A stretch of 64,000 bases of DNA from Hydrangea macrophylla (taxonomy: Eukaryota; Streptophyta; Magnoliopsida; Cornales; Hydrangeaceae), in contig CM066982.1 in the NCBI GenBank assembly GCA_033977485.1, positions 29,862,218-29,926,217 on the forward strand, given 5' to 3'. The position numbers and the translations under genes were made by a program. Within the stretch, counting starts at the first letter, position 1. Each line of letters starts with the position of its first letter. Shown piece by piece: positions 1-64,000 of this stretch. The notes under the pieces were generated by a model, which saw only the letters and a list, made by a program, of their open reading frames with translations, was not told the DNA's origin and ran no database searches.

Positions 1-862
1 CTCTTAATGTCTTGGGACTCAAACCATGTTTTGAATAATGATAATTTAGATTAAACCCAGAGGCTTAGGGATCCAAATTAGTGAATAAATTCATGTCTCA
101 TCCTTGTTCATAATCATTCATTCATTCATGTACATTGATGCTTATAGTTAGAACTAGTTCTTGGATGAAGTTGGACTTAGTTGAATTTAATTGAACATAA
201 CCTATGATTAATTGCCTTTTGATATTATATCTTGTCTAAGGCATGTGTACTAACCTTTGTTTTGTAGCGCTTTGAGGTACAATTTCTCAACCCTTCTCTA
301 GTTTAATCTATTTTATTGATTTTAATTGATTTTTCGACCCCATGTGCGACACCTTAGCTTAGGTTTTGCCTTATGTGTATATATGTGTTAGAGACCTTTC
401 TTAGGTTTATTTTTGCATGCATTGCACGTTTGATATTCGCGGCCGGATCCCGGGTATGTTTTCTAGTTCTCTATTGCATATCATGATGTTTGCTAGTTGA
501 ATTATGTGACTTATGAATGATATTTTACCGTTAGCAATTTTGCACCCTTTCAACATGCTTGTGTTATGTATACCTATATATGTATTAATTGAGGGCATGC
601 TTAGATTAATAACTTGATTAAAAAGGATGTTGAGTAGAGGCCTATCGTGAGATAGGATGAAAGGGGGTGTTTTAGTCCGCCGGGCTCCTTCCCCTTTCAT
701 TCCATAATCCCCGGACCCAGTTTATCTTTGGTTTCGCAAAAGATCAGTTTGCTTTTAAAATGGTTTCTTAATTTTTTCCTTTTAAAAATTAAGTGGCGAC
801 TCTTTGAAAATTGAAAAAATTTGCTTTAAAAGTGGGTAAAATTTGAAAACCTGCGATATCCA
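1..862 (+). repeat. 5' LTR, last 862 bp only
   Basis: Positions 1-862 repeat 19735-20596 with four substitutions and no gaps. The LTR ends in CA at 861-862, six bases before the primer binding site. About 2.5 kb of this LTR, including its promoter, lies left of the window. Confidence 0.95.
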
Positions 863-867
863 CAATC

Positions 868-885
868 TGGCGACTCTGCTGGGGA
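868..885 (+). promoter_or_regulatory. tRNA primer binding site
   Basis: The sequence TGGCGACTCTGCTGGGGA starts five bases after the LTR end and begins with the TGG expected opposite a tRNA CCA tail. The complementarity seems to run on as ATCGAACCC, which matches a tRNA T-arm. Ogre/Tat elements usually prime from tRNA-Arg. That tRNA identity is inferred from the family, not tested here. Confidence 0.8.
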
Positions 886-2277
886 TCGAACCCAGAATCT
901 CTGGTTTCGCAGACCAGAATTCTGATTTTGGGTTCACTCGAGGATTAGACTTGAAAGCATCCTTTTAATCAAATTAATTAATTTTTGTGTGCCTGTTGCA
1001 TTGCACTTGCATGTCTCGCCAGTCGATTGCACGAAACTATGACCTTGGAGGCTCGGGGCAACCCGGTCGGTCAAGTCATCATGGGACCGTGTGATCACCC
1101 TTGATCTCGTACCATGTTTTGGTATATGAAGCATCCTATCGGGTGTGTGTCAAGGGTCCCTTATTTGACCAAAACCCGGCCTTTTGCATAGTAGTTTCCA
1201 AAGAACCTTTCAAAATTAGGAATTCAATTCTTGATTAGGATTTATGTGCTAGGGAGTTTTGTATGCCCGAAGGGGATTACTTGAGATGATGACGTTGCTT
1301 ATTTGATAAAAGATATGTAACCTCTTAATCACTTTTGGGCAATTCCTTTTCATGTCCTATGACATTTAAGAATAAGCCAAAACTTGATTATAAGATTACA
1401 TCTCTTATATCGTGTTTAGCTAAGCATCATTGACCTTGTATGTATCCAAATTCATGAAAAGTGCGGTGATAATCCGATCATGTGATCCTCCTACCCAAAG
1501 AATTTTAAATGCGTTTTTGGAAGCAAATAGATTTTTGTATCTTTATTCCAAGACATTCAATCACTCTTTCAAAATTTTTGGAGTTCACTTTTGAATTAAA
1601 ATTTCAAATCAACCATATTTGAAGAAAGAACCTAAAATTCTTGGAACCCAAAATTCTTGAAAGAGTTTGAAAAGTTTTACCAACTAAAGGAATGCTTTTT
1701 CAAAGCAAAATTTGGACCTAATCACCTTTTTGTTAAGGAATATAATCCAAGAAATCTCTGCAATTAAAGAAATCATTTTCAAATAAATTTCAAAAGCAAA
1801 GTTTCAACCCAACCATCTTTTGTTTAGAAATGTTGTTGTTTTCAAAGGAAAGCTTCTTAAGGAATTTTGAAAAGATCCCATCATCTAGGGGAAATACTTG
1901 TTAAATGGATTTCAAAAATTCTAAATTTGAAAACCTTGAAGGGGTAAAAAGGATCACAATGAAGGGAGAAATTAGCACACTCAGCATGGATGAGGATCTT
2001 ATGTGCTTACGTGTTTATGTGTTAGGATTAGAATTTTCTTTTATTTAGCATATAGAATAGGCACACACACACACATGCATTTGCATCCGTATGGCATATG
2101 AATCATTCATGAAAGCATATGAATCAATAATAAAAGAAAAAGGTAAACAAATAATGTTGAAAAGGGAGAAAAAGTTGTTAAAGTGACTAAAACAAATATG
2201 ACTGTAGGTAAAAGATAGAATCAACTGCGAGCATAGCCTGGTACAGAGATTCTACTGCAAGACTAGTGAGAAAAAAG
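886..2277 (+). other. Untranslated leader of the Tat-type element
   Basis: About 1.4 kb between the primer site and the gag ATG has no convincing reading frame. It is A/T rich, with a short CA microsatellite near 2062-2076. Packaging or splicing signals are expected in such leaders but none can be recognised by eye. Confidence 0.6.
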
Positions 2278-5200
2278 ATGGCGCAAGAGGCTAATGCAAG
2301 GGAGATGACAGAGTTAAGAACAATGGTGGAGCAGCAAGCGGGTCAAATGACTAGAATGATGACCATGATAGAGGCGCTAGCACGACAGCAGCCAGGCATT
2401 GATCCTCCTCACAGGGATGAAGATTGGTTTGATGAAACAGAAGGGGTTGAAGCGCCGAGAATAGAAAGGGAGAAACTAGAAAAAGAAAGGGCTGAGAAAG
2501 ACAAGTTGATGACTGAGAAAATGGAGAAGTTGGAAAGGGTGGTCCGAAAGGCCCATGGGGTTGATACCTATTTGTTGGAGTTAGAAGGGTTGTATGAGGG
2601 GGTTTGTGAGGTATTGCCCGCAGGATTTAAAATGCCTGTATTCGACAAATTTGATGGAACCGGGAACCCCCGTAGCCACATTAGAATGTGTATAGGGGCA
2701 TTTCAACCTAGCGGTCTAAGCACGGTCATGATGGCAGTCTTGTTTCAACAGACGTTAACTGGGGCTGCTTTGTCTTGGTATCTCACTCTGGAACCAGGGA
2801 AGACCAGAAATTGGGAAGAAGTGGTAAAAGCGTTTGTGGCCCAATACGAATGCAACCAGGATCTGGATGTTACTATCAGGGATTTGGAGACTACCCGACA
2901 GGGGAACAAAGAATCTTTTGCTGAATTTCTAAGCCGATGGAGAGGAAAGGCTGCTAAGATGATACAAAGGCCGACTGAGAAAGAGCAAATCCGAATGCTG
3001 ATGAAGAACCTCCAACCCGTCTATCAGGAGAAAATGAGGTTCCAATCCCTCAATACCTTCACCGAGGTGTTCGATGTAGGAACCAGAATTGAAGACGCGA
3101 TACAGGAAGGGGTCATTAAAAAGGAGGAGCCAGTGAACAGGTACAGACGACCGAACTATGGAACAGGAGGAAGACATTCGGGAGGTCATTCAGGGTCTAC
3201 AGACGTGAACGCGCTGAGTGAACCTGAGAAAAAGTTTGATGTAACCAGAAATTACCCGAAGAGGGGAGAGGATAAGCCTTTAAGGAGGTTTTCAGAGTTA
3301 GGAGTATCTTTGTCCACGGCTCTCGATAGGCTGGTAGCAAAAGGACATCTTCGCCTACTGGAGCCACGACCCAGACCAAATCCACCACCTCCAAATTTCA
3401 AGTCTAATTTATATTGCAAGTTCCATCAGGAGCAGGGGCACTCAACTGACCGGTGTTTAAGACTAAAGCATGAGATTCAAGATTTGATTGACAAGAAAAT
3501 AATATCTGAACCACCCACCAACCCGCCAAATGTTACCAGAAATCCACTACCAGAACATCATGCCGTGCCACCACCCAGAATTTACTACTTGGGAGATGAG
3601 GAGAGCTCTTTTGACCCATCAGCATTGATCACCAAGTTGGGAAGTCCGAGAAAAGCTTATCAGATGTTGGAGGATCCGCAAATTTGCACTCTAAAAGGAT
3701 TGGTAGATGAAGGCAAAGGGAAAGAAATAGAAGGGACTGTTGACGCAGATTGGTGGGCACCGGAAGCTGACAATTCACTGTGGTACAAAGGGGATGGTAT
3801 TCAGGATCCTGTTAAAGTTAAGGAGGACCTTTGGTATGAAAGTGAGGAGGAAGGTTTGAAAATTGTTGAAGCACAAGATAGACCTTGGGTTAAAGAAGGT
3901 ATTAGTCACCTCACACGATCCGGGAGGCATTTTAAACCACACGAACTTGAGGAGGATCACCCTGAACAAGAAATGAATAAAGGAAAAGGGAAACTGAATG
4001 AGGAAGAAGAGGAGGACAGAGTCTTGAGACAGATAAAGAAGACACAGGCAAATATCACTATTTGGGGGTTGCTAATCGCTTCCAAACATCATAGGCAAGC
4101 AGTCCTTGACGCTCTCAATAAGTCGGATGTTTCCATCGATGTTACTCCGGAAGATCTCGTTGGCATGATCAGCAGAAGCCCAACCCTGGCTATATCATTC
4201 TCTGAAGCTGACTTACCTCCTGGGGGACCTGTTTTTAATAAGCCGTTGCACATCACCGTTGAGTGCTTAGGAAATTCTCTACCGGCTTGCCTCGTCGACA
4301 ACGGGTCTGCATTAAATGTATGTCCTTTTCGAACAGCTAAAAGGATGGGGCTCGATGAATCTACATTTATACCATCGGAACAAAAGGTGAGGGCTTATGA
4401 TAATACTCTACGGGCAGTGATGGGGATCATCTTTCTGAATCTCTCTGTCAGGACTGGTGAAAGAGAAATGGAATTCCAAATCATTGACATTCCTGCATCA
4501 TTTAACCTGCTTTTGGGAAGGCCGTGGCTTGATAGTTTGGGTGCCATTCCATCAACCATCCATCAGAAAGTTAAGTACGTTTGGAAAAACAAGGTATATG
4601 ATCTTCTAGGGGATAGCTGGATAAATGTGTCTGGGGCCTCATCAAGTGCTCCGATTTTAGAAGTACAGATACAAGAAGGTGAAGCAAGTTTGGGTGGGTT
4701 TGAATTCATTAACGTCATAGAAGAGGGGAAGCCAAAGGAATTTTTACCACTATATTTTGATCAATACGCCAGTCCATTGGTGGCCGGGATCATGAGAAAA
4801 ATGGGGTTCTTCCCAGGGATGGGTTTAGGTAAGAAACACCAAGGACTGTCAGAATTCCCAAGTATTATCACGCAAACCCACACCCATGGGCTAGGATACT
4901 CGCCAACCAAGGAAGAGTTGAAGAAGAAGAAGAAAGCAACGGATGCACCGATGGAACCATACATGAAAACTCTCAATGGGTACTTCATCAAGCAGGGAGA
5001 AGATTTTCCGTTTTGTGGTTTTCCAGAGCCGTGGATGGATGAAGCAGAGAAGCGTATGAAGCCAGGATTCGAGATTTTCTTTGCGCATGACTTTTCTGAG
5101 TATGAGGACCCTTATCTTCAGCAGCCTGAAAAAACTGCCGTTACTCAGGACTGGGTCTGTACTATGGATGGCTCGGCAATGAAGAACCTGCTAGAAGAAG

Positions 5201-5379
5201 GATACAAGAAGATCGAAAAAGGGAGCTCTGCAGAGATCAAAGATGAGGGTGAGAATGGTCGGGATAAAGAAGACAGTAACGAGAATAAAGAAGGGGAGAA
5301 ACCAAAGTACAAAGGGAAGCCGGAAGAAGTGGAAATAGAAGAGATATTCAGGAAGAAGAAAGGGAAGATCATTTCATAG
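2278..5379 (+). CDS. gag: Gag-protease polyprotein of the Tat-type element
   Basis: An open frame of about 1030 codons encodes the capsid and protease. The frame is open from a GTG at 2266, but the first ATG is at 2278 and is preferred. A retrotransposon gag domain lies near residues 120-240 (start FDKFDGTGNPRSHI). A zinc-knuckle-like YCKFHQEQGHSTDRC is near residue 380. The aspartic protease active site is LVDNGSALN near residue 675, followed by LLGRPWL. A G-patch-like glycine motif (MGFFPGMGLGKKHQG, near 845) follows the protease, as in many Tat-lineage gag-pro proteins. The C-terminus is a charged lysine/glutamate tail. The frame is uninterrupted. It stops at 5377-5379, five bases before the next ATG, in a different frame, so pol must be made by re-initiation, frameshift or splicing. 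Confidence 0.9.
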   Translation: MAQEANAREMTELRTMVEQQAGQMTRMMTMIEALARQQPGIDPPHRDEDWFDETEGVEAPRIEREKLEKERAEKDKLMTEKMEKLERVVRKAHGVDTYLLELEGLYEGVCEVLPAGFKMPVFDKFDGTGNPRSHIRMCIGAFQPSGLSTVMMAVLFQQTLTGAALSWYLTLEPGKTRNWEEVVKAFVAQYECNQDLDVTIRDLETTRQGNKESFAEFLSRWRGKAAKMIQRPTEKEQIRMLMKNLQPVYQEKMRFQSLNTFTEVFDVGTRIEDAIQEGVIKKEEPVNRYRRPNYGTGGRHSGGHSGSTDVNALSEPEKKFDVTRNYPKRGEDKPLRRFSELGVSLSTALDRLVAKGHLRLLEPRPRPNPPPPNFKSNLYCKFHQEQGHSTDRCLRLKHEIQDLIDKKIISEPPTNPPNVTRNPLPEHHAVPPPRIYYLGDEESSFDPSALITKLGSPRKAYQMLEDPQICTLKGLVDEGKGKEIEGTVDADWWAPEADNSLWYKGDGIQDPVKVKEDLWYESEEEGLKIVEAQDRPWVKEGISHLTRSGRHFKPHELEEDHPEQEMNKGKGKLNEEEEEDRVLRQIKKTQANITIWGLLIASKHHRQAVLDALNKSDVSIDVTPEDLVGMISRSPTLAISFSEADLPPGGPVFNKPLHITVECLGNSLPACLVDNGSALNVCPFRTAKRMGLDESTFIPSEQKVRAYDNTLRAVMGIIFLNLSVRTGEREMEFQIIDIPASFNLLLGRPWLDSLGAIPSTIHQKVKYVWKNKVYDLLGDSWINVSGASSSAPILEVQIQEGEASLGGFEFINVIEEGKPKEFLPLYFDQYASPLVAGIMRKMGFFPGMGLGKKHQGLSEFPSIITQTHTHGLGYSPTKEELKKKKKATDAPMEPYMKTLNGYFIKQGEDFPFCGFPEPWMDEAEKRMKPGFEIFFAHDFSEYEDPYLQQPEKTAVTQDWVCTMDGSAMKNLLEEGYKKIEKGSSAEIKDEGENGRDKEDSNENKEGEKPKYKGKPEEVEIEEIFRKKKGKIIS

Positions 5380-5384
5380 CTGAT

Positions 5385-7799
5385 ATGGGAGGGGAAAGCA
5401 AGAAAGAGTGGATCTTTGAGTCTAGCGATAGGTACCCTCCTCCCCCGGAGTCTGTATTGGCCCAAATGAGGCGTCTTTCCATTTCTATGTCTGTTGTAAT
5501 TGCTCCCAAGAAAGTTAATGAGAATGTGACTAATTCTGCTTACTTGACTGCGCATAATAATAACTGTGATGCATGTGATGAAAATGATGAAATACCTCAT
5601 GAATTGCAAAAGTTAATTGAAAAAGAAAATGAACCTGCATGCAAAATCATGGAAAGCACTCTAACCGTTAATTTGGGAAATGAAGGTAATCCACAAAATG
5701 TTTCTATCGGCTCCACACTTAATAATGAGGAAAGCGAAGAATTAATCAATCTATTAAAAGAATTCAAGGATGTCTTTGCATGGTCCTATGATGATATGCC
5801 AGGAATTGATCCAGAAATTGTCCAACACCATATTCCCCTTTTCCCAAATTCGAAACCCGTAAAACAAAAATTAAGGCGAATGAGGCCTGAATGGGCGCTT
5901 AAAGTGAAAGAGGAGGTTGAAAAGCAATTGAGAGCTGGATTCTTGATTGTCACCGAGTATCCTGATTGGGTTGCCAATATTGTACCGGTTCCTAAAAAGG
6001 ATGGTCGTGTTAGGGTTTGTGTAGATTTTCGAGATTTGAACAAAGCTAGCCCTAAAGACGATTTCCCTTTACCCCACATCGACGTACTAGTAGACAATAC
6101 CGCAGGACATGAACTTCTGTCTTTCATGGATGGGTTTTCAGGGTACAACCAGATCTTAATGGCATCAGAGGATAGAGAGAAAACAACTTTTATCACACCT
6201 TGGGGGACTTACTGTTATAGAGTTATGCCGTTCGGGCTTAAGAATGCAGGTGCAACTTACCAGAGAGCTGCCACCACATTATTACACGACATGATTCATA
6301 AAGAAGTAGAAGTATATGTGGATGACATGATAGTAAAATCCAAAGAAAGGGGAGGGCATCTAGAGGCATTAAGAAAGTTTTTCGGAAGGCTGAGAAAGTT
6401 CGGGATGAGGCTAAATCCGCAAAAGTGCACCTTTGGGGTCACTACTGGGAAACTACTAGGGTTTCTGATCACCCAGAGAGGAATTGAGGTAGATCCCACC
6501 AAAATCCAAGCTATAGCCGAAATGCTGCCACCAAAGAATGAGAAGGAGTTGAGAGGATTCTTAGGAAGAATACAGTTCATTAGTCGCTTCATATCCAAAC
6601 TCACCATGACCTGCGACCCGTTGTTCAAATTATTGAGAAAGGGGGAAAAGTTCGAATGGGATAACCAGTGCCAAAAAGCCTTTGAAAAGATCAAAACCTA
6701 CCTTCAAAACCCGCCTGTCCTATCACCTCCTAAGCCCGGGAAACCTCTATTGCTATACCTATCTGTAGCCGAGAACTCAATGGGGTGTATGCTGGCCCAA
6801 GAAGAGGAAGAGGGGCATGTGGAAAAAGCCATATACTACCTAAGTAAGAGGATGACTGGGTATGAGTTGAACTATTCACCGTTGGAGAAAGCTTGTTGGG
6901 CCTTAGTTTGGTGTACCCGTCGCCTTAGGCATTACATGCTAGCCTTTCCTATCACCCTGATATCCCGAATGGACCCACTCAAATACCTCTTTGAAAAACC
7001 CGCCCTGACCAGTAGGATATCCCGTTGGACCATGATGCTGGCTGAATTCGATATCAGATATGTCACTTCCAAATCTGTCAAGGGGAGAGCTGTTGCCGAA
7101 TATTTAGCTGACCTCGCCATAGAATCCGAAGAGAAGGGAGAATTTAAGTTTTCGGATGAAGAAGTAATGGAAGTAAAAGAGGACCTTTGGAAAATGTACT
7201 TTGATGGAGCAGCTAATCAAATAGGATACGGGGTAGGGATTATCCTCATATCACCTAGCGGGGCCCCCACTCCATTGGCCATTAAGCTCAAGTATAATTC
7301 GACTAATAACACGGCAGAGTATGAAGCTTGTATAATTGGGATGGAAGCAGCCTTGACTTTGGGGGTAGAAAAGATCGATGTTTTCGGAGACTCTAATCTA
7401 ATAATATCACAAGTGAGGGGTGACTGGAGAATAAAGCATGAGAAGTTGAGACCTTACCATGAATACCTAGAGAGCCTGAAGGTGCAAATCAAAAGAATTT
7501 CGTTCTATTACCTTCCCCGTGAGGAAAACCAATTGGCAGATTCCCTAGCAACCTTAGCCTCAATGATCCAAATTCCTGTAGGAGTCTCCATGATTCCCTT
7601 GTCTATAGAAGAGAGAACCCGGCCTTCGTATGAAATAATCGCCGCCATTGGAGAAGAGGGAGAAGTTGAGATACCATGGTATATAGATGTTTGGAATTTT
7701 GTTGAGAAAGGAGAGTATCCCGGAGGAGCTTCGGAGAAGGATAAGAGAGCGATTCGTAGATTGTCAGCTCAATTTATAATCTATGCGGGAAAGTTGTAG
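5385..7799 (+). CDS. pol: Reverse transcriptase with two RNase H domains (5' part of pol)
   Basis: This 804-residue frame carries the reverse transcriptase, with FPLPHIDVLVDN, the WGTYCYRVMPFGLKNA block and the catalytic YVDDM near residue 311. The usual Ty3 RNase H/connection follows near residues 450-525. A second RNase H domain lies near residues 600-725 (MYFDGAANQIGYGVGI, then TNNTAEYEA, then DSNLIISQV). A second, archaeal-like RNase H is the hallmark of the Tat lineage. The frame ends in TAG at 7797-7799. The same frame is then open through integrase to 8921, so this stop is probably a nonsense mutation in one long pol frame and not a natural gene end. Confidence 0.92.
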   Translation: MGGESKKEWIFESSDRYPPPPESVLAQMRRLSISMSVVIAPKKVNENVTNSAYLTAHNNNCDACDENDEIPHELQKLIEKENEPACKIMESTLTVNLGNEGNPQNVSIGSTLNNEESEELINLLKEFKDVFAWSYDDMPGIDPEIVQHHIPLFPNSKPVKQKLRRMRPEWALKVKEEVEKQLRAGFLIVTEYPDWVANIVPVPKKDGRVRVCVDFRDLNKASPKDDFPLPHIDVLVDNTAGHELLSFMDGFSGYNQILMASEDREKTTFITPWGTYCYRVMPFGLKNAGATYQRAATTLLHDMIHKEVEVYVDDMIVKSKERGGHLEALRKFFGRLRKFGMRLNPQKCTFGVTTGKLLGFLITQRGIEVDPTKIQAIAEMLPPKNEKELRGFLGRIQFISRFISKLTMTCDPLFKLLRKGEKFEWDNQCQKAFEKIKTYLQNPPVLSPPKPGKPLLLYLSVAENSMGCMLAQEEEEGHVEKAIYYLSKRMTGYELNYSPLEKACWALVWCTRRLRHYMLAFPITLISRMDPLKYLFEKPALTSRISRWTMMLAEFDIRYVTSKSVKGRAVAEYLADLAIESEEKGEFKFSDEEVMEVKEDLWKMYFDGAANQIGYGVGIILISPSGAPTPLAIKLKYNSTNNTAEYEACIIGMEAALTLGVEKIDVFGDSNLIISQVRGDWRIKHEKLRPYHEYLESLKVQIKRISFYYLPREENQLADSLATLASMIQIPVGVSMIPLSIEERTRPSYEIIAAIGEEGEVEIPWYIDVWNFVEKGEYPGGASEKDKRAIRRLSAQFIIYAGKL

Positions 7800-7856
7800 A
7801 AGAAGTCCTACACCGGTTATAATTTAGAATGTCTATATGGAAGGGAAGCAAGGAAA

Positions 7857-8921
7857 ATGATGGAAAAAGTACATGAAGGAGTCTGTGGGCCCCACATGAG
7901 CGGACATATGTTGGCCAAAAAGATAATTCGGCAAGGATACTATTGGACAACTTTAGATAAAGATTGCTGTGAGTATGTTAAGAGATGCCATAAATGTCAG
8001 GTTCATGCAAATTTAATGCATACCCCACCTTCCCAGCTCTATAGCATGACCACCCCTTGGCCATTTTCTGTATGGGGTATTGATATCATTGGAGAAGTAA
8101 TTCCGAAAGCTTCAAACGGGCACCGGTACATAATTGTGGCAATAGACTATTTTACCAAATGGGTGGAAGCGGCATCATACGCAACTTTGAAAGCAAAAGA
8201 TGTGGTGAATTTTATCCAGAAGAATGTAATCTGCAGATACGGGGTGCCAAATGAGCTTATTTCTGACCACGGGAGTCATTTTCAGGGAGAGGTTATTCCA
8301 TTTCTAGAGAAGTATAGGATCACCCACCACCAATCCTCACCATACACACCACAAACAAATGGAGCAGTAGAGGCCGCAAACAAGAATGTGAAAGCCATCC
8401 TGGGGAAAATGACGGATACGTATAGAGATTGGCATGAAAAATTACCTTTCGCTTTATGGGGATATCGAACTTCTGTGAGAACCTCAACTGGGGCTACACC
8501 GTACTCATTAGTCTACAGGATGGAGGCTGTTTTACCAGTGGAAGTTGAAATACCATCTCTAAGAGTTTTGGCAGAATGTGAGGTAACTGAACTGGAATGG
8601 TTGCGAGGGAGATATGAGGAATTGATATTATTCGATGAAAGGAGGTTGGCTACTGTGAACCATACTCGGGGATATCAGAAAAGGATAGCTCGTGCTATCA
8701 ACAAAAAGGTTCGCCCAAGGAAGCTTGCTGAGGGCGACCTGGTCCTCAAAGAACTTAAAGCGCCCATTTATGACCCACGAGGAAAATTCAAACCCAACTG
8801 GGTCGGACCATATATCATCAAGACACTCCTCTCCGGGGGAGCTGCCTATCTCATGGACCTAGATGGAGTTGAGTTTAAACAACCAATCAACCTCGATCGC
8901 CTCAAAAAATACTTTGCTTGA
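7857..8921 (+). CDS. pol: Integrase (3' part of pol)
   Basis: This 354-residue integrase is in the same frame as the RT-RNase H segment and lies 57 bases past its stop. The N-terminal HHCC-type zinc finger is visible (HEGVCGPHMSGH, then CHKCQVH). The catalytic core has the three acidic residues in WGIDIIGEV, ISDHGSHF and NGAVEAANK. The basic C-terminal part ends in LDRLKKYFA. No chromodomain is seen, as expected for Tat and not for chromoviruses. ATG 7857 is only the first methionine after the stop; in an intact copy integrase would be part of the pol polyprotein. Confidence 0.92.
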   Translation: MMEKVHEGVCGPHMSGHMLAKKIIRQGYYWTTLDKDCCEYVKRCHKCQVHANLMHTPPSQLYSMTTPWPFSVWGIDIIGEVIPKASNGHRYIIVAIDYFTKWVEAASYATLKAKDVVNFIQKNVICRYGVPNELISDHGSHFQGEVIPFLEKYRITHHQSSPYTPQTNGAVEAANKNVKAILGKMTDTYRDWHEKLPFALWGYRTSVRTSTGATPYSLVYRMEAVLPVEVEIPSLRVLAECEVTELEWLRGRYEELILFDERRLATVNHTRGYQKRIARAINKKVRPRKLAEGDLVLKELKAPIYDPRGKFKPNWVGPYIIKTLLSGGAAYLMDLDGVEFKQPINLDRLKKYFA

Positions 8922-9595
8922 AACCTTGTCTTTCAAAACCTCCAGAATTGATGAACTACGCTTGACCTGATTCCTGGTAGGGGATACGTAGGCAACCTGC
9001 TCGGTTCGGTCACAAAATAAAAGATGTATGTGTGTTCTTTCTAGCCTTGGCTGAACTACTACGGACCTGATACCCGTTCGGGGATAAGTAGGCGGGCTCA
9101 CAAGGCCCTCGGTCCAAAACCCAAACAAATTTAAGAGCCCCAAGTTTTCACCATGACAAACAAGGGGCAAACTTGCGTTTGCCCTAGAACCACATCTAGA
9201 ACCCGAAACCAGGGGCAAACTTCGTTTGATAGAGCCGATGAACCCAGACAAAGTTCAAACCCATTTCTGGATATACTGGCTATCAAAATGAGCATCATGT
9301 GGAAACAAACAAGAATTCATTACATAGAGAGATTAAAACTAAGTAAGACTCATGAAGGAGTAATAAAAGCCGAAGGAAGCATTGAAGGAAAACTGTTCAT
9401 AACCCAAAGAAATTAAAGAAGTGCTAACTTTGATTCTTCATGATCAGAGCATTTTCGGAATAAAAATTAAAATAAAATAAAAAATAAATAAATAAATAAT
9501 TGCATCACAGAAAATAAACCTAGCCAAAGTCAAGCAGAATTTGTCAAAACTTTTAAAATCTTGCTTCTTTCTTTTTTACTTTGTCTATTTAGAAG
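8922..9595 (+). other. Post-integrase spacer with two copies of a conserved non-coding motif
   Basis: No gene is supported here. The pattern GAACTACG, then CTGATTC or similar, then GGATACGTAGGCAAC occurs at 8953-8995. A weaker copy lies at 9053-9093. A third copy precedes the 3' LTR at 17026-17067. An inverted copy lies in an unrelated remnant at 58085-58130. The region 9465-9500 is an A/T-rich low-complexity stretch. Confidence 0.6.
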
Positions 9596-10678
9596 CTACC
9601 TCCTGACCAGGGACTGAACCTCAAGCAAATACTCTGCGGTCGGGACAACTGAAGCCGGAACCCTCCAAAAGGGAGCTGATACCCTATCATGCCAAGCCTC
9701 TGCGAATATCCTCACGGTCAAAGGACGTAGAACAGAGCTCCTCGAGAAATCAGCAGTAATAACATCAGGGACATCCTGGAGCAAGCCGAACTGGCGGGCT
9801 ACCCGGCTGGGAATGTAAAAGGTGGTAACTCGCAGACCAGTCAACCAAATCCCGGGGCGCCCAGGAAGACGTACTGCGACAGAGCAATAAGTCCAGCGAG
9901 GGCATATCCAACAAATGTCCTCATAACTCAAATCTCGAAACCAAGCAAGCCAGCTGGTAACTGTGCGGGAGGGGTAATGGACGTCCATACGATCATAAGG
10001 AAGCTGTCTCCCAGGGGGGAGGTGAGCAAAGAAGCCCAAGCGCTCGAAGAGCCAAATCTGTAAAACGTGGGGTGACCCCGAAAGCAGCATCGATCCCGCG
10101 GTATGTGCATAATCCAGACCTAGAAAAGTCTCCCCCAGAACGAGCATAACAGCACTCCGCATCTCTCGGAGGCCATATACGATCGGAATCAGGATATCAG
10201 TAGAAGACTGGAATAAGAAGTGCGAAAGCATCGCTAGAGAAAGGGCGTTCCGCCGGGTGACCTGATACCTCCTATCGTCAGGATCGCCAATGGGTGCGTA
10301 AATGGAGGAGAGGCGGTCGAAATCAATATGATGGTCATGAACAAGGGAGCCAGCAGCGCCCCAAGAAATGCCAAGAAGGGCCGATAAATCCTGAATATAT
10401 CCTGCCTGGATCTGCGGAACAATCAAATCGGCATACGGATCGGTGTGGAGGATGGCGCTAAACTCCTCAAAGAGGGGACAGACCTCCTCGTGACCAAACC
10501 GAAAGACGTGAAGAGAAGGGTCCCAGCACATGATAGCTGCTCGAAGCAAGTCCTCATCCAGAGCTGTATGACGAAAAGCGAAAAGGTCTGTCAGTCTGTG
10601 GGATTCAAGGTTGAGCCGATCTATGCCAGAAAGGGAATCCATCCATGGGTACAAGATGTCGGAACTGATAGGGGCCAT
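9596..10678 (-). CDS. Antisense accessory protein of the Tat-type element, PMD/DUF7745-like
   Basis: A 360-codon uninterrupted frame runs opposite to gag-pol. The ATG at 10678-10676 has a TATA box about 100 bases upstream on the same strand. The protein contains WDPSLHVFRFGHEE followed by CPLFEEFSAIL. That is the tryptophan/proline and glutamate pattern seen in plant proteins annotated as DUF7745 or plant-mobile-domain-like and often carried by retroelements. No membrane segment or catalytic motif is obvious. The neighbouring antisense gene at 11242-14297 also looks PMD-like, so the element may carry two members of one superfamily. Domain assignment is from memory of family patterns and needs a profile search. 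An intact frame in a young copy suggests recent selection or recent birth. Confidence 0.7.
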   Translation of the reverse strand: MAPISSDILYPWMDSLSGIDRLNLESHRLTDLFAFRHTALDEDLLRAAIMCWDPSLHVFRFGHEEVCPLFEEFSAILHTDPYADLIVPQIQAGYIQDLSALLGISWGAAGSLVHDHHIDFDRLSSIYAPIGDPDDRRYQVTRRNALSLAMLSHFLFQSSTDILIPIVYGLREMRSAVMLVLGETFLGLDYAHTAGSMLLSGSPHVLQIWLFERLGFFAHLPPGRQLPYDRMDVHYPSRTVTSWLAWFRDLSYEDICWICPRWTYCSVAVRLPGRPGIWLTGLRVTTFYIPSRVARQFGLLQDVPDVITADFSRSSVLRPLTVRIFAEAWHDRVSAPFWRVPASVVPTAEYLLEVQSLVRR

Positions 10679-10778
10679 GAAGATAGGAGGGAGATATAAA
10701 AAGGAAAAAGTTTGAATGTAAAGAAGGAAAAATGGCTCTAGAAATCATGAATGAACCTAGGAATGGGTAAATGGCAGC

Positions 10779-10786
10779 TTATATAG
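10779..10786 (-). promoter_or_regulatory. Predicted TATA box of the single-exon antisense gene
   Basis: On the minus strand the sequence is CTATATAA. It lies between the palindrome array (10803-10901) and the ATG at 10678, leaving about 100 nt for TATA-to-ATG spacing. The position suits a stand-alone antisense promoter. Confidence 0.55.
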
Positions 10787-10802
10787 AAAAAGGGGCCGGA
10801 CC

Positions 10803-10901
10803 GGCACTCGGTGTAAAGTAGCGGCACTCTCTGAGTGCCGGCCGGCAGTCACTGAATGCCGTCCGGCATTCACAGAGTGCCGCCCAGCCTCACCGAGTGC
10901 C
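10803..10901. repeat. Palindrome array B: five 17-bp inverted repeats at 20-21 bp spacing
   Basis: Sites start near 10803, 10823, 10844, 10865 and 10885. The best copy is GGCACTCTCTGAGTGCC at 10823-10839: a GGCACTC arm, a 3-bp centre and the inverse arm GAGTGCC. The first site is a degenerate half (GGCACTCGGTG). The array sits just upstream of the antisense TATA box. Equivalent arrays occur at 14563-14663 and 17699-17818. Confidence 0.85.
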
Positions 10902-11241
10902 GGCCCAGGTTTAAAAGGCACATGGGTCATCTTATAACTTCAATCAGCCCAAACCTGCACAAAATTTGAATAAAAAATGCTACCAATCATCATTTTAAGC
11001 ATCATTGTTTGCACCACTCATCAAAATAAAGCAATAAAGCCAAGAGAGGGTATTCATGATCTAAATAAGCAAAGGGTATAAGATTTAAGATCTAATACGG
11101 GGAAGCAATCAAGCATGAATATAAACAAATTCAAAATGGGCACGCAGGCCACCATGTATGAGTATTGCTAAATTCGCCTAAATAAGAGAATTCGATATTC
11201 TTTGTCCTCGCAGGGACATAACATAACATAAAGGAGATAAG
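10902..11241. other. Spacer between the two antisense genes
   Basis: About 340 bp of A/T-rich sequence separates the palindrome array from the end of the spliced antisense gene. It would hold that gene's 3' untranslated region. The plus-strand motif CACATGGG at 10920 also occurs 51 bp beyond the LTR array (near 17870), hinting that some flank was copied with the array. Confidence 0.4.
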
Positions 11242-11995
11242 CTATCCTCGTCTATGACGAGGATTCCTTCTGGGCGTTTGCTGAGCTGCCTTACCTCTCC
11301 CAACTCCGCCATCGCCTCCATCTCCGCCATCACCTCCATCTCCATCACCTCCTTGGTAGCCGCCGCCTTGGCCACTACCGCCAGCACCTCCCTGATAGCC
11401 GCCGCCCTGGCTCAATTGGAACTCCTGGATTTGTCTCCTCAAAACCGCCATCTCAGCTTCCTGTAAGAAAGAACAGGCAAAATAAGTAATGCAATTAAGA
11501 AAAGAGAGAGGAGAAGGGAAAAAGAAGAAAGGGAGTGTAATACCATAGCCCTAGCCTGAAGATCAACGTTGGTCCTTGCTCCATCAGCCTAAAAAAAAAA
11601 AAAAAAAAAAAAAGAATTAGAATACAGTCATTAGAATAAAGGTGATCAGTTGGATTCTTTTTTTTGAAGATAAATAAGAAAATCTTTTATGGCTGTTTGA
11701 TTTTTTTTTTTTTTTTTTTGCAAATAAAATAAGAGAATTTTGTTCTAAACAAAAAGGGATTTACCCTCCATTCGCGTCCATGAATCCAGTCTGGACGGTG
11801 TGAGCATATGACAGACCCTCTTCAGCATAATCCCGGGGGACTGTATCATATTGTAGAGGGATAGTCGGGACATTCTGAGTGTAAGGGGTCAGCTGATACA
11901 TGGTCTCTTGACCCATGTCGACCGTGGGAACACTCCAATTCCACTGCGGAAGGGCTGGGGGTTCAGCAACCCCAGGAATAGGCTGCAAATAGGAG

Positions 11996-12031
<36 letters not shown>

Positions 12032-13331
12032 TGAAAAGGAATGGAAAGCAGAAATAAAAAGAGTATACATATGTGAATGTGAATAATATTTGTTACCCGG
12101 ACGACATCCATGAGGGGAAAATTATGCATAAGAGAGTTCAATCTAAAGGTTGCATAACCATCAGGGTCGTCCAGAAGATTTGCAATATTCTCTCCGTCTA
12201 GAGCAGCCACCAGGTCATCATGGTCCAGGGTCGCTGTGCTCCTCATAGTAGCTGGAGGAACCCACGGCACATAAAAGTTTGGGGCAGCAAGAGACTGCCT
12301 AGTCACCCTCTCACCAAGGTACCATTCCCGGCACGCCTCACCCACCATTAGAACCCTCAATCTAGAATAGGCCACCGCCGCCTGAATTGCTTCACCTGCC
12401 TCTGGGAGGGCCGCTGCCCACGGGTTCCATATCACATGAATCTCACGCAATCGTGAGCCCCGACTTTTCGGCCCGTTGCCTCTTTCCTCCACTTCAAGCC
12501 CTGAGGCATGATAGCCGCCTCGTTGTCCCGAGTACTGGGAGCTCTCATCCGGAGGTATTCATGCGACCATATCTGCAAGGCAAAATAAAGAGGCAAAATT
12601 CAGTTTTCAAAATTGGAGGAAAGAAATGCAATAAAAAAATAACAAAAGGAATAAAGATGAAATGAATAAATAAATGAATGAATAATACAGTTGAAGCTTT
12701 ACCTCCCAAGCTCTCCAGTACCCGCCCGTGGAGGGGGAATTTCCCCTAGAAACCTCACTCATGTGATTGTAGAGAGTGGCCAAACCTGCCCCTCCCCAGT
12801 TGTATTGGAAGATGCGATCGACGTCTGTGAGAGAAGCCAAATACCCCAGACTGATTGTGTCACCCTTTGTACTCATCAACGAGCAACCCAGCACATACAT
12901 GATGAAGGCCCTGGCCATTTGATCGTCAGTGAAGGCCTGATTCTTGAAGGTATCCAGGAACCATTTTGCGGGAACTATGAAATCCCCTGGATGAGCCCCA
13001 AGCAAGTCAATAATTTCTTCATGACGGTTCTGAAGATCGTCATAGCGGGCAATAGGGAGGCCACCAAATGGGACGCCAGTGATCATGGCGAAGTCTAAGG
13101 GAGTCATCGTCATCTCCCCGAAAGGCATGTGGAAGGTGTTCGTTGTGTCCCACCACCTTTCCGCCAAGGCTTGAATATGGGTCCGGTCATTTGTACTTTT
13201 CTCCAGAAGCAAAGCAAAGAGCCCAAATCCAGCATTGTTGACCAAGGTTCTCACATCGTCAGAGAGCTCCATATACCACCTTCGGCCATGGGCCATGCTC
13301 CCATGACCCTTGAGGACAAATTCTGGAGTCT

Positions 13332-13364
<33 letters not shown>

Positions 13365-14297
13365 AAATAAGAAAAGGAGGGAATAATAAATGTTCTCTTT
13401 TGGGATTCAAGCAATGCAATTCAGTGAATAAGGAAAGTAATTCCCGAGTCTAGGCGACTCGTTGATTTGAAAAGTAATAAAATTCTTTGAGAGTTTAAGC
13501 GACTCATTGATTTGAAAAATAAGAATAAATTTTTTTTTTTTTTTTTTAGAGTCTAAGCGACTCATTAATTTGAAAGTAATAAAATTCTTTGAGAGTCTAA
13601 GCGACTCGTTGATTTAAAAAATAAGAATAAAATTCTTCTTGAAAGTCTAAGCGACTCATTGATTTGAAAGTAATAAAATTCTTTGAGAGTCTAAGCGACT
13701 CGTTGATTTGAAAATAAGAATAAAAATCTTCTTGAGAGTCTAAGCGACTCATTGATTTGAAAATAAAAAGGGGATCTCTTTTGAAGTCTAAGCACAAAAA
13801 TGTTTGTGGGTTGTAAGCAATGATTGGATTTTAGGTTCATTCAAAATATTAAGCATATGCAAAATTCATCCATATTAGCACAACCGCCCATTAGCAATGA
13901 ATAAATGGAATAATGAAATCAATGCGTCCAACTAAGGGCAATAAGAAAAGAGAGGGGCACAATACCAAGCCTCAAATCCTAATCATGAAAGAGGGGATTG
14001 GCGAATAGGTTGAATTTTCAAATATGCATTCATACATGCATTGACTATCATATACTACATTGGCATAGAAAGGGAGAAAGGGCATTCATGCATGCATTCA
14101 TTGCTCATCATTCATAGCACTACATTGCATTATCTCATCATAAGCATAAAGAGGAAAGTTTGGGAATGTACCATTCGATTGAAGGCCCGTGCCGAGAGAT
14201 GTGCCCCAGGATCGGCAAGTAAAACTGATGAACTGTGGACCGGATTGGGTTTGTACTTCTTCTTGGGGGGACCATAAGACCCTGAACCACTAGCCAT
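11242..14297 (-). CDS. Antisense spliced gene, plant mobile domain (aminotransferase-like) protein, with a frameshift
   Basis: Six exons are predicted on the minus strand: 14297-14172, 13329-12703, 12572-12097, 11982-11765, 11588-11544 and 11460-11242. Most introns show a GT donor (ATG-GTACAT, GAG-GTAAAG, CGG-GTAACA) and a poly-T tract then CAG acceptor. The first three junctions are in phase 0. Exon 1 starts MASGSGSYGPPKKKYKP, a possible nuclear signal. Exon 2 has the PMD pattern HMPFGEMTMTPLDFAMITGV and WWDTTNTF. Exon 3 starts IWSHEYLRMRAP and later reads VIWNPW and GERVTRQ. The last exon is glycine rich. Within exon 3, near 12450-12490, the first half and second half are in different frames, so this copy is probably broken. 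The exon 4 to 5 junction is also out of phase as drawn. PMD proteins (MAIL1/MAIN) act in silencing and genome stability in host plants. Confidence 0.7.
13440..13800. repeat. Short tandem repeats inside intron 1 of the antisense gene
   Basis: Seven units carrying TCTAAGCGACTC start near 13454, 13499, 13557, 13601, 13651, 13695 and 13744, so spacing is 44-58 bp. They alternate between GCGACTCATTG and GCGACTCGTTG versions. A T run lies at 13533-13548. They fall wholly within the predicted intron. Confidence 0.75.
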
Positions 14298-14562
14298 GGA
14301 AAGATCTACAAGCAAAGGGGGAAGTCAATGTTCATATGAGAAATCTTGAAGGAGAGAGATCAAATAACATGAAGAAACATGATTTCAAACAATGATTAAA
14401 ACAAAGATGTAATCTTTATGAAACATTCCTTGATTGTGAGTGGTTCTTGAAGAAAGGATCAAGAAAGGTGAGATTTTGGAGAAGAAATCCGAGAGAGGAG
14501 GAAGGAGAGAGTGGAAAAGAGAGAAGAAGAAACCAAGTTTTAAACAATCTGCTGCTCAGACC

Positions 14563-14663
14563 GGCACTCGGAGAAAAGGCACCGGCACTCAGCGAATGCC
14601 GCCCAGCATTTGGTGAAGTGCCGGCCGGCACTCAGTGAGTGCCGGTTCCCCTCACCGAATGCC
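14563..14663. repeat. Palindrome array A: five 17-bp inverted repeats at about 21 bp spacing
   Basis: Sites start near 14563 (degenerate), 14584, 14606, 14627 and 14647. The 14627 site is a full GGCACTCAGTGAGTGCC. The array lies about 270 bp upstream of the ATG of the spliced antisense gene. A TTTAAA element at 14539-14544 is the nearest TATA-like sequence on that strand. Confidence 0.85.
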
Positions 14664-15430
14664 GCCGCGTGTGACAGGTGGCCTTTTTCCCCTGATTTTC
14701 ATTATTTACAAAAGGACCCCCGAATGTTGCTCCCATGTCCTTATAAATTTTCCCTCGTTTCAAAAAGACCCCCGAGGTTTGAAAAATGAGTTTTAAAGCC
14801 CTCTTGTAAATGGGAAGTAGCCCCTGCTGGTTGAAAATTTTGTCAAGAAACACCCGTTTGCAATAAATAGGTTAGTCAACTCTGGATTTCTCTGAAATTG
14901 AATTTGATTGAGGTTTAATTGACTTTGGAAAATAGGAAAATCGAGTCTGATAGACTCCGGATTTCTTTAAAATTGAATTTGATTGGAGTCTAACTGACTC
15001 CCAATTTTGGAAAAATGATTTGATATAAGAGGGTTTGGCTCCAATTCTTTGAAAATTGATTCAAATTGAGCCTGATTGGCTCTGATTCTTTGAAAATTGA
15101 TTTGACTTGAGCCTGATTGGCTCCGATTCTTTGAAAAGAGATTTGAATTGAGCCTAATTGGTTTCAACTCTTTGGAATTTGATTTGATATGAGAGTCTTG
15201 TTTGATTCTGGAACTTTGAAAATTGATTTGGTTCGACTCCAGGTTAGGAGAAAATTTCAGTCGACTTTAATGTGATTGATCTTCGATTTCGGAAATTAAA
15301 AGCGAATATGAATCCAAGTGTTTCCAGGTTTAGGAAAGTTAATTTGAAATTTAATCAGCTCCTGAAAGTTAGGAATTATGAGTTGAACCAAGTCAACTTT
15401 GATTTTACTTGGTGAGGCAGTAAATTTGCA
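14664..15430. repeat. Spacer with degenerate tandem repeats
   Basis: From about 14860 to 15260 a loose repeat of roughly 55-60 bp recurs. It contains GAGCCTGATTGGCTC-like words followed by TTTGAAAATTGATTTGA. Copies are diverged. No coding frame is supported. Confidence 0.6.
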
Positions 15431-16745
15431 TCTCATCTTTCAGAGTGCTACCTGATTCGGCTTAGCCGATCAGAAGATTTTGGGGGATTTTGAGCATAGA
15501 GCTGCTCAATCTCTCTGCGTGCTACCTGATTTGGCTTAGCCGATCAGATGATTTTGGGGATTTTGAGCATAGAGCTGCTCAATCTCTCTGCGTGCTACCT
15601 GATTCGGCATTATGTCGATCAGGGGATTTTGAGCATAGAGCTGCTCAATCTCTCTGCGTGCTACCTGATTCGGCTTAGCCGATCAGATGATTTTGGGGAT
15701 TTTGAGCATAGAGCTGCTCAATCTCTCTGCGTGCTACCTGATTCGGCTTAGCCGATCAGATGATTTTGGGGGATTTTGAGCATAGAGCTGCTCAATCTCT
15801 CTGCGTGCTACCTGATTCGGCATTATGTCGATCAGATGATTTTGAGCATAGAGCTGCTCAATCTCTCTGCGTGCTACCTGATTCGGCTTAGCCGATCAGA
15901 TGATTTTGGGGATTTTGAGCATAGAGCTGCTCAATCTCTCTGCGTGCTACCTGATTCGGCTTAGCCTATCAGATGATTTTGGGGGATTTTGAGCATAGAG
16001 CTGCTCAATCTCTCTGCGTGCTACCTGATTCGGCATTATGTCGATCAGATGATTTTGAGCATAGAGCTGCTCAATCTCTCTGTGTGCTACCTGATTCGGC
16101 TTAGCCGATCAGATGATTTTGGGGATTTTGAGCATAGAGCTGCTCAATCTCTCTGCGTGCTACCTGATTCGGCTTAGCCGATCAGATGATTTTGGGGATT
16201 TTGAGCATAGAGCTGCTCAATCTCTCTGCGTGCTACCTGATTCGGCATTATGTCGATCAGATGATTTTGAGCATAGAGCTGCTCAATCTCTCTGCGTGCT
16301 ACCTGATTCGGCTTAGCCGATCAGATGATTTTGGGGATTTTGAGCATAGAGCTGCTCAATCTCTCTGCGTGCTACCTGATTCGTCTTAGCCGATCAGATG
16401 ATTATGGGGATTTTGAGCATAGAGCTGCTCAATCTCTCTGCGTGCTACGTGATTCGGCTTAGCCGATCAGATGATTTTGGGGGATTTTGAGCATAGAGCT
16501 GCTCAATCTCTCTGCGTGCTACCTGATTCAGTTTAGCCGATCAGATGATTTTGGGGATTTTGAGCATAGAGCTGCTCAATCTCTCTGCGTGCTACCTGAT
16601 TCGGCTTAGCCGATCAGATGATTTTGAGGATTTTGAGCATAGAGCTGCTCAATCTCTCTGCGTGCTACCTGATTCGGCATTATGTCGATCAGATGATTTT
16701 GAGCATGAAGCGGCTCAGTCATTCAGCGTGCTACCTGATTTGGCT
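15431..16745. repeat. Satellite-like array, 18 units of 66 or 73-74 bp, with higher-order order
   Basis: The core GAGCATAGAGCTGCTCAATC starts at 15492, 15565, 15631, 15704, 15778, 15844, 15917, 15991, 16057, 16130, 16203, 16269, 16342, 16415, 16489, 16562, 16635 and (degenerate) 16701. Steps are 73-74 or 66 bp. The short unit has CATTATGTCGATCAG in place of CTTAGCCGATCAG and lacks TTGGGGA. From 15565 to 16203 the order 66, 73, 73-74 repeats as a block of about 213 bp. Open frames across the array are by-products of the repeat. Confidence 0.93.
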
Positions 16746-17222
16746 ATGGAGTATAAGGCGCAGGGCGCATCTCAGTCAATCAGACGATTCTCATATGCAT
16801 ATGAAATGTACATACATCAGTCATAATGTTCCTAGAGTAAGACGGTGTTATTATAGGATGATTTGATGTATTTGGTGCATTTCTGATAATAGGAAGAATA
16901 ACGTGATTCGGGATCATCACACTTAGGAGCACAAGGTATAAGATTGCATGAGCATGTGCATCACGATGAGATAGGTGCATTCATCTGTGTGACTACTTGC
17001 GTTGGTGTTTTGTTGTCCTTTGCCCGAACTACGTCCTGGTCTGATTCCCATTGGGATACGTAGGCAGCTCACCTTTGAGCACGACCAGCTTTTGGCTATC
17101 TGCACATCCGATTTTGCAATGCACTTTTGTTTTTACCTGGATTCGACTATTTGGTCAAAGGCTTGTCTTTCACACAGGCTTTGACATTCGCTTGTGATAT
17201 GCGTTGCTTCACGAGCTCTGTC
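16746..17222 (+). other. Region before the 3' LTR with the conserved GATACGTAGGCA motif
   Basis: No gene is supported. At 17026-17067 the sequence repeats the post-integrase motif (GAACTACG, CTGATTCCC, GGATACGTAGGCAG). The rest is unique sequence leading to the polypurine tract. Confidence 0.55.
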
Positions 17223-17236
17223 AAAGAGGGGCAAAC
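17223..17236 (+). promoter_or_regulatory. Polypurine tract
   Basis: The purine-rich AAAGAGGGGCAAAC directly precedes the TG that opens the 3' LTR. This is where plus-strand DNA synthesis would be primed. Confidence 0.85.
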
Positions 17237-17698
17237 TGTAGACACCCCAATTTTGACCAAACGTCAAATCCAGGGATTGGTTATCTCTCAAAGACCGATG
17301 ATGATATCCGTGACATTCGAGGATTTTCCCAAGAAATTCAAAATCTTCAAGAAAAAAAATTAGAAAATAATAAAAATGATAAAGGGAGAGGATTCAGGCA
17401 TTCGGGAGGGAAACCCGAACGATGAAGAACGTGTGAGAAACCCAGTCTGGAAATCCATTTTATTTTAAAGAGGGAGTTTTTCTTGAAAAAAAAAAAGAAG
17501 AACAAAATAAATAGATTTTTTTGAAAAAGAGAAAATACAAAAAAGAAATAGTATATTCAAAAATATACCATGCACATGGTTGATACCGTGCACATGGGGG
17601 GTCTTAATGCAAATATATACATACATAAAATAAAAATTTTTGTTTACACCAACATATTTTTGAAAAATCAAAAAGAGGGACAAAATTCAGTTAGCCCC

Positions 17699-17818
17699 GG
17701 CACGCGGAAAACGCGGCGGCACTCACTGAGTGCCGCGCCGGCACTCACTGTTTGCCGCCCGGCACTCAGTGAGTGCCGCCCGGCACTCAGTGAGTGCCGC
17801 CGGCACCCAGCGAGTGCC
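17699..17818. repeat. Palindrome array L in the LTR: six sites at 19-22 bp spacing
   Basis: Sites start at 17699 (degenerate GGCACGCGG), 17718, 17740, 17761, 17782 and 17802. Copies at 17761 and 17782 are GGCACTCAGTGAGTGCC; the copy at 17718 has an ACT centre. The array ends 100 bp before the LTR TATA box. All three arrays begin with one degenerate unit at the low-coordinate end, so they are related duplications in the same orientation. Confidence 0.92.
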
Positions 17819-17917
17819 GCTGGCTGTAACAGACTGCATTTTCTCACATATTCTAGAAGAAAACCTTGCACATGGGTTTTCACCCGAATTTACCCATCTA
17901 TCCCTGGAATAATGGCC

Positions 17918-17925
17918 TATATAAA
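17918..17925 (+). promoter_or_regulatory. Predicted TATA box of the LTR promoter
   Basis: TATATAAA lies in GGCCTATATAAACACACC, 681 bp into the LTR. It is the best TATA match near the array. The transcription start is expected about 30 bp downstream. Confidence 0.65.
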
Positions 17926-18610
17926 CACACCTTCTCTTCCATTTTGGGGGACTTGAATTTGAAAATCAAGAGATAGATACATACAAGAATCATATAGATT
18001 TTAGAGAGAGAGAGAAGAAGAATTTCTTGAAAAGCTTGAAGAATTTGAAGAATCTTGAAGAAGAATTTGGAAAAATCTTGGAAGATCCTCACAAGAAGTT
18101 GAAGAAATACTTGAGGTCCTAGAGGTAACCTCTTAATCCTTGATAGAATTAGGATTATTCAATCACAAGTTCATAGTTCTAGGAACTTTTTCACATTTTC
18201 AAAACCTCTCTTCTTATCCCATTTCATCACACACCACCAAGAACTTGTGATTGAATCTCATGACATTTCATCAATTTGGATGTAATTAGCTTTGGGTTTA
18301 AGACAAATTTGACTTTAAAGAGTTTGTATCTTTAGTCTTCTAAGTATTCTTTGATTTTCCTTACTTCTATTTCATTCAAAAGGTGCATGAGGTCTTCCAT
18401 ATCTCATTGGACTTCTTTGAATTTGTTTCTTCAATTTCTAAGATCTCATGATCTATATGGAGATTAGAATGAATCATAGTCTTAATCTACATATAATTAG
18501 TGAGATGCAAGTCCTAATCCATGACTTGAATCTCTTCATTAAGAAATCTTATGGAATCTTTATTATATTCCAATGAGGTTTGAGTAGATTTTAACTTCAT
18601 TTAGACTCCC

Positions 18611-19050
18611 ATGACCATCAAATGGTAGGAGTGATAAGTTGAATTCAAACTTGAGTCCATAGGTTTGAGTTCTTATTTGAGGATTTTGTGAAGTTCATTT
18701 CAATACTTCATCAAGATCCATAAGTGTAGTATGCCTCATAGTCTCCAATGACCATCAAATGGTAGGAGAAAATGTGTTAATTCAAGTTTACTCCCATGGC
18801 TTGAACTAATCTTTCTCTTAGGTTTTAAGAAGTCTTTCATACTTCATCTAGAACCTATGAGCATGTATGTCTCTAACTCCAATGACCATCAAATGGTAGG
18901 AGTGATAAGTTGAATTCAAACTTGGGTCCATAGGTTTGAGTTCTTTATTTGAGGATTTCGTGAAGTTCATTTCAATACTTCATCAAGATCCATAAGTGTA
19001 ATATGCCTCATAGTCTTCAATGACCATCAAATGGTAGAAGAAGTAGTTTG
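18611..19050. repeat. Four-unit tandem repeat inside the LTR
   Basis: ATGACCATCAAATGGTAG recurs at 18611, 18748, 18882 and 19020, so the unit is 134-138 bp. The rest of each unit is similar but diverged. Confidence 0.85.
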
Positions 19051-20596
19051 GTTTGAGCCCCAACTTCATGTTCTAATAGTTGAGGCCAATCAATAAACTT
19101 GAACTAGCAAAATGAAACAGTGTGTTCATAAACTGTTTTTGATCAAGGATTTTTAGTTTGAAATCCGACCGTTGGAATCGAATGAAACCAACGGGAAAAT
19201 GTTCATAACACATTGTTTTACCACTGGGATTTTTGTTTTAGCAAGATCTTGTGATTAGAAGGGTTTGATCATGGTTTTTGTGAGCTAATCATAATCTGTC
19301 CAGAGTTCTAGAATACTTTTAGAATAATAAGTCCGTTTTGAAATTAATAAATCAGAACCCTAACCAAGTTTTCATGACCTTTAATAATTTTTTATAAGTA
19401 CCTTAATGTGTTAGGAAGGTACCCTAAAAAGATCTAAGTGTTTCTCATTTTTTTACTATTTTTAGAAAATCATACAAGATCTCTGGTCAGAGAGTTGCAG
19501 AATCCTGAGTGAGGTCTAGTATTTTCCATATTCCCGGAGATCTAACCGTTGAAAGCTCAATTTTCTTTTTGGGTTAGAAACTAGACTCACAGAGGCATAA
19601 CATATCAAAAAATCAGTAAGATCCAACCGTTGAAAGTATTTTATTTCCATTTTTGAACGTCGGGTCTGCTCTCTGGAAATCACCAAAAACTGCTACTGTT
19701 TTTGTCTAATCTTATTTATTTCAACTCAAATGGTCTCTTAATGTCTTGGGACTCAAACCATGTTTTGAATAATGATAATTTAGATTAAACCCAGAGGCTT
19801 AGGGATCCAAATTAGTGAATAAATTCATGTCTCATCCTTGTTCATAATCATTCATTCATTCATGTACATTGATGCTTATAGTTAGAACTAGTTCTTGGAT
19901 GAAGTTGGACTTAGTTGAATTTAATTGAACATGACCTATGATTAATTGCCTTTTGATATTACATCTTGTCTAAGGCATGTGTACTAACCTTTGTTTTGTA
20001 GCGCTTTGAGGTACAATTTCTCAACCCTTCTCTAGTTTAATCTATTTTATTGATTTTAATTGATTTTTCGACCCCATGTGCGACACCTTAGCTTAGGTTT
20101 TGCCTTATGTGTATATATGTGTTAGAGACCTTTCTTAGGTTTATTTTTGCATGCATTGCACGTTTGATATTCGCGGCCGGATCCCGGGTATGTTTTCTAG
20201 TTCTCTATTGCATATCATGATGTTTGCTAGTTGAATTATGTGACTTATGAATGATATTTTACCGTTAGCAATTTTGCACCCTTTCAACATGCTTGTGTTA
20301 TGTATACCTATATATGTATTAATTGAGGGCATGCTTAGATTAATAACTTGATTAAAAAGGATGTTGAGTAGAGGCCTATCGTGAGATAGGATGAAAGGGG
20401 GTGTTTTAGTCCGCCGGGCTCCTTCCCCTTTCATTCCATAATCCCCGGACCCAGTTTATCTTTGGTTTCGCAAAAGATCAGTTTGCTTTTAAAATGGTTT
20501 CTTAATTTTTTCCTTTTAAAAATTAAGTGGCGACTCTTTGAAAATTGAAAAAATTTGCTCTAAAAGTGGGTAAAATTTGAAAACCTGTGATATCCA

Positions 20597-22372
20597 TAGC
20601 CATGAATATGTTGGTTGATCATATTGTCATAGCATACATGAGCATTTGAAGCCGAATTGGCAAATCATAGCATCGGCATGACATTCAAAAATTTTGACTT
20701 TTGAAAGAAGAAAAAACCCCTTGTGTGGGAATTTGATTTAAGAAATCCGGATATGGGTTGTGATGCGAGACAGGGAGAATGACCCTTAGAACATTCAAAC
20801 TCCGACTGTATTCCGGTTAGCTCCCGGAGGTTGGTATGCTACATTCCTTGTGTGGGTGGCTCATAGTCCGGTGATGAGAGGAGTGCACATATCATGCATG
20901 GCCTCTAAGGCACCCGTCATTTCCATTTTTGCCACGGCGGCATTGCATTGCATTTGCACCGCATCTCATACTTAATTATGGATTGCATATTGTCTTCATG
21001 CAATATTTCCTACTAGGCCGTCGTGCCTAATGAACCTACAAAAAACAATTTTCAGGTGGGCTTGATAAGGGCAAAGGGCATATGTGACCCGATGCATAGA
21101 CGGTGATACTTTTGTTCTATTTGGAAGACTCGTGCTTAACTATGTAAATGGATAGTCCTCATGTGAATTTTTAACTAGTTGGGGAAGTTTGTAATAGTTT
21201 AATGCTCTAACAAGGAAAATGGTTGTGTTAGTTTTGTTACAAAACTTCTTGTACCTAAATTTCCATATTTTGATCTAGGGGGAGTCTTGTTGTGATTTTG
21301 ATGGACAAATGTTAGTCCTTACTTTCTACACTTGTTAAACTTAATTGTATTATGTAATGATGATTCCAAGGTCGAAGCATCTCTTTTAAAGTTTTATGTA
21401 TGTATTTTGATTTGAATCCCTGCCGGATTCAGTTATGTTTGGTTTCGTCCTTGCCGGGCTTATTGTTTCTAAATTAGATCCTTGCCGGATTTGTTCATAT
21501 TGCTTTCAAAAGAAAATACTTAAAATCTCTCTCAACCTCTCCCTCCCCCTCCCCCATTTTCCCTCTCTTTAATCTCGTTCCATTTCTCAGATTTTCTTTT
21601 CTTTTACTTATGTTGGAATGGTATTTCTTTTTAAAATGTTTCCAAATGTGAAAATACACGTGTGCGTGTGTGTGTGTGTGCATGTTTAGAATACTTTGCC
21701 TCTGTCTCTCTCCCTATATCTCTCTCCCCCAATCTCTCCCTCTCTCTATTATCTCTTTTACCTCTCGTTTTGCTATGTTTCGAACGTATGAAGTTCCGGT
21801 TGGTTTACGCACACAATATACATCTTTTCAGACTTGTGTATGTATGTTTTGGATGTCAAATTCGAGGATTTGACGGAAATAGGCACTCAAGTGAAATGCT
21901 GTCAAAGCTGCCATAGTTGCTGTCAAAAAAAAAAAAAACTGCTACTGTCATGGCAGTTTTCTGCCCAATCGGTGCAGATTTGAGAAAATTGCCATTAGAC
22001 GAAACTTGTGCAGAATCACGTTTTACATGGACCTAAGCGGACAAAATGTAAAAATTCCAAAGATATAGTTACTTACGGACGTTTCAAAATTCAGCAACTA
22101 TTCAAAAATGAGCTTTTGTCAAATTTATTGTATTTTTTTCTTTTTCATGAACTAGTGCTTGTCTGAATAGTCTTTTAATTAAATTTTCTCATGCTTACAT
22201 CTTTGTTGGACCCATTAACTTGTAAACCCTTTTTAGCTTATATGTTAGGGAGTCATACTTGTGGGAATCCCCGTGGGATTCCAATGTCGCTTCCGCATTT
22301 GTGTTTGGGCTTTAAGTATTTTCTCTCTGTCTTTTCTCTCTCCTCGCGCTTCGGTTTTCGGGGCGTGACAGG
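20597..22372. mobile_element. Probable remnant of an older Ty3/gypsy LTR
   Basis: No gene is supported. Several words resemble LTRs of Del/Tekay-type elements: TGTGTGGGTGGCTCATAGTCCGG, GTGATGAG, repeated TGCCGGA, and an end of TTCGGGGCGTGACA at 22359-22372. The young Tat-type element seems to have landed inside it. The left half would lie outside the window. Microsatellite-like CT and GT runs occur at 21536-21555, 21665-21680 and 21700-21750. Assignment is from word patterns only. Confidence 0.35.
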
Positions 22373-22984
22373 TGCTAAAGTGTCTAAAAATAAGAAAAAA
22401 TGGTACAAAGGACTCTAATTGGTACCCCAAAAACAAGCGAATGGGTTAGGTCCAACAAGCTCAGAACTTTGAATATTTGCTTGCACCACCTCATTTTAAG
22501 ATCTCTCTTTCTATTCCTACTCAAGTCAATGTTTATGAAAAATACTAAATGTATATATATATTTAGATCATCTTCAAAACTAAGGGTCTGAGGCAATTCA
22601 TACAGTAAAAGCAATTTGGTTGTGCCACGTGGGATTTTATTGCTCTAATGGACACATCAATGGATTATATGAGGCAAAGTTGATGTAGCACAAAAATTAC
22701 AACAACTTTGCCTCAACTACACCAAACATCAAATCTATATCTTTTATTCGTTTATTCCAAGTTGCCAACATTTCTTTTATTATTTAAATTAAAGAAGCCA
22801 ACAATATTTGATTGATTAAAAGCATAGAAAATATTAAAATATACAAACTTTAATGTATGGGTTGGCGCAACACACTTTGATCCTTGCATAAACATTGTAT
22901 TTGACACATCAACGTACACATTTACTCCATAAAATTTGATGTACTCACCCATTGCTCACCCAGGTCTTTACTGGGTGACATGCA
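22373..22984. other. Unassigned A/T-rich stretch with a short inverted repeat
   Basis: No gene is seen. GAGGCAAAGTTG near 22671 and its inverse CAACTTTGCCTC near 22704 form a hairpin. The last 41 bp (22944-22984) are an inverted copy of 32454-32493, described separately. Confidence 0.5.
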
Positions 22985-23695
22985 TACTACAACAAAAATG
23001 TGCTTTGGCGACAAACAGATTTCGTCGCTAAAAGTCCATTTTTCGTCGCTAAAGGCTTTAGCGACGAAAAAATTTCGTCGCCAATTTCGTCGCCTTTGCC
23101 TTGTCGCCAAAGGCCTCTGGCGACGAAATTTATCTTTTGTCGCCATAGACAAAAATGGCGACGAAATAATTTCGTCGCTATTGATCACAATTTTCGTCGC
23201 CATTGATGCGCATTTTGTCGCCAAATGAGTTGTTTTTTTTGTAGTAATTTTGCATTAGCGACGAAAATTTTTCGTCGCCAATTCATCATATGCAATGGCG
23301 AAGAATTATTTTCGTCGCCAATTCATTTTCAGCATATGGAATGGCGACGAAATAATTTTGTCGCCAAATATATAAAATGGTTGCTTGTATTAGCAACGAA
23401 AATATTTCGTCGCCAATTCATCATATGCAATAGCGATGAATTATTTTCGTCGCCAATTCATCTTCAGCATATGCAATGGCGACGAAATAATTTTGTCGCC
23501 AAATATATAAAATGGTTGCTCGTATTAGCGACGAAAATATTTCGTCGCCAATTCATCATATGCAATAGCGACGAATCATTTTCGTCGTGAATTCATTTTC
23601 TGCATATGCAATGGCGACGAAATAATTTTGTCGCCAAATATATAAAATGGTTGCTTGTATTAGCGACGAAATAATTTCGTCGCTAAAATTTTATA
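22985..23695. repeat. Left subterminal array: hairpin units and 135-bp tandem repeats
   Basis: From 22985 to 23246 short palindromes of TTTCGTCGCC/GGCGACGAAA type recur, ending in TTTTTTTTGTAGTA, which mirrors the TACTACAA start. From 23254 a 135-bp unit repeats (starts at 23254, 23389, 23524 and 23659), each with three pairs of GGCGACGAAA and its inverse. Confidence 0.85.
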
Positions 23696-26211
23696 TTTTA
23701 GTAAATAGAATTATTTGAATATGCTATAATCATGTTAGTTCGTGTTTATCACAATCATTTCAAAACCAAAAAAGATAATCATATTAAACATAAAAAGTCT
23801 CAACGTTTCTGAGTAAATTCAATAAGCAACAAGAATTAATATCATTAATTGTTCACGTACCCATAAAAAAAACTAAAGATTAACAAAAGTACATTGTTCA
23901 CTACATAACAAATTGTTTGACTACATAACAAAAGTAACAAGATGTGGCCGACTATCTACCGATCCACCATATCCGCACCCAATCTGCATGAAAACAATGG
24001 AAAGCATTAGTATCTTTTAAGTTAATGAAACTTCATGTAGTACAACTAACAAAGCACTTGAGATCCAAATTATAGCTTTTTGCTTCATAATCATAATTCA
24101 CATTCAAGAGCTTATCAAAGCTTGGCTACATTGGCAAGTAAAACACATTGTAGCAAGCAAACATTGACCAAAAAGTTGAAGACCCTAATGACCAAACATT
24201 CCATCTAAGCAAAATTGTTGATACAAAAACAGGTTTGTAGGAGCTGACATTAATGACAACTTAAAGCAAAAGGCTCAGCGTAACCTTTTATAAAACATGA
24301 CTAGGGGAACACCACGTGCCTTGCGCGTGGTTATTTTGTTCATTTTGTTTTTAGGTGCATAACATGCACTTTTTTTTTATAGAGTATGGTGCGAGTATAA
24401 AATAAAGGTTTGAATTTAATAGATAAAATAGAAACCACTATCACTCAAGCTGCCCTCTCACATACAACGAGTTAAAACTATCACATTCAATGAGTTAAAA
24501 CTACCTCAAGGCATTAATAGACAAGCTAACAAATTATAACAAAGTAGGTGAGTAGCTCATTTAACAAGGGATCAATAGTTTCGCTCGGTTCTCACATTCA
24601 GAACAAGAAAAATAAAACTTGAAAACTTATAGGAACTAGTCGATAACCCATGCTATGCACGGGCTATGCAAAAGATTTGCCATTTCGCGAATATCGTAAC
24701 ACTTGTGAAGCTGACAACCAAAGTTCATAAAGGTAATTGTACGATAATTTATAAATGAACCTTAGCTTAGAATGTTTTAACCCAAAGGGATCAGGAAGGA
24801 AGCATACCTAAATGATTGGTGTTGGATTGTTTTTATTTTGTTTTTTTGAAGGGAAGAAGAAAGATTCATTAATAAAATATAGTTGTAATCTCCTGAAAAA
24901 AAAATGTAGTTACATACCAAAGCAGACAAATATTACACGCATAATACCAAAAGGTAACAACATAAATGAACACTCAAAGGCATTAAGCAACATCATATGG
25001 CTATCTGATTTCAGCTGGGAAACCCAAGCTGTTAACCCATTAAGGCATTCGCAGGCAGAACTATTATCAGCAGAGGTTTGAGCGTCCGAAGTTTGAAGCT
25101 CTAAAAAGGGTCATGCCCACCATGAACTGCAACAAGCAAATATTGAAAATGACACCAATAAGGTAGATCGAAACTGTGGTAGTAGTTATTTGTATTCACA
25201 CTTTTACATGCTGAAATTCAGCTAATTAGTTCAGATTTAGGGAGATACACTTTCGCATTCAAGAGTTTCAAGTAACATCCACAAAACTTTCACAATCAAC
25301 TTATCTAATATGACTATGTAATGTACAAACACGCTTCTATGGAAAAAAACAGAGTTAATTAGTTACACATATCGATAAAACCAAAGCAAGCCTTTATGGC
25401 TCCAAATTCTCACGAATCATAAGATATCCCATTGGCAGTTAATCAACCCAAGAAAAGGAGTATTGTTAAGGCCTCTTTTCATTTTGTCATATTCTAGTCA
25501 CTTGGAAACAACTTTGAGCTATTGTTCCGGACTTCTCGCTGACCATAACAGGTTAGCGAATAGATGAAGACTATAAAATATCAATTCATAAAGATATTTT
25601 TGAGAAAACGGTTAAAGATAAGTTTGGTTGATCCTAGGCCCAAAGCTTTTCCTAGCTAATGGGTTTGGTTGTAGCAATTGTGAGCAAAGCATGTTAGCTT
25701 ACATGCTCAAGTCTTAAATACAAAAATACTCGTATTTACATCTAAGGGCCTATGGAAAGATAAGTTTTTGTTCTTTCATTTCTAGGAAAGGGAAAAACAA
25801 ATAGACAAAAAAAAAAATATTTATCTCATATCAATATTTGGTTTATTTTTGTTATATCTTTTCATGAGTTCATATGAGGGAACGATTGAAACACCAAAAA
25901 TCATGCAGAAACGCTACAGCCCCACAATATCTATATAACTCAAACACTTCATTTCCAAATGAGCACACAAAATTTCAATCGTTAAAAAAAATCGTAAATA
26001 AACTGCGTGTTAGTGAAGCTACTTACACTGTAACTAAGAATGTAAGGATTAAAGAAATAAAGAGAGAAGCAATGAATTTGAAACAAATATTACCTGAAAG
26101 GAGTTCCAATTGCAAGTGGTGTAAGAAACAAATGCCTGAATCATTTATTCGAAACCCTCAAGCACTTAGATGTAAATAGATATATATATATATATATATA
26201 TATCAAAGATT
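23696..26211. other. No gene recognised
   Basis: The stretch is A/T rich, with stops in all frames apart from short frames. Words at 24300-24345 (CCACGTGCCTTGCGCGTGG) and 24640-24670 (ACCCATGCTATGCACGGG) look like ends of a small DNA element, but no clear inverted pair was found. A TA run lies at 26179-26203. Confidence 0.4.
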
Positions 26212-26375
26212 CTCTAAAGAGGGCGTCCTCTCTTTATTAAAGAGAGGGCCTCTGTTTTGACCGTCGGATAGTGTTTAAAAACTATAAAATGACAAAACTG
26301 CCATTAATGAAAACACGATCCGACGGCCAAAACAGAGGCCCTCTCTTTAAGAAAAAAAGGGCGCCCTCTTTAGAG
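26212..26375. mobile_element. MITE, complete copy, 164 bp
   Basis: Terminal inverted repeats exceed 60 bp with few mismatches. The left begins CTCTAAAGAGGGCGTCCTCT; the right, inverted, begins CTCTAAAGAGGGCGCCCTTT. Both continue into GAGAGGGCCTCTGTTTTG and a GACCGTCGGAT word. The two arms almost meet, so the RNA or single strand would form one long hairpin. Confidence 0.8.
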
Positions 26376-26383
26376 CCTGACTG

Positions 26384-26394
<11 letters not shown>

Positions 26395-26429
<35 letters not shown>
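26395..26429. repeat. (GT)n microsatellite flanked by TA runs
   Basis: About 17 GT units lie between two MITE copies of one family, with TATATA on both sides. Confidence 0.95.
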
Positions 26430-26430
<1 letters not shown>

Positions 26431-26456
26431 TATATATATATATACAGTCAGTATAT

Positions 26457-26584
26457 GGAGAGGGCGCCCTCTTTTTTATATAGAGAGGGCCTCTGTTTTG
26501 ACCGGCAGATCGTGTTTTCATTAAGGGCGTTTTGTCATTTCACAGTTTTTAAACACAATCCGACGGTCAAAACAGAGGCCCTCT
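26457..26584. mobile_element. Second MITE copy of the same family, right end truncated
   Basis: It starts GGAGAGGGCGCCCTCTTTTT and carries the same GGGCCTCTGTTTTGACCG arm. Its right arm stops at CAGAGGCCCTCT, losing the last 30 bp or so seen in the first copy. Confidence 0.75.
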
Positions 26585-27103
26585 AGGATCTCGTGATTTA
26601 GTATGTAAAAGATAAAAGAAATAAAGAAACCCAGATCAGTAAAAGAGATAAAGGAAACACAATTAATAAAAGCGGACACTGGCCATGAGAATGATATCTA
26701 TCTACATGTGTAAAGAGTGGAGATATATAATTAAATAAAAAATGGTGAATGCTCCAGCTCCACCCACCATTATGGGAATTTGATGAGAGACTTTTCCATT
26801 TCTTTTTCTACTTCTTTTGTTTTCTTTTGTTTTTCTAATTTTTTTGTTTTCCAGTAAATGCAGAAATAACAATAAATGAAAACATTTTTTTCCTTTTTTT
26901 TTGCAAGTAAATGAGTAATTATTAATAAAAAAAACTTTTCTTCTTTATTAAAAACCTTTTTTTCTTTTGTTTTATTTATTTTATTTCCTTTTCCTTTTGT
27001 TTCATGTAAAAAAAAATGACATGAACAAATAAAGTAACATGTTTGATCAAAAAATAAAAAAATTACATGTACGTATTATATATGTATACAAATAAATAAG
27101 TAA
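26585..27103. other. No gene; A/T-rich low-complexity DNA
   Basis: T- and A-rich runs dominate 26800-27060. No frame or repeat of note is seen. Confidence 0.5.
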
Positions 27104-30009
27104 GGGGTGGGACTAAATACACCATATTTTCTGCTAAATACACCACCCTGCAGTGTTAAAAGATAGAAAATTTGTGAATGAATGTGGTGTATTTAGAAAA
27201 AGGGACATTTAGTATAATGTCCAAACTACTGGGCCTTTGTAGCAATTAGTCCAACCCAATAATCTTCATATCAATAGGTCCCTTATATTTTGTTTAGACG
27301 TTTTTGCCCTTAAAACAATTTAATGACATATACATATATATAGAAATATACATATATATATAGAAATATATATATAGAGAGAGACTATAAGAGACCCAAA
27401 AATCACAATCCCAAAAATCTCGCTCATGTGGCCATGATCACCAACGACATTCAAGGATTTTGAAAATCAAACAAAGATGGAGCTACATCATACCACTATC
27501 GTCAGAAAAATCAAATTCATATTCCATATATGAGGTCACGAGCACCATACGACGACGAGGTTCGCAAAGTGTTCCTTGTTCTTCGAGGACAAACTCCATT
27601 GAATCCGTTCACTTCTACTTGCGTCGACGGCGTAATGCGTAGTAAAGGTAAGTGATTTTGGGTTTTTGTGTAAATTTTGGATGAAGATACAAAATTTATT
27701 GTTGATTTTGGGGTTTTGCTTATGCAAAATTTGGGTTCTGAAATTGGGTTTTTCATCCAAAATTGTTTCTTGAAATTTCACATTGAACACATTAGGTTTT
27801 CTGTCCCACGTTTCAAAATCTTGTATGGTGGATGTAGCAAAAAATACATATAAGTTGATTTTGAAAAGTAGAGAATGATTCATACAAGGATTTTTTTTAT
27901 GTTGAAATTCCATACGAACTTGCATGTGTATGATTTGGGGGTTTTTGATGTATAGATTCCATGCATGAATCACATGACAAATTTCATTTGATTTTGAGGT
28001 TTTGTTTGTGCCGAATTTGGGTTTTCCTCAAAACTATTTATTGAAATTTCGCATTAGCATGTAAAATGGTGATGATGAACATATAAAAAAGTTGATTCTG
28101 AAGGAAGAGACATGATAGAAGGGTTTTTGGATGTTAAATTTCATATGAATTTGTATATTTATATGATTTTGGAGTTTTGGTGTGTAGAACCCATGTATGA
28201 ATTCCATGACAAATTCCACTTGACATTATACCCTCCTCATGGAAAATTTCAATGAACAAAATCAAGTGTTGGATGTATTTATTCCTTGTATATTGTGTAA
28301 TTTCACCTTTGTGATTGTGTGACATATGATTTAGGTTCATTCCCAGTTATACTAGCATATCTTGCAATTTTTTTAATGAAAAAATGTATATAACATGTGA
28401 CAAGATTCATTTGCCATATACAACTATTCAGGGGAAAAACTTCGATCAACAGAAAACGCCATAAGAAATGATATTGGCTATCATATAAGGAAACCTCATC
28501 ATTGACTTCAATTGAAATTTTCCAGGCAATCTAATGTTCATATATGAAAAGCGAAATTTTGAAGTGTATAATTTTTCATTTGACATTGAGAGATTTCAAA
28601 CAGTGTGATGAGTTCATGATACGATTAAACATGTGAAATTTCACAGCTGAGTGTAGAAAAATGGTGAGATTTTATATTACATGCTATTTTCAATACTTTC
28701 CTCTGAAATTTTACATTACTTTGTAGGCGAATCTTATTGAGCTGGACATTACCTTAAACGAAAATCTAGAGTATGGCCCAAGAACAGAGTTCAAAGTAAG
28801 GGTACAAGTAAGCCACCAGTCGGAAAAAAAAAAAAAGCAACGAGGAAGTCAACCAAGACACATGAATATGTTGAAGAACAGAGGCTCATGCAAACTTGGA
28901 ACACGAGCTACTAAACACGCATCAAAGGTCCTAGGCCTTGGAAGGACAATGCCTTGAAAGTTGCTGAAAAATACCGACATGACGCAACGTAACTCATGCA
29001 ATGTTATAATTTTTTGGAACACTACAATCTGTGAATCATATATATTTTGGATATAAATATGTCCCATGTAATCTTAGACATGCGTTTGTGTATCGAGCTG
29101 TATATTTGAAATGGATCATATTATTTTTGGACTATACAAAACCAACATAAATATTAGCATTGTATGTATTGAGTATACATGTGTGTATTCAAATGACAAT
29201 GCCTAAATATTCAAAAGCATGATGTGAAATTTCACGGTCTTAAAATGCGAAATTTCACAAGTATGTTCAAGATTTGAGACATGTCTTCATAATGCAATAC
29301 GAAATTCTACAATCTACTACTAAGAAATTTCGCAGTCTTATAATGTGAAATTTCACACGTTGCTAATCAGACAAGAAACCACATATTTGAGTAATAGCAA
29401 TGTTCTAAAAATAAATAAATAAATAACACAGTAATTCTGTATATGATCAAGAAAATACTCTCAAACTTAAAGCCTCCTATCATATGACTAAATGATTATG
29501 TAACTAATGTAAAATTCAAAAACCGATTTCCATATATAGTCTGTATATCAAGAAACTACTCTCAAACTTAAAATCTCCTATTCTATCGACTAAATGATCA
29601 TGTAACAAATTTCCATACATGAAAACTTCAAAAATAGATTTCCTTGATTCGTGGAAACAGATTGGTTATCATTACTATAGGTTTAAATGGGCTAAAGTTA
29701 TGGAAATGATTGCAAAATCTGTTATGATTCACTTTCCATAACAGTTTTAACCATTTAAAGATATGTAAGTATATGCATATATATATATACAACCGATACA
29801 TATATGTAAGGGTTATAATTAAGGGTAAAATTGTCCTTAAAAATAGTAATTAAGTAGGGATAGGGACCTATTACTACATACATTTAGGGGGTGGGGATAT
29901 GTTGCTAAATTAAGAAAGGGAAAGTCCATATTGATGCACGGCTAGGGTAGGTAGGGACTTATCACTAAATTTCTATTAGAAAAAAAAGTGGTGTATTTAG
30001 CCCCACCCA
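27104..30009. mobile_element. MULE-like element with long degenerate inverted repeats and exon-like interior
   Basis: The left end GGGGTGGGACTAAATACACCA (27104-27124) pairs with the inverted right end GGGTGGGGCTAAATACACCAC (near 29988-30009). Similarity continues inward for about 200 bp through AATAGGTCCCT and TTTTACCCTTAA-like words. This is the form of Mutator-like elements. No transposase is visible. Inside, 27460-27649 is an open stretch ending at a strong splice-donor-like AAG-GTAAGT. About 240 bp is duplicated (27840-27990 against 28080-28220). The 28730-28870 stretch is another exon-like segment. The source gene is not recognised. Confidence 0.5.
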
Positions 30010-30889
30010 TAAGTAATAACATAATAAGCAAAAAATTATCCTTTCTCCTTTTTTTTAATTAATATGTTTTTCCTCTTTTCTTTTCTAATTGAGCAAAAAT
30101 CGGGTGTCTACACGTGGTACAACAAAGCATTTGAAATTAATGTGTCGTACGTGCAATTACCATGTAGCCAAATGAATTCCATACTAGTTCCCAAATGCTT
30201 GTGTCAGATATACCATATGGCTACCTGTCATAATATGTGGTACATACAATTACCACAGGTACCTATCACTATCACAATACAGTATAACCTCTTTAAATTA
30301 ATACTTAATAAATTAATAATCTCTTTTAAATAATAAAATTCTCAAATTAATAATCTCTTTTAATAATTATTATTAATTTATGTATAAATTGATATATCTC
30401 TAAATTGAAACATATTGACATCTATTAAATTCAATTTAGAAATCAATTAAGGACCTTAATTAACTAATTCAATTGGTACTATAGTGAATGACTAATTCAA
30501 TTGATGTTAGGCCTCAATAACCCTTTTTGAAATAATCTTATACAAATGCTTTATCAATTATCTGTTAAAATCTTATACAAACACATGAAATGAATAAATC
30601 GACCATAACTTTATTTCCAAATGTTTTGACAGCTATACTGTGTGATACCACCAATCACTATCACAATACGTGGTACAACTGACAAATCATTTAAAAATCG
30701 ACTAACGACATGATTTCAAAATTTTGAATCCTACACTAGTTCTCAAATGCTTTATCGGTTATACCATGTGGAACAACCTATCATGCTCAAAATATGTGGG
30801 ATGTACAATTAGATCACATTTTATCAATTTCATCACTTAATACCCGTGATTCTTACATTATCTCAGTTGTGGTCCTTATTGTAGACACC
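30010..30889. other. A/T-rich stretch with a possible MITE
   Basis: No gene is seen. CAGTATAACCTCTTTAAATT at 30280 followed by repeated AATTAATAATCTCTTTTA resembles the terminal parts of common plant hAT-type MITEs. No partner end was pinned down. The words TGTGGTAC and ATACCATATGG recur loosely at 30110-30780. Confidence 0.35.
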
Positions 30890-31369
30890 CCATTTTGACC
30901 TACCAAAAAGAAATAACTGTCGCAGGAGGCCCAGCGGGCACGCGAATCAAGGAAAAGAGCTCCAGAATCAAAACAGGGACCCCATAAGTCAAATCAAAGT
31001 CAATATGGAGACAACAGCTCATCAACCGGAAGTTCCAGAGTCTGGGATCGTCCGATTACGATAATCGCTGACGTTTTAACCAAAATCGAAGTTCAACACG
31101 AAATTCAAGACCAGAATCAAGTCCGGGACGACCAAAGGTCAAATTCGATTACATCAAGGAAAAATAGGCATCAATGCGGGCTCACAGAGCCTTGACATCA
31201 TCAAATATTTCTTACCACCGATGGAGAATCAGACTCCAATCGAAGTTTCGGTGAACCGAAATTGAGGGAAATGGACAGGATCATCAATCTGACAATACCA
31301 AAAGTACGACTGGGCATAACTGGAAAGAAATATAGACGTGTGGGAGGTACAAGTTAAGCTTCATGGAAA
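30890..31369 (+). mobile_element. 5' end of a second Tat-type LTR, truncated
   Basis: It begins TGTAGACACCCCATTTTGAC, nearly the same start as the LTR at 17237. The following 450 bp do not match that LTR, so it is a different family. It breaks off where the CACTA-like array begins. Confidence 0.6.
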
Positions 31370-32393
31370 TATTATTTCGTTGCCATAGACATCACATTAG
31401 AACTCACTTTTGGCGACGAATTCATATTTCGTCGCCATAGGCATCACTTTTGGCGACGAAGGCATCACTTTTGGCGACAAAATATTTTTTGTCGCCAAAG
31501 ACATCACATTAGAACTCACTTTTGGCGATGAATTAATATTTCGTCGCCATAGGCATCACTTTTGGCGACGTTATGGCGACGAAATAATATTTTGTCGCCA
31601 TAGACATCACATTAGAACTCACTTTTGGCGACGAATTAATATTTCATTGCCATAGGCATCACTTTTGGCGACGAAATTATTTCTTCGCCATAGACATCAC
31701 ATTAGAACTCACTTTAGGCGACGAATCAATATTTCGTCGCCATAGGCATTTTTTTAGCGATGAAATAATATTTCGTCGCCATAGACATCACATTAGAACT
31801 CACTTTTGGCGATGAAACAATATTTCATCGCCATAGGTAACACTTTTGGCGACGAAATATTATTTCGTCGCCATAGGCTTCACTTTTAGCGACGAAATAA
31901 TATTTCGTCGCCATAGACATCACATTACAACTGACTTTAGGCGACGAAATAATATTTCGTCGCCATAGGCATCACTTTTGGCAACGAAATAATATCTCGT
32001 CGCCATAGGCTTCACTTTTAGCGACGAAATAATATTTCGTCGCCATAGACATCACATTACAAATCATTTTAGGCCCCTATAGGCTCACTTTTGGCGACGA
32101 AATTGAAATTTCGTTGCCATAGGTATCGCTTTTGGCGACGAAATAATATTTCGTCGCCATAGGCATCGCTTTTGGCGACAAAATAATTTTTCATCGCCAT
32201 AGGCATCGCTTTTGGCGATGAAATAATATTTCGTCGCCAAAAGTGATGCCTATGGCGACGAAAAATTATTTCGTCGCCTTAGGCATCACTTTTGGCGACG
32301 AAATATTATTTCGTCGCTAAAACTATACTTTTGGCGACGAAATTTCAATTTTGTCGCCATGTTTTGTCGCTAAAGCCCATTTTTGTTGTAGTG
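31370..32393. repeat. Right subterminal array of GGCGACGAAAT palindromes
   Basis: About twenty inverted pairs with arms GGCGACGAAAT and ATTTCGTCGCC around a 3-bp AAT centre lie in 1 kb. They are separated by CATAGGCATCACTTTTGG or CATAGACATCACATTAGAACTC spacers. The array runs into the inverted terminal sequence at 32360-32393. Short frames here are by-products. Confidence 0.9.
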
Positions 32394-32453
32394 ATGTGTC
32401 CCATTTCAGTAATTATGTTGATGATACATGGGTAAAATGGGAATAAAATGGGA

Positions 32454-32493
32454 CACATGTCACCCAGTGAAAGCCTGAATGAGCAATGGGTGA
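32454..32493. repeat. Outer inverted repeat, partner of 22944-22984
   Basis: CACATGTCACCCAGTGAAAG at 32455, then GAGCAATGGGTGAC, is the inverse of sequence directly left of the CACTA-like left end. On the right, about 60 bp lies between this repeat and the TIR; on the left there is none. Confidence 0.75.
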
Positions 32494-32926
32494 CCAAAAT
32501 TAGAAGAGCAAAAATGCTCTCTGGTCTTATATATATATATATATATGTATAAATCTAGGAAACACCTGTTTCCCCTTGAGTCGTTCTTAGTAGAGTTGAC
32601 CCCAAATCATCTGATTCATACAGTGTTACCAATTTTCTAGCACGCAGCTTTCATGGTCACATAACATCCAATCGCCTAATGGACTTCATGGCACACCAAA
32701 TTGGAAAAACATATGGTTTCTTTTTTTTTTTACTCACATTAAATATAGCAAAGAAATGAGAATTCATCGTCAGATGTTTTACTTCATCCAGTTTGACTAT
32801 GTTAAAGAGAAAATAAATGAGAATTCGTCTGCACAAGACCGCAATGTAGAGATAGTAAGTGACAAATGAGCAATGAGACTTATTTTCTTCCAACCAGCAG
32901 AAATTCCTCTTAACGAGTAAAGAACA
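32494..32926 (+). other. Upstream region of receptor-kinase copy 1
   Basis: It includes a TA run at 32526-32545. A segment at about 32590-32690 matches 43520-43640 upstream of copy 2 (shared words AATTTCTAGCACGC/CC and TAATGGACTTC). It is therefore likely promoter or 5' untranslated sequence of the duplicated gene. Confidence 0.55.
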
Positions 32927-33140
32927 ATGAGCCCCAAAACAGCTGTAAATGTTTTGGTTCTTTGTTTCATTTCACTCAGTTTTTTTATTGCTTTTGGAGC
33001 AGAAAAAGTCATTGCTAGTACTCCTCCCAACTGTCAGGAACTTTGTCTCCCCACATAGGAAACTTGAGCTTCCTTAATTTGATCAATCTCCAACAGCAAC
33101 TCCTTCCATGGAGAAATTCCCCATGAAGTTGGGAACTTAT

Positions 33141-33701
33141 TGTTGGGAATGGGCCCACAATCACAACAAGAAAAACCACACCCACAAAGATGGAGATAAA
33201 CAGAACAAGAACGACACAACCACGAAAGAAAAATCAAGCAAACCAACACAACAATATTTAAATGTGGTTCGGCCCAACAATGCCTACGTCCACGTGCAAA
33301 GGCGATCACCTCGATTAATATGAAGATTACAAGCACTCAAGACCTCACGTGTATAACTCTCAAACCAAGTTATATGACACACACAATTGCTAGAAACTAA
33401 TCTCTTCCTCACTAGTTTGCAGCCCTCTCTTGTGTATGTAGAAGATTTCCAACCAATCTTATGAATCCCTTGAGTAAGCCCTATATTTATATAGATTGTA
33501 GAGTCCTAATCCTAGTTGTAGTAGGATTTACCCCTATGGTAAGTCTTGTACAATAAGGAATACTCTTACACACATTCCTATATAAACTAGGAACTTCCAC
33601 CATCAAAGGAATCCTTATTTGATAAGGAAACCACCAAATAAGGAATCCAATCATAATTAGGAAATCATTCCACTAATGAAATTTTAGGCACAATCCTAAC
33701 A
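33141..33701 (-). repeat. Copia LTR, 3' copy in element orientation
   Basis: It starts TGTTGGGAATGGGCCCACAA and ends TCCTAACA. It matches 35256-35817 almost perfectly. Confidence 0.96.
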
Positions 33702-33805
33702 ATTTTCACCTTGCCTCAAATTCCTTCCCATCAGTCCTCAGAGTCTTCATCTTGTGATCTTCAACTTCCACATCGATAGTGCATCACCTTTGCCATCCCC
33801 CAAAG

Positions 33806-35227
33806 CTATTCAGCTACACCATTACTCAAGTTCACATCCCCCATGAACTTGAGATCGCCAACGTCGTCAAATACGAAACGCACGAGCTCCACTTTGCTAT
33901 TTTGGTCGTCTTCACCTTGAGTAGAAGTTGTCATCATCGAAGTTGTTGGAGCGTCATCATCTATTCCCTCAATAGATTTCCCCACCGGCTTCCATACCCT
34001 CTTATTCTTCATGATATCTCCAAAATCTGTACTTTCCAACAAAACGTACAAATTTCCAACCTTCTTTCCCAAGAAAATTATACGAGAATCCCGCTTCACC
34101 TTCATGAAGCCTCTCTTCGCGACAAACGAGCATCCTTTGGAATCCAACATTCCCAAGGAAATAATGTTTCTCTTCAAACCCGAAACATGAAGCACATCTG
34201 TCAAAAGTCTTATCAACCCATTTGAAGTCTTGATTCGAACGGTTCCAACACCCTTGATTTCTCCAACTGTGTTGTTCGCCATATAGACTTTTCCCTCCAT
34301 CGGTTTGTAGGACGAGAACCAATCTACATGCGAACACAAGTGAGCAAAACAAGCTGAATCAAGAACCCAATCCGTGGTTTTCTTCTCCTCCTCTGTAATT
34401 GTCATGACTTCTACGACATCTTCATCCGAATGTTCCAACACGTTTGCAACGGTGCCACTATTATCCTTCTTCGCTGGGCAATCTCGCATAAAGTGACCCT
34501 TCTATCCACAATAGTAACACTCCTTATCCTTCATAGGAGTTCTATGTCGTGCTCCTCCACTACCGCCTCCACTAGAGTTCTTCTTCCCTTGCCTTGGCCT
34601 CTCTTGTGTAACAAGTGCTTGTGCATCTTCCAACTTTTCCTCTTTGTTATCCATCTTCTCGCTAGAGAATAGAGCTTTCTTCACCTGTTCCACCGTTATG
34701 GTATCTCTCCCATACAACAATGTATTGAACAATTGATTATGGGTAGATTTTACCGACGTAAGGAGAATGATAGCTTTGTCCTCGTCATCTAGTTTGAAGC
34801 CAACGTTGGATAACTCGCACAATAACTTGTTAAACTCACCTATATGGGCTTGAAGATCAACTCCTTCTTTCTGCCTAAAGGAGTACAACTCTTGCTTCAA
34901 CATAAGACGGCTGGTGAAGTTCTTCCCCAAATAGAGATCCTCAAGCTTTTCCCACAAAGATTTTGCAGAGGTCTCCCCCATGACGTCGTGCACAACATCG
35001 TCCACCAAACTAAGCCGCATGGTGCTAACGGCTTTAGAGTTAATCCTCTTCCACATCTTGTCGGTCATCCCTTCCGGCTTGTTATCTTCACCGCACAATG
35101 CATCCTCTATACCTTGTTGCACCAAGGCGTCCTTCATGCGCACTTGCCACATGCTGAAATTCTTCTTGCCATCGAACTTTTCTATTGCCATTCGCATATC
35201 CCCAAGCGAACTATCTCCAGCTGCCAT
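33806..35227 (-). pseudogene. gag: Gag-protease of the copia element, split by an in-frame stop
   Basis: The ATG is at 35227 (MAAGDSSLGDMRMAIEKFDG). The gag (UBN2 type) continues through KSLWEKLEDLYLG to a CCHC knuckle CYYCG...GHFMRDC. A TAG at 34504-34502 sits inside the knuckle, after CYYCG. The frame then continues in register. The protease shows DWVLDSACFAHL where D-S/T-G/A is expected, here DSAC. The frame ends at 33806 with an acidic tail that does not look like integrase. The join to that tail marks the deletion that removed the rest of pol. Confidence 0.88.
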
Positions 35228-35241
35228 GGATTCTCAACCGA

Positions 35242-35253
35242 GCTCTGATACCA
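35242..35253 (-). promoter_or_regulatory. Primer binding site for initiator tRNA-Met
   Basis: On the minus strand TGGTATCAGAGC lies two bases inside the LTR at 35256. This is the canonical copia primer site. Confidence 0.93.
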
Positions 35254-35255
35254 CT

Positions 35256-35817
35256 TGTTGGGAATGGGCCCACAATCACAACAAGAAAAACCACACCCAC
35301 AAAGATGGAGATAAACAGAACAAGAATGACACAACCACGAAAGAAAAATCAAGCAAACCAACACAACAATATTTAAATGTGGTTCGGCCCAACAATGCCT
35401 ACGTCCACGTGCAAAGGCGATCACCTCGATTAATATGAAGATTACAAGCACTCAAGACCTCACGTGTATAACTCTCAAACCAAGTTATATGACACACACA
35501 ATCGCTAGAAACTAATCTCTTCTTCACTAGTTTGCAGCCCTCTCTTGTGTATGTAGAAGATTTCCAACCAATCTTATGAATCCCTTGAGTAAGCCCTATA
35601 TTTATATAGATTGTAGAGTCCTAATCCTAGTTGTAGTAGGATTTACCCCTATGGTAAGTCTTGTACAATAAGGAATACTCTTATACACATTCCTATATAA
35701 ACTAGGAACTTCCACCATCAAAAGGAATCCTTATTTGATAAGGAAACCACCAAATAAGGAATCCAATCATAATTAGGAAATCATTCCACTAATGAAATTT
35801 TAGGCACAATCCTAACA
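35256..35817 (-). repeat. Copia LTR, 5' copy in element orientation
   Basis: 562 bp, TG to CA, next to the primer site. It differs from the other LTR by C/T changes near the words AATGAC, AATCGC, TTCTTCAC and TTATACAC and by one extra A. Confidence 0.96.
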
Positions 35818-38108
35818 CTTATTCAAATTAAGGGTCCTCAACATGCTTAACAATAGTTTCCAAGGTGAAATTCCTGTGAATCTATCCCAATGCTCCAATC
35901 TTATTGCAATTGGTCTAGCATCTAACAAACTGAGAGGGAATATTCCAGTAGAGCTCGGCTCATTGTTCAATCTTGAGATAATCAGTCTTCATTTCAACAA
36001 TCTAACAGGAACAATCCCCTCTTCGATTGGTAACCTTTCTTCTCTCACTACTCTCTCTCTAGCTGGAAACAGTTTGATAGGAACCATTCCTGAAACAATT
36101 GGTGGGTTATCAAAGTTGTTGTTTTTCTCCATTGCTTTAAATCAAATTTTTGGAATTGTCCCTCTCTCTTTCTACAATCTATCTTCTATTGTTACAATTT
36201 CAACTGCTAATAACAAACTTCAGGGAAGTCTTCCTCCAAACATCGGTTTAACACTTGCTAATTTGCAACACTTTGGAATCGGTGATAACCAATTTTCTAG
36301 GAAAATTCTTGTTTCATTAGCAAATGCTTCGGGAATTTTAAGGCTTGATCTAGGCAAAAACAATTTCTCTGGTTTAGTTCCTGATAATCTTGGGAATTTT
36401 CAAAATCTCTGGTGGCTTAGTTTCTCATATAATTTACTAGGAAGCGAAGCAAACACTGGGAATATTAATGATGATGATTTCAGTTTCATTTCCACGTTGA
36501 CCAATTGTACCAATCTTGAGAAACTGGGACTAAATGACAACCGGTTTAGAGGTTCTTTACCAGCTTCTTTCACTAACCTTTCAACCCAACTAACATCTTT
36601 GTTTATGGGAGCGAATTTCATTTCAGGGGCAATTCCAAAAGAAATCACAGTCTTCACAAACTTGAATTCACTTGGACTGCACACAAATTCTCTTGGAATG
36701 CTTTCAAGGTTGCAAACGCTTGAGTTGAACAATAACGAACTTTCGGGTCCAATTCCATCCTCAATAGGAAACCTTACTCATTTGTTTAATCTAATGTTAG
36801 CAAACAACAATTTGGGAGGAAAACTTCCTTCTAGTCTCGGAGAGTGTCATCAACTTCAAATCTTACATTTATTTGATAATCAGTTAAACGGCTCAATTCC
36901 CGGTCAAGCCATCAGTCTTATGCCTCGTTTGTTGTACCTTGATTCATCTGATAATTCTTTGTCTGGTTCTTTACCTATAGAAATTGGGAGCTTACAAAAT
37001 CTTGGAACACTATCTGTATCTAATAATAATTTGTTTGGACAAATTCCGAGCAGCCTTGGAAATTGTCTTTCCATGGAGACCATTGAGTTGCAAGGTAACA
37101 ATCTTCAAGGAACCGTTCCATCATTGTTCAGTCGCTTGAGAGGCATTAGGTATTTGGATCTTTCTCGTAATAATTTATCCAATCGAATTCCTGAATATTT
37201 AGAGAACTTATCATTCTCATTTTTGAATCTTTCGTTTAACAACTTCGAGGGTGAGGTTCCAATTAGTGGCATTTTTAGAAACCACAGTAAATTTTCCATA
37301 ATTGGAAACCGAAATCTTTGTGGTGGAATCAAAGAACTTCAACTGCCATCGTGCACCATGAATCTGTCAAGGAAAGAGAAAATGTCTCTGATTGTCAAAA
37401 TCCTTGTAATTGTAGCTGGAACCTTATTCATCATAACAATTCTAGTTTGTGCATTTCTGTGGAGAAGAAAATCAGAAAGAAGAAAAACTTCTGAATCTTT
37501 TCCAAAAGGCACAATAAGAATTTTTTACAAGGAACTTCTTAAAGCAACTAATGAATTTAGTGATGAGAACTTGATTGGTGTGGGAAGCTTTGGCTCTGTG
37601 TTCAAAGGAGTTCTTGAGGGAAATGAAAAGCCTATTGCAGTGAAAGTACTTAACCTTCAACAGAAAGGAGCTGCAAAAAGTTTCCTTGTTGAATGCAGAA
37701 CTTTAAAAGGAGTACGACACAGAAATCTCATGCAGTTCTTGTCAACTTGCTCGAGTATGGACTTCAAAGGCAATGATTTTAAAGCTCTAGTTTTCGAGCT
37801 CATGCCTAATGGAAGTTTGGATAGTTGGTTACATCCAACTATAGACCAGGAAAGAGTTCTAAACTTTTGCCAAAGATTGGATATAGCAATTGGTTTTGCT
37901 TCTGCATTGGATTATCTTCATCACTATAGTCACATTCCTATCGTCCACTCAGATTTGAAACCGAGTAATGTTCTACTAGGTGAGGACATGATCGCCCGTG
38001 TCACGGATTTTGGATTAGCCAAGTTGCTCTATAGATCCAATGATGATCCAAGTCACAATGAGATGAGTTCTTCAGCTCTAAAAGGATCTGTTGGATATAT
38101 TCCTCCAG

Positions 38109-39399
38109 GTATGGCTTCATTGAGTCTCTCAATAGGTTCAGTTTGGTATGTGAACCTACGAAAGGAATAAGAAAGGAAAAAAAATGAGAAGTAAATTGTT
38201 TCCTAGCATATTACACCACTCAACGTTAGACACTTTTTTTTCTCCAAAACTAATAGGAATTCAAGGAAAAGTAAAAGAAATTTATTTACAAGACAAAATT
38301 CTTAATTTCATTTTAGCTCTGTTCTATTTTTCTTACTATTTTCCTTGTTAACAAAACAAAGAAAAGTATTTTCCTCCAAGGTTTCTTTTCTTTTCTTTTC
38401 TCTCACTATCTATGGATCAAACAAAGCCTTAGTTTTCTTTGAAGTCTGTAAACATTATCATCGATCCATTGTTCTAATGATTTCCTAATTTATCTCTCTC
38501 TCTCTCTAAATTGGTGCAGCATGAGGTAAAGCATTAATTTTATCAGGCATTCTTCAAATATTTTGCTTATTGCGTTACTTCTAGTTTGTTTCCTTAGTGA
38601 AAACAAACTAAGGTTTTCAAGTTTTATGCTATTTTTCTTCCTTTTTCTTCATTTTCTACTATACTAGCTATGAAAATATTTCAAGTTCATGTCTCGTCGA
38701 GTTTTGATCTTTCTTTGAATTATTTGAATATCACTTTAGTCCGATAGAGTATTTGTTTTAGTAGTATATTTTGGTCGAACACTTCATATGTTAAGTAGAA
38801 CCGCTTCTCTGGGGAACAATAAAAAATTATTTCCTGCACCTCCTAAACAATTTTCCTTCCTGGAACACAAAAGTTGTGCCTTTGGGTGTGTCCCAATCTT
38901 TACTCATTTTTTCCTAAACAATCAACTTTGGAACTACCTTGGTCCTGATGAAACTTTTATAGCAGTAGATATCTTTCGCTTTCTAACAAAAAACTGGAAG
39001 TAATTTTAAAATAGTAAGTGCCCATTTGTAATCCAGTCTGCCTTTAAAAGTTTAGTCAAACACATTTTCTTCTCATTTTTCAATTTATTCTGTCAAAGCT
39101 TTACAAATAATAACTAGCGATCAACCCATACTAAAGTGATAATTTGAATAAATATAGGGGCACAATTACAAAGAGTCAAGAGAGAAGGTTAGAATTCACT
39201 ATATGCAATTACAATTATCAATCCTCTCAACTCTCAAAATAGCCAGAAAATTTCACATGGCAAAACTGTAATCTATCTAATACAAAAAAAATTCTACTAA
39301 CAAATAAGTGCAAATTAACCTAAAATTTTTCGCATCAGAGACACTGGCCACTTCCCCCCTTGAGCCACCCCTTTGTGTTTCCAAGCTGCAATTGTTCAG
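38109..39399. other. Kinase intron remnant of copy 1, then unassigned DNA
   Basis: 38109 to about 38815 matches the intron of copy 2 (45480-46250), for example ATGGATCAAACAAAGC and TTCAAGTTCATGTCTCGTCG. Similarity ends near 38815, so exon 2 was lost with everything beyond. The rest has no recognisable gene. Confidence 0.7.
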
Positions 39400-40273
39400 G
39401 AAGCCTCATTTTAAAAGTTCACCTAGGCACAAAAATTGTTAGGTTCAATCCTGAATCATTATCTACCTTCTTTTCCTTATCAAGTAATTCAATAAAGACA
39501 CTCAATATGTGAGCCGAAGCCATTGGAACACTATCTCTGACATCTCCCAACTCATATAGGAAGTATTCTGATATAAGCAAAATAATCATAAAAGACTATG
39601 GAAAAGAAATTCATCCTAACGATGTGCATATTTCACAAAGACATAAGAATTCTATGATACGAACCTTCGTAATATTCAATCACACAATCGAAATATGTGG
39701 ATGAGAGTTAGCCAAGTGTAAAACTGCCACCAATTGATGTAAGAGTAAACTGATAATTGACGGTCATATTCTGCGCTGGTCCCAAACATTGCAACCAGTT
39801 CCAAATCATTACACCTAATTCTGAAGACATTATGCCTTCTAGCTTCACCCTTGCTCCCAATCGAATTGTGTACCTAGCAACTTGCTCTGGCGGGATTCAA
39901 GATTCCAGTTTTTTCTTCTTATGCTTCTCCAATAAATTCAATACAGTTTTAACAATCTTCACCTTGGAATTAATTTCTCACATCTTTAGCATCTTCATCA
40001 TCTTTGGTTGTAATGCGGCAATAGCATTCCCATCAACTGCGAATCACCATCTCTTAAGTTCACATTCGCCTATAAATCTTGAGTACATCTTCATAGGTTG
40101 TCCATCTTCAATCATTCACTAACGTATATGTCGTCTTCGCTAGCTACAACACCATCTTCACCTGCTTCCACAACTGAAATTCTTCTTTCCATGAAACTTT
40201 TCTATCATAATCTGTGTTACGCCAACATCACTATCTTAAGTCATGGAGTTGAACCTTCAGCTCTGATACCACT
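39400..40273 (-). mobile_element. Decayed copia element start with primer site
   Basis: A primer site (minus strand TGGTATCAGAGC, 40271-40260) is followed on the minus strand by decayed gag-like words. These resemble the KFHGKKNFS region of copia gag near 40180, with stops. An LTR is expected to the right from TGTTCTACAGG at 40274, but its far end was not found. Boundaries are uncertain. Confidence 0.45.
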
Positions 40274-40901
40274 TGTTCTACAGGAGCCCATAAAAGAATC
40301 AAATAGTAATACACAAAAAAGGGAAGGGAAAACAAAGAATAGTCAACACACAGGATTTAACGGGATTCACCCAATCCGAGCTAGTTGATAATCGCAAAGA
40401 ATGACTACTCTTTATTGGTGAAGGTTACAAACTGCTCATTGAAGACATCAATATCATATGTGAATATTTATACTCTATATCACCATAAGAATACTTGCTT
40501 CCATCTGGGCCAACATCAACTTCATCAAATGCTTATATGTTCATAGTGAGAGAACATACTACTTGGAAATCATGTCTAGAACAATCTCCATCACCATGGC
40601 CTCAGCCACCCTCTTTGGTGAGCCAAAACCACACACCTTCATCTTCAACATATGTTCCTATTATATAGACAATCATTTCCTAATTAATCCTACATGCATT
40701 AGATTTACCACCATGGTAAGGCTTCTAAACTAAGTAACATCTTTCCTAAGTATTCCCATACAAATAGGAAGCCAAAACAACTTAAAAACTATCCAATTCC
40801 GGAATCCCAAAGAAACCTGATTTTTGTCAAGTGCTCGCTTGAGCTAGCTTCACCCTCGCCTTCGGTGCCGTAACCATACAGTTGCTCGAGCTTTATCGAC
40901 G
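40274..40901. other. Probable copia LTR and flank
   Basis: No gene is seen. The part next to the primer site probably is an LTR. A/T-rich sequence with ATCTTTCCTAAGTATTCCC-type words resembles copia LTRs, but no second copy was found for proof. Confidence 0.35.
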
Positions 40902-42304
40902 CTACTTACTTGATTTGCTTAACTGAACTTGGACCCCCCCCTTTTCCGTCACCTCCAAATAATAAAGTTTGCCCCGTCTAACACCATAACCAAGAGTCTT
41001 CCGAGTTATAATGTCCTGCAAAACACAAAAGGAAGGCCAAAAAGTTACAGTACACGCAAGGGCAGAGTTTATTTGGCTAACAGAGAGAAGATTATACTCA
41101 AGGGATGGAACAACAAGAACAGTATCTAAAGTGAGAGACTCCGACAAAGTGACAGATCCCTCCCCGATAATAGGAGAGCTTCTACCATTAGATGTGGAAA
41201 TAACTGACTGAGTAGGAGGGTTAAGAAATTTTAACTGACCAGAGTCCCTAGTCATGTGATCGGATGCACCTGTATCAATAATCCAAGCACTATTCTTAGC
41301 AGTTGCAGAGAGAACTGAAATGTTACTAGGTATACCTGGGTGAACAACATTTGCCGTAGGTTGCATCTGTTCCTCTTCCGTAGAGGACACCATGGCCTTT
41401 CCTGCAACATTCTTGCGAGGCTTCTTCGTAAAATCCCACCATTCAGGATACCCAATGATCTCGTAGCATCGTTGTTTCCAATGGCCCAATTCACCACAAT
41501 GCGTACATACCCGGTTGGGCCCTCCAGATTTTCTAGCAGCCTGATTACTCTGATTTCTTTGAGGGGCTGATGGTAAACCTTGCCGAGTGTGATTGACTAT
41601 CATCGCCGAGCTCTCAGAGACTATAGTATGTTGATGAGATCCTCCCATTGTCTGCTTTTGCTAATGCTCTCTCCGAACATATGCATATGCACTTTCGAGG
41701 TCAAGTTTTGGATCTTTTCGCAATATTTCTCCACGAACCTGTTCAAACTCAGAGTCAAGTCCGCTTAGAAAAATATGAACCCGGAGTCTTGCCATGGCTG
41801 AACGCAGTTGAACCACTCCTTCAACTGTTCCGGCTTGTGACACAGTCCTGTGGTTAATCTCTTGAAATATAGTATGTTGGCAGGGGGTGCCCATTCTGTT
41901 TAGTGGAAAAAGATTCAACTCAAAAATACACGTTTCATCCGATCCATCATAGAAGGTTTTAGACACTGCCTCCCATATCTTTTAGCCATGGGGAGACGAA
42001 TAAATCGCTGCATTAATGATGGACTCATCGAGTCAATGAGCCAACTCTTGACTCGATGATTTTCAGTTATCCATGTATCCAATTTTGGATCTCCAGGTGC
42101 AGGTTTTGTTGCTGCTCCGGTAAGATACCCAGCCTTGTTACGAGCGCCAATCCGCAACTCCATGAGTTGAGACCATAATGAGTAATTAGTCTCATCCAGA
42201 ATAATTGCAGTTGGAAATGTAGAATTGTCTTGGTGAACTATGATCTGCGGTGCAAGAGTCGGGGCTGGGACTGGTACGGTAGTTTTGCTGGAAGTAATTG
42301 CCAT
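40902..42304 (-). pseudogene. gag: Copia gag-protease, frameshifted and 3'-truncated
   Basis: The ATG at 42304 opens a gag (MAITSSKTTVPVPAPTLAPQ, then NYSLWSQLMELRI). The frame shifts near 41950 and again near 41650. The last part has a CCHC knuckle (CTHCGELGHWKQRCYE), protease DTGASDHMT and the LYYLEV lead-in to integrase, then stops. No integrase or RT follows. It is a separate family from the element at 33141, since gag and LTR sequences differ. Confidence 0.85.
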
Positions 42305-42375
42305 AAAGACAAACTACAGGAAAGAAATTCAGAATATGTTATACAAAATACTACGAAGGAGAAAAAATTAGAGAT

Positions 42376-42387
42376 GCTCTGATACCA
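42376..42387 (-). promoter_or_regulatory. Primer binding site of the 42-kb copia remnant
   Basis: Minus strand TGGTATCAGAGC lies directly inside the putative LTR at 42388 and about 70 bases upstream of the gag ATG. Confidence 0.85.
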
Positions 42388-42540
42388 TGTTGAACGATAT
42401 ATTTCTATGAATCATTTGATTGCATTTCATCCATCTCCAATATGGAGGATATATAACAAAATAATTACAAGAAAAAATGAAACTTCCTAAACTAAAGGAT
42501 AATTTACATAAATAATTAGGAAATACAACCTATGCTGACA
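42388..42540 (-). repeat. Putative short copia LTR, 153 bp
   Basis: It runs TGTTGAACG to GCTGACA and abuts the primer site. No second copy is present to the left, so the remnant lost its 3' end. Confidence 0.5.
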
Positions 42541-43509
42541 CTATTTTAAATTCTGTTAATTTTTTCTTCTTCTTGTCCTTTTTTGTTTTTAAATAAATAT
42601 ATATATATTATTACTGATCCTTAATAAGAATGAAATTCCATCAATTTGGAATAAAACACATAACTTAGAAAGTAAAAACTTTGCGATTGGATTTGAATAG
42701 ATGAATGTTTTGGGAATGTAGGATATGATTTTAAAAGTTAAAAAAAAAAAGAAAAAAAAAAGAAAAAAAAAAGGAAAACGATTTAAGAAAGTAAATTATA
42801 AGAAAAACGACATCAATCCAATACTATTGTAGCATGACTCTTACAAATCAACGAAACAATTTAGCTTAAAAAACTCCTAAATGATTCTTTAAAATGTTTA
42901 AATTTTGGCAACTTCTTGAATTAGGAACTGTTTGGCATGCACAAGTCATTGAAGGAGCACTTTTCTAATATCCATTTTAAGTTGATCTAAAAATCAGCCG
43001 GTGGGCCGGGCTTGAGTCCTGGCCATGACTTGGGTTTGTTACATGATCCTTTTTCTTTCTCCACTCTGTTCAAATTCAATACATCACCTAACCGATACAT
43101 TATCAAATCTTTTCTTACTATTCCTAGTACTCAAGTCACTATCTATCTTCTTGTGATGCAGTTCATGGTGCAAGTGAAATGCACTGGCTCTAAAAGGGCA
43201 ACATCTGAAAAACTGGGTTAAATAGCGAGACACACACCTCCCATGATTAGCGCATTTATTTATTTTATTTTATTGCTCCCTGTAGTTTCAAAGGTGTCAC
43301 TAATACCTATATAACTCGAACTAAATTTGTTAAATTTACTGGACAGAGCCAATACAATCACGGACACACTAAGTTGTGAACCACGTAATTAAATTGTATA
43401 ATTGTATATGTAATTAACCAACCCAAGAATTAAACAACTCCCGAGAATTTGAGGCACATTTCAAAAAGAAAGGAAAAAATTGGAAATCAAAAGTTAAATA
43501 GTAAATATA
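42541..43509. other. No gene; A/T-rich intergenic DNA
   Basis: It has A runs at 42738-42775 and a TA run near 42597. Nothing coding or repeated was recognised. Confidence 0.5.
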
Positions 43510-46500
43510 TAGTGTGTCAGTATTGAAGTTGACACCAAGTCGTCTGTTTGATATAAATTGTTACCCAATTTCTAGCACCCTTTCAGGCTTCAACCTTTAT
43601 TTCACATCCATATATATACGTAATGGACTTCCATGTATGGTTCTCACTTTGACTTGTTACAATGACTTTTCATTAGCAAATGCTTCGGGAATTTTACAAC
43701 TTGATCTAGCCGAAAACAACTTCTCGGGGTTAGTTCCTGATAATCTTGGGAATTTTCAAAATCTCTCATGGCTTAATATGGGATTCAATTTGTTGGGAAG
43801 TGGAGCAAAAACTGCTAATATTAATGATGATGATGATGATTTCAGTTTCATTTCCTCACTAACCAATTGTTCGAATCTCAAGGTACTGGGACTAAATGAC
43901 AACCGGTTTAGAGGTTTTTTTCCAGCTTCTCTCCTTAATCTTTCAACCCAACTAACATCTTTGGTTATGGGAACAAATTTCATTTCAGGGGAAATTCCAA
44001 AAGGAATCGATATCTTCACAAACTTGAATATACTTGGACTAGAAACAAATTTCCTTATAGGTAGTATCCCTAATTCTCTTGCTTTCAAGGTTGCAAAGAC
44101 TTTACTTGAACGAAAATGAACTTTCTGGTCCAATTCCATCCTCTCTAGGAAATCTCACCCAGCTATTTGATCTCATGTTGGCAAACAACAATTTGGGAGG
44201 AAAAATTCCTTCTAGCCTCGGAAAGTGTCAACAACTTCAACAATTACGTTTATTTAATAATGAGTTTAACGGTCCTATTCCTGGTCAAGCCATCAGTCTT
44301 ATGCCTCGTTTGTTGCTTATCAATTTATCCGATAATTCTTTGTCTGGTTCTTTACCTACAGAAATTGGGAGCTTCCAAAATCTTAAAACACTATCTGTGT
44401 CTAATAATCACTTGTTTGGAGAAATTCCGAGCAGCCTTGGAAAATGTCTTTCCATTGAGACCGTTGAGTTGCAAGGTAACAATCTTCAAGGAACCATTCC
44501 ATCATCTTTGAGTAGCTTGAGAGGCATTCGGTACTTGGATCTTTCTCGTAATAATTTATCCGATCGAATTCCAGAATATTTAGAGAACATAATACTCTCA
44601 TTTTTGAATCTTTCATTTAACAACTTCGAGGGTGAGGTTCCAATTAGAGGAATTTTTAGAAACCACAGTAAATTTTCCATAGGTGGAAACCAAAATCTTT
44701 GTGGTGGAATCCAAGAACTTCAGCTCCCTTCGTGCCCCATGAATCTGTCAAAGAAACGAAAAATGTCTCTAATACTGAAAATTCTTATAATTGTACTGGG
44801 AACATTTTTCATTACAACAATTCTCATTTGTGCATTTCTGTGGAGAAGAAAATCAGAAAGAAGAAAAACTTCTGAATCTTTTCCAAAAGGCGGGTTCTTG
44901 AGAATTTCTTACAAGGAACTTCTTGAAGCAACAAACGGATTCAATCATGAGAACTTGATTGGTGTGGGAAGCTTTGGCTCTGTGTTCAAGGGTGTTCTTG
45001 AGGGAAATGAAAAGTGTATTGCAGTGAAAGTACTTAACCTTCAACAGAAAGGAGCTACAAAAAGTTTCCTTGTTGAATGCAGAACTTTAAAAGAAGTACG
45101 GCACAGAAATCTCATGCAGATCTTGTCAACTTGCTCGAGTATGGACTTCAAAGGCAATGATTTTAAAGCTCTGTGCCTAATGGAAGTTTGGGTAGTTGGT
45201 TGCATCCGACTATAGACCAGGAAAGAGTTCTAAACTTTTGCCAAAGATTGGATATAGCAATTGGTGTTGCTTCTACGTTGGATTATCTTCATCACTACAG
45301 TCACATTCCTATCGTCCACTCAGATTTGAAACCAAGTAATGTTCTACTGGGTGAGGACATGATCGCCCGTGTCACGGCTTTTGGATTAGCCAAGTTTCTC
45401 TATAGATCCAATGATGATCCAAGTCACAATGAGATGAGTTCTTCGACTATAAAAGGATCTATTGGATATATTCCACCAGGTATGACTTCATTGAGTCTCT
45501 CAAAAGGTTCGGTTTGGTATGTGAAACCTACAAAAGGAATAAGAAAGGAAGAAAAATAAACGGGAAGTAAATTGTTTCCCAGCCAAGGAAAAGTAAAAGA
45601 AATTTATTTACAAGACAAAATTCGTAATTTCATTTTCGCTCTGTTCTAATTTCCTTCCTATTTTCCTTGTTAACCGAACAAGGAAAAGTATTTTCCTCAA
45701 AGGGTTCTTTTCATTTCTCTCACTAACTATGGATCAAACAAAGCTTTAGTCTTCTTTGAATTCTCTGAACACTATCATCGATCCATTGTTCTAATGATTT
45801 CCTAATTTTCCTAATTTATCTCTATCTCTCTAAATTGGTGCAGCATGAGGTAAAGCCTTGATTTTATCAGGCATTCTTCAAATTTTTTTTTTTTTTTTGC
45901 GTTACTTCTAATTTGTTCATGAATTCTAGAAAAATAAAAATAAAACACTAATAAATATGTTTTTCTTCGTTCAGTTACTAGATAATATAGAAGGGAAAAG
46001 AAAATATGATGAAACCAAACTAAGGTTTTCAAGTTTTATGCTATTTTTCTTCCTTTTTCTTCATTTTCTGCTATACTAGCTATGAAAATATTTCAAGTTC
46101 ATGTCTCGTCGAGTTTTGATCTTTCTTTGAATTCTTTGAATGTCACTTTAGCCCGATAGAGTATTTGTTTTAGTAGTATATTTGGTTGAACATGGCTTCA
46201 GTAATGAAACGCATATAGCTAACACTTCGTATGTTAAGTACTTCGCTAGTGAACAATTTTCCCTTATTTATTATTATTTTTTTTTTTTTCTGAATTGTCC
46301 GATACTATCATGAACATTTCTTATAATGATGTTTCTCTGTTTATGTGTATGTTTGCATATATTGTAGAGTATGGGATGGGACAAGAGGCGTCAATGGAAG
46401 GGGACGTGTACAGCTATGGGATTCTGCTATTAGAGATGATAACAGGAAAGAGACCAACTGATGAAATGTTTAAGGATGGTCTCAATCTTCATGCTTTTGC

Positions 46501-46771
46501 TGAGAAGGCTTTGTTTGACCATGTGTTTCAAATTGCTGATCCTCAACTATTTCCTGATGGAATAAGTCAAGAAGTCCCTCACAACCACAATGAGATAACA
46601 ACGACCTTTCAAGAATGCCTGAACTCGCTTGTTAGAATTGGACTCACTTGTTCTTCAGATTCACCAGATGATCGAATGGACATCAAAGAAGTTGTCACCA
46701 AAATTGCTGTCATCAAACAATCGTTTCTTGGGGTTGGTACTCACCGAAGGACCTCAAATTGGCAACACTAG
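43510..46771 (+). pseudogene. LRR receptor-like kinase copy 2, N-terminally deleted
   Basis: The promoter-like segment (43520-43640) joins directly to mid-LRR sequence at about 43665. The signal peptide and about six LRRs are gone compared with copy 1. A 5-bp deletion near 44088 and a 13-bp deletion near 45173 shift the frame. Exon 1 runs to 45479, the intron is 45480-46367 and exon 2 is 46368-46771 (EYGMGQEASMEGDVYSYGIL, stop at 46769). Transmembrane and non-RD VHSDLKPSN features resemble copy 1. The DFG motif reads AFG (codon 45377-45379), losing the metal-binding aspartate. Despite this the rest aligns closely with copy 1, so the duplication is fairly recent. Confidence 0.9.
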
Positions 46772-46940
46772 AAGGTTAGAGCACTTCTTGAAAATACAAC
46801 CAGAATTTGAAAATTTTATCTGTGAACGTAATGAGGTTATAGTTTATTAATTATAGTTATAATTTAATACAGTACTATTCATCTTCCATGTTCTTGTGTT
46901 GCTTCCTTTGTTCGCCATAAACTAGACATGGGTTATAAAA

Positions 46941-47171
46941 TGTTGTAGTTTTTTTTGTAGGTTCAATTTGGTAAACACAAATTTATATATTACAAGTATT
47001 CACTTGTCCACCTCAGCAGTCCACATCAGAAGTCATAGAATCAAAGTCACTAAGTTTTGTTTTCTGTTTTCTATAAATATTAGTGGGTTTTCTTTTCAGT
47101 TGTAACAAAACTATGAATCAATAAAATACTTTCTTTAGTTTCTCTCTCTAGATCTGAAATGGTATCAAAGC
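46941..47171 (+). mobile_element. Copia 5' LTR remnant with primer site
   Basis: TGGTATCAAAGC at 47160-47171 is a common copia primer-site variant. It follows a 3' LTR-like TTTCTCTCTCTAGATCTG. A possible LTR start TGTTGTAG is at 46941. No gag follows, so this is a fragment. Confidence 0.5.
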
Positions 47172-47873
47172 ACTTAGAAGATTTTCCCGTTCGTTTTCTT
47201 CCTTTCTAAACAGTGATTCTGTTCTTCGATCTCTCTGTTGAAAGGCTCTTTGATTTTCTTTTCTCACTCGCAAAAATTTTCTCGAGATCCAAACAGCTTT
47301 AGCTTTTTCTTTTCCTTTTCTACTCATGACTACAAGTAATAATATACGTAGTTATATACTTAGACAATTATTTTTTTCTTAGGTGACCCCACTAAAATAA
47401 AGAGAAAAAAAAAAAAAAAAAAAAAAGGAAAAGACTTCCGGTACACCAAGGTAGTTGTAGTGTGTAGGCACCAAAGTGGTTTTAGGTAGAAAACATTTGT
47501 TTGGCTAAATGTTCCCTACCGAGAACAAATGGTGTAAGTACACCAAACCCACTTTGGTACACCATAGTGGGCTTCAAAATAAAAATAAAATAAAATAAAT
47601 AAGAGAAGGAGTCAAATTGATAATTTGATGAGGTTTAGACAACCCAAAATGGGTAATCATCAATTCACGTGTTCATACAGTTTTATATATTGAAAAATAC
47701 GTCATCCGTCCTATTTTATCTATCATTATTTCCTTTTTTGGCCGTTCCAAAACTACCGTCCACTAAAAAATTCATCATTAAATTTTAGTTTCTTTCCGGA
47801 ATAACCCTTATTGATTTTGAAATTACCCAACAAAAAAAAACAAAAAAAAAAACAAGCTAGGATATTTTGGAAC
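47172..47873. other. No gene; homopolymer-rich DNA
   Basis: An A run of about 24 lies at 47404-47427. Words such as GGTACACCA and ACCAAAGTGG recur near 47440-47570. No coding frame is supported. Confidence 0.5.
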
Positions 47874-47890
47874 AACCGCATTAGTTCCAT
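47874..47890. repeat. Target-site duplication of the LINE, left copy
   Basis: AACCGCATTAGTTCCAT is repeated exactly at 52310-52326. Confidence 0.95.
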
Positions 47891-50800
47891 TTTTTTTTTT
47901 GAACGGCTAATATCATAAAAGAAATCAATGAGCGAAGAACCCATAATTACAATATATCCACTCAAATACTAAAAACCCCCCAAAACCCCAAAGCTTACCC
48001 AGGTTCCCTAAATGAAAAGCCTTGTCCCATGAAGACTTTCATTAGGAGAACCAGGGAGCAAATCACCCAAAATGCCCCAAAAAACCCCTAAAAAACCCAA
48101 AACACAGCCCCAAAAAACCAGCAAGAAATACATGAACCAAGACTAATGACCACTGAGAGCAAAATGACCTACCAAAAGACTCCAATGGGACTAAAAAAAC
48201 AGCCATCCAAATGGATTAACAAATTTGGGAGTAAAACTCCAAGCCCAACTGTAGCCATCTCTGTGAAGTACAAACTCTACTACTATTGCAGCTACTTTGT
48301 CCATATTGATCTAAAAAAAAAAGCTCTGTAGGGTCTTCAGGAAAATTAAACTTTCTATTACCCTGAATGATTCAGTAATGGCACTATCACCTTGAAAACC
48401 AACTATCCTTTGTATCACTTCTCGTGGATCTGTCTCGACAAATTAATCAGCAGGGTGAGCTGGAACAGCTGCTTTTATTCCAGCAGTGCCAACAGCCACC
48501 AAGAGAGCAACAACGAGAAGCTAAGCATTGGCTCCCTTAAGTTCGACACATTTTGCAATTGGATCAAAATAGTTGCAGGAGGCTGCTTGAGACTCGTGTA
48601 GTGAGCTTGAATTGCCAGTAATCCAATTCCCTCCAGCCAAATTGTCAAACACATTCAACCACCCACAGTTACTCCACCAAAACGCAATCCGATTTTTGAT
48701 CAGCAAAGGAAATTTGATTACTGGACAAAAGTCCAAAGACAAACCCCCCATATATAGTAGTTACATTCCAAAACTAGCTTGAAACAAAGCAACACCATAA
48801 AAGCCCACAAACCAACAGTAGCAAAGATGAACCAATGGGCCCTTGAATTAACTATAGGCACCACAACCATTACTACCCAGCGCACAGCACCAAACTTCAA
48901 GAGCACACAGTAGCACATCCTGATAGCTCAGCCTTGCCTCGTGGGAATGCGTCATAGAGCATTCAGCCTAGCCAATGATTTATCCACCATTGAAAATCCA
49001 GCTTGCCTATCCATTAGCAGCACCTTATCAGTGAATCCAAGCCGCAGCTCCCATCCCATCCTGATCCATAGGAAGGGAATACGATTTGACCTGCCCCATC
49101 TGAGCTCAAAAACTGGCTTTTATTTTTATTTTGAACAGCACCAATCATTGATAAAGACAAAACAAAGCGATAAGCCTCGCAAATAACAATTTCAACCAAA
49201 AAATGGAGACTAAGAAACCGCCCCGAAAACCACAGCTGGAGGTTCCAAATTGAAACACTCCCTTTTAAGAGTTTCAGAAAGGAACCACCCAAGAGCAGAG
49301 AAAATAGACAGCAATAAAACCAACTCTTCTACCAACACCAAAACAGAATGATAGCACAAGGCACAAATAAAATGCCGAATATATGCCAATAATATCCACC
49401 AAAAAACTGTAGAGGACCCATTAAGACCGAACCCACTCCACTTTAACAAAACTACCAGCAAACCTGAACAACTGTGCAAAACAAAACCCCGCACACCAAG
49501 TTGCTCTTGAGAAACATTCAGACTATATTTTGCAAGAGAATTACCCCAAAGAGCAAGCAATAAAAGCGCCACAACCCGGCCTATAGGACCTTGACCCGCA
49601 TCTGCTTAACCATTCCCCGCACTACACCATTGAACAGGTAGACGAAGGATAAAACGAAACAGTCTTACCGAATCAAGATTTAGCATCACCCAGAGCACCA
49701 AATCTGAAATGCACTACAAACAATCCTCAAGTGTAACTCACAGCCCTTCACAAAGCCAGGGCATAAACCACTCTATTGAACACTACAGAGCAGCCCCCGA
49801 CAGAGAATAAAAGAATTAACACTACAACGTCTCCGGATCAGACAGAATTGTCACCTAGAATCCAGAAATACCCCCTGTTGAACTGCACTGTAATCTATAC
49901 TCTATGAACCACAGCAGAGAAACGCTCAAGAACCACCATCAGAGCAGGACTAACCACATAACACACATCCACTTGTCGTTTGGCAATGATTTCCAGCACT
50001 CACTAGCCGTGGGAATTCAGCCACAATGCCCAAAAAACTCAAAAGCCACTAAAAACTGTAAGCACCACCGAAAAACCTAAACTGTAACCACCCCCGGGGA
50101 CAAAACAAAAAACCCCCCGAGACCATAGCAGCCGCTACACTGGAAACACACCAAAAGACCCCACCCGACAGGAACGAGGCTTGACCGTCACTTATATCCA
50201 TGCAACAAAAGGATCCTCTCTATCAATTGCCGATTTTGCTAGTATGTCTGCGAAAGAATTCCTTTCCCTGTTTACATGTTTGAAACTAATTAAGTTATGA
50301 GACAAACTGTCACTCAAGAGATTCTGAAGCTCATTGAAGAGAAAGATGTACTTCCAATTCCAACAATCCGCGCTCGATGCCCATGAAATTGCAACCGTAG
50401 AGTCACTTTCAATAATTAGTGCAATAGACATGCGTCGTACAGTGGACCAAACTCTTAGAGCCTCCAGGATGGCCAGGAATTCAGCTACATTTGAGTCAGC
50501 CCATCCCACCGGACTTGAGAAAACATATTTCACTCTTCCCTCATGGTCCCTTAGGACGCCGCCGATCCCAGCCGGGCCCGGTTTCCCCCTGGCCGCTCCG
50601 TCAACATTAAATTTAAATACACCCAGAGAGGGCGCAGACCATGAATGAGGCCTCGTGGTTGCAATTGGATTCCCCCGACTACATGCCACCTCAATATTGT
50701 TCAACATGTCGTTAATGGACAAATTTGCCTCTTTAGTTTTGGATTTGAACCACCAGCACAGTGTAAGTTTAACCCTCTCCACAGTCTCCGACTGATTCAG

Positions 50801-52309
50801 CACCTCCCCTTTGAAGACTATACTATTTCTTGTTAACCAGATTGACCAAATAAAAGCAAAAAATAGCATTTTCCATGCCATCTTTGATTTTTGTCCAACG
50901 CCCAGACTTCCCCACTGATTCCACCACTCAACTAACGTTAGAGGGCAACACACTTTCACACCCCAAAGGTTGACACAATCCCCCCACATCGCCCATGTCA
51001 ACGAACAATTGAGAAAGAGATGGTCAACCGTTTCGATATGGTCTCTGCAGAAGCTGCACCTCAAGTCATTTTGTGGAAGACACCCCATGAATTCCAGATT
51101 TTGTTTCACCGCAATTCTACCTTGCAATACCTGCCATCCGAAAATCTCTACTTTAGGAGGAATGCCACTACCCCATGTGCAGTCGATGCTATTCACATTT
51201 GCAAATCTCCTATTTTCCATCTCTTGACAGAAGGATTTTACCGAAAACTTTCCATTAGCTTCATATTGCCAACACGGACGATCGCCTCTTGATCTATTAA
51301 GAACAACTTTATTGAGAAGTGCTAAACAATTGTTCCATTGATCTGTTTCCCAGTTCATCGGTAATCGTCTTAGAGAAATGTCCCATATCCAACCGCCAGA
51401 CATCCATTTCCCAAACTCTGAAATAGGCCCCGATTTAAGAGACGACAAGGCAAAGATTCGTGGAAATAAAGTTTTCATTTGACCGTCCTCCAACCACAAA
51501 TCATTCCAGAAATCAATAGCTTTTCCATTTCCGACCAACCTCTTGAATCCTTCTTGTACGAGTATCGCGTGACCGTCTACCCCACTAGTTAAAGAGAACA
51601 AATCTTTTGCAAACGATGAAAGTCCCCTACTATTTTGAAACCTGGGAAGGTTACTATTGGGATTCAGACCATATTTGGTGCATAACACATCTTTCCATAG
51701 AGTTGAGGCCGGAGTCGTTCCAAATTTCCAGAGCCATTTGGAGACCAATGCTCTGTTCTTGTCCAGTATTCCCACCACTCCAAGGCCCCCCTTTGATTTG
51801 CTTTTGCAAACTTTGGACCAAGCGACCCAATTTATCTTTCTTTTGTCCTCCGACCCACCCCACAAAAATTTTCTCTGTACCCGTTCAATCTTTGACGCAA
51901 TCGATTTTGGAACGAGAAACAAAGATAAGAAATAAAGAGGCATGCTTGCCAATACCGATTTAATAAGAGTCAATCTCCCACCTATTGAGAGGAGCTTTTG
52001 TTTCCAGGATGAAAGCTTCCGCCTTATGGAGTCCACCATCGGGGCCCACGTCTCGACTCTATATGGATTTGCACCCAGCTGGAAACCTAAATATTTAATT
52101 GGTAGAAATCCACGCTTGCATTTGATTGTAGAAGCCCAACCTTCCATCTGAGATTCTTCCACCTTACAACCCACAATCACACTTTTCGCTAGATTGATCC
52201 GCAACCCAGAAATCAGTTCAAAGCATCTTAAAATCCGTTTGAGCGTTAGAATCTGTGGAAGGTGTGCCTTACAGAAAAAGAGTGTATCATCCGCATATTG
52301 TAAGTGAGA
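47891..52309 (-). mobile_element. L1-type LINE, 5'-truncated
   Basis: The 4.4-kb element lies between perfect 17-bp target duplications. On its own strand it ends in a poly-A tail (T run 47891-47900). The coding part covers the end of reverse transcriptase, a zinc-binding domain and RNase H. The 3' untranslated part is long (about 2.3 kb, 47901-50191). The 5' end is cut just upstream of the RT YADD motif, as is usual for target-primed insertions. Confidence 0.95.
50192..52309 (-). pseudogene. LINE ORF2 C-terminal part: RT end, zf-RVT, RNase H
   Basis: The frame is open from the truncation point at 52309. It begins with the RT catalytic motif YADDT, so the catalytic palm is missing its front half. 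KYLGFQLGANPYR and WKQKLLSIGGRLTLIKS (RT thumb) follow. Next comes a zf-RVT block near 51000 (FCRDHIETVDHLFLNCSL). The last domain is RNase H (FNVDGAARGKPGPAGIGG, then ESDSTVAISWA, then NSFADILAKSA). The stop is TAA at 50194-50192. The long open frame suggests a recent insertion, yet it cannot be active without its 5' half. Confidence 0.93.
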
Positions 52310-52326
52310 AACCGCATTAGTTCCAT
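52310..52326. repeat. Target-site duplication of the LINE, right copy
   Basis: An exact copy of 47874-47890. Confidence 0.95.
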
Positions 52327-53395
52327 GTCATGTGAATGACAATAATTATATTCCCTTAAAAAGTTGAACTCTCAAAGATGGACACATAAAATGGGACAAA
52401 AGAAGTATATATTTCACGTCTTCAGCGAACATCCTTCAATTCAACATTTTCAAAGTATAAAAAAAATCGTTCAACATTTGAATGAATGGTATTCAACTAT
52501 TAAAGTAATCAAGTTCTTTTCTTTCCCTGATAATTTTAAGATTCAGAAAATATTTTTTTACTGTTAATTTTATTGAAGAAAGTTTTTTAGTGATCAATTA
52601 CTGAATGGCACTACAAAAAAAGATTTCTACGTCCATGTGTATTTTGGCTCCAATTCAACCTAAGAAATGGCGGTTTGGTTACCCCACTTTGTTAAACCAT
52701 TCAAAAGTGACCACATTTGTGTTCCAAGATCCAGGACTTTAATTTGTTTTAAACTTTTAGCTTTCTTGCATGAGAGTAGTCAGAATTGTGAGAGAGCTGG
52801 AAGCGCACAGTGCACATATAACCATTTTTCTCCTACTTCATGTTGGAAATATTTTATTGATATACTTGAATAAACAGATTCGCCGCCTCACTGGGTATGC
52901 TTGAGGAAAATGTCGGCATCTGTCTCCCAGGATACAGCGGCTTCTAAACAGTGGTACTTGCACAATGTACAACTGCTCCGGCAAACCAACTATATTCTGT
53001 GACTCTGAAACTGGGACTGAAAAGGGAACTCTTTGAAGAACAGTATGTAAAACTGTGTTGGAGGTGTGTATAGACTGAAGGAGAGTTGGAATATATCAGT
53101 GGATTAATCCAAATCAGACTTTACACATTTCTGTCACATGTTAAGTGTGAAGAAATTCCAAAGGTCTTTTGCAACTTTGTAAAAATTCTGGGGTCCAAAA
53201 AGAAATAATCTGTGCCGGCCGCACCCGCACCCCCGGCATGGCCGGTCGGACGAACGGCGGGGGCGCGCGTGTGTGGAGTAAACCCAAAGGGCCTTAGGTC
53301 CTCCCCCTTCCACAAAACTGGGTACCCCTTGGGTCTAAACCCAAAACATGAAGTAGCCTTATAAATACACTAAAGACTACTTCTATATTTCCTAT
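52327..53395. other. No gene; lone CACTA-like end and a GC-rich patch
   Basis: CACTACAAAAAAAGATTTC at 52609 looks like one end of a CACTA-type element without a partner. A GC-rich block at 53213-53275 (GCCGGCCGCACCCGCACCCC onward) is followed by a TATA-like TTATAAATACA at 53360. It may be an LTR or promoter piece. Confidence 0.45.
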
Positions 53396-53860
53396 CACTA
53401 CAAGGAAAAAGGCCTTTTATGTCACTTTTAAAATTTTTTTTATGTCACTTTTATTTAGAGTGACATAATTATTTCTAACATGTGCTTTTTATGTCACTTT
53501 TTAAATAATTATGTCACTTTTTTAAAAAAAGTGACATAAAAACTCTATTATTTATGTCATTTTTTATAAAAGTGACATAAATAATAATTTTTTATGTCAC
53601 TTTTTCAAAAAAGTGACATAAATAATAATTTTTTATGTCACTTTTTCAAAAAAGTGACATAAATAATAAGATTTTTATGTCGCTTTTAAAAAACCGACAT
53701 AAATAATGACGCGGTGGCAATTTTGTAAATAACACATTTCATTTTTATGTCATTTTTTGTAAAAAGTGACATAAATAATTACATTACTTATAAAGATTCT
53801 TATTTTTTATGTCACTTTTTTGTTAAATTCACAAACATTTTTTAAAAAGTGACATAAATG
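53396..53860. repeat. Left subterminal array of ATGTCACTTTT palindromes
   Basis: Inverted pairs TTTATGTCACTTTTT and AAAAAGTGACATAAA recur every 30-60 bp, about ten times. Confidence 0.9.
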
Positions 53861-54910
53861 AATACAAGCGCGCGCGGGAAAGCGGGAATAAAAGTGCAGC
53901 GCTTCTAGTCCCTCTCTCATCTCCCGCTCATCTCCTCTCATCTCCCCGCCGCTGGTACCTCTTCCTCCCATCCATCTACTCTCTCATCTCCCTCTCATCC
54001 ATCTCCTCTCTCTCCCGAACTCACCGACGACCACCGCCACTTCCTCCAACCGGTGCCACCGCCCACCGCCATTCTCTCTCACATTTGGTAATATCTCTCT
54101 TTTTCGGTATCTCTCTTTCTCTCTGCCATAACCCTAACCCTAACATCATTCCTAGCTCCTGACCCTAACTAATGGTAACTATTGTTTTTCGGCCCATCCA
54201 GATTGAATCTCATGCTTTAATCTTCTTCCCATCTGTCTCATCTTCAGAAGGTATCATGGACCGAAGAATGGGTTCGAGATCGAAGACCGGTAACCCTCAT
54301 CGTGAAATCCTTTTTCTTTCAATTTTTAGTTTTCCCTTTCTCATTTTTGGGACATACTGATTTGGTTTAACGTTTTTGGAGGATTTTAATTGATAAGTGT
54401 TTGTTCGGTATTGATCCTCGGATGCTTCAATTAAAAGATCCCCAAATTTTTTTCTTGGGTCTGTAATGTATGTGATAATATTTGGGATGTATGAAGATTT
54501 TGCTCTCTACTGTAATGTATCAAACATTCTGATTTATTTTTTAGGGTGAGCCTATGTTAGTTTTAGTTTTGGGAATCTCTACTTTTTAGTTAGGGTAAGT
54601 GAATCCGTAATTTTTATTGAATGAAATGTATGTGGTTCCGGCACTAATAGGTATCATATTTAGGATCTCCGAGTGAAATGTACGTTTTGATGAACATGTT
54701 TTTTTTTTAAATCTGTCAAGACCCACCATGTTTGAGCTCTTTAAAAAAGAAGACAAGAAGTTTCTCTCATTCTTTTGTTTTATCAGCAACCAAACATAGC
54801 CTAAATAACATTTTTTATGCTAAGTTTCATATTTTTTTGTCCCTTTTTTTCTTTTTTGCAGATAATTGCCTCGAAATGAACACCCATTCAAGAAAGGCCA
54901 GAAAACTCAG
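53861..54910 (+). other. Promoter-like and 5' exon-like region
   Basis: CT-rich sequence with CACCGCC words (53900-54080) looks like a plant 5' untranslated region. A short reading stretch with MDRRMGSRSKT follows (54257-54289) and ends at a donor ACCG-GTAACC. A second exon-like piece lies at 54862-54909 between TTTTGCAG and CAG-GTGCGTAAG. The gene of origin is not recognised. These could be 5' exons of the TBC fragment downstream. Confidence 0.4.
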
Positions 54911-57090
54911 GTGCGTAAGTTATTTGCTTTAAAGTTTAAAGCATTTTGCTGAACTAATGAGTTAGAAGCTATTGTCAAAATCTACATTTGTACACCAACA
55001 AGACATTGATCTAATTCAATTCTTCATGGCTCAATTCTTTTGTGTTTACCATGTATTGCAGGGGTGAGTTGTCCTACTTTTTTTCCCTTGCTAGTCTTTA
55101 AACATTGTAGACACTTGGATTTATTTGTCCTTTAAACATTGTAGACACTCTGCAGTTGGGATGAGCATTATTGTTTGAGAAAATGTTTGGGATGATTGGA
55201 AGGGGTAATGGTTCTAACTCATATTTATCAATCATACAACCAAATGATGAATATTGAAAAATTCACTTTGTATGACTCAAATTTTTATTAAAGCTCAGGG
55301 CAATTTTGATATTTTGATTAACACCACTAATGGCATCACAATGATCCGGGGAAATCTTAGAGTTCTCAGTTCTTCAGGTAGTATGATGTTTTCTTGATAC
55401 TCTTGATAACTTGAATCCCACATTTGGTTCCCAAATGGTTTAATAGTTATACCAAATGGAAGTTGTTTTGGGTAGTAAAACAATCAAAGCATTTGGGAAA
55501 CCAAATTTGAGACTTGACCCTTCTCTATCTCTCTAGAAAGCAAAAAAAAACCTAAAGCTCTCTCTCACTCAGTGGGAATGAATTTTTCTCGTGCTTTCTT
55601 CTACACTAATGTCAGAGACTCAAAAATTTCTTAGAAATAGCTGAAAATCAAGAAAAATGGAAATAAACTGAAATGTAAAGTACATAAATGTGTTTTTCAT
55701 AGTCTTTTATTTTTCTTCCTATTTAGCTCACCATTTTCTTGTTAACTATTCAAGAAAAAGTGTTCTCTTTTGATTCTCCTTCTCTAACTTCATGAACCAA
55801 ACGAGCCTTGGTGAAACCGCTGAAGAAAATTATGCATCTCTGATCGCTCTCTCCTGTTATAACTGAGGAAATTAGGGCTACATACAGAAAGGCTGGGGTA
55901 ATTTCAATTACAAAAAACTATGTAGATTTGTCTAGTATTTTATTTTTGGTCATTCTTGTTTATGAATAATCATTGGTTTATAATAAATAATTGCCACCAT
56001 TTGTATTATTTTGCTTGGTTAGGTCATTTCCTTCAATTTGGTCCATGATATAGGGAGTTCTTTGACCTTTAAATGATTGAGTAACCTTTGAATGATGGCA
56101 ATTCTTATGTAGGAACATAGTTCACTTGTAATCAATACTTAACTTTTTCTCTTAATCTAGGGATTCCTACATGTATGAGAATTTGATCATGCTAGTTTGG
56201 AACCTCATGCTTCTTCTCTTTTAAAGTGTGCAAGTATTTTTAGCCAGGGAGATTTTTTGAGTGGTTTATGTTATGTTATATTTGGTGCACAAACAGAAAT
56301 GAATTTGTTCATATTAAGTTCATAGAGATCATTGCTTTTTAAGTTTTACTGAATTTTCTGGGAGTTCCCATGGTCTTTGATCCTTATTATTCAAACTGCT
56401 TGCAGCTTTGCTTATCAATCTTTTAGGATCTTAAATTACGTCTTGCCTTTCAAACTTGTTCATAATGCAATTCTGGTTCTTACCTTGGTCCCCGGTTAAA
56501 TATTTGCTTATCAACCTTTTTCCTTGTAGTGCTTGTACAAATCATGGTTTGTTTACGCATTGTTTGGTCTAGTGTATTGCTAGATACTTTGTGAGACTAA
56601 TAGCTGAAATTTCATAGTAAGTTGTTCCGAAAAAGTATATTGGCTGGAATTTTGGGTACAAAAATCAGAACAGTTTTTTGCTTCTCTTCTCTTGGTTGTG
56701 AGCTCTGTTCTACTGCCATTGTACTGCTGTGATTAATTATTCCTTGTATAAACAAAGTTTAAATTTTCATGTCTTCCAATGATATTATCATGAATTTGTA
56801 TTTTAAAAGTTGTGATTCCACTTTCTTATGAATGTTTTAACTCCATTTTCTTATGATATATATATGTATATATATACTTGCATGTAGGGGCATACACTAT
56901 GGTTAGTGGGTTCATGTTTGGGAAATGGGAGTTAATTGGCAATGTGCTTTGTTGCTTAGTTAACTGAGGTTATGAAGATATAGTACTGAAAAAAATTATT
57001 TGAAAGGAATCCACTTGTGGCAAGGAATCCACTTGCTTGTGGTATATGTTATTATTTGATATCTACTATTTTACAACGAATGAATTTCAG
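54911..57090. other. No exon recognised; intron-like DNA
   Basis: The stretch is T-rich with no long frame and no repeat of note. It looks like intron sequence copied with the neighbouring exons. Confidence 0.45.
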
Positions 57091-57182
57091 GTGCACTGAG
57101 AGTTCCGTTGGGGTGGAGGCACAACTTAGTAATTTAGCTTCAATTACTCAAGCTATTGATCCAAAGCTTCATCAGCATTTAG
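57091..57182 (+). pseudogene. Captured exon of a TBC (Rab-GAP) domain protein
   Basis: The exon follows TTTCAG and precedes a GTATTA donor. It reads ESSVGVEAQLSNLASITQAI then DPKLHQHL. This matches the block just before LGGGDYLFAFRM in plant TBC1-domain Rab GTPase-activating proteins. No other TBC exon was found near it. Confidence 0.75.
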
Positions 57183-57426
57183 GTATTATATTTCATGCTT
57201 GTCCATTTCTTAATATAGTTTTTCACCTACATTTAATTTGAACATAATATCTACTACTATCACTTACAGACACCTAATAGTCCTCATTGGTTTGAAGTTC
57301 CTTGTGTCTTGCTTGTTGTCGAAAGAAGATTTATGCACAGGTTTGCATTCCAAATTAAGCTTTCACTTGAAAGAAGATTTAAACTTCTACTATCTAAACT
57401 TTATCAAATCTTTTCCTTTTGGTTAG

Positions 57427-57543
57427 GCTGCCTTTGATCACTTTGTTCAGAGGACTGATATTGACACATCTAGAATAGTTATCTTTGGAAGATCACTTGG
57501 TGATGCTGTTGGAGCCTTGCTTGGCAAAAACAACCCCGACAAG
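57427..57543 (+). pseudogene. Captured exon of a WAV2/ABHD13 (Bem46-type) alpha/beta hydrolase
   Basis: A 39-codon phase-0 exon lies between GGTTAG and AAG-GTATGA. It reads QRTDIDTSRIVIFGRSLGD then GALLGKNNPDK. The nucleophile elbow G-R-S-L-G is present, but the following glycine is D here. The family proteins are membrane-anchored hydrolases (WAV2 controls root bending). The exon stands alone. Confidence 0.82.
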
Positions 57544-58079
57544 GTATGACTATAGTGAGTTCTGCACTTGTATTTCTCTTTTTATTTTTGGGGCCATCTG
57601 ATTCACTACATGTTTATATACTTAGTTGTGAAGCTGTATACATGTGTATATACATGCGTTGCTCATATAAATGTATATATATACTTGTTAGAAGCACTGT
57701 CAATTCTTTGTGATTTTGAAACATTCCATCTCTTGGTAAAGAAAATAAAATTTTGAGTCCAAAAAACTTGTTGCATTGCTCATTAGATCGGTTGGTTTGC
57801 CTTATGTCAATTGTATGTATAACTGTGAGTTGAGACTTGAGAGTCGATACACTGTTGTGCAAAATTTTAACATTTCGCGTAACATAATTTCACACATATA
57901 ATTAAAACTATATGTGCTTTTATTAAAATAGGTTGGACCCATTCAGGATATCACATCCCTTAATTACAATCCCTATTTAGAGGAAACACCTTTTAATTGA
58001 TTCCAATTTAAAAGACTAATTTTAAATTAAATGAAATAAAATTTAATATTTTTTGTTTGGGCTGGACCTAGGTGAATGA
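57544..58079. other. No gene; intron-like and intergenic DNA
   Basis: TATA-like and ATACATGTGTATATACATG words lie at 57640-57685. Nothing coding is seen. Confidence 0.45.
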
Positions 58080-59165
58080 CGTAGGTTGCCTACGTATCCA
58101 TTAACGATTGAATCAAGTCGAACGTAGTTCAATATACTTGAATTTAATGAGTATATGAGCTCATTGTATTTTGACAGTGGGTATGTGACCCATGTCTAAA
58201 ATTTGAGAATTTTGTGTTTTTGTATGAGACTCATATTTAATTGAGATTTGAAAATTGAAGTTGGGACATAGATAAATGATCTATGTAATGGACTTGGATT
58301 TAAATTGGACTTGACATGGGTGGATGACCCACGCAATTCATGAAAGGTTTATAACCCATGAAAATTTGAAATGGGTGAATTACCCATTATGTCTTTTATT
58401 TAATAAAATCTGGAATGGGTTAAAACATCAGTTTTTTTTTAACAGGTTTGTAACCCATAAACCAAAGTTTGTTCACTCCAACTATTCCTTTTTAATTTGA
58501 CCGAACTAGATGAAGGTCTGGGCATCTTCAACAAATTTTTTTGGCTGAACAACTTCTTTATGAAAAAGATTTTCACATAGAGATGAACAACTTCATGTCC
58601 CTTTCAACATTCATTTCTTTTTTTGACCAAACAATGCTCTGGGCATTGAAAGGTCTGAAAGTATGAATATTTTTTTGTCTTATATTTTGATTTGGGAAAA
58701 CAGTTTCCAACCACATGGGTAACCCAAAATTTCTTAAGCTCTCTTTTTTAAAGCTTTTTGTTTTGTTTTTTTTGTTTGTTTGTTTTATTATTTAACTAAA
58801 TGGAGGTCATGTGATGCTTCTGGGCATCCTTGAAATCCAATAAAAAGTGTATGCTTTTCATTTATAAGGATGCACAGAACATCCATAGTCAAAGGAAAAG
58901 CCACTGCCATTGGACATCCATTTACATGATGGATTGTCTATCATTTCTTTTTATAGAAAATATGGTGATGTGTAAAAAGGTCATTGTTATACGATGGTTT
59001 GCCCATCAAAAATTTAAAGATGAACAAGGCATCAAGTTTAATTGAAAGACTTGTCCATCGAATTGTTAGATGCTCAAAGCATCAACTATGTGATGATTTG
59101 TTCATCAAAATTTTGAGATGCACAAGACATCCAAATTTTTTTTGAGAGTATCTCTCTACTGTGAG
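58080..59165 (-). mobile_element. Remnant of a Tat-type retroelement 3' region, inverted
   Basis: The inverted motif GTTGCCTACGTATCC (58085-58099) and CGTAGTTC (58123-58130) matches the sequence that precedes the 3' LTR in the element at the window start. To the right are two loose tandem families. One is built on ACCCATG/ATGGGT words (58190-58460), the other on GATGCACAAGACATCC-type words about 60 bp apart (58865-59130). This parallels the repeat-then-motif order at 15431-17067. Confidence 0.5.
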
Positions 59166-59848
59166 TCACAGTAGCCCTCCCTTTTGTCACCAGTGAAAGC
59201 TTCTCCATGTAGGAACCAAAGGCATATGAATAGTAGAATGCTCTGCTATATATATTCAGAATCTGGAATGATGGCCATTGCTCTCGGATCATTGAAGCAA
59301 CATTGTCCTGGAACATGGTGTTGAGACAGACTTTGAAATCTGACTCAAATGACAGTAAATCATGCAGAATAATCGACCAAAAACTAAAGCAAATAAACAG
59401 GACTCAGGTTAAATACATATCTAGAACCTTTAAATTTGAGAGTTTTGAGAAAATACTTCAGAAACTATGCTAGTTAAGGAATTAAATCTCTTATTCCTAT
59501 CATTCCAAGTTTGAGAGAAGCTCGAGACTCTTTAGATAAAATCAGGGTGAGGCACGTTAAGAAATTGTTGCTCCAAACACGACGTTAATCCCCAATAAAA
59601 TCAGTTTACAACATTCCTTGCAACAATGTTAGTACTCCGTAAGTGCAAAATCTCTCAGGACAGTGTTCAAACAATTCAACCGTATAAAATTATGAAACTT
59701 GAGTTTCTAAATTTTTTTCAGAAAAATAAGCTATAGGACTTGTTAATAACTACTTTATATGTTTCTCAGTCAGCGTCACTTCACTCTTTAACAATGACCA
59801 GAAATGATATTGGGGACTTGGCTGTGCAAGAGCAGGAAAGCACATACA

Positions 59849-59894
<46 letters not shown>

Positions 59895-60756
59895 GGCACA
59901 TAAAGTTTGTTCCACATGTTCTCAAGTAACTGAAAATAGGCAAATCTCCATGTATCTCAAAGCTTGTATTAAGATTAACATGATGTAGGTGTTGTGTACG
60001 ACACAGCCTTGTCCTTTATCAATAGCGAGTGTAAAAAGTTTTTAAGTGTGAGGGATACCTCTCTTTTGTGAGAGCCTATTTGAGTTGAAGCCCAAGAGAA
60101 CAAAACCGTGAGGGCCACTATGAACCAGAGTTCCATAATGTCTCGCATATGGACTTGACAGCTGAATTTTGACATGGTATCTGTGAGAACTCGTCCCATA
60201 TCAGAAAAATATAAAATATTAGTCTTGATATATGTAGAACCAAAGTGGGCTACTGTGAATCGTGCAGGTTCGACACTGGACTGGAAGTTTAGGCTTGTCA
60301 GTGGACTGGTAGATCAAAAACAGACAATACCTCACAGATGGACTCGATTGCTAATAGAGGTGTTGGCTTATAGAACTCCACAAACCTTGTTACTAGTTAC
60401 TTGTGCCTAAGCATTCTGGGCCATGTTGTTACGCTGCTTCTTCAATTTATTGCATTGTGGTAAAATAGATTATTACCATAAAGTTCTATGGTCCTCCTGG
60501 CTAGTCTAAGATTATTTTTGTACTATGAATCCCTCCTCCCTTAAGTCACCAATAAAAGTGCCTCCATATAGGACTCAATGTCACATGAATATGCAAATGC
60601 TCTGCTAGAATCAGAATCTGAGTGACAATTAAGGTGTATGTACTCATTGTAAAGTAACAATTAAGGTGTATGTACTCATTGTATTACTTCAGAATCTCTT
60701 TCCAGTTATTTACCTTTCTTGTGTGTATTGGAAAATTTTGGTTTCTTTGCTGGCAG
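59166..60756. other. Duplicated segment and unassigned DNA
   Basis: 59175-59270 and 60533-60620 are diverged copies of one sequence (words GTCACCAGTGAAAG/GTCACCAATAAAAG, CTCCATGTAGGA/CTCCATATAGGA, AATGCTCTGCTA, CAGAATCTG). Read on the minus strand, both are open and may come from one unknown exon (AFYYSYAFGSYMEKL in the first). A (GA)n run lies at 59851-59891. Nothing else was recognised. Confidence 0.5.
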
Positions 60757-62085
60757 CACAACATCACTCATACTGGCCCTTGTTTTGATCATCCGTGCTC
60801 GCAAAATTCTCGAAGAGGAAGGAATGGAGCAGTACATGCATACTATGTTTCCCCTTTATAGGTAATTCTGATTGAATTGTTTCATCTTCAAATGTTATAT
60901 CAATGTTTAGGGACTATTTGGGAAGACAAACGAACCGATTCTATGGTTTAAAAGAGAACCCGTTCTATAAATGAAAGTGCTTGCTGATTGTCCATTTCGT
61001 GCATAAGATTCCATGACCAGTCTAATATCTCTCTTAATAATGGTTGTTTGTTGGACCCACTTAACTCTAGTTCTTAATAATCGTATCGAAAGTGAGACTG
61101 GGATTGAACCAAGGCCTATTTTAAGCATTTCCAAACATGCCCTTGGCTAGCTAACTTGGTAGAGAACCATTTAGACAGACTAAAAACAGAACACTAAACC
61201 AATGTTTCATTATTTTATAGCTTGTTTGGATTCGTTGTTATTCACATGGCTATGTATGCTGCGAATATACTTTTGGAGGAGATACCGAGTCAATTACTCG
61301 TTTATATTCGGTTTTAAGGAAGGCACCGAGTTAGGTTACCATCAAGTTCTCCTCCTAGGCTTTGGTCTTGCAGTGCTAGCATTAGCCAGTGTGCTTTCAA
61401 ATCTTGATATGGAAATGGATCCAATAACTAAAGATTACAAAGAAATAACTGAGCTTGTTCCTCTCGGTGGTGTAGTAGTGAGTAGACAAGTTTTCAAACC
61501 CATACAACCCTTTTTGTACCCTCCTATTTTAAAGCAAACTCAAACTGAATCCTTTGTTCTCTGCAGCTTGTGATCGTCATATTGATCTGCCCACTCAACA
61601 TCATATATAGATCAAGTCGCTTCTTCTTCCTCACGTGTGTTTCACTGTATCTGTGCTCCGCTTTACAAGGTAAAAACAAAAACCAAAAAAAAAAAAAAGG
61701 AAAAGAAAATGTCACTCGAGTAGACTTGTAAAGAGAGATTTTTAAAAATATTAATCAGTTGATCAATTCTTTATCAGAAATTTTGTTTCTTTTTGCAGGT
61801 GACACTTCCAGATTTCTTCTTGGCTGATCAGCTAACTAGCCAGGTTAGCAAATAGTTTAAATCATGCTAGATTTCAATCGCGGTTTGGCCTTTCTTGTAT
61901 GAAATAGTTACGAGTCAATTATTGTGTTATTGCAGGTTCAAGCAATTAGAAGTCTAGAGTTCTACATTTGCTACTATGGTTGGGGAGACTACAAGCGTAG
62001 AGAAAACACTTGCAGTAGTAGCCATGCTTACAACACTTTCTTTTTCATTGTCGCCGTGATTTCATACTGGTCCCGCCTGCTTCAG
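60757..62085 (+). pseudogene. PHO1-like: Captured fragment of a PHO1-type phosphate exporter, five exons
   Basis: Five collinear exons with introns cover part of the EXS domain: 60757-60861 ([19 protein letters not shown]), 61221-61477 ([20 protein letters not shown], then [13 protein letters not shown]), 61567-61669 (CPLNIIYRSSRFFFLTC), 61799-61843 (VTLPDFFLADQLTSQ) and 61936-62085 ([15 protein letters not shown]). Each has AG and GT borders. A 2-bp loss near 61268 and a 1-bp loss near 61640 shift the frame, so it is not functional. The N-terminal SPX domain and the protein's C-terminus are absent. PHO1 proteins export phosphate into the xylem. The fragment ends in intron sequence, right where a satellite begins. 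Confidence 0.92.
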
Positions 62086-62142
62086 GTATGTCTTGTTCTG
62101 CATATACACCATACTAGTAAAAATACTTACACTTACGCGCAA

Positions 62143-63350
62143 ACCGCTTAGTTTTGGGGTTTTTGAGAAGTAAAACGGTAAACCGCTTAACCAAACGTCA
62201 CAAAACCTTACACGCACCTCAAACATGCCTAAATAAACTTGCGGGAACTAACGGAATGCATAACGGATTCACGGTTAATGCGAAAAAATGACTCTTTAGT
62301 CACTTAGGCTTGAAAAAACGTAGTTTTGGGGGTTTTGAGTAGTGAATCGGTAAACCGCTTAACCAAACGCCACGAAACCTTACACGCACCTCAAACATTC
62401 CTAAATAAACTTACGGGAACTAACGGAATGCATAACGGATTCACGGTTCACAAAAAATACGAAAAAATGACTCTTTAGTCACTTAGGCTTGAAAAAACGT
62501 AGTTTTTGGGTTTTGAGTAGTGAATCGGTAAACCGCTTAACCAACGCACCTCAAACATGCCTAAATAAACTTGCGGGAACTAATGGAATGCATAACGAAT
62601 TCACGGTTCACAAATAATGCGAAAAAAATGATTTTTCATCACTTAGGCTTAAAAATTCTTAGTTTTGGGGGTTTTGAGAGGTAAAACGGTAAACCGATTA
62701 ACCAAACGTCACGAAACCTTACACGCACCTCAAACATGCCTAAATAAACTTGCGGGAACTAACGGAATGCATAACGGATTCACGGTTCACAAAAAATGCG
62801 AAAAAATGACTCTTTAGTCACTTAGGCTTGAAAAAAACGTAGTTTTTGGGGTTTTGAGTAGTGAATCGGTAAACCGCCTAACCAAACGCCACGAAACCTT
62901 ACACGCACCTCAAACATGCCTAAATAAACTTGCGGGGACTAACGGAATGCATAACGGATTCACGGTTCGCAAATAGTGCAAAAAAATGACTCTTTAGTCA
63001 CTTAGGCTTGAAAAAACGTAGTTTTGGGGGTTTTGAGGAGTAAAACTGTAAACCGCTTAACCAAACGCCACGAAACCTTACACATACCTCAAACATGCCT
63101 AAATAAATTTGCGGGAACTAACGGAATGCATAACGGATTCACAATTCACAAAATAATGCAAAAAAATGACTCTTTAGTCACTTAGGCTTGAAAAAACGTA
63201 GTTTTGGGGGTTTTGAGTAGTGAATCGGTAAACCGCTTGACCAAACGCCATGAAACCTTACACGTATCTCAAACATGCCTAAATAAATTTGCGGGAACTA
63301 ACGGAATGCATAACGTATTCACGGTTCACAAAAAATACGAAAAAATGACT
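62143..63350. repeat. 180-bp satellite, seven units
   Basis: AACCGCTTAACCAAACG starts near 62181, 62353, 62531, 62691, 62871, 63051 and 63231. The last three full steps are exactly 180 bp; earlier ones are 160-178 bp because of small deletions. Other unit words are CATAACGGATTCACGGTT and ACTCTTTAGTCACTTAGG. Confidence 0.95.
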
Positions 63351-63777
63351 CTTTCATCATTCCAAGTCGCCGAACATATTTTGGTCTCTCGAAATCCCCA
63401 AACATAGTTTTACTCTTTTATTATTTTAATTATATACAACTAATTAATGAAATCTTTATCTTTTTTGTAGGTACAAAGTTTCACATTTTGATGGAAGGTT
63501 CTAACAAACAAACCACTCTTTTTGTTGGGCTAATTCGTTTTTGTTGCTTTCATAGGTTTGTTAGTACTTTTTGATGAATATGTAATATGTATATGTTATT
63601 AGATTTGCACTTGACTCAGATCGATTGTATATTTTTTTGTTAATCCTAATTAATTGGTTGATATTGAGATGAATCTATGAAATTTAGTAGTTGAAATATT
63701 GAGTTGGATTTAATTTTGTACAGGGTGCATGCATGGTATTGTATATATGTACAGGGTGGTATATATTGTTTTTACAG
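63351..63777. other. No gene; possible 3' untranslated region
   Basis: A TTTTGTAG acceptor-like site at 63464-63471 is followed by a short T-rich stretch. It could be a last exon of a captured gene. Not recognised. Confidence 0.35.
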
Positions 63778-64000
63778 GGTGATATTTATGTCACTTTTAC
63801 AGCATTTATGTCACTTTTAAGGCTTTTATGTAATAATTTTGTTTGATATTTATGTCACTTTTATACTTTTATGTCACTTTAGGTTAAAAGTGACAAATAA
63901 AATGGTATTTATGTCACTTTTAAGTATTTATGTCACTTTTAAGACTTTGATGTATTAATTTTTGTTTGGTATTTATGTCACTTTTTCACTTTTATGTCAC
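63778..64000. repeat. Right subterminal array of ATGTCACTTTT words, incomplete
   Basis: TTTATGTCACTTTTA-type words recur every 15-35 bp, mostly in one orientation, with one inverse (AAAAGTGACA, near 63886). It continues beyond the window. Confidence 0.88.

Follow-up and report, generated by a model that had tools for sequence, protein, structure and literature searches.

Tandem palindrome arrays at three predicted promoters of a Hydrangea macrophylla LTR retrotransposon carrying antisense plant mobile domain genes

A single retrotransposon in the Hydrangea macrophylla genome carries the same short palindrome, repeated in tandem, at three separate places, and this raises the question of what the arrays do and what might bind them. 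We analysed the whole stretch of 64,000 nucleotides in which the element lies (hereafter the window), and all positions refer to it. Papers are cited by PMC number, each for the portion of its text that was available.

The element and its antisense genes

Judged from its sequence, the element is a young LTR retrotransposon with a 5′ LTR truncated by the window start, since the 862 bp found there match positions 19735–20596 at 99.5% (Table 1). Two RNase H-type domains (RT_RNaseH and RVT_3) follow the reverse transcriptase in a single ORF, an arrangement described as a trait of the Tat lineage of Ty3/gypsy elements, the Retand/Ogre group (PMC9289625). Antisense ORFs, another trait of this lineage, are present between pol and the 3′ LTR. 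Genes in antisense after pol are known for such elements (PMC7264820, PMC11963269), as are PMD (plant mobile domain) domains in gypsy elements (PMC9289625). Maize Grande with its gene23, Retand and RIRE2 share this placement of antisense genes, and Grande gene23 is reported to be transcribed from its own promoter and to encode a nuclear protein (PMC7264820). Retand antisense regions mostly encode TRP28, a domain reported in antisense in all but two Retand clusters (PMC11963269); PF04195 (TRP28) was absent from the three antisense frames that we scanned, short exons being left out of that scan. The LTR, at about 3.36 kb, also lies outside the 315–1194 bp range given in the available part of the same survey.

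In Pfam searches the protein of antisense gene A matched DUF7745 (E 2.3e-7) and PMD (E 4.4e-7), while that of gene B matched PMD (E 9.3e-26). To the eye, gene B may be disrupted beyond exon 2 in this copy. What the antisense genes of plant retrotransposons do, and what the plant mobile domain does, is described as unknown in the accessible portions of PMC7264820 and PMC8616336. At least three other tandem arrays occur in the element besides the three described below.

Table 1. Features of the element, with positions in the window.
Feature	Position	Strand	Basis and remarks
5′ LTR, 3′ part (LTR cut by window start)	1–862	+	99.5% identity to 19735–20596 over 862 bp
PBS-like stretch after 5′ LTR	from about 868		sequence inspection
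gag and pol	2212–8921	+	Pfam matches; stop-to-stop frames
Capsid and G-patch	2212–5379	+	Pfam
RT and two RNase H-type domains	5289–7799	+	Pfam
Integrase	7800–8921	+	Pfam
Antisense gene A (360-aa DUF7745 / PMD-superfamily protein)	9596–10678	−	ATG at 10678; Pfam, translation
TATA-like TATATAAG, antisense gene A	10778–10785	−	sequence
Array 1	10801–10903	no strand	five unit slots: three with ≤2 mismatches, a half-site at each end
Antisense gene B (plant mobile domain)	11761–14297	−	Pfam PMD; exon borders by eye
Gene B, predicted exon 2 (holds PMD)	12703–13329	−	open; further frames downstream
Gene B, predicted intron 1 tandem repeats (GAGTC-N5-GACTC palindromes)	13446–13766		7 copies with ≤1 mismatch
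Gene B, predicted exon 1	14172–14297	−	open frame
Array 2	14561–14666	no strand	five unit slots: two with ≤1 mismatch, one indel, a half-site at each end
3′ LTR, TGTAGACACC...ATATCCA	17237–20596	+	about 3.36 kb; start inferred (TG after purine-rich tract); end from LTR self-match
Array 3, LTR U3	17697–17822	no strand	six unit slots, five with ≤2 mismatches
LTR TATA box TATATAAAC	17918–17926	+	sequence

One palindromic unit in three arrays

An earlier note on this DNA had described three arrays of a 17-bp inverted repeat, GGCACTC-N3-GAGTGCC, and these arrays are real. When the whole 64-kb window was scanned with up to three mismatches allowed, all ten matches fell inside the three arrays and none outside them, while the same scan on 100 dinucleotide shuffles gave a mean of 0.90 matches and a maximum of 5. 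The exact strings CGGCACTC and GAGTGCCG occur nine and eight times in the window, respectively, again always within the arrays. Unit starts are 19–22 bp apart, as had been claimed, and TRF independently called a period of 21 at each array. The count of five or six copies per array holds for unit slots (5, 5 and 6) but less well for intact copies: only 5 of the 16 slots match perfectly and 10 match with two mismatches or fewer, five half-sites with a single good arm all stand at array ends, and one unit of array 2 carries an indel near 14605. The palindrome extends one base further toward its centre, as GGCACTCA-S-TGAGTGCC, in six of the ten core units.

The arrays lie upstream of all three predicted transcription units, whose starts, like the activity of the three promoters, we infer. 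Counted from the unit edge that lies nearest, the distance is 17 bp between array 1 and the TATATAAG upstream of the DUF7745 gene, about 97 bp between array 3 and the TATATAAAC of the LTR, and 18 bp between array 2 and a stretch upstream of the PMD gene that reads only TTTAAAA. Array 2 itself lies some 264 bp before the ATG predicted for gene B. The positions claimed earlier, before the LTR TATA box and before both antisense genes, are thus borne out, and the unit scan together with this geometry supports one module common to all three predicted promoters. The arrays are probably protein-binding promoter modules.

They could also be ordinary tandem repeats of the kind that such elements accumulate. 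Tandem arrays were reported for 32 Retand clusters (63 clusters appear in the tables available from PMC11963269), and at least three further ones lie in this very element. Against this stand the recurrence of the same unit in three places, each of them upstream of a different predicted gene, a coincidence that three random noncoding positions would produce, on a rough estimate, about once in ten thousand; BLAST similarity that extends at most about 15 bp past an array (arrays 2 and 3); and changes that are spread unevenly over the unit. We regard this reading as improbable. Still harder to accept is that the arrays are relics of a DNA transposon's subterminal repeats, for instance those of a CACTA element. 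The maize TnpA motif shares CCG-N-CACTC with the unit, but an 8/12 match is weak, and the six element frames of at least 150 aa that were scanned (all of the seven but 5145–5612) hold no transposase domain. The sole paper found for the maize motif in the open-licence literature concerned Klebsiella. The same literature yielded no match for the Tnt1 LTR boxes and, among the papers listed and judged by titles and the starts of abstracts, no relevant report linking GGCACTC to a retrotransposon.

Symmetry, order and folding of the units

The changes within the units follow a mirror-symmetric pattern. We counted ten of the 16 slots, dropping the five end half-sites and the unit with the indel, and excluded the central three bases. 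In these ten units the left arm always reads CGGCA..C and the right arm G..TGCCG, all seven arm changes fall in palindrome pairs 5 and 6, and the innermost pair is intact in six. Seven changes would be confined to two or fewer of the eight mirror pairs by chance with P=0.0016, or 0.025 when merged into five events, values that serve as a guide only, the units being related and the test framed after looking. Such a pattern fits a two-fold symmetric, dimeric DNA-binding protein, and in this respect the dimeric factor proposed earlier finds support.

The order of the units is less telling. The earlier note had taken the arrays for homologous copies in the same orientation, each beginning with one degenerate unit at its low-coordinate end, yet arrays 1 and 2 are degenerate at both ends. 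Alignment scores without flanks (forward/reversed) favor the forward orientation for arrays 1–3 (123/108) and 2–3 (103/86) but the reversed one for arrays 1–2 (102/109); with 60-bp flanks only arrays 1–3 align better forward (130/116, against 109/128 for 1–2 and 114/116 for 2–3). The same-orientation statistic was reached in 310 of 2000 unit-order shuffles, and the summed three-array alignment was matched or exceeded by 25 of 2000, so that some unit order may be shared among the arrays. The further claim that the spacing of about 21 bp indicates cooperative binding on one face of the DNA does not stand, because duplicating a 21-bp unit in tandem gives constant spacing for free, and helical phasing is therefore unusable as evidence.

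Alternatively, the arrays might act as foldback RNA or DNA, each forming one hairpin of about 100 nt in the full-length transcript and feeding small RNAs or a structural signal. Their RNA folding z-scores are indeed low (-12.3, -7.4 and -11.6 for arrays 1, 2 and 3), although any tandem palindrome array folds into a long hairpin. The edges of array 1 are a perfect 13-bp inverted pair, CCGGCACTCGGTG...CACCGAGTGCCGG, which closes the array as a stem, and the outer centre bases of its units 2 (TCT) and 4 (ACA) pair. Permuted unit orders folded at least as well in 13/120, 12/120 and 25/720 cases for arrays 1, 2 and 3, respectively; once unit flips were allowed, this advantage was gone for arrays 2 and 3 (as good in 419/1000 and 647/1000), while array 1 gave 43/1000. 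In the only pair of a unit where both partners have changed, the two bases are not complementary, and the upkeep of base pairing inside units is therefore unsupported. A structure in the sense transcript would, moreover, leave the promoter position of the arrays unexplained. We find this reading hard to credit for the arrays in general, although a foldback origin is possible for array 1.

Candidate ligands and the VANC comparison

If the arrays bind a dimeric protein, that protein could be a host transcription factor for which the arrays serve as enhancers in each of the three promoters, the PMD proteins having some other role. Both the promoter positions and the mirror-symmetric constraint would suit any dimeric factor. 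To our knowledge, no plant factor recognises a site of the form CGGCA-NN-C...G-NN-TGCCG. A precedent exists in HTLV-1, where Tax, which recruits cellular factors, activates the LTR through three 21-bp repeats (TxRE) (PMC5775265). According to the accessible part of that source, the virus also resembles what is predicted for our element in having both sense and antisense (HBZ) transcription and self-encoded regulators, but the proteins are unrelated, Tax works through cellular factors, and the analogy is one of description, not of sequence. Binding by a protein of the element itself would additionally account for the co-occurrence of PMD genes with tandem arrays, and we consider a host factor rather unlikely.

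The predicted fold of the PMD matches the solved structure of DNA-bound VANC21 (entry 9lnj) in a structure comparison of the model. The model of the DUF7745 protein was too poor for use (pLDDT 37.5, three sequences). A search of a viral structure library returned one strong match (probability 1.00, E 2.4e-4, TM 0.45 by query length, 13.6 Å rmsd). VANC21, encoded by the Arabidopsis transposon VANDAL21 (Hiun), is reported to bind a 9-bp motif whose density matters and to induce loss of methylation; its motifs are described as tandem repeats that evolve fast and lie in introns and in noncoding DNA upstream (PMC5735166, PMC10398659, as far as available). The present element likewise combines this predicted fold with clusters of short tandem motifs in noncoding DNA, both in upstream regions and in a predicted intron; besides the arrays, tandem palindromes lie within 14.9–16.7 kb and in the intron 1 predicted for the PMD gene. 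There are also differences: VANDAL21 is a DNA transposon, whereas the element described here is an LTR retrotransposon (gag, RT, RNase H, integrase) and not a VANDAL; VANC21 carries DUF1985, whereas Pfam cut-offs assign our proteins to PMD and DUF7745 (gene B reached E 9.9e-4 and 19.5 bits against DUF1985, below the cut-off of 35.1); and the 9-bp motif is directional, whereas the 17-bp sites here are palindromic and differ in length and GC content, with binding and demethylation only predicted. A core AGT that the unit shares with the VANC21 and VANC6 motifs was dropped from the comparison, its A and G being arm positions that vary here, and CpG retention proved a weak sign of hypomethylation, other GC-rich stretches in the window being similar or higher.

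By analogy, self-recognition and anti-silencing are suggested because the layout is like that of VANC, with a gene for a protein of the predicted VANC fold, tandem sites at the predicted promoters and more tandem palindromes. In this reading a single protein, two-fold symmetric and sequence-specific, would bind the clustered sites, recognising CGGCA-NN-C half-sites that stand as inverted pairs with a period of 21 bp, and the LTR promoter would be controlled jointly with the two antisense promoters. The most likely ligand of the arrays would be a PMD-superfamily protein from the antisense genes, whose binding might keep the promoters free of DNA methylation as VANC proteins do, so that the antisense genes would reopen themselves and the LTR. 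The element's own PMD protein as ligand, an aside in the earlier note, gains weight from the fold match, the binding itself being a prediction. Array binding, its dimeric form, a PMD or a DUF7745 ligand, and anti-silencing as opposed to simple activation or repression are all predicted here. We hold this explanation as a whole tentatively, and an element-encoded, VANC-like ligand is a plausible choice with slightly less than an even chance of being right; that the outcome is anti-silencing is more doubtful.

Related DNA was found neither in viral_contigs nor in genome_contigs, and peptide patterns matched 43 stretches in genome_contigs and 106 in viral_contigs, none of which encoded a relative; because these collections are viral, bacterial and archaeal by description, the searches are uninformative on sister elements. 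A site module common to LTR and antisense promoters does not appear in the accessible literature on Grande, Retand and RIRE2, nor is a link between VANC and PMD folds reported in the open-licence texts found, as far as available, on VANC and the plant mobile domain. As far as that literature shows, the connection between the folds and the proposed sites are new here.

PMD proteins encoded by transposable elements have been suggested to counter silencing (PMC8616336, in the part available). With the fold match and a candidate site upstream of every predicted gene, this suggestion becomes testable with a named protein and a named DNA. It is conceivable, though on balance unlikely, that those plant LTR retrotransposons that encode PMD proteins in antisense counter silencing by a sequence-specific, VANC-type system of their own, in which these proteins would bind tandem palindromes at all promoters and keep the LTR and antisense genes unmethylated. 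The host PMD-family proteins MAIN and MAIL1, with PP7L, have been connected with transposon silencing and with a promoter motif; they differ in being host genes, their motif CATGCAGTTT is another one, and the contact of their complex with chromatin is said to be unknown in the sources as far as available. If the proposal is true, the PMD, in host proteins such as MAIN and MAIL1 as well, would bind DNA and read its sequence, which would suggest how these host proteins could recognise promoters.

Further palindromes inside the retrotransposon

Besides the GGCACTC-N3-GAGTGCC arrays, the LTR retrotransposon contains a second tandem palindrome family, GAGTC-N5-GACTC, with seven copies (≤1 mismatch) in predicted intron 1 of its antisense plant mobile domain (PMD) gene. 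Four perfect GAGYC-N5-GRCTC palindromes similar to this family were observed inside and immediately ahead of a repeat with a 41-bp period, and a minisatellite (period 73/213 bp) carries 13 copies (≤2 mismatches) of the palindrome GATTCGGCTTAGCCGATC.

Positions of the features described in this part
Feature	Position
Stop between RT/RNase H and integrase frames	7797-7800
Long ORF in the PMD gene	11761-12558
Stretch extending PMD exon 2	12097-12571
GAGTC-N5-GACTC copies	13446-13766
GAGYC-N5-GRCTC palindromes	14943-15123
Minisatellite with GATTCGGCTTAGCCGATC	15445-16745
GGCGACGAAAT...ATTTCGTCGCC arrays	23250-23683; 31404-32343
Short copia element	33140-35825
LRR receptor kinase genes	36312-38781; 43668-46192
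TTATGTCACTTTTT...AAAAAGTGACATAA tandem palindrome	53412-53778

Coding integrity of PMD and pol

When read by eye, the frame extending PMD exon 2 hits a stop shortly past the predicted acceptor, and the long ORF lies in a frame different from the continuation of that exon. Downstream of exon 2 the gene may be spliced otherwise than predicted, or it may be broken. In pol, the RT/RNase H frame ends at a stop codon, beyond which the integrase frame follows in the same reading frame, so that pol looks, from the sequence of this copy, to be interrupted.

Other repeats and genes in the window

The arrays of GGCGACGAAAT...ATTTCGTCGCC palindromes are of the kind typically seen at DNA transposon ends. 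The 41-bp tandem palindrome TTATGTCACTTTTT...AAAAAGTGACATAA also exists in inverted copies. LRR receptor kinase genes occur in duplicate, with ~85% identity across 2.3 kb, the second copy being broken up among several frames. The window also holds a short copia element, in which the frames carry gag and Pol_BBD domains of copia type and are bracketed by 571-bp direct repeats (98.8% identity).
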